From Romanomermis culicivorax (lineage: Eukaryota > Nematoda > Enoplea > Mermithida > Mermithidae), in assembly GCA_963922205.1 (NCBI GenBank), contig CAWUHX010000236.1, positions 310,001-374,000 of the forward strand: DNA of 64,000 bases, given 5' to 3'. The first letter of the stretch is position 1; every line of letters starts with the position of its first letter. The notes beneath the pieces are model-generated. The model did no database searches and was not told the origin of the DNA. It was given only the letters and a program-made list of their open reading frames with translations. The translations under genes and the position numbers were made by a program. This document shows positions 1 through 64,000 of this stretch, one piece after another.

Positions 1-2560
1 GCCTTTCTAGTCTCATTCTCGCGCTCAGCTCGCATTGTGATCATTGTTTCTCGTGGTTTACAATAAACTGCTATAGCTTGTCTCAAGTCGAAACAGGAGA
101 TAGAAAAAAGGCAAAATTGAAACAAACAACTGAAGGTGGATGAGCAACAAAGAAATGTAAAGCCATCAAATAAAGAAATACAAAGGGTAAAACGATTGAA
201 AACATAAGATACAAAGGAAAAAACTATTTAAAAAATGAAAAATTTACAAGTTCAAAGAAAGTACGAAAAATCGAGAGAAAACAAAGGGCAATGAAAAAAG
301 ACCAGAACGGAAATAATGGACAAGATCAAGAACAAATGAAGAATGGAAAATAATTAGTAAAAACAGAATGAGAATACAAAAAAAAAATTTTTTGATATCT
401 GAGACCCAAGACAAGTGAGTGATGTACGAAAAATAACATAAAACAGATAAAAAGAATAATGAGAACCACAAAATATTAAGGAGTAACAAAAAAGAAAAAA
501 TGAGGAAACACAAAATAACAGAAAAAGTCTAAAGGAAAAATCGACGACAGAAAAATAAAAAATTTCTAACAAAACCAATTGAGACAAAATTTTCTGAATG
601 AAATACTGTGTAATCTTTTTATAAATCTAAACCCTATCCGTGTACGAATTTTATCAGGACTTTCAGAAAACATAAGGGAAATTAAGATGATATATAAACT
701 AATCTTTTTGGACATCCAAACCCTATCCGTATATATACAAATTTGATCTGTTATTTGGAAGTAGAAATGGACTATCAGAAAATATAAAGACTATAGTCTG
801 TTTTTTTAAATGCTTCCAAATAACACGAGAAGAAAGTAAGTAATATTTCGAATTTTTAAGATTTTCAACTAAACTGTTTATCTAGGGCTGAAAATCTATG
901 AGCTTAACTTCAACAATTCTTTGAGTAAAAAATTTTATTGTCGAAAAAATATGGAAACGATTTCAGCCCCAGAGCAAATTTTTGACAATTTTCAACTTAC
1001 AAATATTTTATGAAAAAATAGACTATAAGAGGACATAAAAAGTTACATCGTTTTGTGACCTCTTATAAAACGATACACTTTATGACCTATTTGATCTTCT
1101 TATGTTCATTTAATGTTTTCAAGGTCCTCTTATGTATCACTTTATCACCATTATCCCCTCGTTATGATCCAACTTGTATCATCAGTGATTCCTTTTACCA
1201 AAAATCATAACCAAAAATGGTGAATTTATATTTACTGCCCAAAAAATTTTTCAGAAAAATTAAAAAAGGTTTACCAGTAAAAACGGACGAGCCCGCACAA
1301 AAAGTGAGACTAAAATCAGGCACGGTAAAACATCACGATCACTAACTTCAATTGTTGGTGCCCGATTTTTTCGAATCGCTATCATTTTCAGCGAATCTGA
1401 CACAGGTAAAGTAATTTTTTAGTCTGTCTCAGCCCAAAACGCAAAAAAATATTGCAAAAGTGGCTTTTTTCACGATTTATCGATCCTATCGGTGAGAAAA
1501 TATTTGTCTGCTCATCATGTTAGTTGATAAATTCATCACTTCTGTTTCAGCATTTTGGTAATTTTTTTCTCCTTGTTTAGCATCCCTGGGCAGACTTTCA
1601 GCTAGTTCGTAAATTATATCTGAAACAAATGCCAATCAGTATCAATGACGAGTGGTATAGATTCTAAATAATCACCTGTATAATTCATTCTGCAGAATCG
1701 CCTTCACTTATTTTGAAACCATCTTGCATATGTTTCAATAAGGAACAGCCGGTATTGGCGTCACTGAAGTAAATACTACAGAGATATAGGCACTGGATAC
1801 TTTTTTGGATGAAGGGGTCGGCCGAAACCGTAGTATCATTGATACAATGAAGTTTTGACATCTCGTCATGAAAAAATATGTCAAGAATGAGTATAGTTGT
1901 GGCAAATTTTGAATCAAAAATTCGCGCAAAAAGGCATTTTCAAATAAGCATTCAAGTTCAAATCTCACACGACAGACTCAGCAGCATCAGTTTTTGGGAG
2001 GAAATTTTCAGTTCAGTGAAGTCACGTTGATGCATGTCTGACACCATTCATCATTTTTGACTGAATAGAAAAAATATTACAATTTCGTCAACTGCATAAG
2101 CAAATTCTCTCCTTTTCCGGCGCTGAATCTCACAACTCTTGACTAGGCACCAAAAATGCAAAAATTCTGAGCTCTGGGGTAATAGGTAGTGCGAATTTTA
2201 TTTTTTATGCAATAGCATATGAAAGATTTTTTCGTCTTTTTTTTAATTGTTTATGAATCCCTAACATAGATAATATCCGGGTGGGATTAATTTTTCAATT
2301 ATGATAACTTAGAAATCGTGTCTTTACAACAATGCAAATTTTCAAGAAGTATGGAAAAAATTGGAGAAAAAAGATGACTTGCGTTTAAAAAATTTGAAAG
2401 GTACAATTGTTTCAAAAAAAATTTCAAGTGAGAAATATAAAAACTGACTGAAAATGAAAAAACAAACATTTGGAAAAAAGAAAGGTCGTGGGAAAAAAGA
2501 ACTAATGTAACGAAAAACATTTCCACAAAAAATAGAAATAATTGAAGTTATCGACCAAAG
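1..2560. other. AT-rich noncoding stretch
   Basis: I see no supportable gene here. Positions about 60-590 are purine-rich on the plus strand (long A runs with scattered G), so the reverse-strand open frames across it are Phe/Leu/Ser-rich artefacts. Around 600-960 there is a duplicated phrase (AAACCCTATCCGT at about 630 and 718), followed by a copy of a dispersed repeat that recurs near 8,610 and 20,180. No promoter or RNA gene is recognised. Confidence 0.6.
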
Positions 2561-2814
2561 AGTGAGTAGAAATAAAAAAATCGCGTGAAAACTATACTTC
2601 TTTCGCTAAAAAACGTACGCAAGCGATTTGCTCTTCAAGTATTGGAGCAATTTCAGTATATAATACATCACAAGGTAGATATTGAAATTTCCGATCGAGA
2701 GATACCCAACACCTTCAACAAATGTCTACTGAGCGCTTTAAATCCAGCTTTGACGCAAGAAACGTAAGAAACGCAAGATGCTTACAAAATAGCTGATTTC
2801 TGTTACACTATTCA

Positions 2815-3045
2815 AATTTTTTTTTGAAAAATATACTTCACTGGATAGAACTCGTCAAGATCTTTCTTTCGCAAAGAGAAAATGAGGGATTTGTTCGATT
2901 TTGATCGTTGCAATCACTTGCGACAGATTTTCGAGAGAAAAGTATAGATGGGCCTTAAAACATTGAATGAGCGGAACATTTATCATCATTGGTGGCTGGA
3001 AAAGTTTGACCGTGAGAGAAGTGGCAAGACTCATCATACTACATA
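2815..3045. repeat. Diverged direct duplicate, copy 1
   Basis: This copy resembles 4,530-4,700 in the same orientation: shared phrases include AGAACTCGTC, AGGGATTTGTT and AAAAGTATAG in the same order. Read on the minus strand, both copies translate into similar peptide strings (an IKI-x-QIP core). It may therefore be an old duplicated exon or transposon fragment flanking the acetyltransferase remnant. I do not recognise the family. Confidence 0.5.
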
Positions 3046-3331
3046 ACGCTAAGGTCTACTTATGGATCAGAATGCTGAAAATTTTCGACATTTTGTACTT
3101 TTTTTTGTTCAAAAGTTTTTTTGCATCTCAAGCTGGGCCCCCCAAGGGTCGACAACACCTTTCTCTACCAAAGTTTTGAAAATTTTACGGGGGAAAGAGT
3201 TCAAAAGAGGTGAAGCTTGTTAAGCTAAAAAATTCGTGCTTATTTTTTATGGAACATGAATTTACGGGTTTGGCATGATACGCTGCGCATGAAACAGCAT
3301 AAACTTTTGTTCAGGATACAGTTACTCGCCT

Positions 3332-3844
3332 TTACAAAGCATTCCATCCCGTTTTAACAACTTCAAATCCCAACTTTTTGAACATTGCTTGGCTTTGGAA
3401 AGAATTGGCCGTACCAACGACGCAACGGCGTCCAACAAAATTTTTCGCCCTTTCGATGGCTATCTTGGTCATTTTCTCCGGCGGTATTCCTCTCGTACCC
3501 ACACGAATAATAACTGCAAATATTTTCCATTTTTTTCCGGAATAAAATTTTCAATATCTTCGCACAATTTTGAATAATAATCCGCCAAAAGTTGAACATT
3601 CCTCGATTTGTATTTTTGATTAAATGACGTCAATTCGTCCGTTTTTCGCACAAATAATTGACATCGGCGAATTTCCAAATCCCGCTGTAATATATCTACC
3701 GGAAAAATCTTTTTCCTCTTTGAGCTGTTTCAAGCCAAAAAAGGAAAAAATGGGATGATCTGCTTAGACATGATTGGCCACAATATCACGAATTTCGTCC
3801 AATCTGTTGACATCAGCAATTTCAAACTGGAATTCGTTGGTCAT
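3332..3844 (-). pseudogene. Decayed arylalkylamine-type N-acetyltransferase (GNAT)
   Basis: The minus strand carries a GNAT-fold acetyltransferase remnant. It starts with ATG at 3,844 (MTNEFQFEIADVNRLDEI) and ends with TAA at 3,332-3,334. The N-terminal stretch is followed at once by an NH..DHPI...GL motif typical of insect dopamine/arylalkylamine N-acetyltransferases (AANAT). The C-terminal third has the acetyl-CoA-binding region (a YRRRGI-like motif split across two frames) and the diagnostic MFKKLGFEVV ending. About 170 codons are present, slightly short of the usual 200-230. The frame is broken: an in-frame TAA follows NHV near residue 26, and reading must change frame at least twice (around 3,640 and 3,495). 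No GT-AG introns explain the shifts, so I call it a pseudogene. The family assignment is by eye. The active members acetylate monoamines in cuticle and neurotransmitter metabolism. Confidence 0.6.
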
Positions 3845-5210
3845 TCCGGAAACAAAAGCAAAACTTCCAGTGTTCAATGCACAGACCAGCAACAAATATT
3901 GGCATAAAAATATAGCAAGGATTCCCGCAGACAAGTCGCGATTTTTAAAGGCATACTGATGCCGACAATAAGTGACCTAATTTTTAACTGGAATCTATTC
4001 TATATAGTACTGCAACATAACGTCGCCCATTTGTTGGAACTAGCTTATCGATGCTGATTTCGTCTTACAGTCTACCCAACGTATTTACTTTCAGACGCAG
4101 TAATAATCAAAAAACAGGTAAAATATGACACGCAATTTTCGCGCAGTAGAAATCTTTATACTGTAGAAAAAACGCGGTAACGTCTGTATGACAAAGGGAA
4201 CCCAAAATCGTCGAAAACTGTTGATTAGGATATACTAACTGTTGATTAGGATATACTATACCTGATTGGTATAACGAAAATATGGATCATTTAACAAGGT
4301 TATTAAAATAACTTATATTTGCTTATTTGTCGCCCACGGATCCGAAATTTTGATTAATTACAGATTGATTACAGTAATAACCTTACTAATTCTTTCACAT
4401 TTTCACCATTTTCAGTAAAAACCAAATGTCACAAAAGAATGGAAATTTGTGGGCATACTTAAGTGATATTCATCAATTTAAAAAAAACGCAGATACTTAG
4501 AAAACGACTGACATCTGCAATATTGTCTAAATTTTACTCGAGAAATGTACTTCGTTTGCATATAGAACTCGTCGAGATATCTTTTTGGCACAGTATAGAC
4601 AAGGGATTTGTTTAATTTTGAGTCTTGCAACCACTCTTGACTGATTTTGAACAAAAAAGTATAGTTGAGCTTGTAGCTTCCAAAATTAAGTCGTTATCAA
4701 TAAGGTACAAACTACAATGAAAAAAGCTTAATTCTTCTGTACTTGAGTGATCAATATTATAATTTTATATTTATGATGATATGAAAAAAGTGAATCACCA
4801 TCGATCTGGAAAATGGAGCACTGGAAAAGTGCACACATCTAGCTCTATAGTTGCACAATCTGGTTTTGTAGTGTTCACAGCAGGCAAATTTTCACGTGGA
4901 ACGCTCGGCCTGTTGCATATATAGGTTTATTTACCGACGACTTTTTCTTATCGTCTCTTTTACGACTTGTTGTCATTATTTTTCCGGGGCAATTTGGTGT
5001 CATTTTTTATCATTTTCGGGCATGAAATTTACGTTTTTTCAACCACTATGGAAGTTTCATGCTGTTCAAAATTTGGAAAAATAATTTTTTTTTAGATTTT
5101 CTCACTTTTTTGGACTTTTCATAAAATTTTACATTTCAAATTCGCAAATTTTTATACTTTCTTCAGCTGTGTTTACAAAATTATTGGCTTTTCTAGTCCA
5201 ATAAAAAGGC
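3845..5210. other. Noncoding, with duplicate copy 2
   Basis: No gene is recognised. Positions 4,530-4,700 hold the second copy of the direct duplicate described at 2,815-3,045. A short tandem repeat of about 19 bases (CTGTTGATTAGGATATACTA) occurs at 4,218-4,260. The last 150 bases are T-rich and probably include the 5' untranslated region of the transgelin gene that follows; no TATA box is evident. Confidence 0.5.
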
Positions 5211-7255
5211 ATGTCTCGCGCCGCCAAATCCGGTCTAGCTGCCGAAGCTCACGAAAAAGTGAAAAGTAAATTTAATCCGGATATGGCTACCGAAATTTTG
5301 ATGTGGATCAATAGGACGAGCGATCAAAATTTGAACACGAACGGCGAAATGAACGATTTCGTTTCGACTTTGAAAGACGGAGTGGCTTTGTGCAAGTATG
5401 TAAATAAATGTCTCGTTTGCTAAAGTATATATACCGTAACAAATCACGCAAGCTTTTTTACTAAAACTTCAAGGATGAAATTTTTCTCCGCATTGATTCG
5501 ATGTATGGAAAGTTAAAAAGCATGGCTTACTGTAGAAATCACACCACCGAAAATCTACGGTTTTTGTGAAATTCTGACCAATGAACTCCAAAAATGATTT
5601 TTTGCTATGAACCATGACTTTCAATTAAAAACTTTTCGAAGGCATTTATCGTTCTAATTTTGAAACATAGGTCTTTGTTCAATTTCGACTTTGACGTCTG
5701 CTAAAAATTATTGTAAAAGAATCGCGTCAGCGACAGACATGCACGGCAAGAATTTTCCAGGGGAGAGGGTCCTTGGACTTCTTATCCAGGGGTTAGGGGG
5801 AGGGGTGGGTGAGCAAAAAAAAACAAAAAAGTTCTAAAAGCTTGTTTTTCATACTAAATATGCACAAAAATCATCAGAAAAGCTGTCTTGAAAAAAGTTC
5901 AGAGGGGTGTTTGACGGTTTTTTTGGGCTAGGGGGGTGGCCAGGATCCCAGATATGGGGTTTTACCCCCCTTACCTTCCCTATGTGCACGTATGGTCGGC
6001 GGGAACATAAACCCCGATCGATCAAACTGAAAAAGTGGCACTTTTCTCCGAATTGACTCCCGTGTAAAAAAATAAAAAAGAAGGCTTACTGAAAAAATCT
6101 CATCAGTAGAGTGTAAATTTTCCCAAAATTTTGATCAAAAACCTGAAAAGTTACTTTTTTGTATGACCTGTAACTCTCGTGAGAAAACATTTCAAAAGTG
6201 ACTTGTTTCGAGTTTTAAGGATAAAGTGGCTCTATATAGGTTAGATTCTGACATCTGCCAAACAAAATGGCGTTAGTAAGACCGTAAATTTTTAAATTCT
6301 GGTCCATCGAAATGCATTCTGAATCGTGCCTCGCATCACATCGATAGTCCACTGTAGGAATTATATCAGAAACAGTGCAAATTTTTGATTTTTCATACAA
6401 ACTCTGCAACAATAATTTCATTGGTTTTCTATTGAAAAGTAAAAATACGCTTTACTATACAACTAACAATAAGGTGAATTTTTGACTGAATATGCAATTG
6501 GTACTGCAAAAAAATAGCTTTTTCTAATCAAACTTTCATCTAAGACAGCATTAAAAATAAGGTTTGGTGTTTAACGAATTCAGAAACAATGTAAATTTTG
6601 GAAAAATTTTGATAACTGCATTCAATTTTCTGAATAGACTTCAAAGTAAACAGTCAGCAATGGCAATTTTTCTTCTACAACGCAGATTGGCTAACGCTTT
6701 GAAACCGGGAGCTATTCGAAAAATCAACGAAACGTCTATGGCCTTCAAACAGATGGAAAATATAAACAATTTTTTGGCCTTCTGCGAACAAGACGCTCAA
6801 ATTTCGAAAACGGAAGTTTTCGCTACAGTAGATTTATACGAAGCTCAGGATCCTAATTCTGTGATCATGTGCTTATCGGCTTTGGCGCGAAAAGTGAGTT
6901 TCTTACCGGTTTTTTTGGTCAATTACTTTCCAATAAACGTAAGTTTTCGAAATTTCCACGATTTTTTCCTGGCTATGAACATATATCATGAAAAAGTTCC
7001 ATGTCACGAGCCGATATCTCAATTTATGTACTCTTCATTAAAATTTGATTTTGGCGATCTGCTAAATTTTTTACGCAGGCCGAAAAATTCGGCAAACAGC
7101 CGATGGGACCGCGCGAAAGCCACGGCGAACGTAAGGAATGGACGCCCGAACAATTGAAAGCCGGTGAAGGCATAATTGGTTTGCAAGCCGGTTCGAATAA
7201 ATTCGCCACCCAATCGGGCATGAATATGGGCAAAACGAGGAAAATTATCGACTAA
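5211..7255 (+). CDS. Transgelin/calponin-like protein (CH domain)
   Basis: Three exons, joined 5211-5395, 6686-6893 and 7079-7255, give a 189-residue protein with no internal stop. Both introns are GT-AG (GTATGT...CGCAG; GTGAGT...CGCAG). Residues about 22-135 form a calponin-homology actin-binding domain: TEILMWINR, the LKDGVALC motif, the LKPG and QMENINNFL segments, and VFATVDLYE. The C-terminus carries one calponin-like repeat (GLQAGSNKFATQSGM) ending in a GKTRKIID tail. Length and order match the transgelin/SM22/Drosophila Mp20-Chd64 group, which bind actin filaments in muscle or cytoskeleton. The start ATG at 5,211 is the only one upstream of the CH domain in frame. I cannot tell which paralogue (Mp20 or Chd64) it is. 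Reading through intron 2 yields a longer spurious frame, which I reject. Confidence 0.93.
5430..6190. repeat. Duplicated blocks inside transgelin intron 1
   Basis: Two diverged copies of one block lie at about 5,450-5,650 and 6,000-6,200 in the same orientation (shared phrases: TTTTTCTCCG, GGCTTACTG, ATCACACCACC/ATCTCATCAG). They flank a G-rich stretch at 5,755-5,965 with runs such as GGGGGAGGGGTGGGTG and GGGGGGGTGGCC. The arrangement looks like a degenerate transposon or a local duplication. There is no coding potential. Confidence 0.45.
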
Positions 7256-10200
7256 TCGCCATAGATTCATTGATAGATTATATCGATTTCCGGCTCACAC
7301 TTTAACACTGCAAATAACTTATATCGTCGTTCCTAAAAAATATATGGGTTCCTTGCATCAGCAGGTTTTGTCTTGTTTTATCCGTCACATTTGGCCTGAC
7401 TCCAAATATCCGGCTTGATGCAAAAATAACGGAAAGTATGACACTCCAACCCTCGGCCTTCCTAGAACACCCAGTCCCAGATAAATTGATGTGTCCCCGA
7501 AAGGCCTAACTCAGAAGCGAAAAAATTGTAGTATTTTTACCGCCGACAGTGGCCGATTCGTAGAACTATTTCGGCGATTCTCCCTGCTTTTACCCTAATT
7601 CAGAAGTGAAAAAATTGTAAGATTTTTACTGACTGTCGCCTGTCGCCGACTCTAATCCTAGGAATTAAGGATGATATCCGAGTATTTTCCAGAACTGACA
7701 ACTTTTTACATACATGGTAAGCCAAGATTGCCCTGGCATCACAAGTTTACTTTAAGCTTCCCAGAGAATGTAATGCGAAGATGATTCAAAACCCAAAAAA
7801 ACATCCAGTGTGCGTCTACGCATTCGTGTTCTGTCTTTTTTCCTCCGCTACAAGTGTTTTTTGGGCTTCATGTAATAGTTTAAAGGTCTGCACTATTGAT
7901 GTGACCAAAATGGGCACTACCACTCTCAAAAACGTACTACTACAAGCTGTTGTTGGTGCATCTATTTCAGCACCTTTTAATTTTGAAACTAGATTTTAAA
8001 TTGACAACAAAATGAACACGAATTAGAAACTTAAAAACATTAATATCCTTGGGCAACAATAAGTGGAAAAACTATGCGGTACTTTTTTCCTTATTCTTTC
8101 AAATTGTTTTTCTTTCTGAGTTGCCCACTGCTGTTGCAACAATAATCCGTGGTTTCCCAGATTTGTTCCTCTTGGCCAAGTTTTTTTTCCATCAGGTAGT
8201 TTCTTTGTCTTCTAATTGCATCAAATCGACTTTGAAATTGACCCGATTTCCAGGGATCTTTTATTCATAGTATTTGATCTATGGAAGTTCAAGATTTTAA
8301 ACCAATCTTCAGGTAGACTCAAAATATTGTGGCAAAATTGACGGATTTTCTCATGCCTTTTTGCATGGTTCACTTTTTGATCAATGGGGATTAGATCAAG
8401 CAGAAAAGAAAAAAAGATCAGGGTCAGCTTGCCTTCAGCCCAATCTAGGGTCTTTTGACTCATGAGGGTATCTGGTCAGATTACAGTAGCTGGAAACTGC
8501 AGATTACAATTAAATTGGGAGACGATTTCATGGTTTTTGTTTCCCATGCTTGCTGACGTCAGGGAAATTACTTTGTATTTCTACTCCTAGGCACCAAAAC
8601 AAAAGATATTTCTATAGTCTGTTTTTCTTGAAATGCTTCTAAATAATTAAAGTGGAAAGCAAGTAGTATTTCAGATTTTCACAATTTGCTGATAGACAAT
8701 ATATCATGTAGGACTGGAAATTTGTGAGCATACTGACCTAATCTTTAACAATTTTTCGAGTGAAAAATTTTACAGTAAGAGCTCTATAGACGATTTTGAC
8801 GACAGTACTGATTTGTGTCACTTTTCTATTTGGCAGCATTTTATAAAGAACAGACTACACCCTAATGCATTCCCTCTCCTCTTCATGCTTCCTTATACTT
8901 TGTTTGCCTCCAAAGAATAAAGAATCAGTCTTAATATTTCAGAGCAATGGTAAGAATCATTACGATCACTGGGATTGCAATAATTCACAATTGTTGTGAT
9001 TGTGATTTTGCATTGTGATTGCGATTTTGCACCACGGTTCTGATTACTGATGTATCTTGACTGCAAGACGCAGAGGAAATACAGCTTTCTGATGTGTCAC
9101 AATTGCAGTTTGAATTCAAAATTGGGTGCAATTGGTTAGTGTCTGCAGTAAAGAAAAGAACATCACTGGAAATTCTACTTGTAATATAAATCAGTAATTC
9201 AGCTTTTGATAACAGTACATAATATATGTCATTCTTCAATTTAGACGCATTTTATACTAAAAAATATTTAAAAAAGAAACTTTATCATTAAGTACTCGTT
9301 AGATGCAGAATACAGTGCTCTATTATGTGGTATAAAAATATTTTAACCATTTTGTATTTTACTCATTCTATGAAATTTTAAAATGTCAGAAAAGACATAA
9401 AAACAACTAAGGCCGGATTTCTCACACAAAATGAAAGTACCACTAAAGTTTAAAACGAAGAAAAATTTTTTAAGGCAGTGAACAGCCTGTAATATCTTCT
9501 ATTTGCTGACAAAAAATGGTCAAAATTCATGTACTGCTGCCACTCGTGAACTATACGACAGTGTCTATGTAAATGACTTTAAAATTATAAAGTCCTACTG
9601 TCACTTCACGCTCCCTCCAGCAGGATGGCTAGCATCAGATTCAAGCAGTCCCCGCTCATGCTGTGTGGAGTGACATCTCCGCCGGGCGGTCACGTGTGAA
9701 CCTGGAGCGGGCCACTCATCAAATGGATTATCCCGTCTTGGCTTGAGTCGGCAATCCCAGGATTGAAAATTTTAATTTCTAGCCGATTCAAACACCGTTT
9801 TCTGCTTAATCCACGTAAATTTTACGAATTTGATCAATTTTATCATATTTTGCATTAGGCCCTATTCAGAAGTGAAATTGCCGACTGTCGTCAATTAATC
9901 CGCAATATTCGTGAATTCTTATGATTTAATCGTGACAGTCTGCGATTTTAAGGAATGAATCTTTGGGATGGGCAGTGGTTGCTTTAATTGCTGTAGGTAG
10001 GGTTTTTTGTATGCATTCGAACAGCAGATATTCTCTTAGTATACTCGTACTAAGATTTTCTAAAAATGTTCTTTCCAGAGATGCTCGTACTTGGTACTTT
10101 TTCCATTAACTGTTTGTTAAAATCCGAGAATTTTTGTTTACAACGCAATGACCTACGGATTTCTTTGGATGTTTTTTCACTTCGAGGCACATTTGGAACT

Positions 10201-10475
10201 GAATGGACAATAGCATCATATTATTCAGTGATTAACTCAGAACATCTGATGGACCGAAAATTCGAAAAAAGATCTATGTAATGGTGCATTGATATTTCGA
10301 TCAATCAAAGTCTCATTTTGAATTGTCAATGGCAAACATTAGGCAACACCTTATTTTACAGAAATAAGCCCCAGGCATAAACGATGTTAAGTTCAGCGAG
10401 ACCTACGACATACAAACAAACTTTCGGCGGATATCGTGGGTTCGTGATTGATAACTTTTGACGTGAATCGTTGAG
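7256..10475. other. Intergenic region with dispersed repeats
   Basis: This is mostly unique AT-rich DNA. Positions 7,505-7,545, 7,595-7,640 and 9,850-9,880 share the phrase CAGAAGYGAAAAAATTGTAG, followed by a TTTTTACYG...GACTGTCG block, so a short repeat is scattered here. Positions 8,610-8,790 are a copy of the dispersed repeat with core GGAAATTTGTGAGCATACTG. Positions 9,605-9,735 form an isolated GC-rich patch of unknown nature. Short minus-strand open frames at 8,060-8,460 read somewhat like protein, but I do not recognise them and they change frame repeatedly. Confidence 0.5.
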
Positions 10476-10484
10476 TATATATAA
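10476..10484 (+). promoter_or_regulatory. TATA box of the secreted-peptide gene
   Basis: TATATATAA lies 73 bases upstream of the ATG at 10,557. About 30 bases downstream, near 10,507-10,515, is TAGTTCAGAACG, which resembles an arthropod initiator. The position fits a focused RNA polymerase II promoter with a roughly 45-base leader. This is typical of inducible or tissue-restricted secreted-peptide genes. Confidence 0.65.
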
Positions 10485-10556
10485 TCGGCTTACTTAGCAT
10501 TCATCATAGTTCAGAACGTCATATTGGTTAGTTACTGCGCTAATTAGCATTACAAG

Positions 10557-11094
10557 ATGAAAACGATCATCCTAATTACTTGTATCGCACTAATTGCCCT
10601 GATTGGTAAGTGGAGGATTTGGATCAATCTTTCTAAAATTTCAAAATGCTTGAAATTGATACGCCTAAATTATGCAACTTCGAAAGATTACATCACAGTC
10701 GGCCAATCTGATCTTAACTAACTTTCAGCATCCATAATTTGATTAAAAATGAAGATGAAACATTTTGACTTAAATTTTTGAGTAAATTTCAAGTAGGCCT
10801 GTCCAAAAATGCTGAAAAATTATGTCCATTTTGCCAATTATTATGAAATATCAACTTTGTTCTCTTACAGCTTCTTCGAATGCTTTAGTCCGTGCCGTGG
10901 ATCATATTGCCGGAGCTGGTGAAAACGTCGCCGAAAGGCAAACCAATAAACGCAAACAAAATGCCGAGAATATAGAAAATAGGAATACGAATCGCGCCAA
11001 TAGAATTTCTGGTCGGGAGTTGGGACAAAGCCAAGATGCTGCCGATAATCAACAAAGGCATGCGTCAGGGATTTTAAATGCAGCAACGAATTGA
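10557..11094 (+). CDS. Small secreted Asn/Arg-rich peptide, unknown function
   Basis: Two exons, 10557-10605 and 10871-11094, encode 90 residues. The intron is GT-AG (GTAAGT...CTTACAG) and splits the codon for Ala17 after its first base. The protein starts with a textbook signal peptide (MKTIILITCIALIALI then ASSNA), so cleavage is expected near residue 20-22. The mature part of about 70 residues has no cysteine. It is hydrophilic and rich in Asn, Arg, Gln and Ala (for example NIENRNTNRANRISG), with a Lys-Arg pair at NKRKQ that could be a processing site. No family is recognised. The TATA box and short first exon coding only the signal peptide resemble arthropod antimicrobial, venom or salivary peptide genes, but that is only an analogy. 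It could also be a disordered stress or cuticle peptide. Confidence 0.8.
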
Positions 11095-12369
11095 AATCAC
11101 AAAAAATTCTATTTGTTAATGTGGTATTTATCTGCAAAACAAAACATTTGACAATTAACATTGTGATTTCGGTCCAGGACACTTTAGCGTTGCCGTTTTG
11201 GGGCCAGCTGACTTTTTTGATTGTGAATTGGAAATGGTAAAGCAAACGCAAAAATGTTGAAATGGAAATTGAAGTTTTAATTAAGGAATTGGGAAGTCGG
11301 TAGTAATGAGAAATATAACTTTAAATTTTTCGAATTCAATTGTAAGCCCAATCCTAAGCTTAAGCCTGCCGTATGTACCGGACATAAGAATACTTTACTA
11401 ATTTAATGTAAGTCATTCATTATTTCTCCAACACTTAACAAAAAATATGGACGAAAAGATTGTTCATATTCTGAAATGTTTACTTGTTGATGGCTCATCA
11501 AGATTCTTCTCTGGGCCGCATTCATCAGGACATTCGATTCTCAAAGGATAATCGTAATTGCGCCTATCACTTTTCATTTTTTTCATCATCATTATCAACA
11601 TAATCATCAAAATATGAGAAAGGACCTGGCGCCAGATGCGAAACGGATGGTAGCCAAATGTCTTAGATCGGAGCAAAGTCGAAACTTGTTGGTATGATTG
11701 GTTTTTTCTGTGTCCGGAAGTTTGTTGCTTTACACTATATCGGGCGGTCTTTTTGTTGACTATAAGAACGTGGTTTAAACCCGTGAATTCGATTTTCCAT
11801 TGCATGAAATGTAGCATGTCTTCGATTTTTAAACCCGAATTTCTTCAAGCATGTTCCTTTGCCACCCTGTGAGCCAGCATATTTCAATAAAAGTCAATAT
11901 GGCGGACACCCAGTTGCTGCCTTTCGAACGTATGCATTGGCATGCCTTATGTTTCTCTTACTACTGATATCATGCACAGACAGAATTCCGATTATGAATA
12001 TATTTATTAAAATTTCAGAGTAAATAATGTCTATTCGAAAACGATGACTATAGCCCAAACTTTAAAATGAAAGGTGCTGAGTGAAAACCAAAAAACCGTA
12101 CTGAAGAGAAACGTTAAATCTTTCTATGACAACGGGAAGGCAAAATAATAGAAAGATCACGATGTTTATTCACTTTTGATTTGGATAGAGTTGACGGTAC
12201 GAGGTTGGAGGAAATTTTCAGTTATTCTGCGGATGAGAAAGACAATGAGAAGCTTTACTAAATTTTCGGCGTTGAATTTTACTTTTCTGTGATCGGTGCA
12301 GATCATTTTAAAATTGAAATTACTCAGCTCGCTTTGTGCGGCTGTTGAACCCTTAAGCCGGGTATATAC
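11095..12369. other. Intergenic, no supported gene
   Basis: This holds the 3' flank of the peptide gene and AT-rich unique sequence. A 117-codon minus-strand open frame (11,464-11,817) has a methionine-rich hydrophobic patch but no recognisable domain, start context or exon partners. I leave it unannotated. An AATAAA occurs at 11,887. Nothing else is seen. Confidence 0.5.
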
Positions 12370-13254
12370 TTACCCGTACGCACGTGCGGAGCAGTTTTGC
12401 GACCTGACAATGTGCGGCCAAAATGCGGGTTGTCAAAATATACTTCAGCCAAAAATGCGCATGCGGCCTCATTGCGGGCCGCATTTGAATATACTTAACC
12501 GTACGCGTACGGATGTGAGGGAGGGCTGGAAAATCAAGTACAATCGTGCGCCATGAGCAAAAAACGATAGTTTACAAGCATGATATGCTAACGGCCGCGC
12601 CTGATAGAAACCAGTCAAGATTATACCCATGACTGGCGCGAAGCGTCGGAAAATTTTGAGATTTTGACCGTTTTAAGTCCACCAAAACGCATCTTTTCGA
12701 TTTGAATTCGCCAAAATTTTTCCCTCAATGAGAACCATACCCAAAATTTTTTTCCTCATTTCGAAATTTTTTTCCTCAAAACACACCATTTGAGGGAAAA
12801 AACGGTGCCCCTCCCTTGCGTTTTAGAACGCGCCAGGCACAGTAGCCATGCGTTTTCCGCGCGTAATATTTTTCGAATTTTCCACCGTGCATCCGAAAAT
12901 GTTTTTCCCCACTTGTGAAACAGTCCAAAGTTTTCCCCCCATTTCAGAAACAGGTTAAAAATATTCGCATGCGCTCGTATCGCGCCAATGAGGGGGCTCG
13001 AAAATCAAGTACAATCGTGCGCCATGAGCAAAAAACAATACTTTACTGTGCTGCGGCGGTGGTTCCTGATCCGCATGAATTACAGATTGCGGAAAAGTAG
13101 TAATGGTTTCTACTTGACCGCACGCGCAACATTATTGCGTCCCATAAATTTTTCGCACGTCACCCGCAATGCGGCGCACGCTTGTGCGTTCAATTTCCGG
13201 GTTGCGAATTGCGGGGCCCGCTCAAAAATCGGCGGCGCACGTGCGTACGGGTAA
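12370..13254. mobile_element. 885-bp nonautonomous DNA element with 19-bp TIRs
   Basis: A perfect 19-base inverted repeat (TTACCCGTACGCACGTGCG) lies at 12,370-12,388 and, inverted, at 13,236-13,254. The element is flanked on both sides by the same 14 bases (AGCCGGGTATATAC at 12,356-12,369 and 13,255-13,268). On the right the flank is followed again by TTACCCGTACGC, so it may have inserted beside or inside another copy of its own end. Inside, a block of about 49 bases (AAATCAAGTACAATCGTGCG onward) is repeated directly at 12,530 and 13,000, and a copy of the GCGAAGC hairpin repeat sits at 12,638. No transposase is encoded. The superfamily is uncertain. Confidence 0.7.
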
Positions 13255-13689
13255 AGCCGGGTATATACTTACCCGTACGCAACCAGTGTAAGCGGTCGCC
13301 TTCAGATTGACGATAGCAGTCAAGAATACAACTACTTGAAAAATGTAAATGTTGGCTTAATACATGGTCATCACATGCCCAAGGTTTTAGTTGCGTTTTT
13401 TGCATTTGTGGCCTATTTTAAAATCAGAATGGAGTAAGCGCTGCCCTGCAGTAAGCAGAGCTGATTTATGGTTCTGGTCATTGAATTTGATAGCTTAATT
13501 ACTTTCTTGCCAAAGTTTTCTCCATAGAAAATCATAGACTATATAGGATGGTAGCTTACAGGGTGGTATAGCTTGAGGCAACACCACTCGTTTTTACGAT
13601 TTTTCTTAGATTATGCACTGAAAGATTGGAAAATCATCAGACTCAACAAAAAAATACCTCTGCCAATTCTATTTTCGAAGCAAAAATGC
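13255..13689. other. Short unique spacer
   Basis: The first 30 bases are the duplicated flank and partial end of the preceding TIR element. The rest up to the target-site duplication of the giant transposon is AT-rich unique sequence with nothing recognisable. Confidence 0.5.
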
Positions 13690-13698
13690 TGTCAATGA
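13690..13698. repeat. Left target-site duplication of the giant element
   Basis: TGTCAATGA here is repeated exactly at 33,556-33,564, just outside the inverted terminal repeats (a tenth base, C, also matches on the 5' side if the boundary is moved). Nine-base duplications are characteristic of Mutator-like elements. Confidence 0.85.
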
Positions 13699-14085
13699 GG
13701 GCATAACTATAGAATCGGGGACCCGTACTTTGTACAGCAACGGTTAAGCATATAGGCATTTAGTAAAGGGGGCGTGATTAAATATCGGCCAGTCTGGTTC
13801 TATATTTGGGTATAACTAAAACCCAGATCGGGTCCACGGATCCGGATCCGGATCGGGTGCCTAAAACCCGGATCACCACGGATCGGCGGATCGGGGTTTT
13901 TTCTCCTTAAACCATGGTTTTAGGTGCCTGAAACCCAGATCACGACGGATCAGGGCGGATCAGTCCGGCGATCCGGATCCGTGGAAAATACGCCTAAAAC
14001 CCGGATTTCCATCACAGATCACCCCCGACAGATCGAGATCCAGTGTATTAATTTTTGATCGGGATCAAGATTTTTTGAGTGATCC
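13699..14085 (+). repeat. Left terminal inverted repeat of the giant element
   Basis: About 380 bases match the inverse of two right-end blocks, 33,460-33,555 and about 31,310-31,580. Matched words include TTAAGCATATAGGCATTTAG, GATCGGGTGCCTAAAACCCG, ACCATGGTTTTAGGT and GGAAAATACGCCTAAAACCC. Divergence is moderate (scattered substitutions and 1-2 base indels), which suggests an old insertion. Confidence 0.85.
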
Positions 14086-14094
14086 ATGGCGAAG

Positions 14095-14880
14095 TGTAGT
14101 CATGCGTGACTAAAACTCAGATTGGCTACTCATGGATCACTTCATTTTCAAACTCAAAAACATCGAAAATCCTTCGGGAACTTGTTTGCTCTACTCACTA
14201 ATGTCAGGAGAACACATTGAAACCAAAACTTTTAAATTTTAAAATTTTTGAAATTTTTTCAAATTGAAAAAAAATTAAATTTTAAAAAAATCAAATTAGA
14301 AATGCCCTGCATGCTTGAAAATGTAGGAAAATAAGTTTCCGAAACCCTAAATGCAAATTTTGACTTTAAAAAATGAGTGATCCATGGTGAAGTGATCCAG
14401 GTTTTAGTCAGGACTAAAACCCGGATTGGCTACTCAGGGATCACTTCATTTTCATACTCAAAAACATCGAAAATCCTTCAGGAACTTGTTTGCTCTACTC
14501 ACTAAGGTCAGGGGAACACTTTGTAACCAAAATTTTGAAATTTTAAAATTTTTTAGAAAAAATTCAAATTTTTTTATAATCAATTTAGAAATGTCCGGCA
14601 TGCTTAAAAACGTAGGTAAATAAGTTTCCGAAACTCTAAACCCAAATTTTGACTTTAAAAAATGAGTGATCTGTGGTGAAGTAATCCAGGTTTTAATCGT
14701 GCATGACTAAAACCCAGAACAGCTACTTAGGGATCACTTCATTTTTAAACTCAAAAACATCGAAAATCCTTTGGCAACTTGTTTGCTCTACTCACTAATA
14801 TCAAGAGAACACCTTGAAACCAAAATTTTGAAATTTTAAAATTTTTAAAATTTTCCTAAATTTTGAAAAAAAAATTTTTT
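14095..14880 (+). repeat. Three subterminal tandem units of ~300 bp
   Basis: Units begin at about 14,106, 14,411 and 14,706 with GACTAAAACYC, then a GGCTACTCA/CAGCTACTTA word, then GGGATCACTTCATTTT, ACATCGAAAATCCTT and TTGTTTGCTCTACTCACTAA. Inverted copies occur at 26,340-26,770. Subterminal repeats of this kind often hold transposase binding sites. Here they also contain a variant of the CAGCTACYCA word that spreads through the element. Confidence 0.8.
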
Positions 14881-14881
14881 T

Positions 14882-15745
14882 TCAAAACCAATTCAGAAAA
14901 AACAATTTACTCTCAAAATCATTAAATATACATCCATAAATAGACAAACAAATTCTTATGCCATGGGATATGGCGTAATTTGCATACCAATAATGCCAGT
15001 TGTCCATAAAATTGGGTAGCTGTAAATCGTTCTTAAAAATGTTTGATTTCCAATTTCGACAAACAACACCCTGATTGGCATCCAACGGGTGTACGAAACA
15101 ATTTCTAATTGCTGTTAAAAATGTAACTGTAATGGAATATGTATCAACTGTCATGGAAAAAATCTAACTGTGATGGGAAATACAGAAAATAAAGAAAAAA
15201 ATTGTATAACATGTCTCATTTAATACTACTTACTGACTCGCATTTCGTCGTAATTTTGCAGCGTGTTCGAAATTATGCTGAAAATGTGGTTATGGGGTCT
15301 CTGTTGTACGTCTGAAACAACAATTTCAGCCCAACTGGCAACATAGGTGGACAGGGGTGCCATGTACACGTAGCATTGATTTTCAACCGAAATTGGCAAT
15401 ACAATGTGATGAAATTCATTGAATAAATGTTTGCCTATGCCAACGGTCAGTGCATATTGCGTCGACATCATTTCTAAAACCAGACAGATAAATGCAACTG
15501 TGAAATTTGTAAATGATTAAAATAAATCATTCTGTTTTACTTTTAACCAACAACATTTCGTGTTGGTTGCCTATGCAAGGCCAAGTGGCTTCAAACAGAA
15601 GGGATATTTCATTGCCCGCTGCATCGAGTATGGAACGATGACTAATACACCTAAACATTAACATTTCATTGAATGGAACAAAATTACAAAGTGCACTGAA
15701 ATATACTAAAATAAATTTAAGGTTATGAACATATTGAATCAATCA
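14882..15745 (-). pseudogene. 3' exons downstream of the helicase motifs, unrecognised
   Basis: Three open stretches lie on the minus strand below helicase motif VI: 15,527-15,740, 15,226-15,471 and 14,882-15,154. They have protein-like composition (for example FVPFNEMLMFRCISHRSI and FHHIVLPISVENQCYVYM) and probable GT-AG junctions between them, so they probably form the C-terminal part of the helicase gene or a short third gene. No domain is recognised. The FHHIVLPISVEN phrase faintly recalls the histidine strand of Ulp1-type peptidases that some transposons carry, but the catalytic Asp/Gln/Cys are not evident, so I do not assign it. Confidence 0.4.
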
Positions 15746-15839
15746 TGTCTTACCATTTAATTAATTTATGCCAATGTTGTCGTCCCTCTGTGTTGATTTG
15801 ATCTTTGTTAATGTTGAAACACATTCCTGTTTCCAATGA

Positions 15840-18800
15840 TGGAAACATCATAGCGTTGCCAACGATAATAAGCAAGCATCGAGCTCAGCTAATTGCCACA
15901 TTTAAGCATTTAAAATTTTCCAAAAATCCGATGATCAGATATTGATTTGACCACACAATGTCGTAGATTACTATGTTGGATTCTTGTCCCTGTAAAAATC
16001 GTTTACCAACATAAGTATTTGATTGTGATTGAAGTAGTTATCCTAATTTACTACCTAAAAACCATCTACAGTGCCTATTCAAATTTTATGTAGATCCACA
16101 ATGAATAATTCCCTGCTTGAGTAGCTGTGGTTCGACAAATATATGCAATTTAAGATGGCTTCGCAAGCTTTGGCGATTTTAGCTCATAGTTGTTTCACCT
16201 GTGTGCTATACGACATTATAATGATGATGTGGTCACTGCACATTTTGTGTTGTCCAATTAAAGAAGCAGCCAGGTTGATACAAGCAATGGCTTCGCCTAT
16301 ATTTTGCATTGATCTGGAATTTTTGTCAACTGATTCTTCTGTTGCTATATGAATCCAAGCGATAGAGTAGCCAGTCATCATTGTCAGAAACGACTCTGGA
16401 AGTGGGAGAATGTGATCTTCTATAACTGAAATGAGCAAATGTAAAATATTATTCATACTAACATTTAAAACATTCTCCTTTTACTGAGGCACATTGTTAC
16501 CTTTTTTAGTACATTTTTGTACCCGATTGCCGTACATCAAATCACTGACTATGCTCCCTATAACTGAGTGCATTTGGTATTGTTGGTTCAATAACATGTA
16601 CGGAATATGCATGTTGTACAATCGCTTGAACAGTGTATGTCTGAATCCCATTCGTTCTGCTTCTCTGGAAGTCACACATGGTGCTAGTTGACATGGATCA
16701 CCTAAAAGGTGACCTGAAAGAGGAGTGAATGTTGGTTAAAAATTAGGTTGAACAATAGTTGGAAACACAAAAATCAAAGCAAAACATAGCACTTCCTAGA
16801 AAAATATTTGAAAGTTACTTACTCTTCCACTTATGTGAAGTCTTGTAATTGGAATTAAGGTGGTTGGTTCAGTTTCCTGGGCAGCTTCGTCAATCAATAC
16901 CAGTTTCAAAAAAGACATTTTTAAGGGGGCATCCACTGCTCCATTGCAAGTCGTAAAGATTATAGGATATTTGCAATTGAGTAGCTGTTTTTCGTATTTG
17001 AATAGGCAAGCATCTGCCTTTTTGTCCTCTTCTTTCATCAGTGGTGTCTGTTGTTGAACACCATACTTCATTTCGATGCATTGCCCCCAGTTTGGTTTGC
17101 TGATGTTAAAAATTTGTGGTTAAAATAAAAATTGGAAAAAATAATCTATTTTAAAACAATGAAACAATTGTATATTAAAATGTTTCTAATTGTTACCAAA
17201 CTGCCAAATTTTCCAGCTTCATTGCTATGGCTCCCATTGTGTAAAGTCGAATATCAACATCCGGCTGATAATACTTAGCTCAGCTGGTAAGGCGCACGAT
17301 GTTGTTATGAATGCCTTCTCTTTCATTGCCTGCATTTTCAACACTCTTCAAAAGTGCTTGTATTATATTGTCTATGGCAGTGTTTGAAGGCGCTGTTATC
17401 AATATTTTGTGACCTTCTTGTATGGCAAATGCTGGTCTGATAATACAAGTAGCTGTAGACGTTTTTCCCATTCCAGGGGGGGGGCCTGTACAAACAAGTT
17501 TAGTTTGAGTATTGAAAGAAGTTTTGGTGTACTTGTAAACTGTGAATCTAGATATCTAGCTACTTGTTTTATTGAAATATAATTCGTTTCTGAAACGTGA
17601 ATGGCGTTTTTTTGAGACGTGTTCAGTTTGCAAGAGTTGAACACATCATTGCGATTTGCGGCAACATCGTAATATTTACAAGTAGCTGTTGGATCGTGAA
17701 ATTTTCCACGAATCAGTAGATGGCGAATGCTTTGCTAATCTGTGGTGCCATTTCATTCAGAGGTCTGAGCAGCATTCCTGAGGGTTTGTAAATATACAAA
17801 TTGCCCATCACTTTTTCTTTCAATTTTAACCGCTACATTGCGGTGTTGGAGTCTACCATGCTCAAGTGCTTTATGGTGTTGAGGCAGTTTAGTGTTCTAA
17901 ATAAACAATGGTGTTCAACACTAATACGATCGAACAATCAAAACTCGTTTAATGTTAATAGTAGTAATTAGATACACAAATACCTTTGCATCGCCATCTC
18001 ATCTCCTTTCCAAAGGACGTTGCACTTTTTGTGGCCTGGTTGGCGACTTAATTCGACAAATTTTTCCAAAGCATTGGCTGCATCTTGATCCCATTCCAGT
18101 TCATCATCTGCCTCATCTTGATCTTCAGCATCAGGGTCAAATGATGCTTGTTTCAATGCCATCCACTCTCCCAACTTGTTTATTCGAAACATTAGGATTT
18201 TGACAGATACTTTTTTGCTTTTATCTAAAAATAATTGCTCAGAACAGTTTTAATTAAATTTAGTTCTGCATATTTACTCACTATCAGATATATTGAGTAG
18301 CCTTGCGTCGCAATATGCATCCATTTCATACCACTTGCCATCTCCTCCTAGCTCCAAAATCGTCCATTGAATCTTCTGGTTTGTTCGAATGACTTGCATA
18401 TTAATTGGAATAAGAACCGAAAAGTAACAAGTTAAAAACACATGATTCTCGCAATTGGGTAGCTGTCCAGTGAAGTTCAATTTTTCTGTAGTGTATGTAG
18501 GCGGATCTAGCAAGTAGTCAATTGACTGAAAGTGTTTGCTGAATGCCAACAACATTTTATCAGTATCATTCGCTTGTTGATTTATCCAGTGTAAAAATGT
18601 ATCGTAGTATTCATTCAGTGAATGATACCTTAAAACGTAGATGTAAGTAATTTAAAAAAAATTTCATAATCTGTTTGTAAACTGGGCATGCTTTTAATTC
18701 TATCTTGTATGTGAAGCATGGAAAGAAATTCCTGAAAAACAATGCTGGCTATCCGTTCATACTACAAAGTAACAGTGACTTACCCAGCTTTCTTGCATGG

Positions 18801-18970
18801 TTTTTCAACTTCGTATGATTCAACTGTTTGGTCCACAAATGCACCGAATCCAGTATAATTGAAACTGCATTTCACATTGTTATCATCATAGGAGGAAGTA
18901 TTGAGCGCAATTTGTATGGTGGGTTCTTTGGGTTTGTGGCTTTCCTACAGCATCTAATTCATCTATCTCA
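15840..18970 (-). pseudogene. Upf1-like SF1 helicase gene of the giant element (decayed)
   Basis: All superfamily-1 helicase motifs of the Upf1 group can be read in order on the minus strand. These are Q motif SQKNAI (17.6 kb), Walker A GMGKT after a run of nine C (17.47 kb), motif Ia ILITAPSNTAIDNI (17.4 kb), motif II LVLIDEAAQETEP (16.9 kb), motif III GHLLGDPCQLAP (16.7 kb), motif IV LLNQQYQMHS (16.6 kb), a SYSTQVKQL segment (16.2 kb), and motifs V-VI GQESNIVIYD...NVAIS-stop-ARCLLIIVGNA (15.9 kb). Upstream exons at 17,968-18,215, 18,274-18,640 and 18,790-18,960 encode an acidic, unassigned N-terminal region. Two in-frame TGA codons (17,280-17,282 and 15,885-15,887) and frameshifts near 17,710, 17,470 and 18,930 break it. 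Upf1-type helicases unwind RNA or DNA 5'-to-3'. A role in transposition or RNA handling for this element is inference. Confidence 0.8.
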
Positions 18971-20565
18971 TCCTCCACTTTGATGTTGATCAGAGGCTAT
19001 AATTGATTAATTATTTTAAACTTATTACAAAGATGTGGTATTGGGAGAAAAATTACTACAAAAGGCGCTGTCTCATCAATGTGTGAAATAGTAGACAAGT
19101 AAAACAAAAAGCCACCGCTTCCTCAAAATCAAGGAAAGCAATAAAGCATAAAGCTTATCCTTGTAAATGCGTGAGTAGCTGTATAACAAGTTGTTTCAAC
19201 ATAATCTAGTAAAAAATTGATGGTTCACAGAAATTAACATTCCCAAGATTAAATAATGGTTACCTATAGTTTATGAACACAAGGTCTTGGCTTCCCGTTT
19301 TGCAGAAGGAATGGGTTGGGCCCTGGGCGATGGTGTTGTTAAAAAACTTCATGGAAATATGTGTCACATTGTGAATAAATTGATATACAGTAAACTTTTT
19401 ATTCTAATCATTTAATTTCAGGGCTCAGATACAACTTGTTTGTCATAACACAAAACACATATGTAACCTAAATATAGTTTTCTTTGTGTTATTTGATACG
19501 CAGTCGTAACATTGTCATGCGACATTTATATGTAAGTCTTATGAAGTTTCATGGTTTTATGAATTGACAATGAATACTGTTTGTCCCTTATACTGATTGT
19601 CCATAAAGTATTCGGAAAACAAACAATATTTTACTACTCAAATCCCCCATTTGCAACTAGTGCAAATTAAATTGCATCAGTGCCCAACCATGGGGACACG
19701 GACCCTGAGGATATGCATGGCCATGTGCAAAACTTAAAGAACTTGAAAAAACATGCAAAAGGTAAAACTAATATACAGAAAAAAAATATACACAACCATG
19801 ACTAGAAAACACAGATCGATAGAGACAGAATTGAGAAATTTAAGATTTTTTTTTCTATATTTTAAATTTTTTTTGGTTTTTAATTTTTTTGGGGGGTTTT
19901 TATAAATGTGCATAATATAACATGAACAAAATTAAATAAAGTAAAAGTAAAGTTTAACAAATTGGAAAAAAATTAAAATTAATTTGACATGAAATTTAAA
20001 TAAAATATAATAAAAACAAAATGAATTAAAACAAATGTTCACATAACTTAAAATGAAATGAACTTGTAGAAAATACAATATAGTAATGAGTAATGTACAT
20101 ATATATACAAAGTGTAGTTTTTTCCAAACAATTGGTAATATATACATTCAAAATAGATGTAAAGGTATGGTCAATTTGAAATTGTAAAACGTTTCTGTTT
20201 TCCTTCAAATGCTTCTAGAGAATGAAAGTGAATAGCAAGTAGTATTTCTAATTTTCACATTTTTCCTGTATACTTTCTGCTATATTTGTATAGGGCTGGA
20301 AACTTGTGAGCATACTGACCTCACTAGATGGTTTGAAAAAAACTACATACTTTAACAATACATAGTAACTAGAAATTAACCATAAACACATACACACACA
20401 ATCACAATAAAAGTAACACTCACAGTAATATTATGAAACACAATAACATACATTATACTTTATAAGCATTAGAAATTAAATGTGGTATTGAAGGTGGACC
20501 TACCTCAACCAGGAACCCAACCGTTAGAATTCCACCAATGTACTCTGTTATATAAACTTACCCCA
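18971..20565. other. Noncoding interior of the element
   Basis: AT-rich and probably intronic between the 5' exons and helicase exons of the minus-strand gene. It has one copy of the polar 10-mer (19,172-19,181), an A/T-only stretch at 19,840-20,060, a copy of the dispersed GGAAACTTGTGAGCATACTG repeat at 20,180-20,330, and a CA-rich patch at 20,380-20,410. No coding exon is recognised. Confidence 0.5.
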
Positions 20566-21297
20566 ATTTGCCAGCAAACTCCGCGTACACCTCGAATTTG
20601 GGTAATGTCAATGTCTGCGCCAACAGCCATGTTTCCAAATCTAGGTGGTGGATTATCTATTTATGCAAAGCCTTCACCGATTCCATTAATAATTACATCC
20701 TTGAACAGATCGGCATTAACATGAATATGTTCATTGATCATTCGATCATCGGCATTTTCTTCGATGCATGGATGATTTCCACCACGTTGCATATTCTGAG
20801 GTCTAACTCCTATTTGTCGATTGTCCCACCGTGGATGTTGTTGTCTTCATCAAGCTGCACATTCAATAGACAAAAAAATTATTTAATAAGGTGTACGGTT
20901 GACCCACATTATCTTTTAACATAACAACTTTAAAAAGCAAAACAATATTCATAATTTTTATTTTATGTAATGTTTTACTAATTTTGCAAACATAAAATTA
21001 AAAATTAGAATCTATTTACCTCTATGGGGTCCTCTAATTAGAATCAGTGGTAAATCATCGTCATTTAGCAGTTGTTCATACACTTCCACATTGAGTAGCT
21101 GTTCTTCTCCCGGGGGGGGGGGGGGTATGTTCCCCTTGGTTTATTTCCCCAATCAGATTATCTGCATCAACGACACCATCTTCATTGTCCTTGAGTAGCT
21201 GTCTGGTGGGTCTATGCAAAGGACATGGATGATGTGGGGCATTGACGACTCTTCCTGTTTGTATTCTAGTGCTTATTGATACATGAATGCCAGGCAT
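20566..21297 (-). pseudogene. 5' exons of the minus-strand (helicase-side) gene
   Basis: A minus-strand ATG at 21,297 opens MPGIHVSISTRIQTGRVVNA and runs to a GTAAAT donor at about 21,020. It passes through a run of 13 C (21,113-21,125 on the plus strand as G) that disturbs the frame. The next exon, roughly 20,566-20,830, encodes a segment including NRQIGVRPQNMQRGG, CIEENADDRMINEHIHV and ADIDITQIRGVRGVCWQIG before a GTAAGT donor at about 20,566. A TAA interrupts it at 20,661-20,663. No known domain is recognised. Orientation and exon spacing suggest it is the N-terminal part of the helicase gene, but it could be a separate gene. Confidence 0.5.
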
Positions 21298-22284
21298 TTT
21301 GAGAGAAAAAAGGTTTGTTGAGTAATTCTTCTTTTAAGAAAGAATGATATACTTTTCTATGGAGGGACATCATAAGTGCAAAGTCCATGTTTGTGCGTAA
21401 AAGTAACCATTCCTACTCTAATGTTTACTGGTCACTCTTTCAATTGTGGACAATGGCATGAAGCATAAATTGATTATGTGTTGAGCAATGAGGAATGGTA
21501 TGAATCTTCGATTTGAATCTTAGGTTATGTATGAAATTGTATGTAGCAATACAGTTTTGCTAGCTTGTGTTGAAACAGCAGCAAAATCCAGGCGAAAAAC
21601 CTAAAGTGGCTTAAATGTGAGTATAAAATTTACCTACAAACACAATTGTGACTTTTAGGCAACGTTATGCTCAAGTTTGTACATATATTACATTTCAATT
21701 TGCAGGGTGCTGTTTACTGTAAAAGTGTTTTACCCGCCATGTTTTATATTGCGCAGATACAATTTTTTGCCCGCAGCTTTATGCGTCGCAAATCCAACAA
21801 ACAAGAAATGACACCTAAAAGTAAGATTGACAACACATAGTAGTTATTGTTTAAGCCTTCATTGCTTAACTTTGTCAATGTATGGATTGTTTTTTATTTT
21901 TTCCACAGGATTGCCATTAGCAAATGAATGAAAGTGTATTGCTTCACAATTACCTAAGATGATCAACAGCTACTCAACTCACCCGCCAACATACAAAAAT
22001 AAAAATTCAACAATTTATTGCTTTAACATCAGCTACTCAGATGTCAACAATACTTCATTGTTGATCTAGTTTACCCACCAACTTACAAAATTCAGCATTT
22101 CAAATTTTGTCAGTCTCTCTACACCATCAGCTACTCAATCGTCAACAATAATTGACCTTCCATAATGTGGCTTACAGCTACTCATTTAATTGACCTTCCA
22201 CAAAGTCCCTTACAGCTACTCATTCAACGGAGTCAGACAAAAACCAATATGACTCCAATGATGACTTAGCCAACTCCAGGTCTA
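21298..22284. promoter_or_regulatory. Divergent spacer between helicase and transposase genes
   Basis: This ~1-kb region separates the minus-strand ATG at 21,297 from the plus-strand ATG at 22,285. It probably contains both promoters. Its right third (21,960-22,225) holds five plus-oriented copies of CAGCTACTCA within 260 bases, the densest cluster in the element; two of them (22,165-22,190 and 22,195-22,225) sit in a tandemly repeated ACCTTCCA...CTTACAGCTACTCATT phrase. No canonical TATA box stands out. That the cluster regulates expression or binds transposase is inference. Confidence 0.45.
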
Positions 22285-25200
22285 TTGTCACAAGTTGAAA
22301 ATCCAAAAGATGATCTTTTGAAGATAGACTCAATTACAACATCATCCAAAACTGATGAAATGCCAGCTTCAGGATGTTCAATTCCCATACTGACAAACAA
22401 ACAATCAAGATTAGAACCAAGGGATTTAGATAAGTTAATAGGTAAACAAATTATTTATTTGTCCTAAACTTACATCTTAAATGAAATCCTAGTTGTTTGT
22501 ATATTTTTCAACTGTATCTAAGGATATATTTCAGCTTTAGCTAATGCAGAGCAATTAATCAACAAACCTTCACCATTCCTAAAGGGAGGAGATGTTTACC
22601 TGTTTCTGTACTCCCGCAAAGAAGATAGTAATATACTTGTCAACTTATTTATGTGTCCATGAACCTTTAGTAATATTTGTACTTCCTCATAGAATTGTTT
22701 CTTTGCGATTGTTAGAATTGGATAAATGATGGAGTCCGAAAAATTCCAAGGTCTGATCCAAGGTACTCCACGACACACTACTTCATGGTGTGCAACTGAA
22801 ATACAAAATCAAAGAAAAACTTCAAAAGAATAGAATATAGGCAAATAAATCCAACTTCGGACAATCATCTATTCATAGGAGTAGTCCACTATGTTGACGA
22901 TGAGAAAGATGGTGTCAAATGAAAGCACCTCAATGCCAACACTGATAAGGTATTTATTCAAAACGCTTCTGTAATCAAGAAGTTGGTTGAAGTCAAACTG
23001 AAACGAGATCCAAACCTAATGCCTTCTCAATTGTATGAGAAAATTAAACTGCCAATCCTGCTCAACCAGGCCTGGAGGCTGTTTTAAATGGCAGAGATAG
23101 AAAACAGGTGGATATATTTAATTTGGTGTTATAAATGTTAATGTGCTACAAATGAAAATTACTGTTTTAGATGGCCAACTTCAAATAGGCCATGCTAAAC
23201 AAATTCTGGTCCATGAAGGACGCCATTTACAATTTAAACACCTTCATTCTCGAGATCAAATGTCAGTTCATAATGAGCATCGAACAAACAGCTCAAGACT
23301 TTCTAGTATCGTGTATGTTGCTGGAAACGCCAGAGATCATTAACGAATTAATAATGGAATATCCAAGTGAGCCGTTTGTTGTTCTTTATGACACTACTTT
23401 TGAATTGGGCGATTTACATTTATGTCAGCTGCAGTTTATCACCAAAAGAGCCTTGTTGGCAACTCAGTTTTTCCACTAGGCATCTTAATACAGGAAAAAG
23501 ATTTAAGGAAAACCATTGTGGTTTTATCCAGCAAATTTTTCGACAGCTACCCATTTGTATTACGAATGGGAAAATCAAAGTCGTCATAATTACTGACTGC
23601 GAATTCGATTTCCGAAATTTGACGCCAAATACCATGTGCAATTATTGCTGGCGTCATTTAGTAGAAAATGTTACTCAAAAAATTACAGAATTATATCAGA
23701 AAGATAATGACTTGTGTGTCGGGGTAGTGAACAATTTATATTCCATTCTAAAATCCAATTCCGAAAAACTAGCAGCCAAAGAAGCAGAACTAAGTGAAAG
23801 TTGGCCTGAAAAGTTTAAAAACTATTTCTTTTCGTCCATTGCATCAGCTATTCAAATGAGTCGAAAATGGGTGTTGGAACCGCTTGGGTTATACTCCAGC
23901 TTCTCAGGTATACTATATACACATGTCCAGATTAAGTGCACTCATACTTCAAAGACAAACTTTTAATTATATAACTTTAGTTCAAAACTATACTATAATC
24001 AAATTATGTAATTCCTTACATTTTCTATAATTTAATTACATTATACATTTTAGGCATAATGACCAACACCAGCCAAACTTTCAACAAAGTCTTCAAGACC
24101 TGGACTTCCTGGAGAGAAATGCCCATTGACATGGCCCTTCTGGCTTTCTACTGCTTTTTCTGATATTACAACATCGAATATCATGGTGCCAAATATGGAC
24201 TGGGGAATTTCAATCTCAACCCCCACATTCCACTAAGGCCTGCAAATGAAAGGCAGCAAAGAGAAACAATCTAACCCGGAAAAATTTTACAATACTGTTG
24301 ATTTGGCCAAGTTTCCATACAGCTACCCAAGTAGGTAGAGCCAAAATCACATCCTGCTGAAAATGCTGATTCAAATTTCAGAATTGGCCAGTTTTTAGTC
24401 GAAAATGGAAAGATGGTGCACAATACCCTATCAAGGGCAAAAATTCATAATGTCATTATTGACATGGTTGCCTATATTTGAATTACTTTACAATTTTTTC
24501 CAGTGCTTAAACGTAACTGAAAATGGTAATGTCTACCTAGTTCAATTCAACCCTACGAGCTGCAGTTGCGGTGACAAAGCATGCGCCCACTTGATAGCTG
24601 CTCGTATGTCCTGTAATTTACCTGTCCACGTAAAGGCCAAGAGAAACAACACTTCTTTGTGACGGGCAGACAAATGAAAGATAAGCGAGTCCAAATTGGG
24701 ATGTAAACATCCTCACAAAGACGACTTCAAGAACATCAAGCCAAAAGTTACTGATATTGAATTTGATGACGAGGAGCCGGAAACTCAAGTAGAAACAGAT
24801 TTGTGATTATGATGTCAAAATTGGGAAGCCTGCTACAAACCATATGGATTCGGACAGTTCACGTGATACTCAAGTGGAAACGACTACTTGTGATTACGAC
24901 TCCCAAATTGACCTTCCAGAAAAAAATAATAGCGATTTTACGAATTGTCCTGAGCATACAGTAGAAACAAAAAATTGTGCCTATGATGCCCATCAATTAA
25001 TTATAAAACAACTTGAGTGAGTGATAACAATTTATTTGTCATCATGGTGGTGATCTTTCAAATGTACATATTTTTCAGACGAATAGAAGAAAAATGCCAA
25101 CTGTACGACAATGTTTATGCATCTCCGCCGAACTATAACTCGCAGGCTACACTTTTGGTAGATTCACAGTCCCAAAACAGTGAAGCCCTAAATATAAAAA

Positions 25201-27040
25201 GGTAAACAAGCATGAACTACACTCATCACATCTAACAAACTAAAAATTCCAACCAATTTTTTCTAAATTGACATTTTCTGTTTAAGAGAAGAGATCAATG
25301 TTACTTGGGCAACAATTATAATTGATTTGCAAATTACATCCTGCAATGAAATTCAAGATGAATTACCAAACTCAGAGGAAATACCCGAATTGCAACCTTA
25401 ACCAGTAATAATAACTATAGTTTCATTCAAATACTTGTGAGTTAATTGAATGTTTGCATATAGATTGACTTACAAATGTTGATAAGCAACAACTTGCCAA
25501 ACTTGGAAGCCGAAGAAGATGAGGACATTATCGGTAGCCTTAGTGATGTTGATGATGATGCTTTATTGGGGGAAATGTTAAAACCAAAAGGTCCAAAACC
25601 GACATTCTGCGAATGTCATGTCGATAAAACTGTAAATCAAATGCTGGAATGCCATGCACAAATTGAAGAAATATGCAGAGTATGGTACCATCCAGAATGT
25701 GAAAATATATTCAAAGTTTATTTTTCAGGTAGAAAGAATTGAAAGAAGGCCGAAAATAAATTGTATTGGGAATGCATGCACTGCTTCATTGGGGACTATT
25801 TCCAAAATTCACTGCAAATAGATACTGGTCTAGCGAAATACCAATTACAGAATACTTGTACAATCGATCCATGTTTAACATCATTCTACATTAAAGCTAA
25901 ATTTTGTCCAAAATTCCTGACACAGGTAATTTAATTACTATATTACGTAACATTCATAAATTATTTTAAAATATTATAGCTACCCATCGAATTTTCAATG
26001 TTGAAAAATAGTTTGAACTTGGCGCTTCAAAACAAATTAGAGGAAGTTGCATTGGAATGGGTCAACTATTTAGGCTTCCACAAGAATGCTGTACTGCAAA
26101 AAAACAAAAGAAGGACAGCATGGGCACAAACTTATTCGATTTGTTCAGTAGTGTCGACAAATATTTCTTGCCTCATGTCAGTAGCATGCACACTCTGCAA
26201 TGCCATAGCGAGTGTTCCATAGCCAAATGCCCAATGAAAATTATTACAATGGAAATTACAGGCTATGCTGTGTAAGTCTTTTGTTTTTTAATATGAATTC
26301 AGTTGCAATTTTTGGACATCTTATCTTTTAAAAACGTGTGTTCCTAGTTTAAAAATAAGAGTAAAAAACCAGTTTAAAAAATTAAAAGAAATTTTTTTTT
26401 TATTTTAAAAAATTTTAAAAATTTTAAAATTTCAAAATTTTGGTTTTAAAGTGTTCCCCTGACGTTAGTGAGTAGAGCAAACAAGTTGCCAAATGATTTT
26501 CGATGTTTTTGAGTTTGAAAATAAAGTGATCCCTGAGTAGCTGATCCAGGTTTCAGGTGTGCACAACTAAAACCTGGATAACTTCCCCACAGATCACTTA
26601 TTTTTTAAAGCTAAAATTTGCATTTAGGGTTTCAGAAACTTAGGTTTTTAAGCACGCCGGACATTTCTAAATTGTTTTTTGAAAAATTCAAATTTTTTTA
26701 AAAAAATTTTAAAATTTTTCAAAATTTCAAAATTTTGTTTCAAAGCGAGTTTGAAAATGGAGTGATCCGTGGGAAACACCAACTTTACAGTTTATGTTCA
26801 TGTAGGCTAAAAGGAAAAACAATGGAAAATGTTGTGAGTAAACAACTGCATAAACATAAGAAAATATGTGAACAAAGGCATGAAAATGGGTTGGTCAAAT
26901 GTCTGGGAATAAGAACGCATTTCCCACCTACCTTCACAATGCAACAGCTACTCATGCTGCTGCCAGTATACTTATGCAATGCGCCATTCAATAACATTTT
27001 TGATTTGCTGACTGAGTTGATGTTTAATCCACGATGGTAA
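22285..27040 (+). pseudogene. Mutator-like transposase with CG-1-like, SWIM and PHD domains (decayed)
   Basis: Plus-strand exons in order: 22,285-22,441 (MSQVENPKDDLLKIDS...); 22,533 to about 22,640 and 22,710-22,960, a CG-1/CAMTA-like DNA-binding region (GGDVYLFLYSRKED ... WINDGVRKIPRSDPR ... FKRIEYR ... FIGVVHYVDDE); and 23,170-23,910, the RNase H-fold core with D in VVLYDTTFELGD, D in VVIITDCEFDF and a CWRHLVENV C..H motif. Then come 24,055-24,250 with GIMTNTSQTFNKVFKTW, where relatives have Glu at the Gln; 24,500-24,660 with a SWIM finger (CSCGDKACAH); 25,475-25,740 with a PHD-like finger (CECH...WYHPEC); and further exons at 25,998-26,270 and about 26,790-27,040. Stops at 22,797, 22,920 and 23,186 and a frameshift near 23,500 inactivate it. 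The family cuts and pastes DNA through long TIRs. The MULE call is strong but by eye. Confidence 0.8.
26340..26770 (-). repeat. Inverted copies of the left subterminal units
   Basis: These are inverse matches to the units at 14,095-14,880: TTAGTGAGTAGAGCAAACAA, CGATGTTTTTGAGTTTGAAA and AAAGTGATCCCTGAGTAG, and a partial second unit at 26,690-26,770. They fall between the last transposase exons. They form a large internal inverted repeat with the left copies. Confidence 0.75.
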
Positions 27041-27830
27041 AAACAAACTGGTGTTGGGTTTTGGTTTTTTTTCACTGTACATTTTTCAGCTACCATTTTT
27101 TGTTAGTTATTGTTCATCTCAATGATCACTTCACATGCATCCTTATTCGACTGGGGACTTCGACAAAAGAGTATTTGTTCTGCGATGATTTGCAAGATGC
27201 AATGTAAGGGGTAACACAAGGTAGTAGAAGAGAGCATCTTCTACAATATGCCTTGTATTTTTTATACTTTTAAGTAATATTTTTAATTGTTTGTTTTAAC
27301 TTTGTATATTTAAAGTTTACATATTCTGTTGAATTTCTCATGTTGTTCTGTATTTACCAGTTTTCATACCTGGTGCAATTTTTCCTGTGTTAGTTTTAAA
27401 ATTTTTATCACCATTTTTATATTTTATCTCACCAGTTCTAAATTCTATCTTATCTGTTATTCATTGTTTAAATTTTATTGCTTTTAATGTATCATATTTG
27501 TATTGTAATTGTTCATTATGCATCTTATTTTCTTCTTCTCTTTTGGTTTTATTTGGTTTTATTTGCTTTAACTTCTTATTCCTTCTTTTTTGAGTTTTGA
27601 CTTTTTTAGTCTTTTTGTTGGCTTTTCTTACTTATTTTTCTTTTGTTTTTAGTTACTTTTATTTTCTTTTACTTTCAATTTTTTTCATAATTGTTTTACT
27701 TTACTTATATTATATTTGTTGTATATAGTTGTTTGTTTGGATGAAAATAAAAATGGGTACATATACATACTAATAGGAGTCCTGTGATTGAATGAAAATT
27801 AGATAATCCATCTGTCTTCCAACTTGTTTT
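27041..27830. other. T-rich 3' flank of the transposase gene
   Basis: The plus strand is strongly pyrimidine-rich from 27,240 to 27,760 (TTTTATTTTC-type low complexity). AAAATAAAAATGG near 27,745 could act as a polyadenylation region. Open frames here are compositional artefacts. Confidence 0.4.
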
Positions 27831-30800
27831 ATGAGGTTTCTGACTATATGCATTAACTCCCTTTCAACCCGTAGCTTTTATGTTTCATACGGAAACACGG
27901 ATATATAAAAAAATTCCATTTATATTTGTTTGTGTGGTTTCATGACAGTTTAATCAGAAGTTGAACTGCCGTTAGACTGCATTTTTACCATTTTTTCAAT
28001 TTAATTTTTATTTTAATCAAAATTACAAAAATAGAACAGGCTAAACATTCTATCAATGATTAAACTACCATTCTATCATACTAGCTAAAAAGCAATTACG
28101 TATATATCTTCAGCTTTCCTGTTGAAACATATAAATAACAGATTGGAAAACTATTTTAGCATTGACAACCAAAAGTATTGATTTGGTGACTGCACTTGCT
28201 TATTTTTGATCTGGTTTCTGACACACATTTTCTATTTGCCTATCATACTCTGCCAACCCATAAATGTGATGTTTCAACAGTTTTTCCATCTTTATATACA
28301 TGTGAGAGATATGGCCTCGTCAGATTTTGAACAAACCAAAAAGGAATTTTCTATTGATGACTTAACTACTGTTCTATCAGTTTATTTTATTGATTACGGC
28401 AAGATTGAATTTATGTTTAAACCTTGCGGTTGTTCAATCCTTTTGCAGTTTAGGTTAAACTTTTATTCCATCTAATCCTGTAGACATGATGTTTTGATAC
28501 TTTTCTCATCTTTATATACATGTTGCTGATATGGGCTCATTAGGATTTGAATTTACAAAAAAGGATTATAGAAGAATTAATGACTTTTCTATCAAAAATG
28601 ACCCTTAATGGTTTACCTAACTGTTTCGTTGGTCATTCAAACCTGGAGGCGGTTCAATCCTTTTGCAGTTTTACACAATAAAAATTTATTTATTCAATTT
28701 TGAACATTTGCTTTTATTCTGTATTAACCCGTACATACAATGTTTCAACACTTCCCTCTTTTTTATATACATGTGAGACATATATATTCATCAGGATTTG
28801 AATAGACCAAACGGGAATATAAAATCATCCACAAAACCAGTTCATGATTGCTCATATAAATATATACACCAATCCATATCCGGATGCGTACACTAAATGC
28901 AATAAAACAATTTTCTTTCTGTCATCCTGTGGATATAATGTTTCAATGATTTTCTCTTCTTTATGTACACCTGCACAATAGCCTTCATTATGAATTGAAC
29001 CAACCCAATACAAATCCCATAACTAAACAAGAATACAACCTCAGAGGCTTAACTACCGTTCTATCAGATTGTTCAACGGGATTATTGAATTCACTTCACA
29101 GTTGTTGTTCAATTGTTTTACAAAATTTTCTTTTTCAAAGTTCTTTGACAAACTTTTCAAGATGACCGGATCATGTCCGATCAATGGACAAACTAAAAAG
29201 ACATGCTAAATATTTGTTCTAACCTGTACAAATAATGTTTTGATCAAATCCAGTAGATAGATATACAAGTGAAGATTAAGATAAACAGGACAGTAAGACA
29301 GCCCCTGTCCGTTATGCTGATGTTAAACCACATGCATCTGATAAGCAATCAAATGCCTTATTTACGACTGACTACTGTTTTTCTAAAACTTTTAATGATA
29401 ATATAAATATGTTTTGTAACTGTTTTCAACATATTACAGTGAGTCTAGGTCGGATTTGAAGTAAAAATTGGTCATTCAAACCTGAAGGTGGTTCAATCCT
29501 TTTGCAGTTTTAAAGAATAAAAATTCATTTATTCCATTTTGAACATGTAGGCTAGATTTTTGATTAAATACGTGCTTTTATTCTGTATTAACCCGTACAT
29601 ACAATGTTTCAACACTTCTCTCTTTCTTATATACATGTGAGACATATATATTCATCAGGATTTGAATAGACCAAACAGGAATATAAAATCATCGACTTAA
29701 CTATTGTTCTATCAATTTTCCAATTTTTGAATTTGCCGCTTATGGCAATTAACATAACTTTTCCTGGTGGTCATTCAATCCTTTTACATTTTTTCCTAAT
29801 TTTTTTTATACACATTTATAAAGTCTTGGAATTAAAAACCAAGGCTTTGTTCAATGACTAATCTGACCATTTCTTTAATCCTGTCAGGCAGAAAACTATG
29901 CAGATTCTTGATTGCATAATAGAGCGAATTTACTGGCAAACATTTTAATTGCACTAATCATTAAAATTGACAATTCGACAAAAGATAAATGTAAAAAATC
30001 AAAACAAATTCATAATAATTGTAAAAATTGTGAAAATTCATCAACCTATTGACACACAAATACCAAATGGCTGGGTAAACATATATGGTTATTTGCAATA
30101 AAACCAGTTAATGTTTGCTCAAATAACATTATAGATGGATCCAGATCCATACAAAAAATGCAATAAAAACAGTTTATGTATGCTCATATAAAAACTATAT
30201 ACACTGATCCAGATCGGTAAAAAAATTTTCTAATACACATGCATTTACTTTCTGTTATCCCATGGACATGATGTTTCAATGCTTTTCTCTTCTTTATGTA
30301 CATGTGCACAATAGACTTCATTATGAATTGAACAAACTGAATTAGAATCCCATAACTAAAGAAGAACACAATATCAAAGGCTTAACTACTGTTCTATCAA
30401 ATATTCAACATTGTATCGATGTTATTCGGGATTATTGAATTCACTTCGCGGTTGTTGTTCAATCATTTTACAAAATTTTCTTTTTCAAAATTCTTTTACA
30501 AACTTTTCAAGGTGACCAGACCATGGTGTATCAATGGACAAACCAAAAAGACGAGTGAAGATTAAGACAGTAAGACAGCCCATGTCGGTTATACTGACAT
30601 TAAACCACATGCATCTGTTTTTGTAAAACTTTTGATAATAATATGTTTTGTAACTGTTTTCAACATATTACAGTGAGTCTGGGTCGGATTTTAAGTAAAA
30701 ATAATTCATGAATAGTAAACGGATAATGTAGGATCTAACGGATTGGTTCGTACTAAAAAGACATGCTAAATTTTTGTTCTAACCCATATAAATAATATTT

Positions 30801-30900
30801 CAATGAATTGCAGCAGATACATATACCAAACATAAATTAAGTTGTCAAACAGTACAACATTATATTAGTTATTCTGGAGTTAAACCACACTGATATGAGG
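27830..30900. repeat. Degenerate ~3-kb tandem array
   Basis: At least eight diverged copies of one block occur, at about 28,240, 28,470, 28,720, 28,920, 29,225, 29,590, 30,250 and 30,780. The shared core is a CC-GTA-A-A-ATGTTTCAA-R-TTYTCTYTTYTTTATRTACATG phrase followed by a GAATTGAAC/GATTTGAA phrase. Larger blocks are duplicated: 28,680-28,830 with 29,520-29,700, and 28,900-29,460 with 30,220-30,710 (shared CAATCCTTTTGCAGTTTTA, GAATTCACTTC and TTTCAAGRTGACC phrases). No coding capacity is present. It looks like expanded subterminal repeat DNA of the transposon. Confidence 0.65.
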
Positions 30901-30984
30901 AACAATCTTGGCTGGACTACTGTTTTTGAATTTTTTCCCTATAAAAGTATGAAATACTCATGATGACATATAAAAAAAAATTTA

Positions 30985-31300
30985 AAACAAACTGATCCAG
31001 ATCAAAAATATTGATCTGGATCAAAATCTGAATATGTGGCGTGAATTTACTCATCAGGACGAAAAAATTTGAAAAAATTTATATAGGTGATAAATTGAAA
31101 AAAATGATCCGGATCAAAAATATTGATCTGTATCAAAATCTGAATATGTGGCGTGAAAATACTCATCACAACGAAAAAATTCGAAAAAATTTAATCTAGG
31201 TGAAAATTAAAAAAAATTGATGCGGATCAAAAATATTGATCTGCATCAAAATCTGAATATGTGGCGTGAAAATACTCATCAGGACGAAAAAATTTGATCC
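30985..31300 (+). repeat. Three tandem ~110-125-bp units
   Basis: Three units each contain GATCAAAAATATTGATCTG, then ATCAAAATCTGAATATGTGG, CGTGAA and CATCASRACGAAAAAATT. They abut the right inner TIR, whose GATCCGGATC words they share. Confidence 0.8.
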
Positions 31301-31580
31301 AGATCAAATTTTTTGATCCGGATCAAAAAATGTGGATCCGGATCAAAAATTAATACATTGGAACCTGATCCGTAGGGGGTGATCCATGATGAAAATCGGG
31401 GTTTTAGGCGTATTTTCCATAGACCCGGATCACTGGACTGATCCGCCGTGATCCGGGTTTTAGGTACCTAAAACCATGGTATACGGAGAAAAACCCCCAA
31501 TCCGCCAATCCGTGGTGATCCGGGTTTTAGGCACCCGATCCGGATCCATGGAACCGATCCGGGATTTAGTCATACCCTCT

Positions 31581-33457
31581 ATTTTTAGCGGAATTTTTCC
31601 TTTGCATAACCTAACACTTTTTTCAGGCTCTGTATAGATTATGAAATATAATTATAACTAAATTATGAAATTTAATTAATTTTGATTCGCCACAAAACAA
31701 ATTCAAATTTTCTATTTTCAAATGCAGATTTATACTGTCTTTTCCAGGATAATTCTGCAAACTCTTTTAGACCTTAAAATTTTTTTCCTAATGAATAAAG
31801 CTAAATAATGTATTGTAAAGCTCTGATGTCTTGCAGGCGGAAACGGTTAGTCATGACGTGGGAAAGGAAAAAACAAAAAGTATAAAAAGAAAAGCATCTG
31901 CGTTGCGTGCAGTATTCTTTGAAATGAAAAACCGTTCAGTCATTTTTTCTGATCAAATGGATATTTTTACGTCCCTTGATCTTTATTTACCTTTGTATCA
32001 AACATTCTTTTTTAAATCTATAACCTTTCCTCTTACATCTGATATAGCAATGGCATACAATCGGCTCCCTCTTAATTGGCAATACAGTACACAAAACGTG
32101 GGCATTGTATCCTCACTTTCCAACTTTTCCATTAGTTGTATAGTTTAAATGCAGAAAATACCCATTCCTTTGGTAAAAAATTGCAAAACTCGTCCATGAA
32201 CAAAATGCGGCAAATTAGTATAAAATTAGTAGAAAAATTTTTAGATTGATCGTGCTAAATACAGTCCAGATCACAAGTAACGTGACATGTCCACAAGCGT
32301 ATGGCAAGCGACCTGCTTGCCAAGTGCTTGTAGATTGCTTGTCATTTTGTTGCTTGCCACAAGCAACTCACAAGTGCTTGCCAAGCAACCCACAAGCATT
32401 TCGCAAGCACTCCACAAGCATTGCACAAGTAATCCGCAAGCGTTTCACAAGCGATGCACAACAGACACTCTTTTACGACCTTATTCTTCACGTTTAGGGA
32501 CGCCTTTGTCTTTTCCGACAAAAGAATTCCTTAGAAGGGATACATCGAAATGGATTACTGTAGACGTGAAATATGTTGATGATATAAAAACAATCGGTCT
32601 GCTACAGTAAGGCTTTCATAAAATGCTTATAAATCGGAAAAATGAAAACAGCATTGTAGTCAAAATTTTTGGCAGAGCTTGTCTGATGGAATTTTTTGTA
32701 AAAGAATTGTTACGGGCTGGTTGAGAATGCTCACAAATTTTTAGTCCAATTTATTTTAGCAGACAATTTCAAAAATATAAAATAGCACTTGCTTTTTCGC
32801 TGTAATTAATTATTAACAAAAAGTTTACTTTACTTTGTTTTTATGCATGTACAGTAGGGAGCATATTTTGAAAAACGTATGATATATTTTTCTCTTCGAA
32901 AAAAGTCGAAAACAAAAAATGTCTGCTGTTGCTTTCAAAAAGCCGCATGTTATGAACGTCCTCAAGGTACATCGACAGACTTCCAATAAATAATTGCCTT
33001 CATAAATATATTCCAACTGACATTCACACTTACAGCTGCAAGTGCTTGACAAGCGACTCACAAGCACTTGGCAAGCAATTCACAAGCACTTGGCAAGCAG
33101 GTCACAAGCACTTGGCAAGCAACCTACAAGCACTCTACAGCGACTCACAAGCGCTTGGACAAGCAACCGACAAGCGTTCCACAAGCAATCCACTAGTGCT
33201 GCCAAATTGGCGATTGTGACAAGCAACCCACAGGCAAAAACACACGTTACTTGTGATCTGGACTGTAGGCGTTTGGAAACTGGACGCACTTTTGTTTAAG
33301 GTTACCATAATTATCTGTCTTAAGAGGCATTACAAGACATTCCTCGGTCGTTCAACTGCTTTTTAAACGCGGCTCTATGGTGTATGAATCTGAGACATAA
33401 TAAAAAAACCGTCGTCGTTAAAAAGTGAGGTACACAAAGAAAAGAGTGCTAAAAATA
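31581..33457. mobile_element. 1.88-kb insertion in the right TIR, TA-flanked
   Basis: The insertion begins TATTTTTAGC and ends GCTAAAAATA, so the ends are short inverted repeats bounded by TA dinucleotides. Removing it joins the two TIR blocks into a continuous match with the left TIR. It encodes no recognised protein; a 105-codon frame at 31,831-32,148 is unassigned. A smaller TIR element lies within it. Confidence 0.65.
32262..33265. mobile_element. 1.0-kb Tc1/mariner-type nonautonomous element
   Basis: It has a perfect 23-base TIR: starting at 32,262 with CAGTCCAGATCACAAGTAAC and inverted at 33,243-33,265, bounded by TA on both sides (32,260-32,261 and 33,266-33,267). TA duplication and a CAGT start are hallmarks of Tc1/mariner elements. 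It has no transposase. Just inside each end lie arrays of CACAAGCACTTGGCAAGCAA-like repeats (32,290-32,460 and 33,035-33,240), both in the same orientation. The middle includes an inverted copy of the dispersed GTGAGCAT repeat near 32,720-32,750. Confidence 0.85.
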
Positions 33458-33555
33458 GAACCAGAACCGCCGATATTTAACCACGCCCTTTACTAAATGC
33501 CTATATGCTTAACCGTTGCTGTAGAAAGTACGGGTCCCCGATTCTATAGTTATAC

Positions 33556-33564
33556 TGTCAATGA
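33556..33564. repeat. Right target-site duplication of the giant element
   Basis: Exact copy of the TGTCAATGA at 13,690-13,698, immediately outside the right TIR. Confidence 0.85.
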
Positions 33565-33880
33565 AATTTTTCAAAGTTCGACATCGATTCATTCGCATTA
33601 AGATGCAAGTGAGAGTAAATGTAGAGAAGAACATCGCTAAACTGTGACCTTGCCATCCCCAATAAGTATAGTGCGCTGTCGTTTTACGATCTACAGCGCG
33701 AGAAATTCAGAAATTAAGCTTCAATTATAAGGTTGAAATAATTTACATATCAAGTGTTACACGACGATAAGTTTTCTTTTAGAAATCCGCTTTTACTGTA
33801 GACTGAATCGACTGAATTCTACGGATTCTTTTGGTGCATTTTAGGAGGTCCAAATCTCAAAATTTTCCGGCGCTTCGCGC
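33565..33880. other. Spacer ending in a GCGAAGC hairpin repeat
   Basis: Unique AT-rich DNA to about 33,830. It is followed by an inverted copy of the dispersed hairpin repeat: TTTTAGGAGGTCCAAATCTC, AAAATTTTCC and GGCGCTTCGCGCC at 33,870-33,881. Confidence 0.6.
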
Positions 33881-35954
33881 CACTGTTTTTTTTCCACGAA
33901 CTTTTTTCCACAAATGTGGAAAGGGGTCAAATTTTTTTTCCACATGTGGAAAAAAATTTTTTCGTCTTAAAATCCTCGTTTTTGGCTTAAAAATGCTCAC
34001 AGACGCTTTATCGCACTGTTTTTGAGCTTTTTCAAGCCTTCCGGTGTTTTTAGAGAAGTTAATTCATTAAAATTGAAGAAAAAATTGAAAGTTCGCTTTT
34101 AAAGCCTAACGTACAAGCATTGTAGAACAAATTTTCTAACAAACTATCCAAGAGCATAATTGACTTTGAATTACATGAGAAATCGATGGTCAAGTCCTCC
34201 ATGATGACAAGTGAAAGCCCAAAGCGCCGGAAAATTTTTGGGGTATATTGACATTCTGGGATGCTGGAAAATCAATTTTCCGAACATTTATTTCAAGAAT
34301 TAGATTCCAATTTTGTGTTCAAGAGTCGTAATTTCTAGAATTTTACTTGAAAAATTTTAAAATCTGTAATTTATTTGTAAACTCTCATGAACTTGGTCGA
34401 AAATATATGAGTAAGAAGAGTATAAATTTCCGAAAGATATTTCCATGAAGCTTTTGAATTGATTTTACGTTAGCAAAGAAATAATCGCATCATAAAGCAT
34501 AGAGACTTGACGTATTGATCTTTCTCAAAGGGAAAAAATGCGAATCTTCATTAAATATTATAATAAAATGTTGAAGATGACCAATTAAAACATGAGATAC
34601 TACGTTTAAGATGATGAAAACTATTATAGATTAAGTGATAAATGAAGGTAGACATGATAAAGGCCGCACCTGAGCTACTTAATGAATAATTATGATTATA
34701 AAAGTTATAACCGGCGCGAAGCGCCGGAAAATTTTGAGATTTGGACCTCCTAAAATGCACCAAAATGCATCTTTTCAATATCAAAACCCCAAGTTTTTCT
34801 TCCACATTTGTGGAAAGAGATTTTGATATTTTGACCTTTTAAAGTCCACCAAAACGCATCTTTTTGGTTTAGAGTTATTGCCTCATGTGCACGGCCCTGA
34901 TTGGCAACCTTGCATATTGAGGTAAAGTGGGGCGTCTTTGATCCACTGTTTTTTTCCACATTTGTACTATAATGTGGAAAAAAAATCTGGAATGTGGAAA
35001 AAATTTTTGAGGTCTTTCCACAAATGTGGAAGAAAAATTTGTTGTTTTCATACTGAAAAGATGCATTTTGTTGCGTTTTAGGAGGTCCAAATCTCAAAAT
35101 TTTCCTATAACTTTAATAATCATCATTATTTATTATAGGCTATAACTTTAATAATCATCATTATTTATTGAGTAGCTCAGACGCGGCTTTTATCAAGTCT
35201 ACCTTCATTTATCACTCAATCTATAATAGTTTTCATCATCTTAAACGTAGTATCTCATGTTTTAATTGGTAATCTTCAATGTTTTATCATAATATTTAAT
35301 GAAGATTCGTATTTTTTTCCTTTTGAGAAAGATCAATACGTCAAGTCTCTATGCTTTATGATGCGATTATTTCTTTGCTAACGTAAATTCAATTCAAAAG
35401 CTTCATGGGAATATCTTTCGGAAATTTATACTCTTCTTACTCATATATTTTCGACCAAGTTCATGAGAGTTTACAAATAAATTACAGATTTTAAAATTTT
35501 CGAAGTAGAATTCTAGAAATTACGACTCTTGAACACTAAATTGGAATCTAATTCATGAAATAAATGTTCGGAAAATTGATTTTCCAGCATCCCAGAATGT
35601 CAATATACCCATTTTGGGCTTCCGCTTGTCATCATAGAGGACTTGACCATTGATTTCTTGTGTAATTCAAGTCAATAATGCTCTTGGATAGTTTGCTAGA
35701 AAATTTGTTCAACAATGCTTGTAGATTAGGCTTTTAAGTCGAACATTTCAATTTTTTCTTCAATTTGATGAATTAACTTCTCTAAAAGCACCGGAAGGCT
35801 TGAAGAAGCTCAAAAACAGCGCTATAAAGCGTCTGTGAGAATTTTTAAGCGAAAAAACGAGGATTTTAGGACGAAAAAATTTTTTCCCACATGTGGTAAA
35901 AAAATTTGACCCCTTTCCACATATGTGGAAAGAAGTTCGTAGAAAAAAACAGTG
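33881..35954. mobile_element. 2.07-kb foldback element (long inverted repeat)
   Basis: Arms of about 850 bases, 33,881-34,760 and 35,050-35,954, are inverse copies. Both ends read CACTGTTTTTT...CCACG/TACGAACTT. Matching internal words include CCACATGTGG, AAAATCCTCGTTTTT, AAGCCTTCCGGTG, GTTAATTCAT and TAAATGAAGGTAGACATGAT. The inner ends carry the GGCGCGAAGCGCC hairpin at 34,713. Multiple TTTCCACAWATGTGGAAA palindromes occur at 33,908, 33,938, 34,800, 35,020, 35,886 and 35,918. There is no coding sequence. A third, single copy of the arm lies at 37,600-38,330. Confidence 0.75.
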
Positions 35955-37013
35955 CTTTGATCAGGGGTGACTTTGATCAGAGTATGGCATTTGATAACTA
36001 TTTGAGATCAGCAGGTCATTTTTGCTGCGTAGACAACCTCACAGCAACTGAATTTCCTGAGTTATAGAGAAAAAATGAGAAGTCTGGCTATTGTAACTTG
36101 TTTTGTCTAGAGCGCTGGGAAAATTTAGATTTTGAGACTTCTAAAACATTAGAAAATTTATTTTTTAATCTATTTCTTGTGCAACTATCGTATATATTAA
36201 TCTTATTTTTTTCATCATTTGGCAGCGTGGCATTTTGTCTCGGATTCTGATATCAGCTATTCCGGCGGTAGAAAAGAATTGTATTTTGACATTCTAAAAC
36301 GCTGGAGAATGAACCTTTTCAACCTTTATTCTGTGATGAAAGATCTTATTTTTCTGTGAATTCAATGAGTTTTCAGTCAGGTATCAAAAATTACCAATCA
36401 AGCTACCAATCAAGAATTTAGATTCTTCATTCTTCAACCGGCAAAAGCTCCGGTCAATGTCCTCTGTTGAGCTGATGATGTTTTAAGTATTTCCTAAATG
36501 CAAAAAGTTCATGTTTATGAAAGTCGAAATCATTGAGGTCGACAAAAATATTTTGTGAAAAGAATCGAAAAACGTCTTGATTTTGTCATTGAATAAGTAC
36601 AAGTTCAAATATTCATTCAAAATACGTTATGTTTAAATGCTATGGGCATATACTAGGAAGAAATTTTTTAACCATGCACTAGAAATGATAAAATTATAAA
36701 TCATTTGAAATTTCACGTTAAGCACTAGAAAATTTTTAGTATTTCCCTTAAAAATGTATATAATGCATTTTCGAACAGGAAACTTTATAGCTTAATCATA
36801 AGAGCCATCAGGCTCCAGGTTGCACTGTGCAACTTGGCCGAAAAAATTTGATTGCACAGCCAAAAATTTGGTTGCTGTGTGCTAAAATAAAAAAGCCTGC
36901 ACTAAACGCACGTCTAAAATGACGTCATATGTTTATTCAATGTTTCTCAAAGGACGTCCAAGCTAAACACGTTTAAAGGTAGACGAAAAATTTAGACGGG
37001 CTGGGTGGGACTA
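35955..37013. other. Repeat-derived noncoding DNA
   Basis: Fragments of the hairpin-repeat family occur at 36,110-36,170 and 36,240-36,320 (CTGGGAAAATTTAGATTTTG; TTTTGACATTCTAAAACGCT). A near-perfect palindrome GTTGCACTGTGCAAC lies at 36,821-36,835. Positions 36,895-37,000 contain ACGTCTAAA-type words that recur inverted at 38,950-39,060, suggesting an older element into which the next one inserted. Confidence 0.5.
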
Positions 37014-38625
37014 GAGCTTCACACGACAAAAATTTCGTACCCAGGTACCCGTTTATTCATTACCCGGGTGCCCGAATTACCCGGGTACATGTTAAAATGA
37101 GTTGTAATGTTAATGTACATATATAATATTAGACAGATACACTGTGAAAATAGAATGATGCATTACACACACTCCATAGTCCCTACTACATAATATTTTT
37201 CAACATTTGTGTTGAAGCACTGGTTGCGTTGTTGTATACAATAGGCTGCATAGGTAGATATATTGCGAATATAATGCTAGAGATGATGATTGATACACAT
37301 CATCGACGCACCTACGCTGCAAAATACTACACATCACATCACGATAGCTCAATATTATTGACGAGACAAAGCAAAATTTGCATACCTCCAGGGTTTTTTT
37401 TGACCTACGAGTCACAAGCCAAGTGGCTTGTTGACCTTAAATTTTACAAGCCATTCCAAATTTTAGCAAGCCAATTTTATAATATCAGTATACGTTAATA
37501 AATTCCAATGCTAGGTTATTTTTTAAAGAAATGTATATATTGAGCATCACGGCAATCGATCAAAAAAGAGATGTCATTCAACATTTATTCAATAACATTT
37601 TAGAGTCGTTAATTCATTAAAATTCAGGAAACATTTGAAATTTTTGAGTTTGATCAGTCTAATCTACAAGTATTGTGGAAAAGATTTTCCAGCAAACTAT
37701 CCAAGAACATAATGACTTTGAATTACATGAGAAATCGACGGTTAAGTCGTCTATGATGACAAGTGAGAGCCCAAAAAAGCTATTAATCTTTCCTGCCTGA
37801 AACGCCAGAAAATTTTTTTGGGTATTGACATTCTGCGATACTGGAAAATCAATTTTCCAACCACTTATTTGAAGAATTAGTTTCGAATTTTCTGTTCAAA
37901 GGTCGTAATTTCTGGAATTTCATGTTTGAAAAATTTTAAAACCATTAATTTATTCACACTCTCTAATGAACTTGGCCAAAAAGATAGAGCAAGAAGAGTA
38001 GAAATTTCCGAAAACTACTTCCATGAAGCTTTTGGATTGATTTTACGTTAAGAAAGGAATAATCACTCCAAAAAGTTTACTGACTTTACATATTGATCTT
38101 TCTCAAAAAATGTGTCAAGGGAAAAATGTGAATCTTCATTAAATATCAAGATGAAATATTGAAGATTACCAATTAAAACATGAGATAATACGTTTAAGAT
38201 GATTAAAACTATTAAAGATTAAATGATAAATGAAGGTAGACATGTTAGAAGCAGCGCCTGAGCTAGGAAATAAATAATAATGCTTATTTAAGTTATAACC
38301 GGCGCGAAGCGCCGGAAAATTTTGAGATTATGACCTTCTAAAATGCACCAAAATGTATCTTTTCTGTATCGGATATGATCAAACACATGACTCAAAAAAT
38401 TCTGACTAGCCATCTTGGCTTGTTGAACTAAAATTCTACAAGCCATTTTGTCAGTCCAACTAGCCATGACTTGTAAAAGGCTAAAAAAACTATGCATACC
38501 TCTACTCTCAAGTCTACATATTATACGTGATACAAAACGGGTACCCGAATTACCCGAGTACCTGGGTACCCAGGTAATAGTTTTCATTTTGTACCCGGGT
38601 AATTCGGGTACCCGGTGTGAAGCTC
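37014..38625. mobile_element. 1.6-kb TA-flanked element with GGTACCC palindromes
   Basis: Terminal inverted repeat GAGCTTCACAC (37,014-37,024) and GTGTGAAGCTC (38,615-38,625) is bounded by TA on both sides. Each end continues into stacked CCCGGGTA/GGTACCC words (37,040-37,090; 38,535-38,612). Inside are a direct repeat of GGCTTGTTGA...ACAAGCCATT (37,426; 38,416) and one arm copy of the foldback family with GGCGCGAAGCGCC at 38,301. No protein is encoded. The TA duplication suggests a Tc1/mariner relative, but the superfamily is uncertain. Confidence 0.65.
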
Positions 38626-40724
38626 TACTACACAGTAAATATAATAGCATTGAAATTCTAGCAAATTTAAAATTAGGAAACATACAGTAAATGGACGCTT
38701 GTCAGAAGTTCGTTTGTGAACGTAAATAGTTGCTTAAATTTTCGGGCTTTCATGGTCCTGAACCCTCTGGCCTGGCTAGGCCGGATAACATTTTTCCACG
38801 GCCCGGAGACCAGCCCACTCTCGAGCCGGGCCGGGCGGCCCGTGGAGGTCCTTACTCCCCAATTGGGAAAGTACACAAATGCATATCAATGTTTACTGAA
38901 TCTTCCACGCGTCTAATTTATTGGCGAGAAACACATATCGTCTATTTCACCCATATAACTTTAAACGACTACAAGTTCCGTCTAAGTTTACATGCGTCTA
39001 AAGCTCGTTCAACTTGGACACGTCTAAAGCTATATGCGTGTAACTTTAGACGCTTTTAGCAGTGTTTTATTTGTGCCAATGCCAAAACCAAAATTTGCAA
39101 TGGCACACAATTTTTTGAGCTTTTGTGCCAATGGGTACAAATTTTTTGACTGGTCCAAGGCTAAATTTCCTTGATTCTTAGTTATTTTAGGGGCTGAAAA
39201 TGCGAAATTTTCTCGGTGCCCCGCGCCGATTCAATGATTAAGTGGGGTAGGTAAATCACGTTACATTGGACACGTCCAAAGATTGGACACTTTTTTGCAA
39301 AGTGTTGTATCTTAAAGAATATTGGTCTTCAAGTAGGTTTAGATTAAGAAACATTCCTTTTATAGGAATATGCTGTGTTTGAATTCTTAGTTTAATTTTT
39401 TTAAAATAATCGTCCTTTCTGTGCTTCGGCCCGAGAAATATTGAACTTTGAATGGTAAGAACTTTATTTATCCAATTTTGTATGGCCGCTACACCCACTT
39501 TTTTGGGGTTATTTCATGCGCTTAATTAGAATATTTTCATGGATTTAACTAAGAATACTTCAAATATTGGTTTTTTATCTCAGATTGTTTTACCGAACAT
39601 TGGACACTGTTCACCTCACATCGGACAGCAATTTTTTCGCATTTCTAAGGAGTTGAGAACATTTTAAAATGAGTAAATGGGCACTTTTAGAAGAACTGCT
39701 TTTGGCATTTTTTTAGAGTTCGTGGTCAGTATGAGAAAAGTATGTTCACCTTGTCCACAGGTTTGAAAATATATTTATTGCGTAAATCACTTAGATGTTT
39801 TGAGGTGAAAATTTTGACAGCTGTACAGAACCAGTGGTGTTTGTAGGAGACGAAAATTTGGCCCTGTATGAAGATTTTTGTGGTATATTTGCAGGAAATA
39901 GGAATACAATTTGTCGAAATTACAGTTTTCTAGCACTTGATTGGGAAATCCACTGTTTTCTTCCAAGGTTTTGGAAAAATGTCAAGAAAAGAAATAAGCC
40001 AAGATAGTGGGGAATAAGTGATTTGTTCTTTGAGAATTGCTCTACAACTACTCTAGTTGTTAATGTTTGAATTGTGAAATTCCTATAGCTCATTGGGTAC
40101 ATGAAAACAATATTTCAAGGTGACAGTTGGAAATCTACACAATGAAGTACCATTGAACCGCTATATTTTGGAGCGAGCGAAACTTTTAGAGGTGCGCTGG
40201 ACTTTTCTAAAGGTTCAGTGACATAAATATTAGTAGGTTTAAGAGAAAACGTCACTCAATTAGTTCAGTTAATTATTATTCACTATTAGTTCTGTGGCGC
40301 AGAGTCTTGTACAAATCAGTTTTTACGCCACTCAATAAATAGATAGGTTTAGATGCGTTTGGTACAAGCGGCCCATTGTCTGTTGCCGAGAACTATCCCT
40401 TGTGGTACCGAGCTGCATCCAGTTGCCTGCATGCATGTAATTGGGGGGGGAGTGCTATGGGACCCCCCCCAGAAATTGTCGACCATATGGCTAGCCATTG
40501 GGGGACCGCCGCGGTTTGCACCATTGAACTCAGCGTAAAAAGTTGTATAATATGTGTAAAAGTCGCCCTATGTAATTTTTTGATGTGTCCGACGTAGGGA
40601 TGATGCTAACAGAAATTGACTCTTAATGGACATTTAGCTACACTCACTACCCCGCAAATTTTTGATTTTACCTCTACCTGAAGATCTGACATTGGGGACC
40701 TCTGCTCCCTACATACGTGTATGA
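38626..40724. other. Noncoding region with a GC-rich island
   Basis: Positions 38,750-38,865 are an isolated GC-rich block (GGCCTGGCTAGGCCGG; GAGCCGGGCCGGGCGGCCCG) in AT-rich DNA, of unknown nature. Positions 38,950-39,060 repeat CGTCTAAAG/CTTTAGACG words. Positions 39,260-39,630 repeat ATTGGACAC words. An 80-codon minus frame at 39,256-39,498 looks protein-like but has no partners beyond it. Positions 40,320-40,550 contain an isolated mixed-composition stretch with C/G runs. No gene is called. Confidence 0.45.
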
Positions 40725-40926
40725 CATACCTGTAAGACCTCCGACCAGTTGGGGGGGGGGGTAGAAAAAAGTCGAAATTTTTCCCAAAAAAAGCCAAAAA
40801 ACATACACTTTTTTGCAAATTTTTTTAATTTTTTCCAAACTGGGGGGGGGGGTTGGATGATGTTGGGTACATAGTTGGCCAAGTTGGGCGGGGGTCCCCT
40901 CCCCCAACCCCCCAAGTACAGGTATG
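40725..40926. mobile_element. ~200-bp G-run MITE, copy 1
   Basis: It starts CATACCTGTAAGACCTCCGA and ends CCAAGTACAGGTATG, giving short inverted ends (CATACCTGTA/TACAGGTATG). Internal landmarks are long G runs, GTCGAAATTTTTCCCAAAAA and GGTTGGCCAAGTTGGG. Other copies lie at 50,674-50,839, 63,004-63,203 and 63,353-63,556. It is noncoding. Confidence 0.8.
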
Positions 40927-41089
40927 TTGTATGATTGTTAGGATATTTCAATTTCTCTAGTAATTTTGTACATGTTTTCCTCATTTGAGGATTGTTATTA
41001 TGCGAGTAGGGAAGCAAATCTAAATGATATATTTTTGCTATTTCATCATTGGTGATAAGGGCTTGCTTTTCAATTTTTCTCATGTCCTG

Positions 41090-42218
41090 TAGAGATAGGA
41101 CGAATCCAGTTCTATGTAGTTTCCGAATCCGAATCCAGGAAATTAGTATGTACCGAATCCGAATCTGACATTTAGGATTCGGGCGAATCCAAATCCGAAT
41201 CCTGCATTAACATATATGCTTAGCTAAAATGAAGAATCATAGACTGTATATGAATCATTCTTTCTAAAAAATTTTCTGATCCCGATAGTTTAGAACCCTG
41301 GATGTTGAATCTTTTCAGGACGATTTCGTGATTTAAAATTTGATTTTTCCGGCCTAATGATGTTCATGCATGAACAATATGCGGATGTTTTGAACATACT
41401 AACCAGCTGAAAAATCAGCTTGAAGTCAGCGATGTTTCATAAATTTGGGCGAAACAACAAAATTCGTAAATAGTTCTCGTAAACGCGAAGCGTCAAAATT
41501 TTTTTGTAGTTTTGATACTAGAACGCTGGAAAATGAATATTTTCGACTTTCATTTCCTTGAAAAGTGCTGTAATTTTTTATTCGATTCAATCATTTTTCA
41601 TAGTCGCACAAAATGCAAAACATCATATTGAAAGAATGCCAATTAAATTTGTAAAATCGGAAAAGCAACCAAAAATTTAGATTATTCGACAGCACTATCT
41701 GTCACTTCCCCGAACTGATGGCGTTCCAATCATTCGCCAAAAATGAAAAAAAATTATGTTTAAAATGTGCAAAAATTTGTGAAGACCGCAGAAAAATTTT
41801 GTGAAAAAATTGAAAAAATCTTCATTTTCTCAGATATACTAACGCGCAATATGAAAGATAAACTGATTAAACCATGAGGTGAGACATTCTGGGTCGTAAC
41901 AACTATTGAATGCTAACTAGTAAGCAGAATAGACACGCTTATGGTCGCCCTCGAGCTGGATTATAGCAAGCAATGATGAAAATAATCATTACCGGTGCTA
42001 AGCGCCGGAAAATTTTCAGGTTACTGGAACGCACCTTTCCGATATATTTCTCATACACTTGACATTTTCCAATGGATTCGGATTCGGTCTAAAATTTTGG
42101 GCAAGACTACCGAATCCGAATCTGGAAAATCAGTGAAGTCGAATCCGAATCCAAATCCGAATTCGGAAAAAAAGACTGAATCCAGCCGAATCCGAATTCC
42201 GGATTCGTCCCATCCCTA
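41090..42218. mobile_element. 1.13-kb hAT-type MITE with GAATCCGAATCC arrays
   Basis: Ends are TAGAGATAGGACGAATCC and, inverted, TAGGGATGGGACGAATCC. The 8-base duplication ATGTCCTG lies at 41,082-41,089 and 42,219-42,226. An 8-bp duplication and a TAGRGATRGG start are hAT hallmarks. Both subterminal regions (41,090-41,210 and 42,065-42,210) are arrays of CCGAATCCGAAT words. The middle holds two degenerate GCGAAGC hairpin repeats (41,485; about 41,995). There is no transposase. It splits a minus-strand open frame whose two halves rejoin in frame if the element and one duplication are removed. Confidence 0.88.
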
Positions 42219-42226
42219 ATGTCCTG

Positions 42227-43300
42227 TACAGTTACATTCTGAGAGGTGTTTATTCGATATTCTTTTCATTTAATTCTTCGACTAAATTTCAAAATATTTC
42301 TCCGAAATTCACAAAAAAACAACTGTACTATTTTTTCAGGTATTTTTTACTCCAATTTTAAAAAATTTTCTGCGATTGACATCGTACTCACCATTATCTA
42401 ACTTTGTACCATTATTTTGTTGAAACTCTACCTCTAAAAAATCTATGGCCGGCAAAACTTAGATTTTCGATTTTGATTTTTGTCTTGAGTACTTTCACGA
42501 GCTGTGCATGTAAATTGGAGGTTGTATTGAAAATTCTCTAATTATCGCTATCATTCATTAAACTTGAAGTAATAAGAAAATTATTAAAAATTCTCTTGAA
42601 GCTTTTTAAAAAATATAAAAAAAATATAGAACTTTCGGCTCAAAAACAGTGTCGGCCAAGAAATGAAATTTTTTGGTTTTTGACGTCTTCATTTTTTCTT
42701 AAATTCCCGCGCCAGGACGAAAAAATTGTCGATGTTTCTTTGCATAAAAATCTCCAAAAATTATCAATTTAGTGATCAAATGTTCAGTTTTTCTGTGTTT
42801 TGTTTTTGTAACTTGAAATTTAAAACTTTAGAATTTTCGAAGCGAATTCGTGGTAAAATATAAAATTTTCATGTCGTGAAATGATGAAATTTTTTTCTAC
42901 GAATTTGGATATTTTGTGTTGCAAAATCTCTGAAAGACGAGGTGATCGCATTGAAAATTTGTTATTTTCTCACAATTTTGTGGAAATTTCGGTGAAATTC
43001 GTTTTTTACGAATGTCGAGATTTTCGGTACAAAGTCATAGAAAATGGTGAAATTTCTTCATAAATATGACATCATTTTATTTTGTAATTTCTTTTGAGAG
43101 AGCGACCTTTTTGTTTCGAAAAAATTGGAAAACTTTCGAGGAAAAGAAAAAATAACTTTACGAGGTTATATTTCTTACTTATGTGTAAAATTTGTTCAGT
43201 TTTGAAGTTGCGTTTAACAGTACTTTTTCCAGCTATTTCATCATTTTGAACAATCATGACATATTAAGGTTTAATTTTCGCTCGATTTCCCCACGAAAAA
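42227..43300. other. 5' flank of KIF13
   Basis: AT-rich DNA with no repeats recognised beyond simple T/A runs. It probably contains the KIF13 promoter and 5' untranslated region. No TATA box or initiator is convincing. Short frames on either strand have no recognisable product. Confidence 0.45.
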
Positions 43301-46300
43301 ATGACCATTAGCGGCGATAGCGGCAACGTTAAAGTGGCCGTCCGCGTTCGGCCGATGAATCGTCGGGGTACTTAGTTTTTCTTAATGTTCTTTATTCTAC
43401 TTTTACGCTTCATTCTTCTTTGTAGAATTCGACTTAGGAGCTAAATGTATTTTGGAAATTAACGAAAATCGAACCACAATTTATCATCCAACCAGCAACA
43501 ATAACGAGGAATGTTTTAGGTAGACCCTGTTGGCTCAAGGCCAAAAAATTCTCCTTCCTATGTCTCCTGCATTCACGTATATGGAATAATCTTGTCAATC
43601 AGCTCTTTGATTGACTTTTTCTGCTTCTAATCTTTTCCCCTCTTGCTGAATAACAAGAAGTAGCCTTCAGTAATAGAAGAATATGCAAATTAGGAGCTGC
43701 CTGATATAATATGATTAGATTGCGACCGGTTTTATATATGTAAGTCTTCTATACAAAGAGATGATCCAAAATCTAATAACGTCTTACAGCAGAGGAAGTA
43801 AGAAGAGGCTATATCGATTTTTGTTGAACGTGAGCTCTACATAAGCTTTTTAGAAGTACTTTTACAGGAAACAGTGACTTGCTTTAAACCTACTTTTTGA
43901 GAGACCCTATCTCACGAGAACAAAAATTTCTGCTTCAAACTCGCATGAAAAGTATATTAGTCGATAGATTTCTATTCAGCAACACTATTTTTATTCTTTT
44001 ACGTTGATTTTTAACGTAGAACTTCTGTCTAAAAAGCATTAATTTCGCAGCAGCAAACATCCGAAAATGTTCACCTACGATCACTGCTTTTGGTCATTCC
44101 GCGAAACGGACCACCATTATGCCGGTGAGAATAAATTACAATCACTTCACACATTTTTTAACTTTACGTCATTAAACCTTAGGCCAAGAAACTGTTTTCA
44201 AGCATTTAGGCACAGATGTGCTAGAAAATGCATTCCAAGGTTACAATGCGTGCATTTTGGCTTACGGACAAACTGGTATGAACTATGAAGATAACAAAAT
44301 TAATTGTCATCTTCTTTACATTAAGACATAACTTCTAGGTTCGGGAAAGTCATACACTATGATGGGCAGTTTAAACCAAACGGGTTTAATTCCTAGGCTT
44401 TGTTCCACGTTGTTCGAACGCATTTATAATTTACAAAACCAAAATTTAAATTTCAAAGTCGAGGTTTCATTCATGGAGATTTACAACGAAAAAGTGCGTG
44501 ATTTGCTGGATCCAAAAGGGTACTTTCAATTTCATACTCAACTTCGATCTTGACTTTACTCGAGTAATTAACGACATAGATGCCGACACAACCTGAAAGT
44601 CCGCGAGCACTCTATCTTAGGCCCTTACGTCGATGGTCTATCCATTTTGGCCGTTTCTAGCCATGACGTAAAGCCAAGTTTACTACAAACCGCACATGAG
44701 ACTGGGATAGGTTTTTTGTAGCAAATAGAATCATTAATCAAAGAGGGTAATAAATCACGGACAGTCGCAGCCACAAATATGAATGCCGAAAGTAGTCGAT
44801 CGCACGCCGTCTTTTGCATTAAATTGACCCAAATTTTAAACGACCTCGATGCTGGTGTAAATTCGAACCTCAAAGTTGCAATTTCGTCATTTACACTTGC
44901 ATTTTTCTAAATTTGTAGGTTAGCGGTGAAAAAGTGAGTCGTATAAGTCTAGTGGACTTAGCCGGCAGTGAACGAGCTCAAAAGTCCGGTGCTGTCGGTG
45001 AACGTTTACGCGAAGGATCTAATATCAATAAGTTTGTGTAAAATGGTCTAGATTCCGTCTTTTTCCAATTTTTATGATTCGCAGATCTTTAACTACATTG
45101 GGTCTTGTGATTTCGGCGTTGGCTGATCATTCTAAAGCTAAACAAAAATTTGTGCCATATCGAGATTCAGTGCTAACGTGGCTTTTGAAGGTTTGAAATC
45201 TGAATGTCGATTATAGGCAATACTTTATTGTGTAAAATAACTCAGGACAGTTTGGGCGGCAATAGTAAAACAGTCATGGTCGCTACTGTAAGTCCGGCAG
45301 CCGACAATTATGACGAAACCATGTCTACGTTAAGATACGCTGATCGAGCAAAGAAAATTGTTAATCACGCCGTTGTAAATGAAGATCCAAATGCTAAAAT
45401 CATACGGGAATTGAAAGCCGAAGTGGAAATGTTGAAAATTATGCTCAAAAAACAAAATGTAAACTGTCTCAAGTGTGTATTTTACTCGTTTTTAAAAAGT
45501 GACTTTTTGATAGGAAGCCGTTGATTTGAAAGATCGATTGGCCGAATCGGAAAAACTGATGGGAGAAATTGGAAAATCGTGGGAAGATCGCTTGAAAGAA
45601 ACGGAATTGGTCCATAAGGTACTGTGGTGTAAAGTGGTGAAGCAAGCCGAATTCACATTACAACATAATTTTTAGGAGTGGCAGCAAAACCTAGCAAAAA
45701 TGGGCATATCCGTTCAATCGAGCGGCATTAAAGTCGAGCATGGAAAATTCTATCTAGTCAACTTGAACGCTGACCCTTCATTAAACGAGCTTTTGGTTTA
45801 TTATTTAAAGGTTGGTGTAAAGTATATTAAATCAGACGTCAGCCCCTTGCGCTAGCTGACGCATGATTTAACATGGTTTTAGAAGTTGCAATTTTGAACT
45901 CTGAACTCTTTTCAGACTCATACTACAGTAGGATATCCAAACACAGACATCCAATTGCAAGGTCTGGGCATAGCTGCGAAACACGCTGTTTTCACTATCG
46001 ACGAAAATTATTTATACATCGAACCATTGGAGGGATCTAGGTTCGAATCCATCAAACTGTACACTCGACCGAAAAATTACTTTACCTACATTCTTTAGAG
46101 TTTGTGTAAATGGTTCGTCGATCGGTGTTAAAACTCTGTTGAAGCACGGCGATCGTATCCTATTCGGCAATAACCATTTCTTTCGTGTGAACTGCCCTGC
46201 TATTCAGTCGAGTAAGTTTAATTTGCTTTACATGCATTGGTGGAATATGCAACTATGTTGTTCACTTTACACTCAGTTACGTCGAGCACCAGTTCTATGA

Positions 46301-49300
46301 ATCTTAGTCTTATCGATTATGATTTCGCTCAAGAAGAATTGATGATGAAAGAAATGTTTAATGATCCTGTGGCCGCTGCTGTAAATGCACTGGAGAAGCA
46401 ACATCAATTGGATAAAGAAGGTTACGTTGAACGTATTATACATTCGTAAAAAAGCGAATGTTGTCGTAATAACATCATTTTTTGATGATTTAAACTCCAA
46501 AGTTTATATGAATACCTGGAACAAATATTTAAAAATTCAAAATTCGCTCATGTTTTGCATAAATGCAAAATTTTACAATATTATTCGACGATTTTCCCCC
46601 CTCCCAAAAAAATCGTTTTTCTGCGAATATACAAAAAATGGTGGAATTTTCAGTGGGTAGTTTTCGAAGATTTAGCGCTGAAAATCCCAAAATTCTCGCT
46701 GAATTCATAGAACAGGCTAATTTTTATCGAAATTCCGGTTTTTTAGTAATTTTATATCAAAAATGCGGCTTTCGCCTTTTCCTTGCAAAAATTTCGTTAG
46801 TTTTTGATTAATTTGTGCCGAAATTTCAAAATTTATTCGTGAATTTGTCAAAAAAAAATTTCGACGCGCCAAAAATTAAGAGTTTCTGCTTAAATTGAAA
46901 TGAGTAGTATATTTTATACGGAATAAATCATTTTAAGGAAATTTTGTGGCAAAATTCAAAATTTCCTCGAGATGACTGACTTTTGGGCAAAATTTGATTT
47001 TTTTGACGATTTTCCACAGAAAATTCAAGTCTGGGAAAAACATTAATCTTTGGCGAAGTTTTGTTAATTTTTAGTGATATTGCGTCTAAAGTTCCAAAGT
47101 TTCCGCGAAATGCTAAGAAATCGGCAAATTTTTGACGTAATATTGATATTATGCCGAAGTTCGTAGTAAAATATAAATTTTGCTGAGATCCCTTTTTTAA
47201 CAGTATCCCCCCAAAAAATCGGAAATTTTTGCGAAATTTTGGGCGCACGAAACATTCTTGGCTAGGTTTTTCATTTCATTTCTTAGTGATCTTGTGACAA
47301 AAAAGCAGCATTTGAACTGTTATCGCTGAAATTCTGACTTTTTGAACAAAGTCGTGGTATTTATTATTGAATTAAAATATCACATCTGGAAATATCAATA
47401 ACAATTAACTAATGGTCTACGCCTATTGGGTAAAAGATATTAATTGAAATCAATTGAATGACTTGACTACGATAATCAGGTGAAAATTATAAAAAACAGT
47501 AGCACTTGACGATACGTGTGTTTAAATGATTGTACACAACTAACGGCACGAATGATTCTCGGCCCGAGCCCTGTCACCGACCTGACCGATCCAAACTTGA
47601 CTGAAATTCCAACTGCATAAGGAGTAGATTCTGTAAAAAAGTGGCTACCTCCGAACTGATCTGATTAATTTTATTTAATTTCGATTTATGTCATCTTGAT
47701 GACATATTAAAAGAAAGAAGACTGCGCAATAGCAATACATACTTTTGAACAGCTGCTTTATCAGATTTCTGACGTAATGTATATCAGTAGGTTGAAGTGA
47801 TTCTATTTGATTTGGAAAATTCAATCCTCCAAGTTTACGCACATGAGAAAAAATCGGATTGATTAACGAATTTTCGACAATTTTAAGCGGGCCTGTAGCC
47901 AGGAATTTTTTTCGGAAGTGGGCACACAATTTTTTTACTTAATTTACTGTAAAACTGGCATTTCCGACTTGACTTTTTCTTGAAGGAAAAAACCAAAGGT
48001 CCCACTTTTGCCTTCTTTAACACTTGAAACATGGTTCTCCCACCTTCCCCCCTGCTTACAGGCCTGAAGCACTACTAAAATTTTAGAAAATGTTTGTTTT
48101 CTCTGAATCTACTATAATTATTTTATTTTGAAATAATACCATACAGCTTATTTACAGTGACTGGAAGAACTAATTAGCATGTCAGAGATGGTAGTAATTT
48201 TATTGGTGCGAAATGAAGTTAAGCGTTTTGGTTCTTTTTTGATGTACACTCTAGTGCCTTCTGTTTATAGACATTTTTTAAAATTTCAACCGACCTCACG
48301 CTATTGTTTTTCATGATTTTCACCAAATTGTCGTTCACCCAATTGTCGCATTCATCAAGTTTCCGAGATACCATTAAATAATTAATTATGAATATTTATG
48401 TTTATTATATGTTTAGCCGCATTGGAAAAACAGCGGCGTATGTACGAACAGCAAATACAAAGTTTGAAAAATCAGTGTCTGTCTCCTGGAACGCCATCAG
48501 CAGGAGGTATTGAGTTTTCACTAATGACGCCTTTGTCATTCGCTTTGTCCTCCAAGACACCTTCAACGCCCAATTTACCATTATTCAATGTGCAGAGTCG
48601 TTACGTACAATGGGCCAAATCTAGGTTAGTTTATTGACTTCTCGTTCCGTTTTCGTAAAGTTGATGTTTCAAAAATTGTGCTCGGTTTTGATTCCAAATT
48701 TTCGTTAAAAATGACTTAAGGAACAAATGAATTTTGTAAAAGTGATAAAATTCTTCAATTCAGAGACGAAATGTTCAAAAAAAGTTTAGCGAAATTGAAA
48801 GAAGAAATAATAAAAGCTAACTCATTAATACGTGAAGCAAATTTGATGGCCGCCGATATGGGTCGTCAAACGAATTTCAGCGTCACTTTACAAATACCCG
48901 CTTCGAATTTATCACCTAGCAAAATCAAAGTACAACTTTTTCCTCAAACCCGTAACGTTCATGCTTCATGATGGAAACAAATTCTCTTAGAAAAGTGCTT
49001 TCATCAGCGAACCGGCCGTTTTAGTCCGCAAGAAAAATAAAGGTAGCCAAATTTGGAATTTAGAAAAATTGGAGAATAAATTGATTGATATGCGCGATTT
49101 GTATCAAGAATGGATTCAATTGGATTCTGAGAATCAACAGGTAATTTGACTTAGCAATTTACAATTCAGAATACTGTAGTCTAAATATCGATCATTCGCA
49201 CATGGACAGTAATTATTAAATGTTTTAGTTCGAATCCCATATTTTGTCAATTTACACTTTTTCCCATTTGAAGATATTACTACGCCAATACAATTCTGTT

Positions 49301-52300
49301 GATCCATTTTTCGAATCGCAAGAAAATCATACTCTCATTGGTGTAGCCAATATTTTCTTAGAAGTCTTATTCCATGACGTCAAATTGGACTATCACGTAC
49401 CGATTATTAATCAACAGGGCGAGGTATGTTAAATTGTGTAAAGTTGAAAATTTTTCTGGATAAAATCACCGCTTATTAGGTGGCAGGTCGTTTACACGTG
49501 GAAATTTATCGTATCGGGTGTTCGAAAACTACGGAAGAAACACCACCGCCTACAATAAATAGTTTACAAGCTAATAATTTCGATATTGTCAACAACAACC
49601 ACGTTATTGATAGCAACAGCAGTACGATGAATATGTCGGCTTGTTCGAGCAATGGCAGTTTACCAGCTGATCACCCGGCAGCAGATTTTTATGGAAAAGT
49701 TATCACATGTCGAGTATGTGAAAGTCATTCTGGGAAACATTAGACACAATCTTTATTATCCATAAATGGATAGATAGAGAAACAAAAGATGAAAATTTCC
49801 AATCGGTATCTATTAATCATGATTGCAGACTCAAATGTTTATTACATCAATTCAACTGAAAAAAAACTTGTTTGGCGCTAATCCAATTGTAAGTAGTTGC
49901 CTCATCAACTCCCTGATTTTGTAAAGAATTTTCACTACTTGGAGTGCTATTTTCATTTCACTGGTAAATTCTATCAAATTAGACGAAATTATATGCAGCA
50001 TTCAACATCAAAATTTTGTATCGATTTTAAAATCTTCGAGTGAATATTCAACGTCTAGCAATTGAGAAATTGATGAAAATTAGCGTTTTAGACTAGGAAA
50101 AAATCAATTTTTTCTAGTATGAAAATTTGTTCCACATTTCTAATTTTGAGGAACTAAGTATAATCTATACTTTTAGGAGGTCCGAGTAGTTGGTTACACG
50201 ATAAAAGTCACTTTTAAAGGGAGGGAGTAGACAACTTTCCAAAATTTTGAGGAAGAGGGTCAGAAAGTGCTCAAAAAATGCGTCTTTTCGACCAAAAAAA
50301 TGGATAAAACACGCCCGTGATCAATGACTTTTCGCTTTTAAACTCAAATTTTTTGCTTTTTTGACAGGTTTTCGCTTCAAAAAAAGTCATTTTCGATCAA
50401 AAATATGTATTTTTCGTCTATTTCCGGCTGTCTGTGGGAATAGCTGTCGAAAACTGAAAGTTGGGAGAGGGAGTCGTCAACAACTGCTTGCCTGTACGAT
50501 TGATAATTTTGGGTGGAAGTCATTATATTCATTTTCAAATGACCCACGGAAAGCAAAATAATTCATATAAATCGGTGAGCAGACAATTGACCTGCATAGT
50601 GTGCCGAAATCTTATTTTCCTCAATTTGTTCGCCTAACTGCTGTAGACTCTAGAAAAAAAGGTGTCTGTATATCGTACCCGTAAGTAGTCCGACCATTTG
50701 GGGAGGGGGTCGCAAAAGTCGAAAATTTTCCCAAAAAAACACTTTTTTGCCAATTTTTTCTAATTTTTCCAAGTCTGAGGCGTTTGGCACAGGGTTGGCC
50801 AAGTTGGAGGGTCCCCCCGACCCCCCAATTACAGGTATGCTGTATATGCCGTTCGTTTATTATTCGTATGAAAATCTTTGTGGCCGTTGAGCCTCATTTA
50901 GGAAAGATAGACAATAGTCAGAATGTCAGATAGTTTGGCTTCGGGAATCGTTCCAGAATACTATGCACAGCAGACTGATTCTGGATGTGTAAGATGCCGT
51001 GAAGATATTGAAAACATTTCTTTCGAAGTCGGACTGTTCTATTAACTGTAGCTGCACAGTTTTGAATTTTGATGCAGGTTTCACATCCTATGCAAAATCC
51101 TAAAAACACATCCGCCTTTTATGGATCGAATGTAAAAATCTGAAAGGAAATTCCACAGGTTTCGTATCCAATTCAATATCTTGGGAGCAGTTCGTTCAGA
51201 CTCCGTATCCAATGCAAAGTCTCGGAAGCAGATCCTTGCAGGTTCGAGATTCAATAAAAATCCATGCAGCAGATCTTGCGGGTTCCAGATACAATCAAAA
51301 GATAATATGCAGATCCTGCAGGTTTCCTATCCAATCAGAAGTCCAGAACCAGACCATGTAGGTTGTGTATCCAGTGGAAAATCTCGAAAAAGATTCGTCA
51401 ATTCCAAAAACAAAACATGTAATAATCCCAAGAGCACATGCCGCAAGTTCTGAATCCAATGTAAATACCTAAAACCATGTCCCTGCAGGTTCTGGGTCCA
51501 ATGTGCATAGAATGGAGTTGGAATCTGTAGGATTAATAATTTTTTTTGTACTTGGCTCCAGAAAACCCAGATCGTCTGTTTTAGCTGCGTATCAAAGAAG
51601 CAAGTGGTTTGCCGGCCAATTTGTCCCATTTCGTCTTTTGCCAGTACAATTTTTGGTCGACTTCTACTCCCATCAAAGACAAAGATGATGAGATGGGTGC
51701 ATCGACAATGACAGCATCCTCGAACTCTTCATCGGATTTTGTCATCGTTGTTCCACCAACGTTTGATCCTAACCAAGCTGCTTCGAATACAGTCCATAAA
51801 CCCGAAGGCTTGATTTTTCAGTTCAATCATGAAAAAGTTAGTGTTAATTGTGTAAAGTGACTACTACGATATTTAGGGTTACTTTACACTGTGTTTCAAA
51901 ATTTAACAAAAATTGTTTCTCACATTTCGAAATTTAAAAATGTGTGGCTCATAGCACCCGAAAGTTCCAACAATTTGTCGAGCCCAGAAAACCGGTGACT
52001 TTCAATGATATTGCATAATGCATAAGCACTGCAACAAGACGAAGTTTACATTATTCACGTTCAAAAATGTAAAATATAAATTTCAGGATTTCGACGTTTT
52101 TGTAAACGACGAATTTCTGGAGCACGTCCAAGAAGATGCTCTATCTGTACAAGTTTGGGGTCATCGTACGTCCGGCCTGTCTTGCATGATCAGTAGCCAC
52201 AAAAATTGCAGCGGCGGCGATTCTCACGGTCGACGCCAGGACGATCATGATTTAGATGTTCAAGATTTACAAGGCAATCAAAATAGGACTTTACAAGAAA

Positions 52301-55300
52301 GGTGTGCAAAGTGCACTAAGAAATTACATATAAAGTTGAAATGTAGCAGACAAAAAATCTACTCTAAGGCACATGTGTGTGCATTGTAAAAAACTGCTGA
52401 GCATGATTGTAAATTATGCCTGAAATTATGTTTAGAAATTTTCTGTTGAATGTGAAAAATTTGCGGTGAGTTAAATTGTAAAATGGGCCCAAATTTCATT
52501 GTCGAATGTTATTGACTGCGGAGTTAAGTTTGAATGTGTTGTGTGACTAAAGTTCTGAGTAAAAATATACTGAAAAGTGTGTTAAAAATTGCAGTATGAA
52601 CATGTTCTGTAAAATGTTTTAGAAACTTCGTATAGTTCAAATGTAAACCGTCCCTAAACTTTCAGTGTGAAAATGCTAGGAGTGCAAAGTGTACTGTAAA
52701 GTTTTCCAAAATTTACAACGTATAGTTGTCCTGTCAAGTCGGTTGGAAATCGCACTGTTAAATAGGGTCAAAATAACATTTTAAATCATGTTTAAATTCG
52801 CTGTGTAAAATGTGCTGGAAACTGCGATGTAAAGCGTGCTTAAAACTCCGATGTAATGTGTACTAAAAACTGCCGATAGGAAGTGTACTTTAAATTTCAG
52901 TACGAAAATCTATTGTGAAGTGTGCTGAAAGTTGTCTAAAAAGTACAGTGTAAATTTTAAGCGTAGAGTCGACTGTGAATTGCACTTCGAAACGAAAGTG
53001 TGGAACGGTTAATCATAATTTAGGCATGAATTGAGCTTAGACCGCATATTGGTGTAGAGCTTGAAGTATGCACAAAATTTCAGCATGACAATCATCTGTA
53101 TAACGTACTTAAAGTCACGGTTCAAAATTAGGGTTATTTTTTGCGAACAGATGGGCCGACGTCACCCGTAGACTGAAATTGTGGATAGAAATTCACGAAT
53201 TGAACGATCACGGACAATATTCACCGGTCAAAATCGAAGCGCAAAATGACGTGGCGACTGGTGGGGTTTACATTTTGCGACAAGTGAACGAAAATTAATT
53301 TTAAAGTTGAAGGGAAACATAAAAAGAATCGCTTCAATTTGAAGATTCAAATTTGATAAAAAACGAGATATTTTTCGAATGTGGTTTCACGTGAAAAAAA
53401 TTAAACAAAATTTAGCAATCAAAATTTGTACAAATATGGAAAAGAAATTGAAAATTTGCGGGCAACTTTGTAAAAAATGATTTTTTTCGTAAATTTCCCT
53501 GAAAAATTGATCTAAAATTTTCAAAAATCCAATTTTAGTACGAAAAGCCCGGAAAATCATCACCAAAAATCTTAATTTTTTGCATCTGATTCTAGGGTCA
53601 ACAGCGCCGCATAATCGTCCGCGTCGCACCGTCCAACAATTACGGTTTATTACCGTTAGTTTGTGAAGAAATTGTAAGCGTGCTGGTCGGCTGCGTCCAG
53701 CAACGCAGCCGTTTAGGACAAAAATCACTGGATTCTTACCAAGACTTAGATTTGGAAATTTTGCGTCAAAAATGGGGCGACGCGCTGCAGGAGCGTAAAT
53801 TTTATTTGGACGATCAAATCCAACGTCTGATAAATAAGCCGGACAAAAGCGAAGTGGACGTTGAGCGGGAGCAAGCGTTGATCGGCCAATGGGTCGCTTT
53901 GACGGAGGAACGAAACGCAGTTTACGTTCCGGCACCGAATAGCAACGTGCCCGGGGCGCCGGCTGATTGGTAAATATTCGATTTGGTCGATTTTAAAATT
54001 TTGTAGAGTACTTTCTGCTGATAATTTTCCTAATTTCTGCTCTTTTTACATAACTTTTCATTGTTCTTTACATTTTCGGCATTTTCATAATTTTAAAGCA
54101 CTTTTTTTGTTTTTTTAATACTCGTTTTTCCCCATAAACTCGTGTAATTATTATTTTTTGTCTTAATTTTCGTTTTGTTTTCTATTTTATTTCTTTTGTT
54201 TTGTACATTCTTGAAATTCTCTTATATTTCGAGGTGAATTTGTTTTTTCTCCGTTTTCCAATTTTTAATGTAAGTTTCTGTGCTTTGTAATTCTCGTCTT
54301 TTTTCTACTTTTCTTCGAAATTTCTGTGGTTTTCTTTTTTTCACACTCACATTTTCACAATCAAATTGTCGAAACATTTTTTTATTATTGTTATTTTCAT
54401 CTTCCCCCATTTTTGCTGTAAATTTGTGTAACCTTGCCATTTTATGGTTTTTGTTTTGTATTTGACTTTTTTAGACAAGTTTTCATTTTTTAATGTTTTT
54501 TACGTTTTTGGAATTTTCATAATTTTTAAAGCACTCTTTTGATTATTATAATTCTCGTTTTTTCCTGTAAGTTTGTGTAGCTTTACGGTTCATGATTTTC
54601 TTTTATTTTGGCTTTTTCAGACAAGTTTTCTTTTTTCGTTGTCATTTTGGCATTCTGATTTTTCTAAGTTTTGAACCATTTTTAAGATTTTTCAAATTGT
54701 CATAATATTACCCGCTACAAATTTGTGTAACTTTTCAATTTTTAGCACAGCGTTGTTTAGGAGCCATAACTCCTAAAAATTCTGATTGACTCCTAAAAAT
54801 TTAATGGATCAAGTCAAATTGACTCTTGTAAATTCATGCATGTTAGTGTAATTTGCAGGTGTTTTCAGCTTCGAACTTCAAAAAATATCGCCGCTTCGCG
54901 GAATTCTATCATCTGTATATAGTTTGGTTTTAAATATTATTCTGTAATGCTGTAATTGTGTTAAGGAGGTGTGTTGCACGAAAGGTTAATGTACGCAACA
55001 ATGAGAGTTTTAAGGATCTTAGATATGAAACATTGATTTGATTTTGATTTTTAAGAATTTAGACTATCCAAAACTATATTAAACTATTGCATTCGGTCGA
55101 ATCAACAAAGTGATTGAATAATGACTGATCTAATACGTGAGCCTTATTATTCTATGTGTGATTGAAAACGTATTTAAAATGATTGATCTGTTATGTGGGC
55201 TTCTACTGTGATTGTGAAGAGTATTTTTGAATAAATTTGTTGAAGAAATATTGTTTTTACTACCATATTCGTTTACGAACTTTTTAGTTTTAACCTTGTT

Positions 55301-58300
55301 GAAATTTGGAATAGCTATTTCTTGTAGAAAAAAATTATAAAAATATACTGTTCTAGAAATTCTTTTTGGTGCAGTGAATTTATGCTTTTATAATCCCTTC
55401 TTCATAATTTTCTTCGAAATTTCTGAAATTTTTCGATCTCTTCACTGTTAAGATTTTTTCGTTCTGCTTTTTTGACAATCTTTCTTTTCACTTCTTTGAC
55501 ATTATAATTTTTCGATGCAAGTCTTAGTTTCGTTCTCATTTTCCAATTAGCAACGCAATTTCTTGCTTTTGTCATTGCCGTATATATTTTTTGTACGTGC
55601 AATGCAAATCTTTCGGTTTTTGCGCTTTTTGAAATTTTAAATCATACATCAGCTTTTTTCCTTCGAATTTTCATTTTTTACTTAATTTTTTATTGCAATT
55701 TCTAGTTCTCTAGATTTTTGGATGTAATTTTTTTACTTATTTGTTTTAGCTTCTTTTGCAAATTTTTATTTTTCATGTGTCACATTTTTGGCGTTCTCAT
55801 TTTTTCAATGTTAACCTTAGTTTTTTCCTCACGTTCCAATTTTTTGATTTAATGTTGTGCATTTTATATTTCGCTTAATTTTCATCTTTTTTATCACCTG
55901 TCTATGAAATTCTCCGATTTTTTCATTTTTTGTGGCTTTTGGTTCTATTGTATGTAGCTGTTCTCCCGGAAGAATAGCGTCGACTTTCCATGTGATGTTT
56001 TTTAATCTTCTTGCCATTTGCCCTTTCCATTTTTCCCCATTTTTCACTTTAATTTTTTTCTTTCTTCATTGTTTTTTCTTGTTCCTCTTTTTATTTTTAA
56101 TTTCTTCATAGTTGTATTGTTTTTTCGTTTTCCATTTGGTTTTTTTCGTTTTTCTTTTGATTTTATTTGTTTCCATCGATTTTTGTCTTTTTTATTTTTT
56201 GTTGTGTATCGTTTTTTTCGTTCGCATCGATTTTCTTATCTTTTTATTTTCTTGTGTATTTTTCGATTTTCTGTTATTTTTTCTTCCTTTTTCGATTTTT
56301 TCCTTTAGTTTTCTTTCTTTATCTTTTCTTACTTTTCTCAATTTTTAATTTTGTATCGTGGATTTTTTGGTTTCTTTGTAGTGAATATTAGCACGTTTTC
56401 AGTGTTTATTTGTTAGAATAAGGAAAATGTAAAATTGTTGCGTTTTTGTCACATTTATATCTTTCTTCAAGCTGTTTTTTCTACTTTTACTTTTCCACAT
56501 TCCATATTTCTTCGATTTTAAGTATTTTTCAATTTGTTCTTCAATTTCAATGTTTTTCTTTTTCTTTTTATCATTTATCTTTTAAAAACAGGGATCCTCC
56601 GCCGGGTATCGAGCAACATATCCCTGTGATATTTTTGGACTTGAACGGTGAGTTTCAAATTTTACCGTTTCAACTTTTTAACCGTCACTTTACAAAACAA
56701 CCGCAGATAATTTAAACGAAAAAACCGTCGCCGGTCGAATGTGCGGCCTTTTGTCGTCGGGCGCTCAATCCATTTTGCCCAAAGAACGTTCGGGCAAATT
56801 TTTCCATTTAGATTTATTGTCTTTCAATCCCGAAGAGGTGAGCTTACGCGTCGAAATTTATTTACCTGTTTTAAAGTTAAAGCTCGCCCTACCAATTGAT
56901 AGCTCTCGTACAGTCACACAGGAAAATAATTTTCTTGCAGTATAATCTTCAAGTTTCATCGACTTACTCCGCATGGAGATGGTGTAGTTCATACGTCGTG
57001 TAAACTATGTTTCAAAAAATTCATCAGGCGAAATTTCGTGGGTTTAAAGTTAAAGAAATTGATATCAATTGACAGATCTCGTCGAGTTACACTACAGTAT
57101 ACGATGTTTTTTCTCTTTTCAAGTAATCCGTTTTTCATCAACTCATTTTCTTGAAAGTAAAACAGTGCTCAGTAAAAAAACAAGTGTTTATTATTATTGA
57201 GCTGAAATTTTCAGAACAGGTATAGTTACAATGGAGGATGTTTTTCCTCTGTATAAAATCAATTCTTCGTGAAAGTTGGACAATGTCGCAGTTAATTTTG
57301 ACTTATTCGTTTTGGAAGTTAAGCAGTGTTTTGTGTAAGGTCGATGTTATCGTCCAATTTTTTTATGATTTAAAATTCAATAAATTAATATCTATCGATA
57401 AGCCACGTCGAGATAGTTTATCAATTATCAATATACTTTTTTTGTATTCAGTCTAGCGTCGTCGCTAGTTGGGACAGCTCGGCGCATGAACACTGCGCTT
57501 TAAACAAGACGACGCCGTCTGGTGATTTGGTTTATATTCTGGTCAAAGTCCAATTGAAACTATCCCACCCGGCCGAAATGTTGCTGACTTTGAGGAAAAG
57601 ATTGTGCCTGCAAATGACCAAAATTCCATCGTTCCCAGTCGCTTGGTTCCGACGTTTTATGAATAACGTAAATCAACGTTCACTATTGAATTTACTCTAT
57701 ATTTTCCATTGTAGTCTAAAGTAACGCAATATTGAGTTTATGCTGTAGTTTTTTATGGTAGCTTGAGCACAGCGTTGAGTTCATTCTATATTCATTGTAG
57801 TTTTGATATTACACCGCAGTTTTTCGTAATTGAGACTTCAGTTACCCATAAATAGTGTATAGATCATACTGTCAATGAGTGAGTGCGACATTGAATTTAC
57901 ACTATGATTCCTTATAGTTTGAAGTGGTAAATATCGTGTTTATTGATTAGTACTTCACTTTGCTGTCAAGCAGGGTTTTTTTAGCACGAGTCATATTAGC
58001 ACGGCCGCTAACTTTCCTCAATTTGTATCACTATTTCTTAGCACGACTAAAATTTTCATTAGCGCAAACACACTTCATTATCACGGCGCTAAAAAAGGAA
58101 CCATGATGTCAAGTAACCACAATATTGGGTTTACACTTTAGATTTCCCAGAGAATGCAATGTGCACAATATTGAGTTTCATCGGCAGTTTTTACTGATCG
58201 TGATGTAAAGTAAACGCAATTTAATAATCACGTTCTAATCATGCATTGCAGTATAGTGTCACTAATATTCTGAGTTTACGCTACACTTTGGATAAAAGTT

Positions 58301-61300
58301 TAATGTGGGCACAATATGAGCAATAACGCAATACCTGTGTAAAGCAAGCGTAACATTGGCTTTGTACTGTGTTTTTTCATAGTAAAAGGAGGTAAATTTT
58401 TTATATTAGTTACAAACTTATCTTAAACGCCTTTTTCTTGTTTTTGTATAGGGCCAAAATATCACTGGCACTGGCATTTTTTACGATTTGGTGGCTCATG
58501 TGCCCAAATCGAGTTTAGACCCTGAAGCCCGCGAAACCTTGGCCCTGATGGCTGCTCGGAGCCAAGACTCGAGCGAACATAACGGTGGGGCGTCCGCGGG
58601 AGTAAACAACTCCATCGTGGGAGAAAGTTATATCGAAAAGTACACGCGGGGCATATCCGAAGTTGAGAGCATTTTGGCCTTAGACCGGTTGAGACAGGTT
58701 CGGTTTTACTTTATCTCGTGTAGAGCACAGTAGTCGTTTAAACTTGCCTGAATTTTAGTTTTTATAAATTTTTTTCGACAATTGACAACTCTTCGACAAT
58801 TTTGGCAATTTTCGACAATTAGCAACTTTTGTTAAACCTTTACGCAAACAGTCTTTAAAAAGACAAATCTAGTTCCACTTTACATTGTTCTTCAGTTCTC
58901 TACACTTGCGTTTATTTTCCTTCTAATTCACGCGTTTTCTGCGAACCTTGTGAAAATACATCAACTATGCCTCTAAATTTAGTTGGGTAAATCGCTGATT
59001 TTGGCGAGGCAGTACCATGATCTTTTTGTTTGGTTAACGGCATGTGCTACGAGTGTGTCAGGTCACAGCACTCTATAGCTATGAAACGTGTTTTCTCATT
59101 CGCTCAGGGTCTGCTACAGAGCTATTAACCGGTTACAAGACCTAACAGTTAGAAATCGGCTGTTTTCCGTAAAGTCGCAAAAAAGCACAGATTATGCACA
59201 TTTCAAGCTTGGAGCAGGATGACTGATTTCATGAAATTAACCGGCAATGTTGTTTGTGCCCAGCTGAATTCTTTACTCCCATTATGCTTTTTCACTGATA
59301 ATAACTGTCTAATTACGACGAAAACTATGGCTTGAAATACACTGAACTATAATATCATAAATCAATCTTTTCCACATCACTTTTTAAGAAATTTTACCAC
59401 CTATACTCGATTCAACTTGAAATGACTGATATAGCGATCGGAAGTTCGTGTTATGTTTACTTCACTGCTTAGGTCAGAAGACGTCAGCAATATAACTCAA
59501 GATACTATCAGCTTGCATCCAACTGACTACTGTAGGTCACTTAAAGGAGCTTCCTATTAGCAATCAGCTAAGTGCAGTGCAACAGTCCTCAAGCAGAAAT
59601 AAACACAACTTTCAGTCACTAATTAGTAACTGGAAACTCTAACTCTTGCAATCGAAGGGCAATCAGGGTCTCCCCAGATGTTCCTAGAGGTTTACACAAA
59701 TATACAGAACTCACTATACTAATGTCCAGACCGGCTGGGGACTCTCCTTGGTAATGGGTCTTGTGTAAACAGGCTCCCGCCTCCGCTAAATGCGCAAGTA
59801 AATAATAATAAATAATAATACTAATAATATAAAAATATTATGTGAATAAATGTGGTGGGCTGTCAGCATTCCGATTTACTGGGTGAAACAGTACAAATAT
59901 AAAAGTAGTGAACGCGACTCGCCCCCAACACAAACAAAGTATAAGAATCGTAAACATCTTGTTTCTTGGTCAAATTGTGACTTCGTCCATTCACCAATTG
60001 TGCATAGATGTGGGATGACTGCTACCGTAAGTACATCCCCAACATTCAGCAAACGCAGCCTTACTAGAGATCAGGAAATTAATTTCGATAATCCTGAAAT
60101 GATTGAAAAGACTGATTATCTGAGACTTTGTATCATGGAAAGAAATTTATAGAATAGAGTCAACAAGCCTTCCATAATTTTCAATTAAACTTTAGCTGCG
60201 GCCTCGCTGCACCGATCATTTCAAAATGAATGGAGTATAGTAGTGTACCATTTTTCCCGGGTAGTAAAAGTTTTTTCCATGTCTCAGATAAGGGTTATAC
60301 CCCCAATCTTCTATGTTGTTGTCTATTGTGAATCAGTTTACACATAGTGTTAACCAAGCCTGTAGCCAGGAATTTTGTTCTGGAGCCACATTTTTTCCAC
60401 TCTATTTACTGTAAAATTCGCATTTCTGACTTGACTCTTTCTTGAAAAATAGCCCAAAAAACCACTACCTCTGCTATTTTCAGCATTTAAAACATTTCGG
60501 GGGCCATGGCCTCTAACCCACATGCCTACACGCCTGGTGTTGAGCTTTGCTCCACATCTCTTGTGTGTAAAATACTGATGTAGTTTCTCGCATCTGCATA
60601 TAATTTATACAGTGCTTTCGAATCACAGATTCGGGCATTCTAGACTTTGTGCAGTCGTTTCCATTTTCTCCGATTTACATTTTCTGTACAACTGCGCAAA
60701 CTGCATTTTTCAAGGAAGTCGCAATCAGAGAGCTTTTGGGGGCGAGTGTAAAACGATCCATGAAGAAAACTACGAGTTTACCCATAGCCGAAGCTTTAAG
60801 AAACGTAAAAAACTTTACACACCGACGAAAAATATATACTTTACATTGAGCAATATTTGTTTCAGCCGACTTTGTGTCTAATGCCCAGGTCGGAGAGTAC
60901 AGGTTTGGCGCGATTTACAAAATCGGAAAATTTATGTGAGTTTCAACTGTAATTTTGATTTTCTTTTTTCTCAGTACGTTACGTATAGCACTTTACAGCT
61001 CGGCCCACCTATCTTAATCTGAGGCCCTTTTACTCGGGAAGACGTACGTGTAAAGTGTTGTAAAGTTGTCGTAAAAATTTCTCCAGCTGCAGCTTGCGAA
61101 AATTGATAAGTGTTTTTCGGGAAAAAATTTACACGAAATAGATGGAGCGGAACACAATTGTTTCATGTTGTAAAGTGGATACCTGGAATGAAATCAAACC
61201 TTTTTCCAGCCTGTGAATTTGGCGTATATTGGCTTCTTAATTGTTAGCTAATATAAACTTTATAAAACTGAAAATGTCTGTTAGGTTTCTGGCTCTTTAT

Positions 61301-61677
61301 CCCCGGCATGGTTGTAAAGTGTTTTTTCACAGAATTCAAATATCCAAACCTTGCTGCTTTTTCTGTTTTATAGTTACAAACTTAACCAGTCCGTCTTCGT
61401 TGATTTTACCGTCAAAAAAATCATTGACGTCTCTGAAAGAAGAAAATCATCAAGAGCATGTAAAGTGATTTGAAGAAATTTTTTATTGCTTCGCTGTGAC
61501 TAACATAATTTTCAGCAAAATGCCATCGATCCACAAGAACCAAAAACGTCCAGTTTGGCGTCTAGCGGCTATGGATCGCAGCATTTTTTGGCCAAAAATA
61601 GGGATAGTGAGTTTTTTTAGACAAAAATCTCGAAGGTCTTTTTATTTAATCTTTTTCCAGGCGACGATTCGGTGTAA
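43301..61677 (+). CDS. KIF13: KIF13/Kinesin-73 type kinesin-3 motor
   Basis: About 33 exons keep frame at every GT-AG junction, giving ~1,571 residues. Exons: 43301-43367, 43426-43519, 44051-44124, 44183-44275, 44339-44519, 44580-44667, 44722-44856, 44919-45031, 45085-45190, 45246-45458, 45514-45618, 45676-45810, 45916-46040, 46099-46211, 46277-46420, 48417-48624, 48764-48929, 48991-49140, 49229-49423 (or from 49274), 49480-49713, 51585-51836, 52087-52301, 53151-53283, 53596-53969, 56592-56647, 56707-56837, 57452-57667, 58452-58697, 60715-60804, 60866-60935, 61374-61459, 61516-61606, 61661-61677. The N-terminal motor has [14 protein letters not shown]-loop GQTGSGKS, switch I SSRSH and switch II DLAGSE. 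Then follow a neck coiled coil, an FHA domain (~440-545), KIF1B/DUF3694 regions ([25 protein letters not shown]) and a GYGSQ tail motif. Family members carry vesicles to microtubule plus ends. No CAP-Gly is found, and the last 5 exons are less certain. Confidence 0.93.
46421..48416. other. KIF13 intron 15, with a MITE
   Basis: A 2-kb AT-rich intron. Positions 46,550-47,300 repeat loosely related AAATTTCGGCGAAATT-like phrases. Positions 47,886-48,066 are a dispersed repeat beginning GCCTGTAGCCAGGAATTTT and ending CTGCTTACAGGCC, with a second copy at 60,358-60,536 in intron 28. No coding exon is recognised. Confidence 0.6.
49714..51584. other. KIF13 intron 20, with MITE and ~40-bp array
   Basis: Contains MITE copy 2 (50,674-50,839) and a degenerate tandem array from about 51,060 to 51,510. 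The array phrase is an AGATCCTGCAGGTT-like half followed by TATCCAATGCAAAAT, at roughly 40-41-base spacing (51,087; 51,167; 51,208; 51,250; 51,290; 51,330; 51,370; 51,453; 51,493). The open frames on both strands across it arise from this periodicity and are not genes. Confidence 0.65.
50674..50839. mobile_element. ~165-bp G-run MITE, copy 2
   Basis: Starts CGTACCCGTAAGTAGTCCGA and ends CCCCAATTACAGGTATG. It is shorter and more diverged than the copies at 40.7 and 63 kb. It lies in KIF13 intron 20, in the same orientation. Confidence 0.7.
52302..53150. repeat. KIF13 intron 22 filled with short degenerate repeats
   Basis: Almost the whole intron is built from variants of a 24-40-base phrase, GTGTGCTNAAAACTGCAGTGTAAA (with N standing for a variable base). 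The spacing is ragged: near 52,805-52,880 it is close to 24 bases, and elsewhere nearer 37-40. The GTGTAAA piece is also a consensus-like 5' splice site. No coding sequence is present. Confidence 0.6.
53970..56591. other. KIF13 intron 24, pyrimidine-rich
   Basis: A 2.6-kb intron whose plus strand is dominated by T with C (TTTTCGTTTTTC, CATTTTTGGC phrases repeated), especially 53,990-54,750 and 55,370-56,580. A GCGAAGC hairpin repeat lies at 54,893. Phe-rich plus-strand frames and Lys-rich minus-strand frames here are composition artefacts. Confidence 0.6.
56838..58451. repeat. KIF13 introns 26-27, repeated phrases
   Basis: Intron 26 has a tripled phrase TAAAGTTAAAG...ATTGATA at about 56,873, 57,046 and 57,370. 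Intron 27 (57,668-58,451) is largely made of roughly 40-base variants of a CAATATTGAGTTTACACTGT-AGTTTTTTATAGT phrase. Both are noncoding. Exon 27 (57,452-57,667) lies between them and is annotated within the KIF13 gene. Confidence 0.55.
58698..60714. other. KIF13 intron 28, with retroelement end and MITE
   Basis: Positions 59,700-59,835 resemble the 3' end of a non-LTR retrotransposon or SINE (GACTCTCCTTGG...GGCTCCCGCCTCCGCTAAAT) ending in an AAT-repeat tail. Positions 60,358-60,536 are the second copy of the GCCTGTAGCCAGGAATTTT repeat. A 100-codon frame at 59,850-60,152 is unassigned and may be chance. I could not place an extra kinesin exon here. Confidence 0.5.
59700..59835 (+). mobile_element. 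Probable non-LTR retrotransposon/SINE 3' end
   Basis: GC-richer sequence with CCGGCTGGGGACTCTCC and GGCTCCCGCCTCC, followed by AATAATAATAAATAATAATA. The combination is typical of jockey/CR1-like 3' untranslated tails in insects. No reverse transcriptase frame precedes it, so the insertion is 5'-truncated or a SINE. Confidence 0.4.
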
Positions 61678-62004
61678 AGTGAATTTCGTGATTTTTTCAG
61701 TTTGTGAACTATTGTCGAATTTCGGGAACTTTGCTAATTCGAAGGTGGACAATTATTTTTCTTCCATACTTCTGTTTGTGTAACGTGCTTCCCTTTTTCC
61801 GTAAATCATGATGTTTAAACTAGTCATTTTTGTATGTTTTTAAACGGGTCGTTTACTTTTTGGAAGACTCGCAGTTTTTGTAATTTATTATTTTTTTGTG
61901 TATTGTTTTGATTTTTATTGAAATTCGGTATTGAACCTTTCACAATTGCGCGCCATAATTGATAAGGATATAATTCGATCCTCAAGTTTGTTAGGTTGTT
62001 GATA
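61678..62004. other. KIF13 3' flank / MRPS18C 5' flank
   Basis: If KIF13 ends at the TAA at 61,675-61,677, this 327-base AT-rich spacer holds its 3' untranslated region and the MRPS18C promoter. Alternatively, KIF13 may continue: a TTTTTTCAG acceptor precedes an open stretch at 61,701-61,745. No canonical AATAAA is present. Confidence 0.4.
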
Positions 62005-62651
62005 ATGCCAATTCTGAAAAAACAATTACTGTATGTAGGAAATTCCCAGGTCCTCCGTTACCCGTGAATCTACTTTCCTTGTGTATAATTTTTCTGGAAA
62101 TGACTCTTCGATTTTCTTCGACCAACTTTCTGAGGTGAAGAGTTTATTACCGTTTAGAGATCCAGGAATTTTTTTTATCGAAAATACTTGTTTTGTTAAG
62201 GTTACGAGCGTCGGAGATTTCACCGAAAAATTTGCATAGCGCTTCTTTCCCGTCATCCGCTGCCACCGAACCACCCAAAAAGCAGATAGATGGTAGTTCG
62301 CTGATCGCCCAAATGCGGAGAATCGATTTTTTCAAATTTCTGAGACAATTTCTTTTAGGCTCTCACAATCCATTCGAACGACCGAAAATTCGTTGCTTGG
62401 CTTGCGAATTCGGGTTGAAATTCGATTATAAAAACACGAGGCTTTTAAGTCAATTTTTATCGTCGTTTTCCGGCCGTTTGTTCGACAAGCACATTACGGG
62501 ATTGTGTGAAAGAAAGCAATTGGAGCTGCGTCAAGCCGTCGAAACGGCCCGCCGGGCCGGTTTGGCCCCCATTTTGACGAAAAATTTGAAATTTTTGCGC
62601 GATCCGAAAATTTGCGACCCGATGAATCCTGTTAAACCTAATCCGTTCTGA
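62005..62651 (+). CDS. mRpS18C: Mitochondrial ribosomal protein S18C (bS18m)
   Basis: Three exons, 62005-62030, 62201-62292 and 62359-62651, give 136 residues. The first intron (GTATGT...GTTAAG) splits Leu9. The second is only 66 nt (GTAGTT...TTTTAG) and contains no in-frame stop, so an unspliced reading stays open. Exon 3 carries the S18 domain: RCLACEF, FDYKNTRLLSQFLSSFSGR, KHITGLCERKQLELRQAV, LAPILTKNLKFLRDPKICD. This follows human MRPS18C closely in order, spacing and its DPK-C end, rather than MRPS18A or B. The product sits in the small subunit of the mitochondrial ribosome. The basic N-terminus (MPILKKQLLLRASEI) fits a mitochondrial targeting presequence. It lies about 330 bases past KIF13 and 1 kb before WDTC1, on the same strand. 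Confidence 0.88.
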
Positions 62652-63003
62652 TGTTTTGCGGACGTATTGATTTTATAAAGTTTTCGCACTTTATAAAGTC
62701 TTCGTTTTCGTGGTGTTTGGGATTTGATATTCAAAAAGCAGGTTTAAACGCTCGCAAATTTGTTGACGCGGCATTCAATTTTACTGTACCAGAATAGATC
62801 ATATCACTAAGCATTAGGGACGAAACGTTAGCCCTCTTTTGATTGGCCGAAATTACCGCCCCCTTGTTGATTGGTCAAAATTTTTGAGATGTCGAAAATG
62901 CATTATATGCGTTTCAAAAAGGAAATACTGAAAATTTTCCAGCGCTTCGCGCGGAATTTCAAATCAGGCATTATTTGAAAATGAAGTTTCTGTCGGCTAT
63001 AAG

Positions 63004-63203
63004 TATACCTGTAAGACCTCCGACCAGTTGGGGAGGGGGGTAGAAAAAAGTCGAAATTTTTCCCAAAAAAGGCCCAAAAACATACACTTCTTTGAAAATT
63101 TTTTCCAAACTGGGGGGGTTGGGGGGAATGATTTTGGGTACTGGGTTGGCCAAGTTGGGGGGGGGGGGTCCCCCCCAACCCCCCCCCCCCAAGTACAGGT
63201 ATG
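63004..63203. mobile_element. ~200-bp G-run MITE, copy 3
   Basis: TATACCTGTAAGACCTCCGA at the left end and AAGTACAGGTATG at the right. Internal GTCGAAATTTTTCCCAAAAA and TTGGCCAAGTTGGG are as in copy 1. Confidence 0.8.
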
Positions 63204-63352
63204 GCTATAAGTCACTGTTTTTTGCCCTGTGCCTCTTCCCCAAATGGCGGAAGAAGTAAAAAAAATTATTTTCCCATTTTCCTCCAGGCGGTTTTTCGCC
63301 TAATATGTATTTTTCATAATTTTTCCTTTAAAATTTTCCTTAAGCTTAGGGT

Positions 63353-63556
63353 CATACCTGTAAGACCTCCGACTAGTTGGGGGGGGGGTAGAAAAAAGTC
63401 GAAATTTTTCCCAAAAAAGGCCAAAAAACATACACTTTTTGGCAAATTTTTTTAATTTTTTCCAAACTGGGGGGGGGGGTGGGGGGGTAAATGATTTTGG
63501 GTACTGGGTTGGCCAAGTTGGGGGGTCCCCCCCCAACCCCCCCAAGTACAGGTATG
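63353..63556. mobile_element. ~200-bp G-run MITE, copy 4
   Basis: CATACCTGTAAGACCTCCGA at the left end and CAAGTACAGGTATG at the right. It is the closest match to copy 1 at 40.7 kb, including the AATTTTTTTAATTTTTTCCA segment, and is probably a recent family member. Confidence 0.8.
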
Positions 63557-63691
63557 CTGAGGGTACAGCAGCTGCCCCCCGAAGGGCGCAGTGCTGTTGA
63601 GGCTCTTCCAAATTAAGTTGTTAGTTAAAACGCTTAGTCCCTAATGCTTAGTGATAATACCCGCATCGCTGTTCTTCAGGTCATCAAGTAC

Positions 63692-64000
63692 ATGGTCAGT
63701 ATGGCTCGATGTTGCAACAATTTAACCCAAAATTTCTATAGGAGACAAGAAAGTGTAAACTACAAATGATTTTCATGAAACTCCTTCACTATATTAATTT
63801 ATTCCTCCGTTAAGGACTTTATTCGGCGTAATTTCGAACGTAAATTTTACGTTGACGATCCGTTTATCGCCCGTTTAGGATTATGGGCCGAATTGGAAGT
63901 TGGATTCTTTTCTGGAGTCACTGTTCGTTTTTAAATAAAATTTCTTTAACATAGGGTCACGCGGGTTGTGTAAATTGTTTGGCTTGGAACGAAAAAGGAA
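63692..64000 (+). CDS. WDTC1: WDTC1 / adipose homologue, 5' part (runs off window)
   Basis: Exons 63692-63754, 63815-63898 and 63955 onward are joined by GT-AG introns; the second is 56 nt. The start reads MVSMARCCNNLTQNFYRRQE, then RRNFERKFYVDDPFIARLG, LWAELE, and the first WD repeat, GHAGCVNCLAWNEKG. This matches the N-terminus of WDTC1 (Drosophila adipose, DCAF9), whose human form has FERRYHVTDPFIRRLGLEAE then LQGHSGCVNCLEWNEKG. The full protein has WD40 repeats plus TPRs, acts as a substrate receptor of CUL4-DDB1 ubiquitin ligase and restrains fat storage. Only ~63 codons are inside the window. The start codon is uncertain: the ATG at 63,701 is also in frame, and an upstream exon may exist. 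Confidence 0.85.

Follow-up and report, generated by a model that had tools for sequence, protein, structure and literature searches.

A dead Mutator-type transposon carrying a divergently oriented UPF1-like helicase gene in Romanomermis culicivorax

The stretch of Romanomermis culicivorax DNA analysed here (the window, 64,000 nucleotides) contains an element of ~19.9 kb bounded by terminal inverted repeats (TIRs) at 13,701–13,807 and 33,451–33,555 and by a perfect duplication, TGTCAATGA, read directly from the sequence at 13,690–13,698 on the left and 33,556–33,564 on the right and identical at 9/9 bp between the two sides. The TIR consists of an outer part of 107 bp and an inner part of ~270 bp. 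Self-alignment of the outer parts (left on the plus strand, right on the minus strand) gives 93% identity over 105 aligned bases, or 90% when flanking bases are included, and the inner parts, 13,808–14,078 (plus) and 31,323–31,577 (minus), are 83% identical in inverted orientation. A 29-bp sequence from the TIR end has no match in the window other than at the element's two termini (0.00 expected). Target-site duplications of Mutator-like elements (MULEs) are described in PMC6446971 as 8–11 bp; the 9-bp duplication falls inside this range, the TIRs are long as in MULEs, and the locus is almost certainly a MULE-type copy. The initial annotation had reported inverted ends, the duplication and long TIRs. 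These are confirmed, with two details added: on the left, two surplus bases, GG, intervene between duplication and TIR, and on the right the inner and outer parts of the TIR are separated by ~1.87 kb (31,578–33,450) containing a TA-ended inverted-repeat element (32,260–33,267).

What do the two genes inside these ends encode? Exon pieces of the plus-strand gene span 22,249–27,204, the last of them (26,822–27,204) assigned only tentatively. A profile search found 116 proteins related to its product, with PF10551 listed for 63 of them and PF03859 (CG-1) for 12; bivalves are the source of nine of the ten relatives named by organism. The match to P0122 has an E value of 5.6e-35 and covers 97% of the query region, and even raw, unpatched DNA (22,704–23,912) matches P0126 in tblastn (E 4e-18). 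The window transposase itself has no PF10551 (MULE) or CG-1 match in Pfam, where no domain reaches its cut-off. Alignment to relatives that match PF03859 nevertheless places their CG-1 region at 22,534–22,930, followed by the DDE catalytic core at 23,192–24,265, with D at 23,390, D at 23,595 and Q at 24,074; all 16 of 16 aligned relatives have D, D and E at these positions, so the catalytic E has changed to Q in the window. A SWIM-type cysteine/histidine pattern aligned to relatives lies at 24,561–24,590 (10.6 bits in Pfam against a cut-off of 19.6) and a PHD-like one at 25,608–25,784 (12.5 bits against 24), all on the plus strand. By sequence comparison, the gene reads as a Mutator-type transposase that groups with a CG-1/MULE/SWIM/PHD set of animal transposases. 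The core, SWIM and PHD motifs described earlier are visible as homology and patterns, but the core is D-D-Q and both fingers stay below the Pfam cut-offs. In-frame stops stand at 22,267, 22,920, 24,161, 24,660 and 24,675, further stops at the piece borders 23,045 and 25,740, and there are at least four frameshifts (near 23,045, 23,437, 23,512 and 26,099).

The animal MULE transposases P0122, P0123, P0126, P0129, P0132 and P0133 align over the CG-1, DDE and SWIM regions and are 22–27% identical to the window transposase. Their CG-1 scores exceed the Pfam cut-off for P0123, P0129 and P0133 but fall short of it for P0122 and P0126. PHD passes its cut-off in P0123, P0126, P0129 and P0133, unlike the window pattern. 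In P0129 and P0133 an Ulp1-type Peptidase_C48 domain precedes the C-terminal PHD (in P0126 it is below cut-off), whereas in the window the PHD-like pattern comes after SWIM, with no recognisable protease domain. None of the six has a listed helicase domain, unlike the window element.

The best-supported exon pieces of the minus-strand gene lie at 15,753–18,990. Its joined pieces match AAA_12 (2e-37) and AAA_11 (2e-28), both also detected in raw frames, and its best sequence matches among structures are to UPF1 (E 9.5e-32). A possible N-terminal exon at 21,109–21,297 (minus strand) is proposed without a family match. Among the best 120 of 1701 matches, which cover the core only, there is no close relative: identity is 27–30%, with the motifs kept. 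P0046 from Blastocystis, which has the UPF1 zinc-binding domain, is 29% identical over 464 positions. Had the P0122 genome contained a helicase partner of similar length, and had it been annotated, a good score would have been anticipated. The gene shares the SF1 core, AAA_11 plus AAA_12, with UPF1 and IGHMBP2 (SMUBP-2), but assignment to UPF1 proper was set aside: the Cys/His zinc-binding domain PF09416 was not found in the minus-strand frames of 14,900–21,400 or in the joined protein, where a split or decayed domain could escape detection. The score of 154.4 bits against TIGR00376, the IGHMBP2 model, is far under its cut-off of 348.9. The predicted protein is best placed among the SF1 helicases of the UPF1/IGHMBP2 group, as a divergent member. 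In-frame stops lie at 17,835, 17,282, 16,186, 16,081 and 15,887, and at least two frameshifts near 17,728 and 17,480, one of them at Walker A within a run of nine C. The claim that every SF1/Upf1 helicase motif is present needs qualifying; the motifs can be followed only by reading across two frameshifts and the stops, and the stop at 15,887 takes the place of the motif VI arginine. The broader description, a Mutator-type element whose UPF1-like helicase gene is read away from the transposase, is upheld. Beyond the helicase, Pfam scans picked up no further extra domain in the element.

Several repeats accompany the genes. Sub-terminal tandem repeats at 14,076–14,899 (plus strand; unit ~293–298 bp, ~2.5–2.8 copies), which contain CTACTCA, have an inverted counterpart at 26,384–26,743 (minus strand), repeat comparison also finding long direct repeats that form a block to the right of the transposase (28,229–30,826) and a tandem array of 2.8 copies of a ~112-bp unit directly inside the right inner TIR (30,978–31,297). 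There is also a shorter repeat. The element contains 16 instances of the 10-mer CAGCTAC[TC]CA, which is absent from the rest of the window, against a mean of 0.035 and a maximum of 1 in 200 shuffles. Together with its overlapping shifts it tops the over-represented interior 8- to 11-mers, the exact form occurring 11 times (0.018 expected). On the minus strand, CAGCTACCCA lies at 15,013–15,022 (outside supported exon pieces) and 18,456–18,465 (exon piece), and CAGCTACTCA at 16,118–16,127 and 16,978–16,987 (exon pieces), at 19,172–19,181 and 21,092–21,101 (both outside supported pieces) and at 21,192–21,201, in the possible N-terminal helicase exon. On the plus strand, five CAGCTACTCA motifs (21,967, 22,030, 22,128, 22,175 and 22,213) form a cluster between the divergent genes (21,967–22,222), followed by CAGCTACCCA in exon pieces at 23,544–23,553 and 24,320–24,329 and CAGCTACTCA at 26,945–26,954 in the tentatively assigned piece. 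One more CAGCTACTCA, at 26,534–26,543 in the sub-terminal repeat, is on the minus strand, opposite to the transposase. The pair at 22,175 and 22,213 lies within a 38-bp tandem duplication, so that the 16 sites are not all independent. Fifteen of the 16 are oriented with the nearer gene; six are in exon pieces and ten outside supported ones, where transcription is an assumption. Apart from the one cluster, the sites are dispersed at ~1 per 0.75 kb.

The two genes also share their composition and their state of decay. CpG observed/expected is 0.63 in the helicase, 0.55 in the transposase, 0.44 between them and 0.54 in the right arm, compared with 1.09 and 1.12 in the flanks; the stretch at 8,001–9,500 of the window is CpG-depleted as well (0.36–0.61), so the element is not alone in this. 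Across the element's own duplicated stretches, which partly overlap, 25 of 53 CpG sites have changed, against 179 mismatches at ~1953 other sites. Lesion load amounts to five stops in 825 codons for the helicase and five in 1045 for the transposase, with TGA accounting for eight of the ten. With stops and frameshifts in both genes, the E to Q change and the loss of the motif VI arginine, the window copy is dead. The initial annotation was silent on the lesions, the split TIR and the E to Q change. The lesions and this change concern the activity of the window copy, not its descent.

How did a helicase come to lie in a MULE? The account we favour, and consider probable, is that of a large MULE transposon with two genes, one of them a resident SF1 helicase, preserved here as a dead copy. 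In a live element, the transposase would have bound the ends and driven MULE-type cut and paste movement, while the helicase, transcribed the opposite way from a common central region, may have worked on nucleic acid of the element itself, its likeliest job being to support expression or escape from silencing. The dispersed, gene-oriented 10-mer would be a self-recognition tag, comparable to VANC motifs in plant VANDAL MULEs. The copy would later have been inactivated and decayed, partly by CpG loss as expected from cytosine methylation. The parts of this account differ in strength. That the helicase was resident before the window copy died seems likely; that it was needed functionally is rather doubtful, and so is the role of the 10-mer as a recognition tag. 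The motif and composition common to both genes reflect shared history and are not proof of function. The view that the helicase is a long resident, not a chance passenger, gains indirect backing from the shared 10-mer, CpG depletion and lesion load, from its lack of inverted ends of its own (no inverted pair above 17 bp in the stretches tested, 14,880–15,400 against 18,950–22,300) and from its divergence. With the element seen in a single copy, the helicase-bearing lineage and the functional partnership put forward in the initial annotation are hypotheses.

The main competitor, which we hold to be rather unlikely, is that the element captured a host or foreign gene, the helicase riding along as a passenger with no role in transposition. 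Pack-MULEs capture genes in plants. Acquisition of extra ORFs by MULEs is described in PMC6446971, and AAA_11/AAA_12 is listed for none of the 116 transposase relatives, so no fusion is seen, in a listing that holds many fragments and does not include neighbouring genes. Yet the helicase has kept its motifs while being just 27–30% identical to those listed, which argues for long independent evolution under constraint and disfavours a recent copy of host UPF1, while the 10-mer accompanies both genes, which are alike in composition and lesion load. A capture could be old enough for shared motif, composition and lesions to arise. Could both genes instead form an inner element (~14.1–26.75 kb) nested in a larger MULE, with the sub-terminal inverted repeats as bounds? 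These repeats enclose both genes, all 16 motif sites fall between 15,013 and 26,954, and a 9-bp direct word, GAGTGATCC, is present at 14,077 and 26,760. But GAGTGATCC is part of the repeat unit itself, recurring near 14,375, and the sequences adjoining its two copies are not mutually inverted, which makes it a poor duplication candidate. Moreover, the repeat arms differ in copy number, CpG depletion extends to the interior beyond 27.2 kb on the right (0.54), and the coding-like pieces tentatively placed at 26,822–27,204 are outside the right arm; such nesting is quite improbable.

Composition could alternatively be explained without methylation in the present host if the element had arrived by horizontal transfer from a CpG-poor genome. 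The step from ~1.1 in the flanks to ~0.5 inside and the predominance of bivalves among the named transposase relatives would fit, but the excess of changes at CpG sites across the element's own duplications points to CpG decay after duplication (the duplications may predate arrival), and a CpG-poor stretch exists elsewhere in the window. We regard transfer as unlikely. As for the 10-mer, several coding copies share one frame and read Q-L-L or Q-L-P, as would a by-product of a repeated peptide. But the copy at 16,118–16,127 is read in a different frame and most sites, including the five-copy cluster and that in the sub-terminal repeat, are outside supported exon pieces; chance is opposed by the shuffle control, and either origin is very improbable.

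Returning to the two-gene MULE with a resident helicase, which known systems does it resemble? Rehavkus, as described in PMC6446971, has a 9-bp duplication, a TIR within 26–400 bp, a PHD-like finger and a tandem array preceding the 3′ TIR. This likeness is one of description, not of compared sequence, also for the Rehavkus minisatellite and the window's 112-bp array (2.8 units, 30,978–31,294), and the word 'helicase' occurs 0 times in the main text of that paper. VANDAL elements of Arabidopsis, in the accounts of PMC5735166 and PMC10398659, are MULEs that carry additional genes and a short motif, specific to the element, that recurs in one orientation and partly in tandem. CAGCTAC[TC]CA resembles these VANC target motifs, defined in PMC5735166 as element-specific, short, dense and of single orientation: it is element-specific in the window and gene-oriented, but dispersed bar its one cluster. 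Further differences are that VANC21 motifs are described as mainly non-coding (PMC5735166, PMC10398659), against 6/16 in exon pieces here, and that the extra gene here is a helicase. It is speculative, and on balance improbable, that a MULE lineage with its own UPF1-like helicase and 10-mer self-marking had machinery (the helicase or a transposase domain) that recognised its own transcripts or DNA; such marking might serve self-preference or escape from CpG-methylation silencing, as an animal counterpart of VANC acting through a different protein.

Literature searches by title listing, and the text of PMC6446971 and PMC13359780, yielded no helicase-bearing MULE. If other copies retain both genes, this would be a cut-and-paste transposon with a dedicated UPF1-family helicase, and one could then test whether it assists transposition at the level of RNA or DNA. 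In the 10-mer, an animal transposon offers a candidate for self-recognition by sequence that is open to direct testing. Size also sets the element apart: a 2026 survey gives complete arthropod MULEs as 1.4–10.0 kb, and at 19.9 kb the window element is about twice the longest of those reported there.

The insertion of the ~19.9-kb Mutator-like element (MULE; 13,699..33,555) is bounded by a 9-bp direct repeat, TGTCAATGA, at 13,690-13,698 and 33,556-33,564. Both this duplication and long inverted ends (TIRs) had been claimed in the initial annotation, and both are borne out. The TIRs, with the end sequence ATAACTATAGAATCGGGGACCCGTACTTT, align inward from 13,701 on the left and 33,555 on the right, giving an outer part of 107 bp (93% identity across 105 aligned bases) and an inner part in which 271 bp of the left end pair with 31,323-31,577 on the right at 83%. 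The sequence 31,578-33,450 interrupts the right TIR. It includes a distinct inverted-repeat element (32,260-33,267), ~1 kb long with TA at its ends, whose ends are perfect over 25 bp and whose arms each carry an 11/22-bp CAAGC-type tandem array. Sub-terminal tandem units of ~293-298 bp each (14,076-14,899) adjoin the left TIR and have an inverted counterpart at 26,384-26,743, and to the right of the genes lie long direct repeats (28,229-30,826) and a tandem array with 2.8 units of 112 bp (30,978-31,294). Within the window, a 29-bp segment from the TIR end is present at the element's two ends and nowhere else, and no exact match to the TIR end was found in viral contigs. Queries with the transposase relative P0122 or with A1 or A4 gave no related loci in viral contigs, nor did A1 or A4 in the genome contigs searched. 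The window holds no second copy of either gene at E 1e-3 (tblastn with eight transposase relatives, two helicases and the joined helicase, its exon pieces read together across frameshifts and stops), no RNA families at gathering score and no tRNAs. Directly to the right of the element, 33,829-38,370 carries a three-copy repeat family (~0.7-0.96 kb, 75-89% identical), two members being inverted neighbours.

MULE-type transposases excise their element and insert it with a duplication of 8-11 bp, and here insertion marks and a transposase of MULE type are both seen. The plus-strand transposase gene, already proposed by the first reading, is confirmed by database relatives that match it in raw frames with no patching (tblastn; P0126, E 4e-18; P0122, E 1e-12). 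As a query, the joined transposase finds one protein, P0122 (E 5.6e-35, 25% identity), and a profile of P0122 and the window protein finds 116 proteins, P0122 included, many of them fragments. Organism names are attached to ten clusters among these: Mytilus (5), Pinctada (2), Ruditapes, Crassostrea and Cyamophila, a psyllid. The domains listed for the 116 relatives, counted manually, are MULE (63), CG-1 (12), PHD (7) and Peptidase_C48 (3). CG-1, the DNA-binding domain of CAMTA factors, is N-terminal in some animal MULE transposases (P0123, P0129, P0133 and others), a subject on which the literature search found no paper by title. Is the catalytic core preserved? D, D and E are conserved in 8/8 relatives aligned with the window protein and in 16/16 aligned among themselves, the two alignments sharing seven proteins. 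In the window copy the corresponding residues are D (23,390), D (23,595) and Q (24,074). Of the transposase core, SWIM and PHD motifs claimed at the outset, the two aspartates stand but the third residue is Q, and the SWIM and PHD cysteine patterns are visible but score under the Pfam cut-off. No match to the MULE or CG-1 Pfam domains was reported in the window transposase. This shortfall is unsurprising because the copy is decayed and divergent. After the PHD region, 26,822-27,204 contains coding-like pieces with an HFTC...DD pattern, which we take to recall the end of a ubiquitin-specific protease; no family match was found for these pieces.

Raw minus-strand frames match AAA_11 and AAA_12, and the joined protein does so strongly. 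The closest solved structures are UPF1 (9.5e-32), then SMUBP-2, DNA2, SEN1 and others; the IGHMBP2 model reaches 154.4 bits, with 348.9 required. The 120 listed of 1701 database matches cover 55-65% of the query, which is the core, at 27-30% identity, and the UPF1 zinc-binding domain has no match in the minus-strand frames or the joined helicase. With this identity, core-only coverage and lack of a zinc-binding match, the gene is that of a divergent SF1 helicase. The full set of SF1/Upf1 motifs claimed at the outset is visible only by reading across two frameshifts and stops, one of which (15,887), by alignment to structures, replaces the arginine of motif VI. Where did the helicase come from? 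A recent copy of the host UPF1 is rejected since the divergence is too great, and a nested insertion is rejected because no bracketing ends were found in the stretches tested.

The flanks have CpG observed/expected ratios of 1.09 and 1.12. Inside the element the ratio is 0.63 for the helicase region, 0.49 for 19,000-21,350, 0.44 for the stretch separating the genes, 0.55 for the transposase and 0.54 for the right arm, and at the extremities it is 0.98 (left TIR region) and 0.94 (right end). CpG stands at about half inside 14,900-31,300 and at or above expectation in the flanks, and TpG and CpA are correspondingly raised where it is low. In overlapping 5-kb windows, the 30 inside give 0.45-0.75 and the 69 outside 0.82-1.49. 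The element's own duplicated stretches, compared as eight partly overlapping pairs, differ at 25 of 53 CpG sites, against 179 mismatches at ~1953 other sites, an excess that fits decay of methylated CpG. Romanomermis is described as a methylating nematode in PMC8821070. Depletion is also found beyond the element, at 8,001-9,500 (0.36-0.61); part of this stretch, 8,618-8,739, shares 78% identity with 20,194-20,321 in the element's interior and is also related to 791-1,025.

Both genes are broken in this copy. Over 825 codons the helicase has in-frame stops at 17,835 (TAG) and at 17,282, 16,186, 16,081 and 15,887 (all TGA), and its reading frame shifts near 17,728 and at a nine-C run at Walker A. 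The transposase, over 1045 codons, has stops at 22,267 (TAG) and at 22,920, 24,161, 24,660 and 24,675 (all TGA), with frameshifts near 23,045, 23,437, 23,512 and 26,099; frameshifts were counted by manual reading, and some frame changes may be unrecognised introns. These similar lesion loads fit a joint death of the two genes. TGA makes up 8/10 of the counted stops, or 9/12 with the piece-border stops TAA 23,045 and TGA 25,740, which are outside the count. Could TGA be a sense codon? The bias prompted this reading, which is rejected on frame lengths: for the element and for the left flank, TGA as sense brings no extra gain in the longest frames over TAA as sense, and for the right flank only the top frame is longer (327 codons with TGA as sense versus 293), the next frames being not longer. 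It is also rejected because one TGA stands at the position of the motif VI arginine and because decay of methylated CpG, turning CGA into TGA, would account for the bias.

All 16 window copies of the 10-mer CAGCTAC[TC]CA lie in the element, over 15,013-26,954; when the element's sequence was shuffled 200 times, the word turned up 0.035 times on average and never more than once. Together with its overlapping shifts, it ranks at the top of the over-represented 8- to 11-base words in 14,900-28,200 with the sub-terminal repeats left out, and its exact form is observed 11 times versus 0.018 expected (Markov model, 14,900-28,200). If up to one mismatch is permitted, 20 of the 21 window matches fall in the element. 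Left of 21.5 kb all seven copies are on the minus strand, the helicase sense, and right of it 8/9 are on the plus strand, the transposase sense; the remaining copy (26,534-26,543), within a sub-terminal repeat, runs opposite to the other eight. The word thus agrees with the direction of the respective divergent gene in 15/16 cases. Between the genes, a 256-bp stretch contains five copies, of which two belong to a 38-bp tandem duplication. Exon pieces hold 6/16 copies (one such piece by inference) and 10/16 are outside; the coding copies mostly have the Q-L-L or Q-L-P frame, with exceptions.

The shared word, the shared CpG loss, the similar lesion load, the lack of helicase-only ends in the tested stretches and the great divergence with kept motifs suggest that helicase and transposase have a long common history in one unit. 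The same features speak for common history and not for helicase work in transposition, which is a proposal. A helicase domain is listed in 0 of the 116 transposase relatives, meaning no fusion there (neighbouring genes being outside the scope of this count), which counts against a general helicase-bearing lineage. What would the helicase have done? It may have acted on the element's own nucleic acid, and support of expression or anti-silencing would rank first among its possible jobs, given the likeness of the gene-oriented word to the VANC system of Arabidopsis MULEs. In PMC5735166, VANC is a MULE-encoded protein that binds an element-specific motif arrayed in single orientation; the VANDAL21 motif is mainly non-coding, whereas the 10-mer also lies in exons and runs in two divergent directions. 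Exonic 10-mers directed with the two divergent genes would also suit transcript recognition by an RNA helicase. MULEs with extra ORFs are already known, as stated in PMC6446971; no helicase was found among such ORFs in the literature searched, most subscription papers and Repbase lying outside its scope, so that novelty is unproven. The element resembles the published description of Rehavkus (PMC6446971) in its 9-bp duplication and long TIRs, and its PHD-like finger and the tandem array before the 3' TIR may be further points of resemblance.
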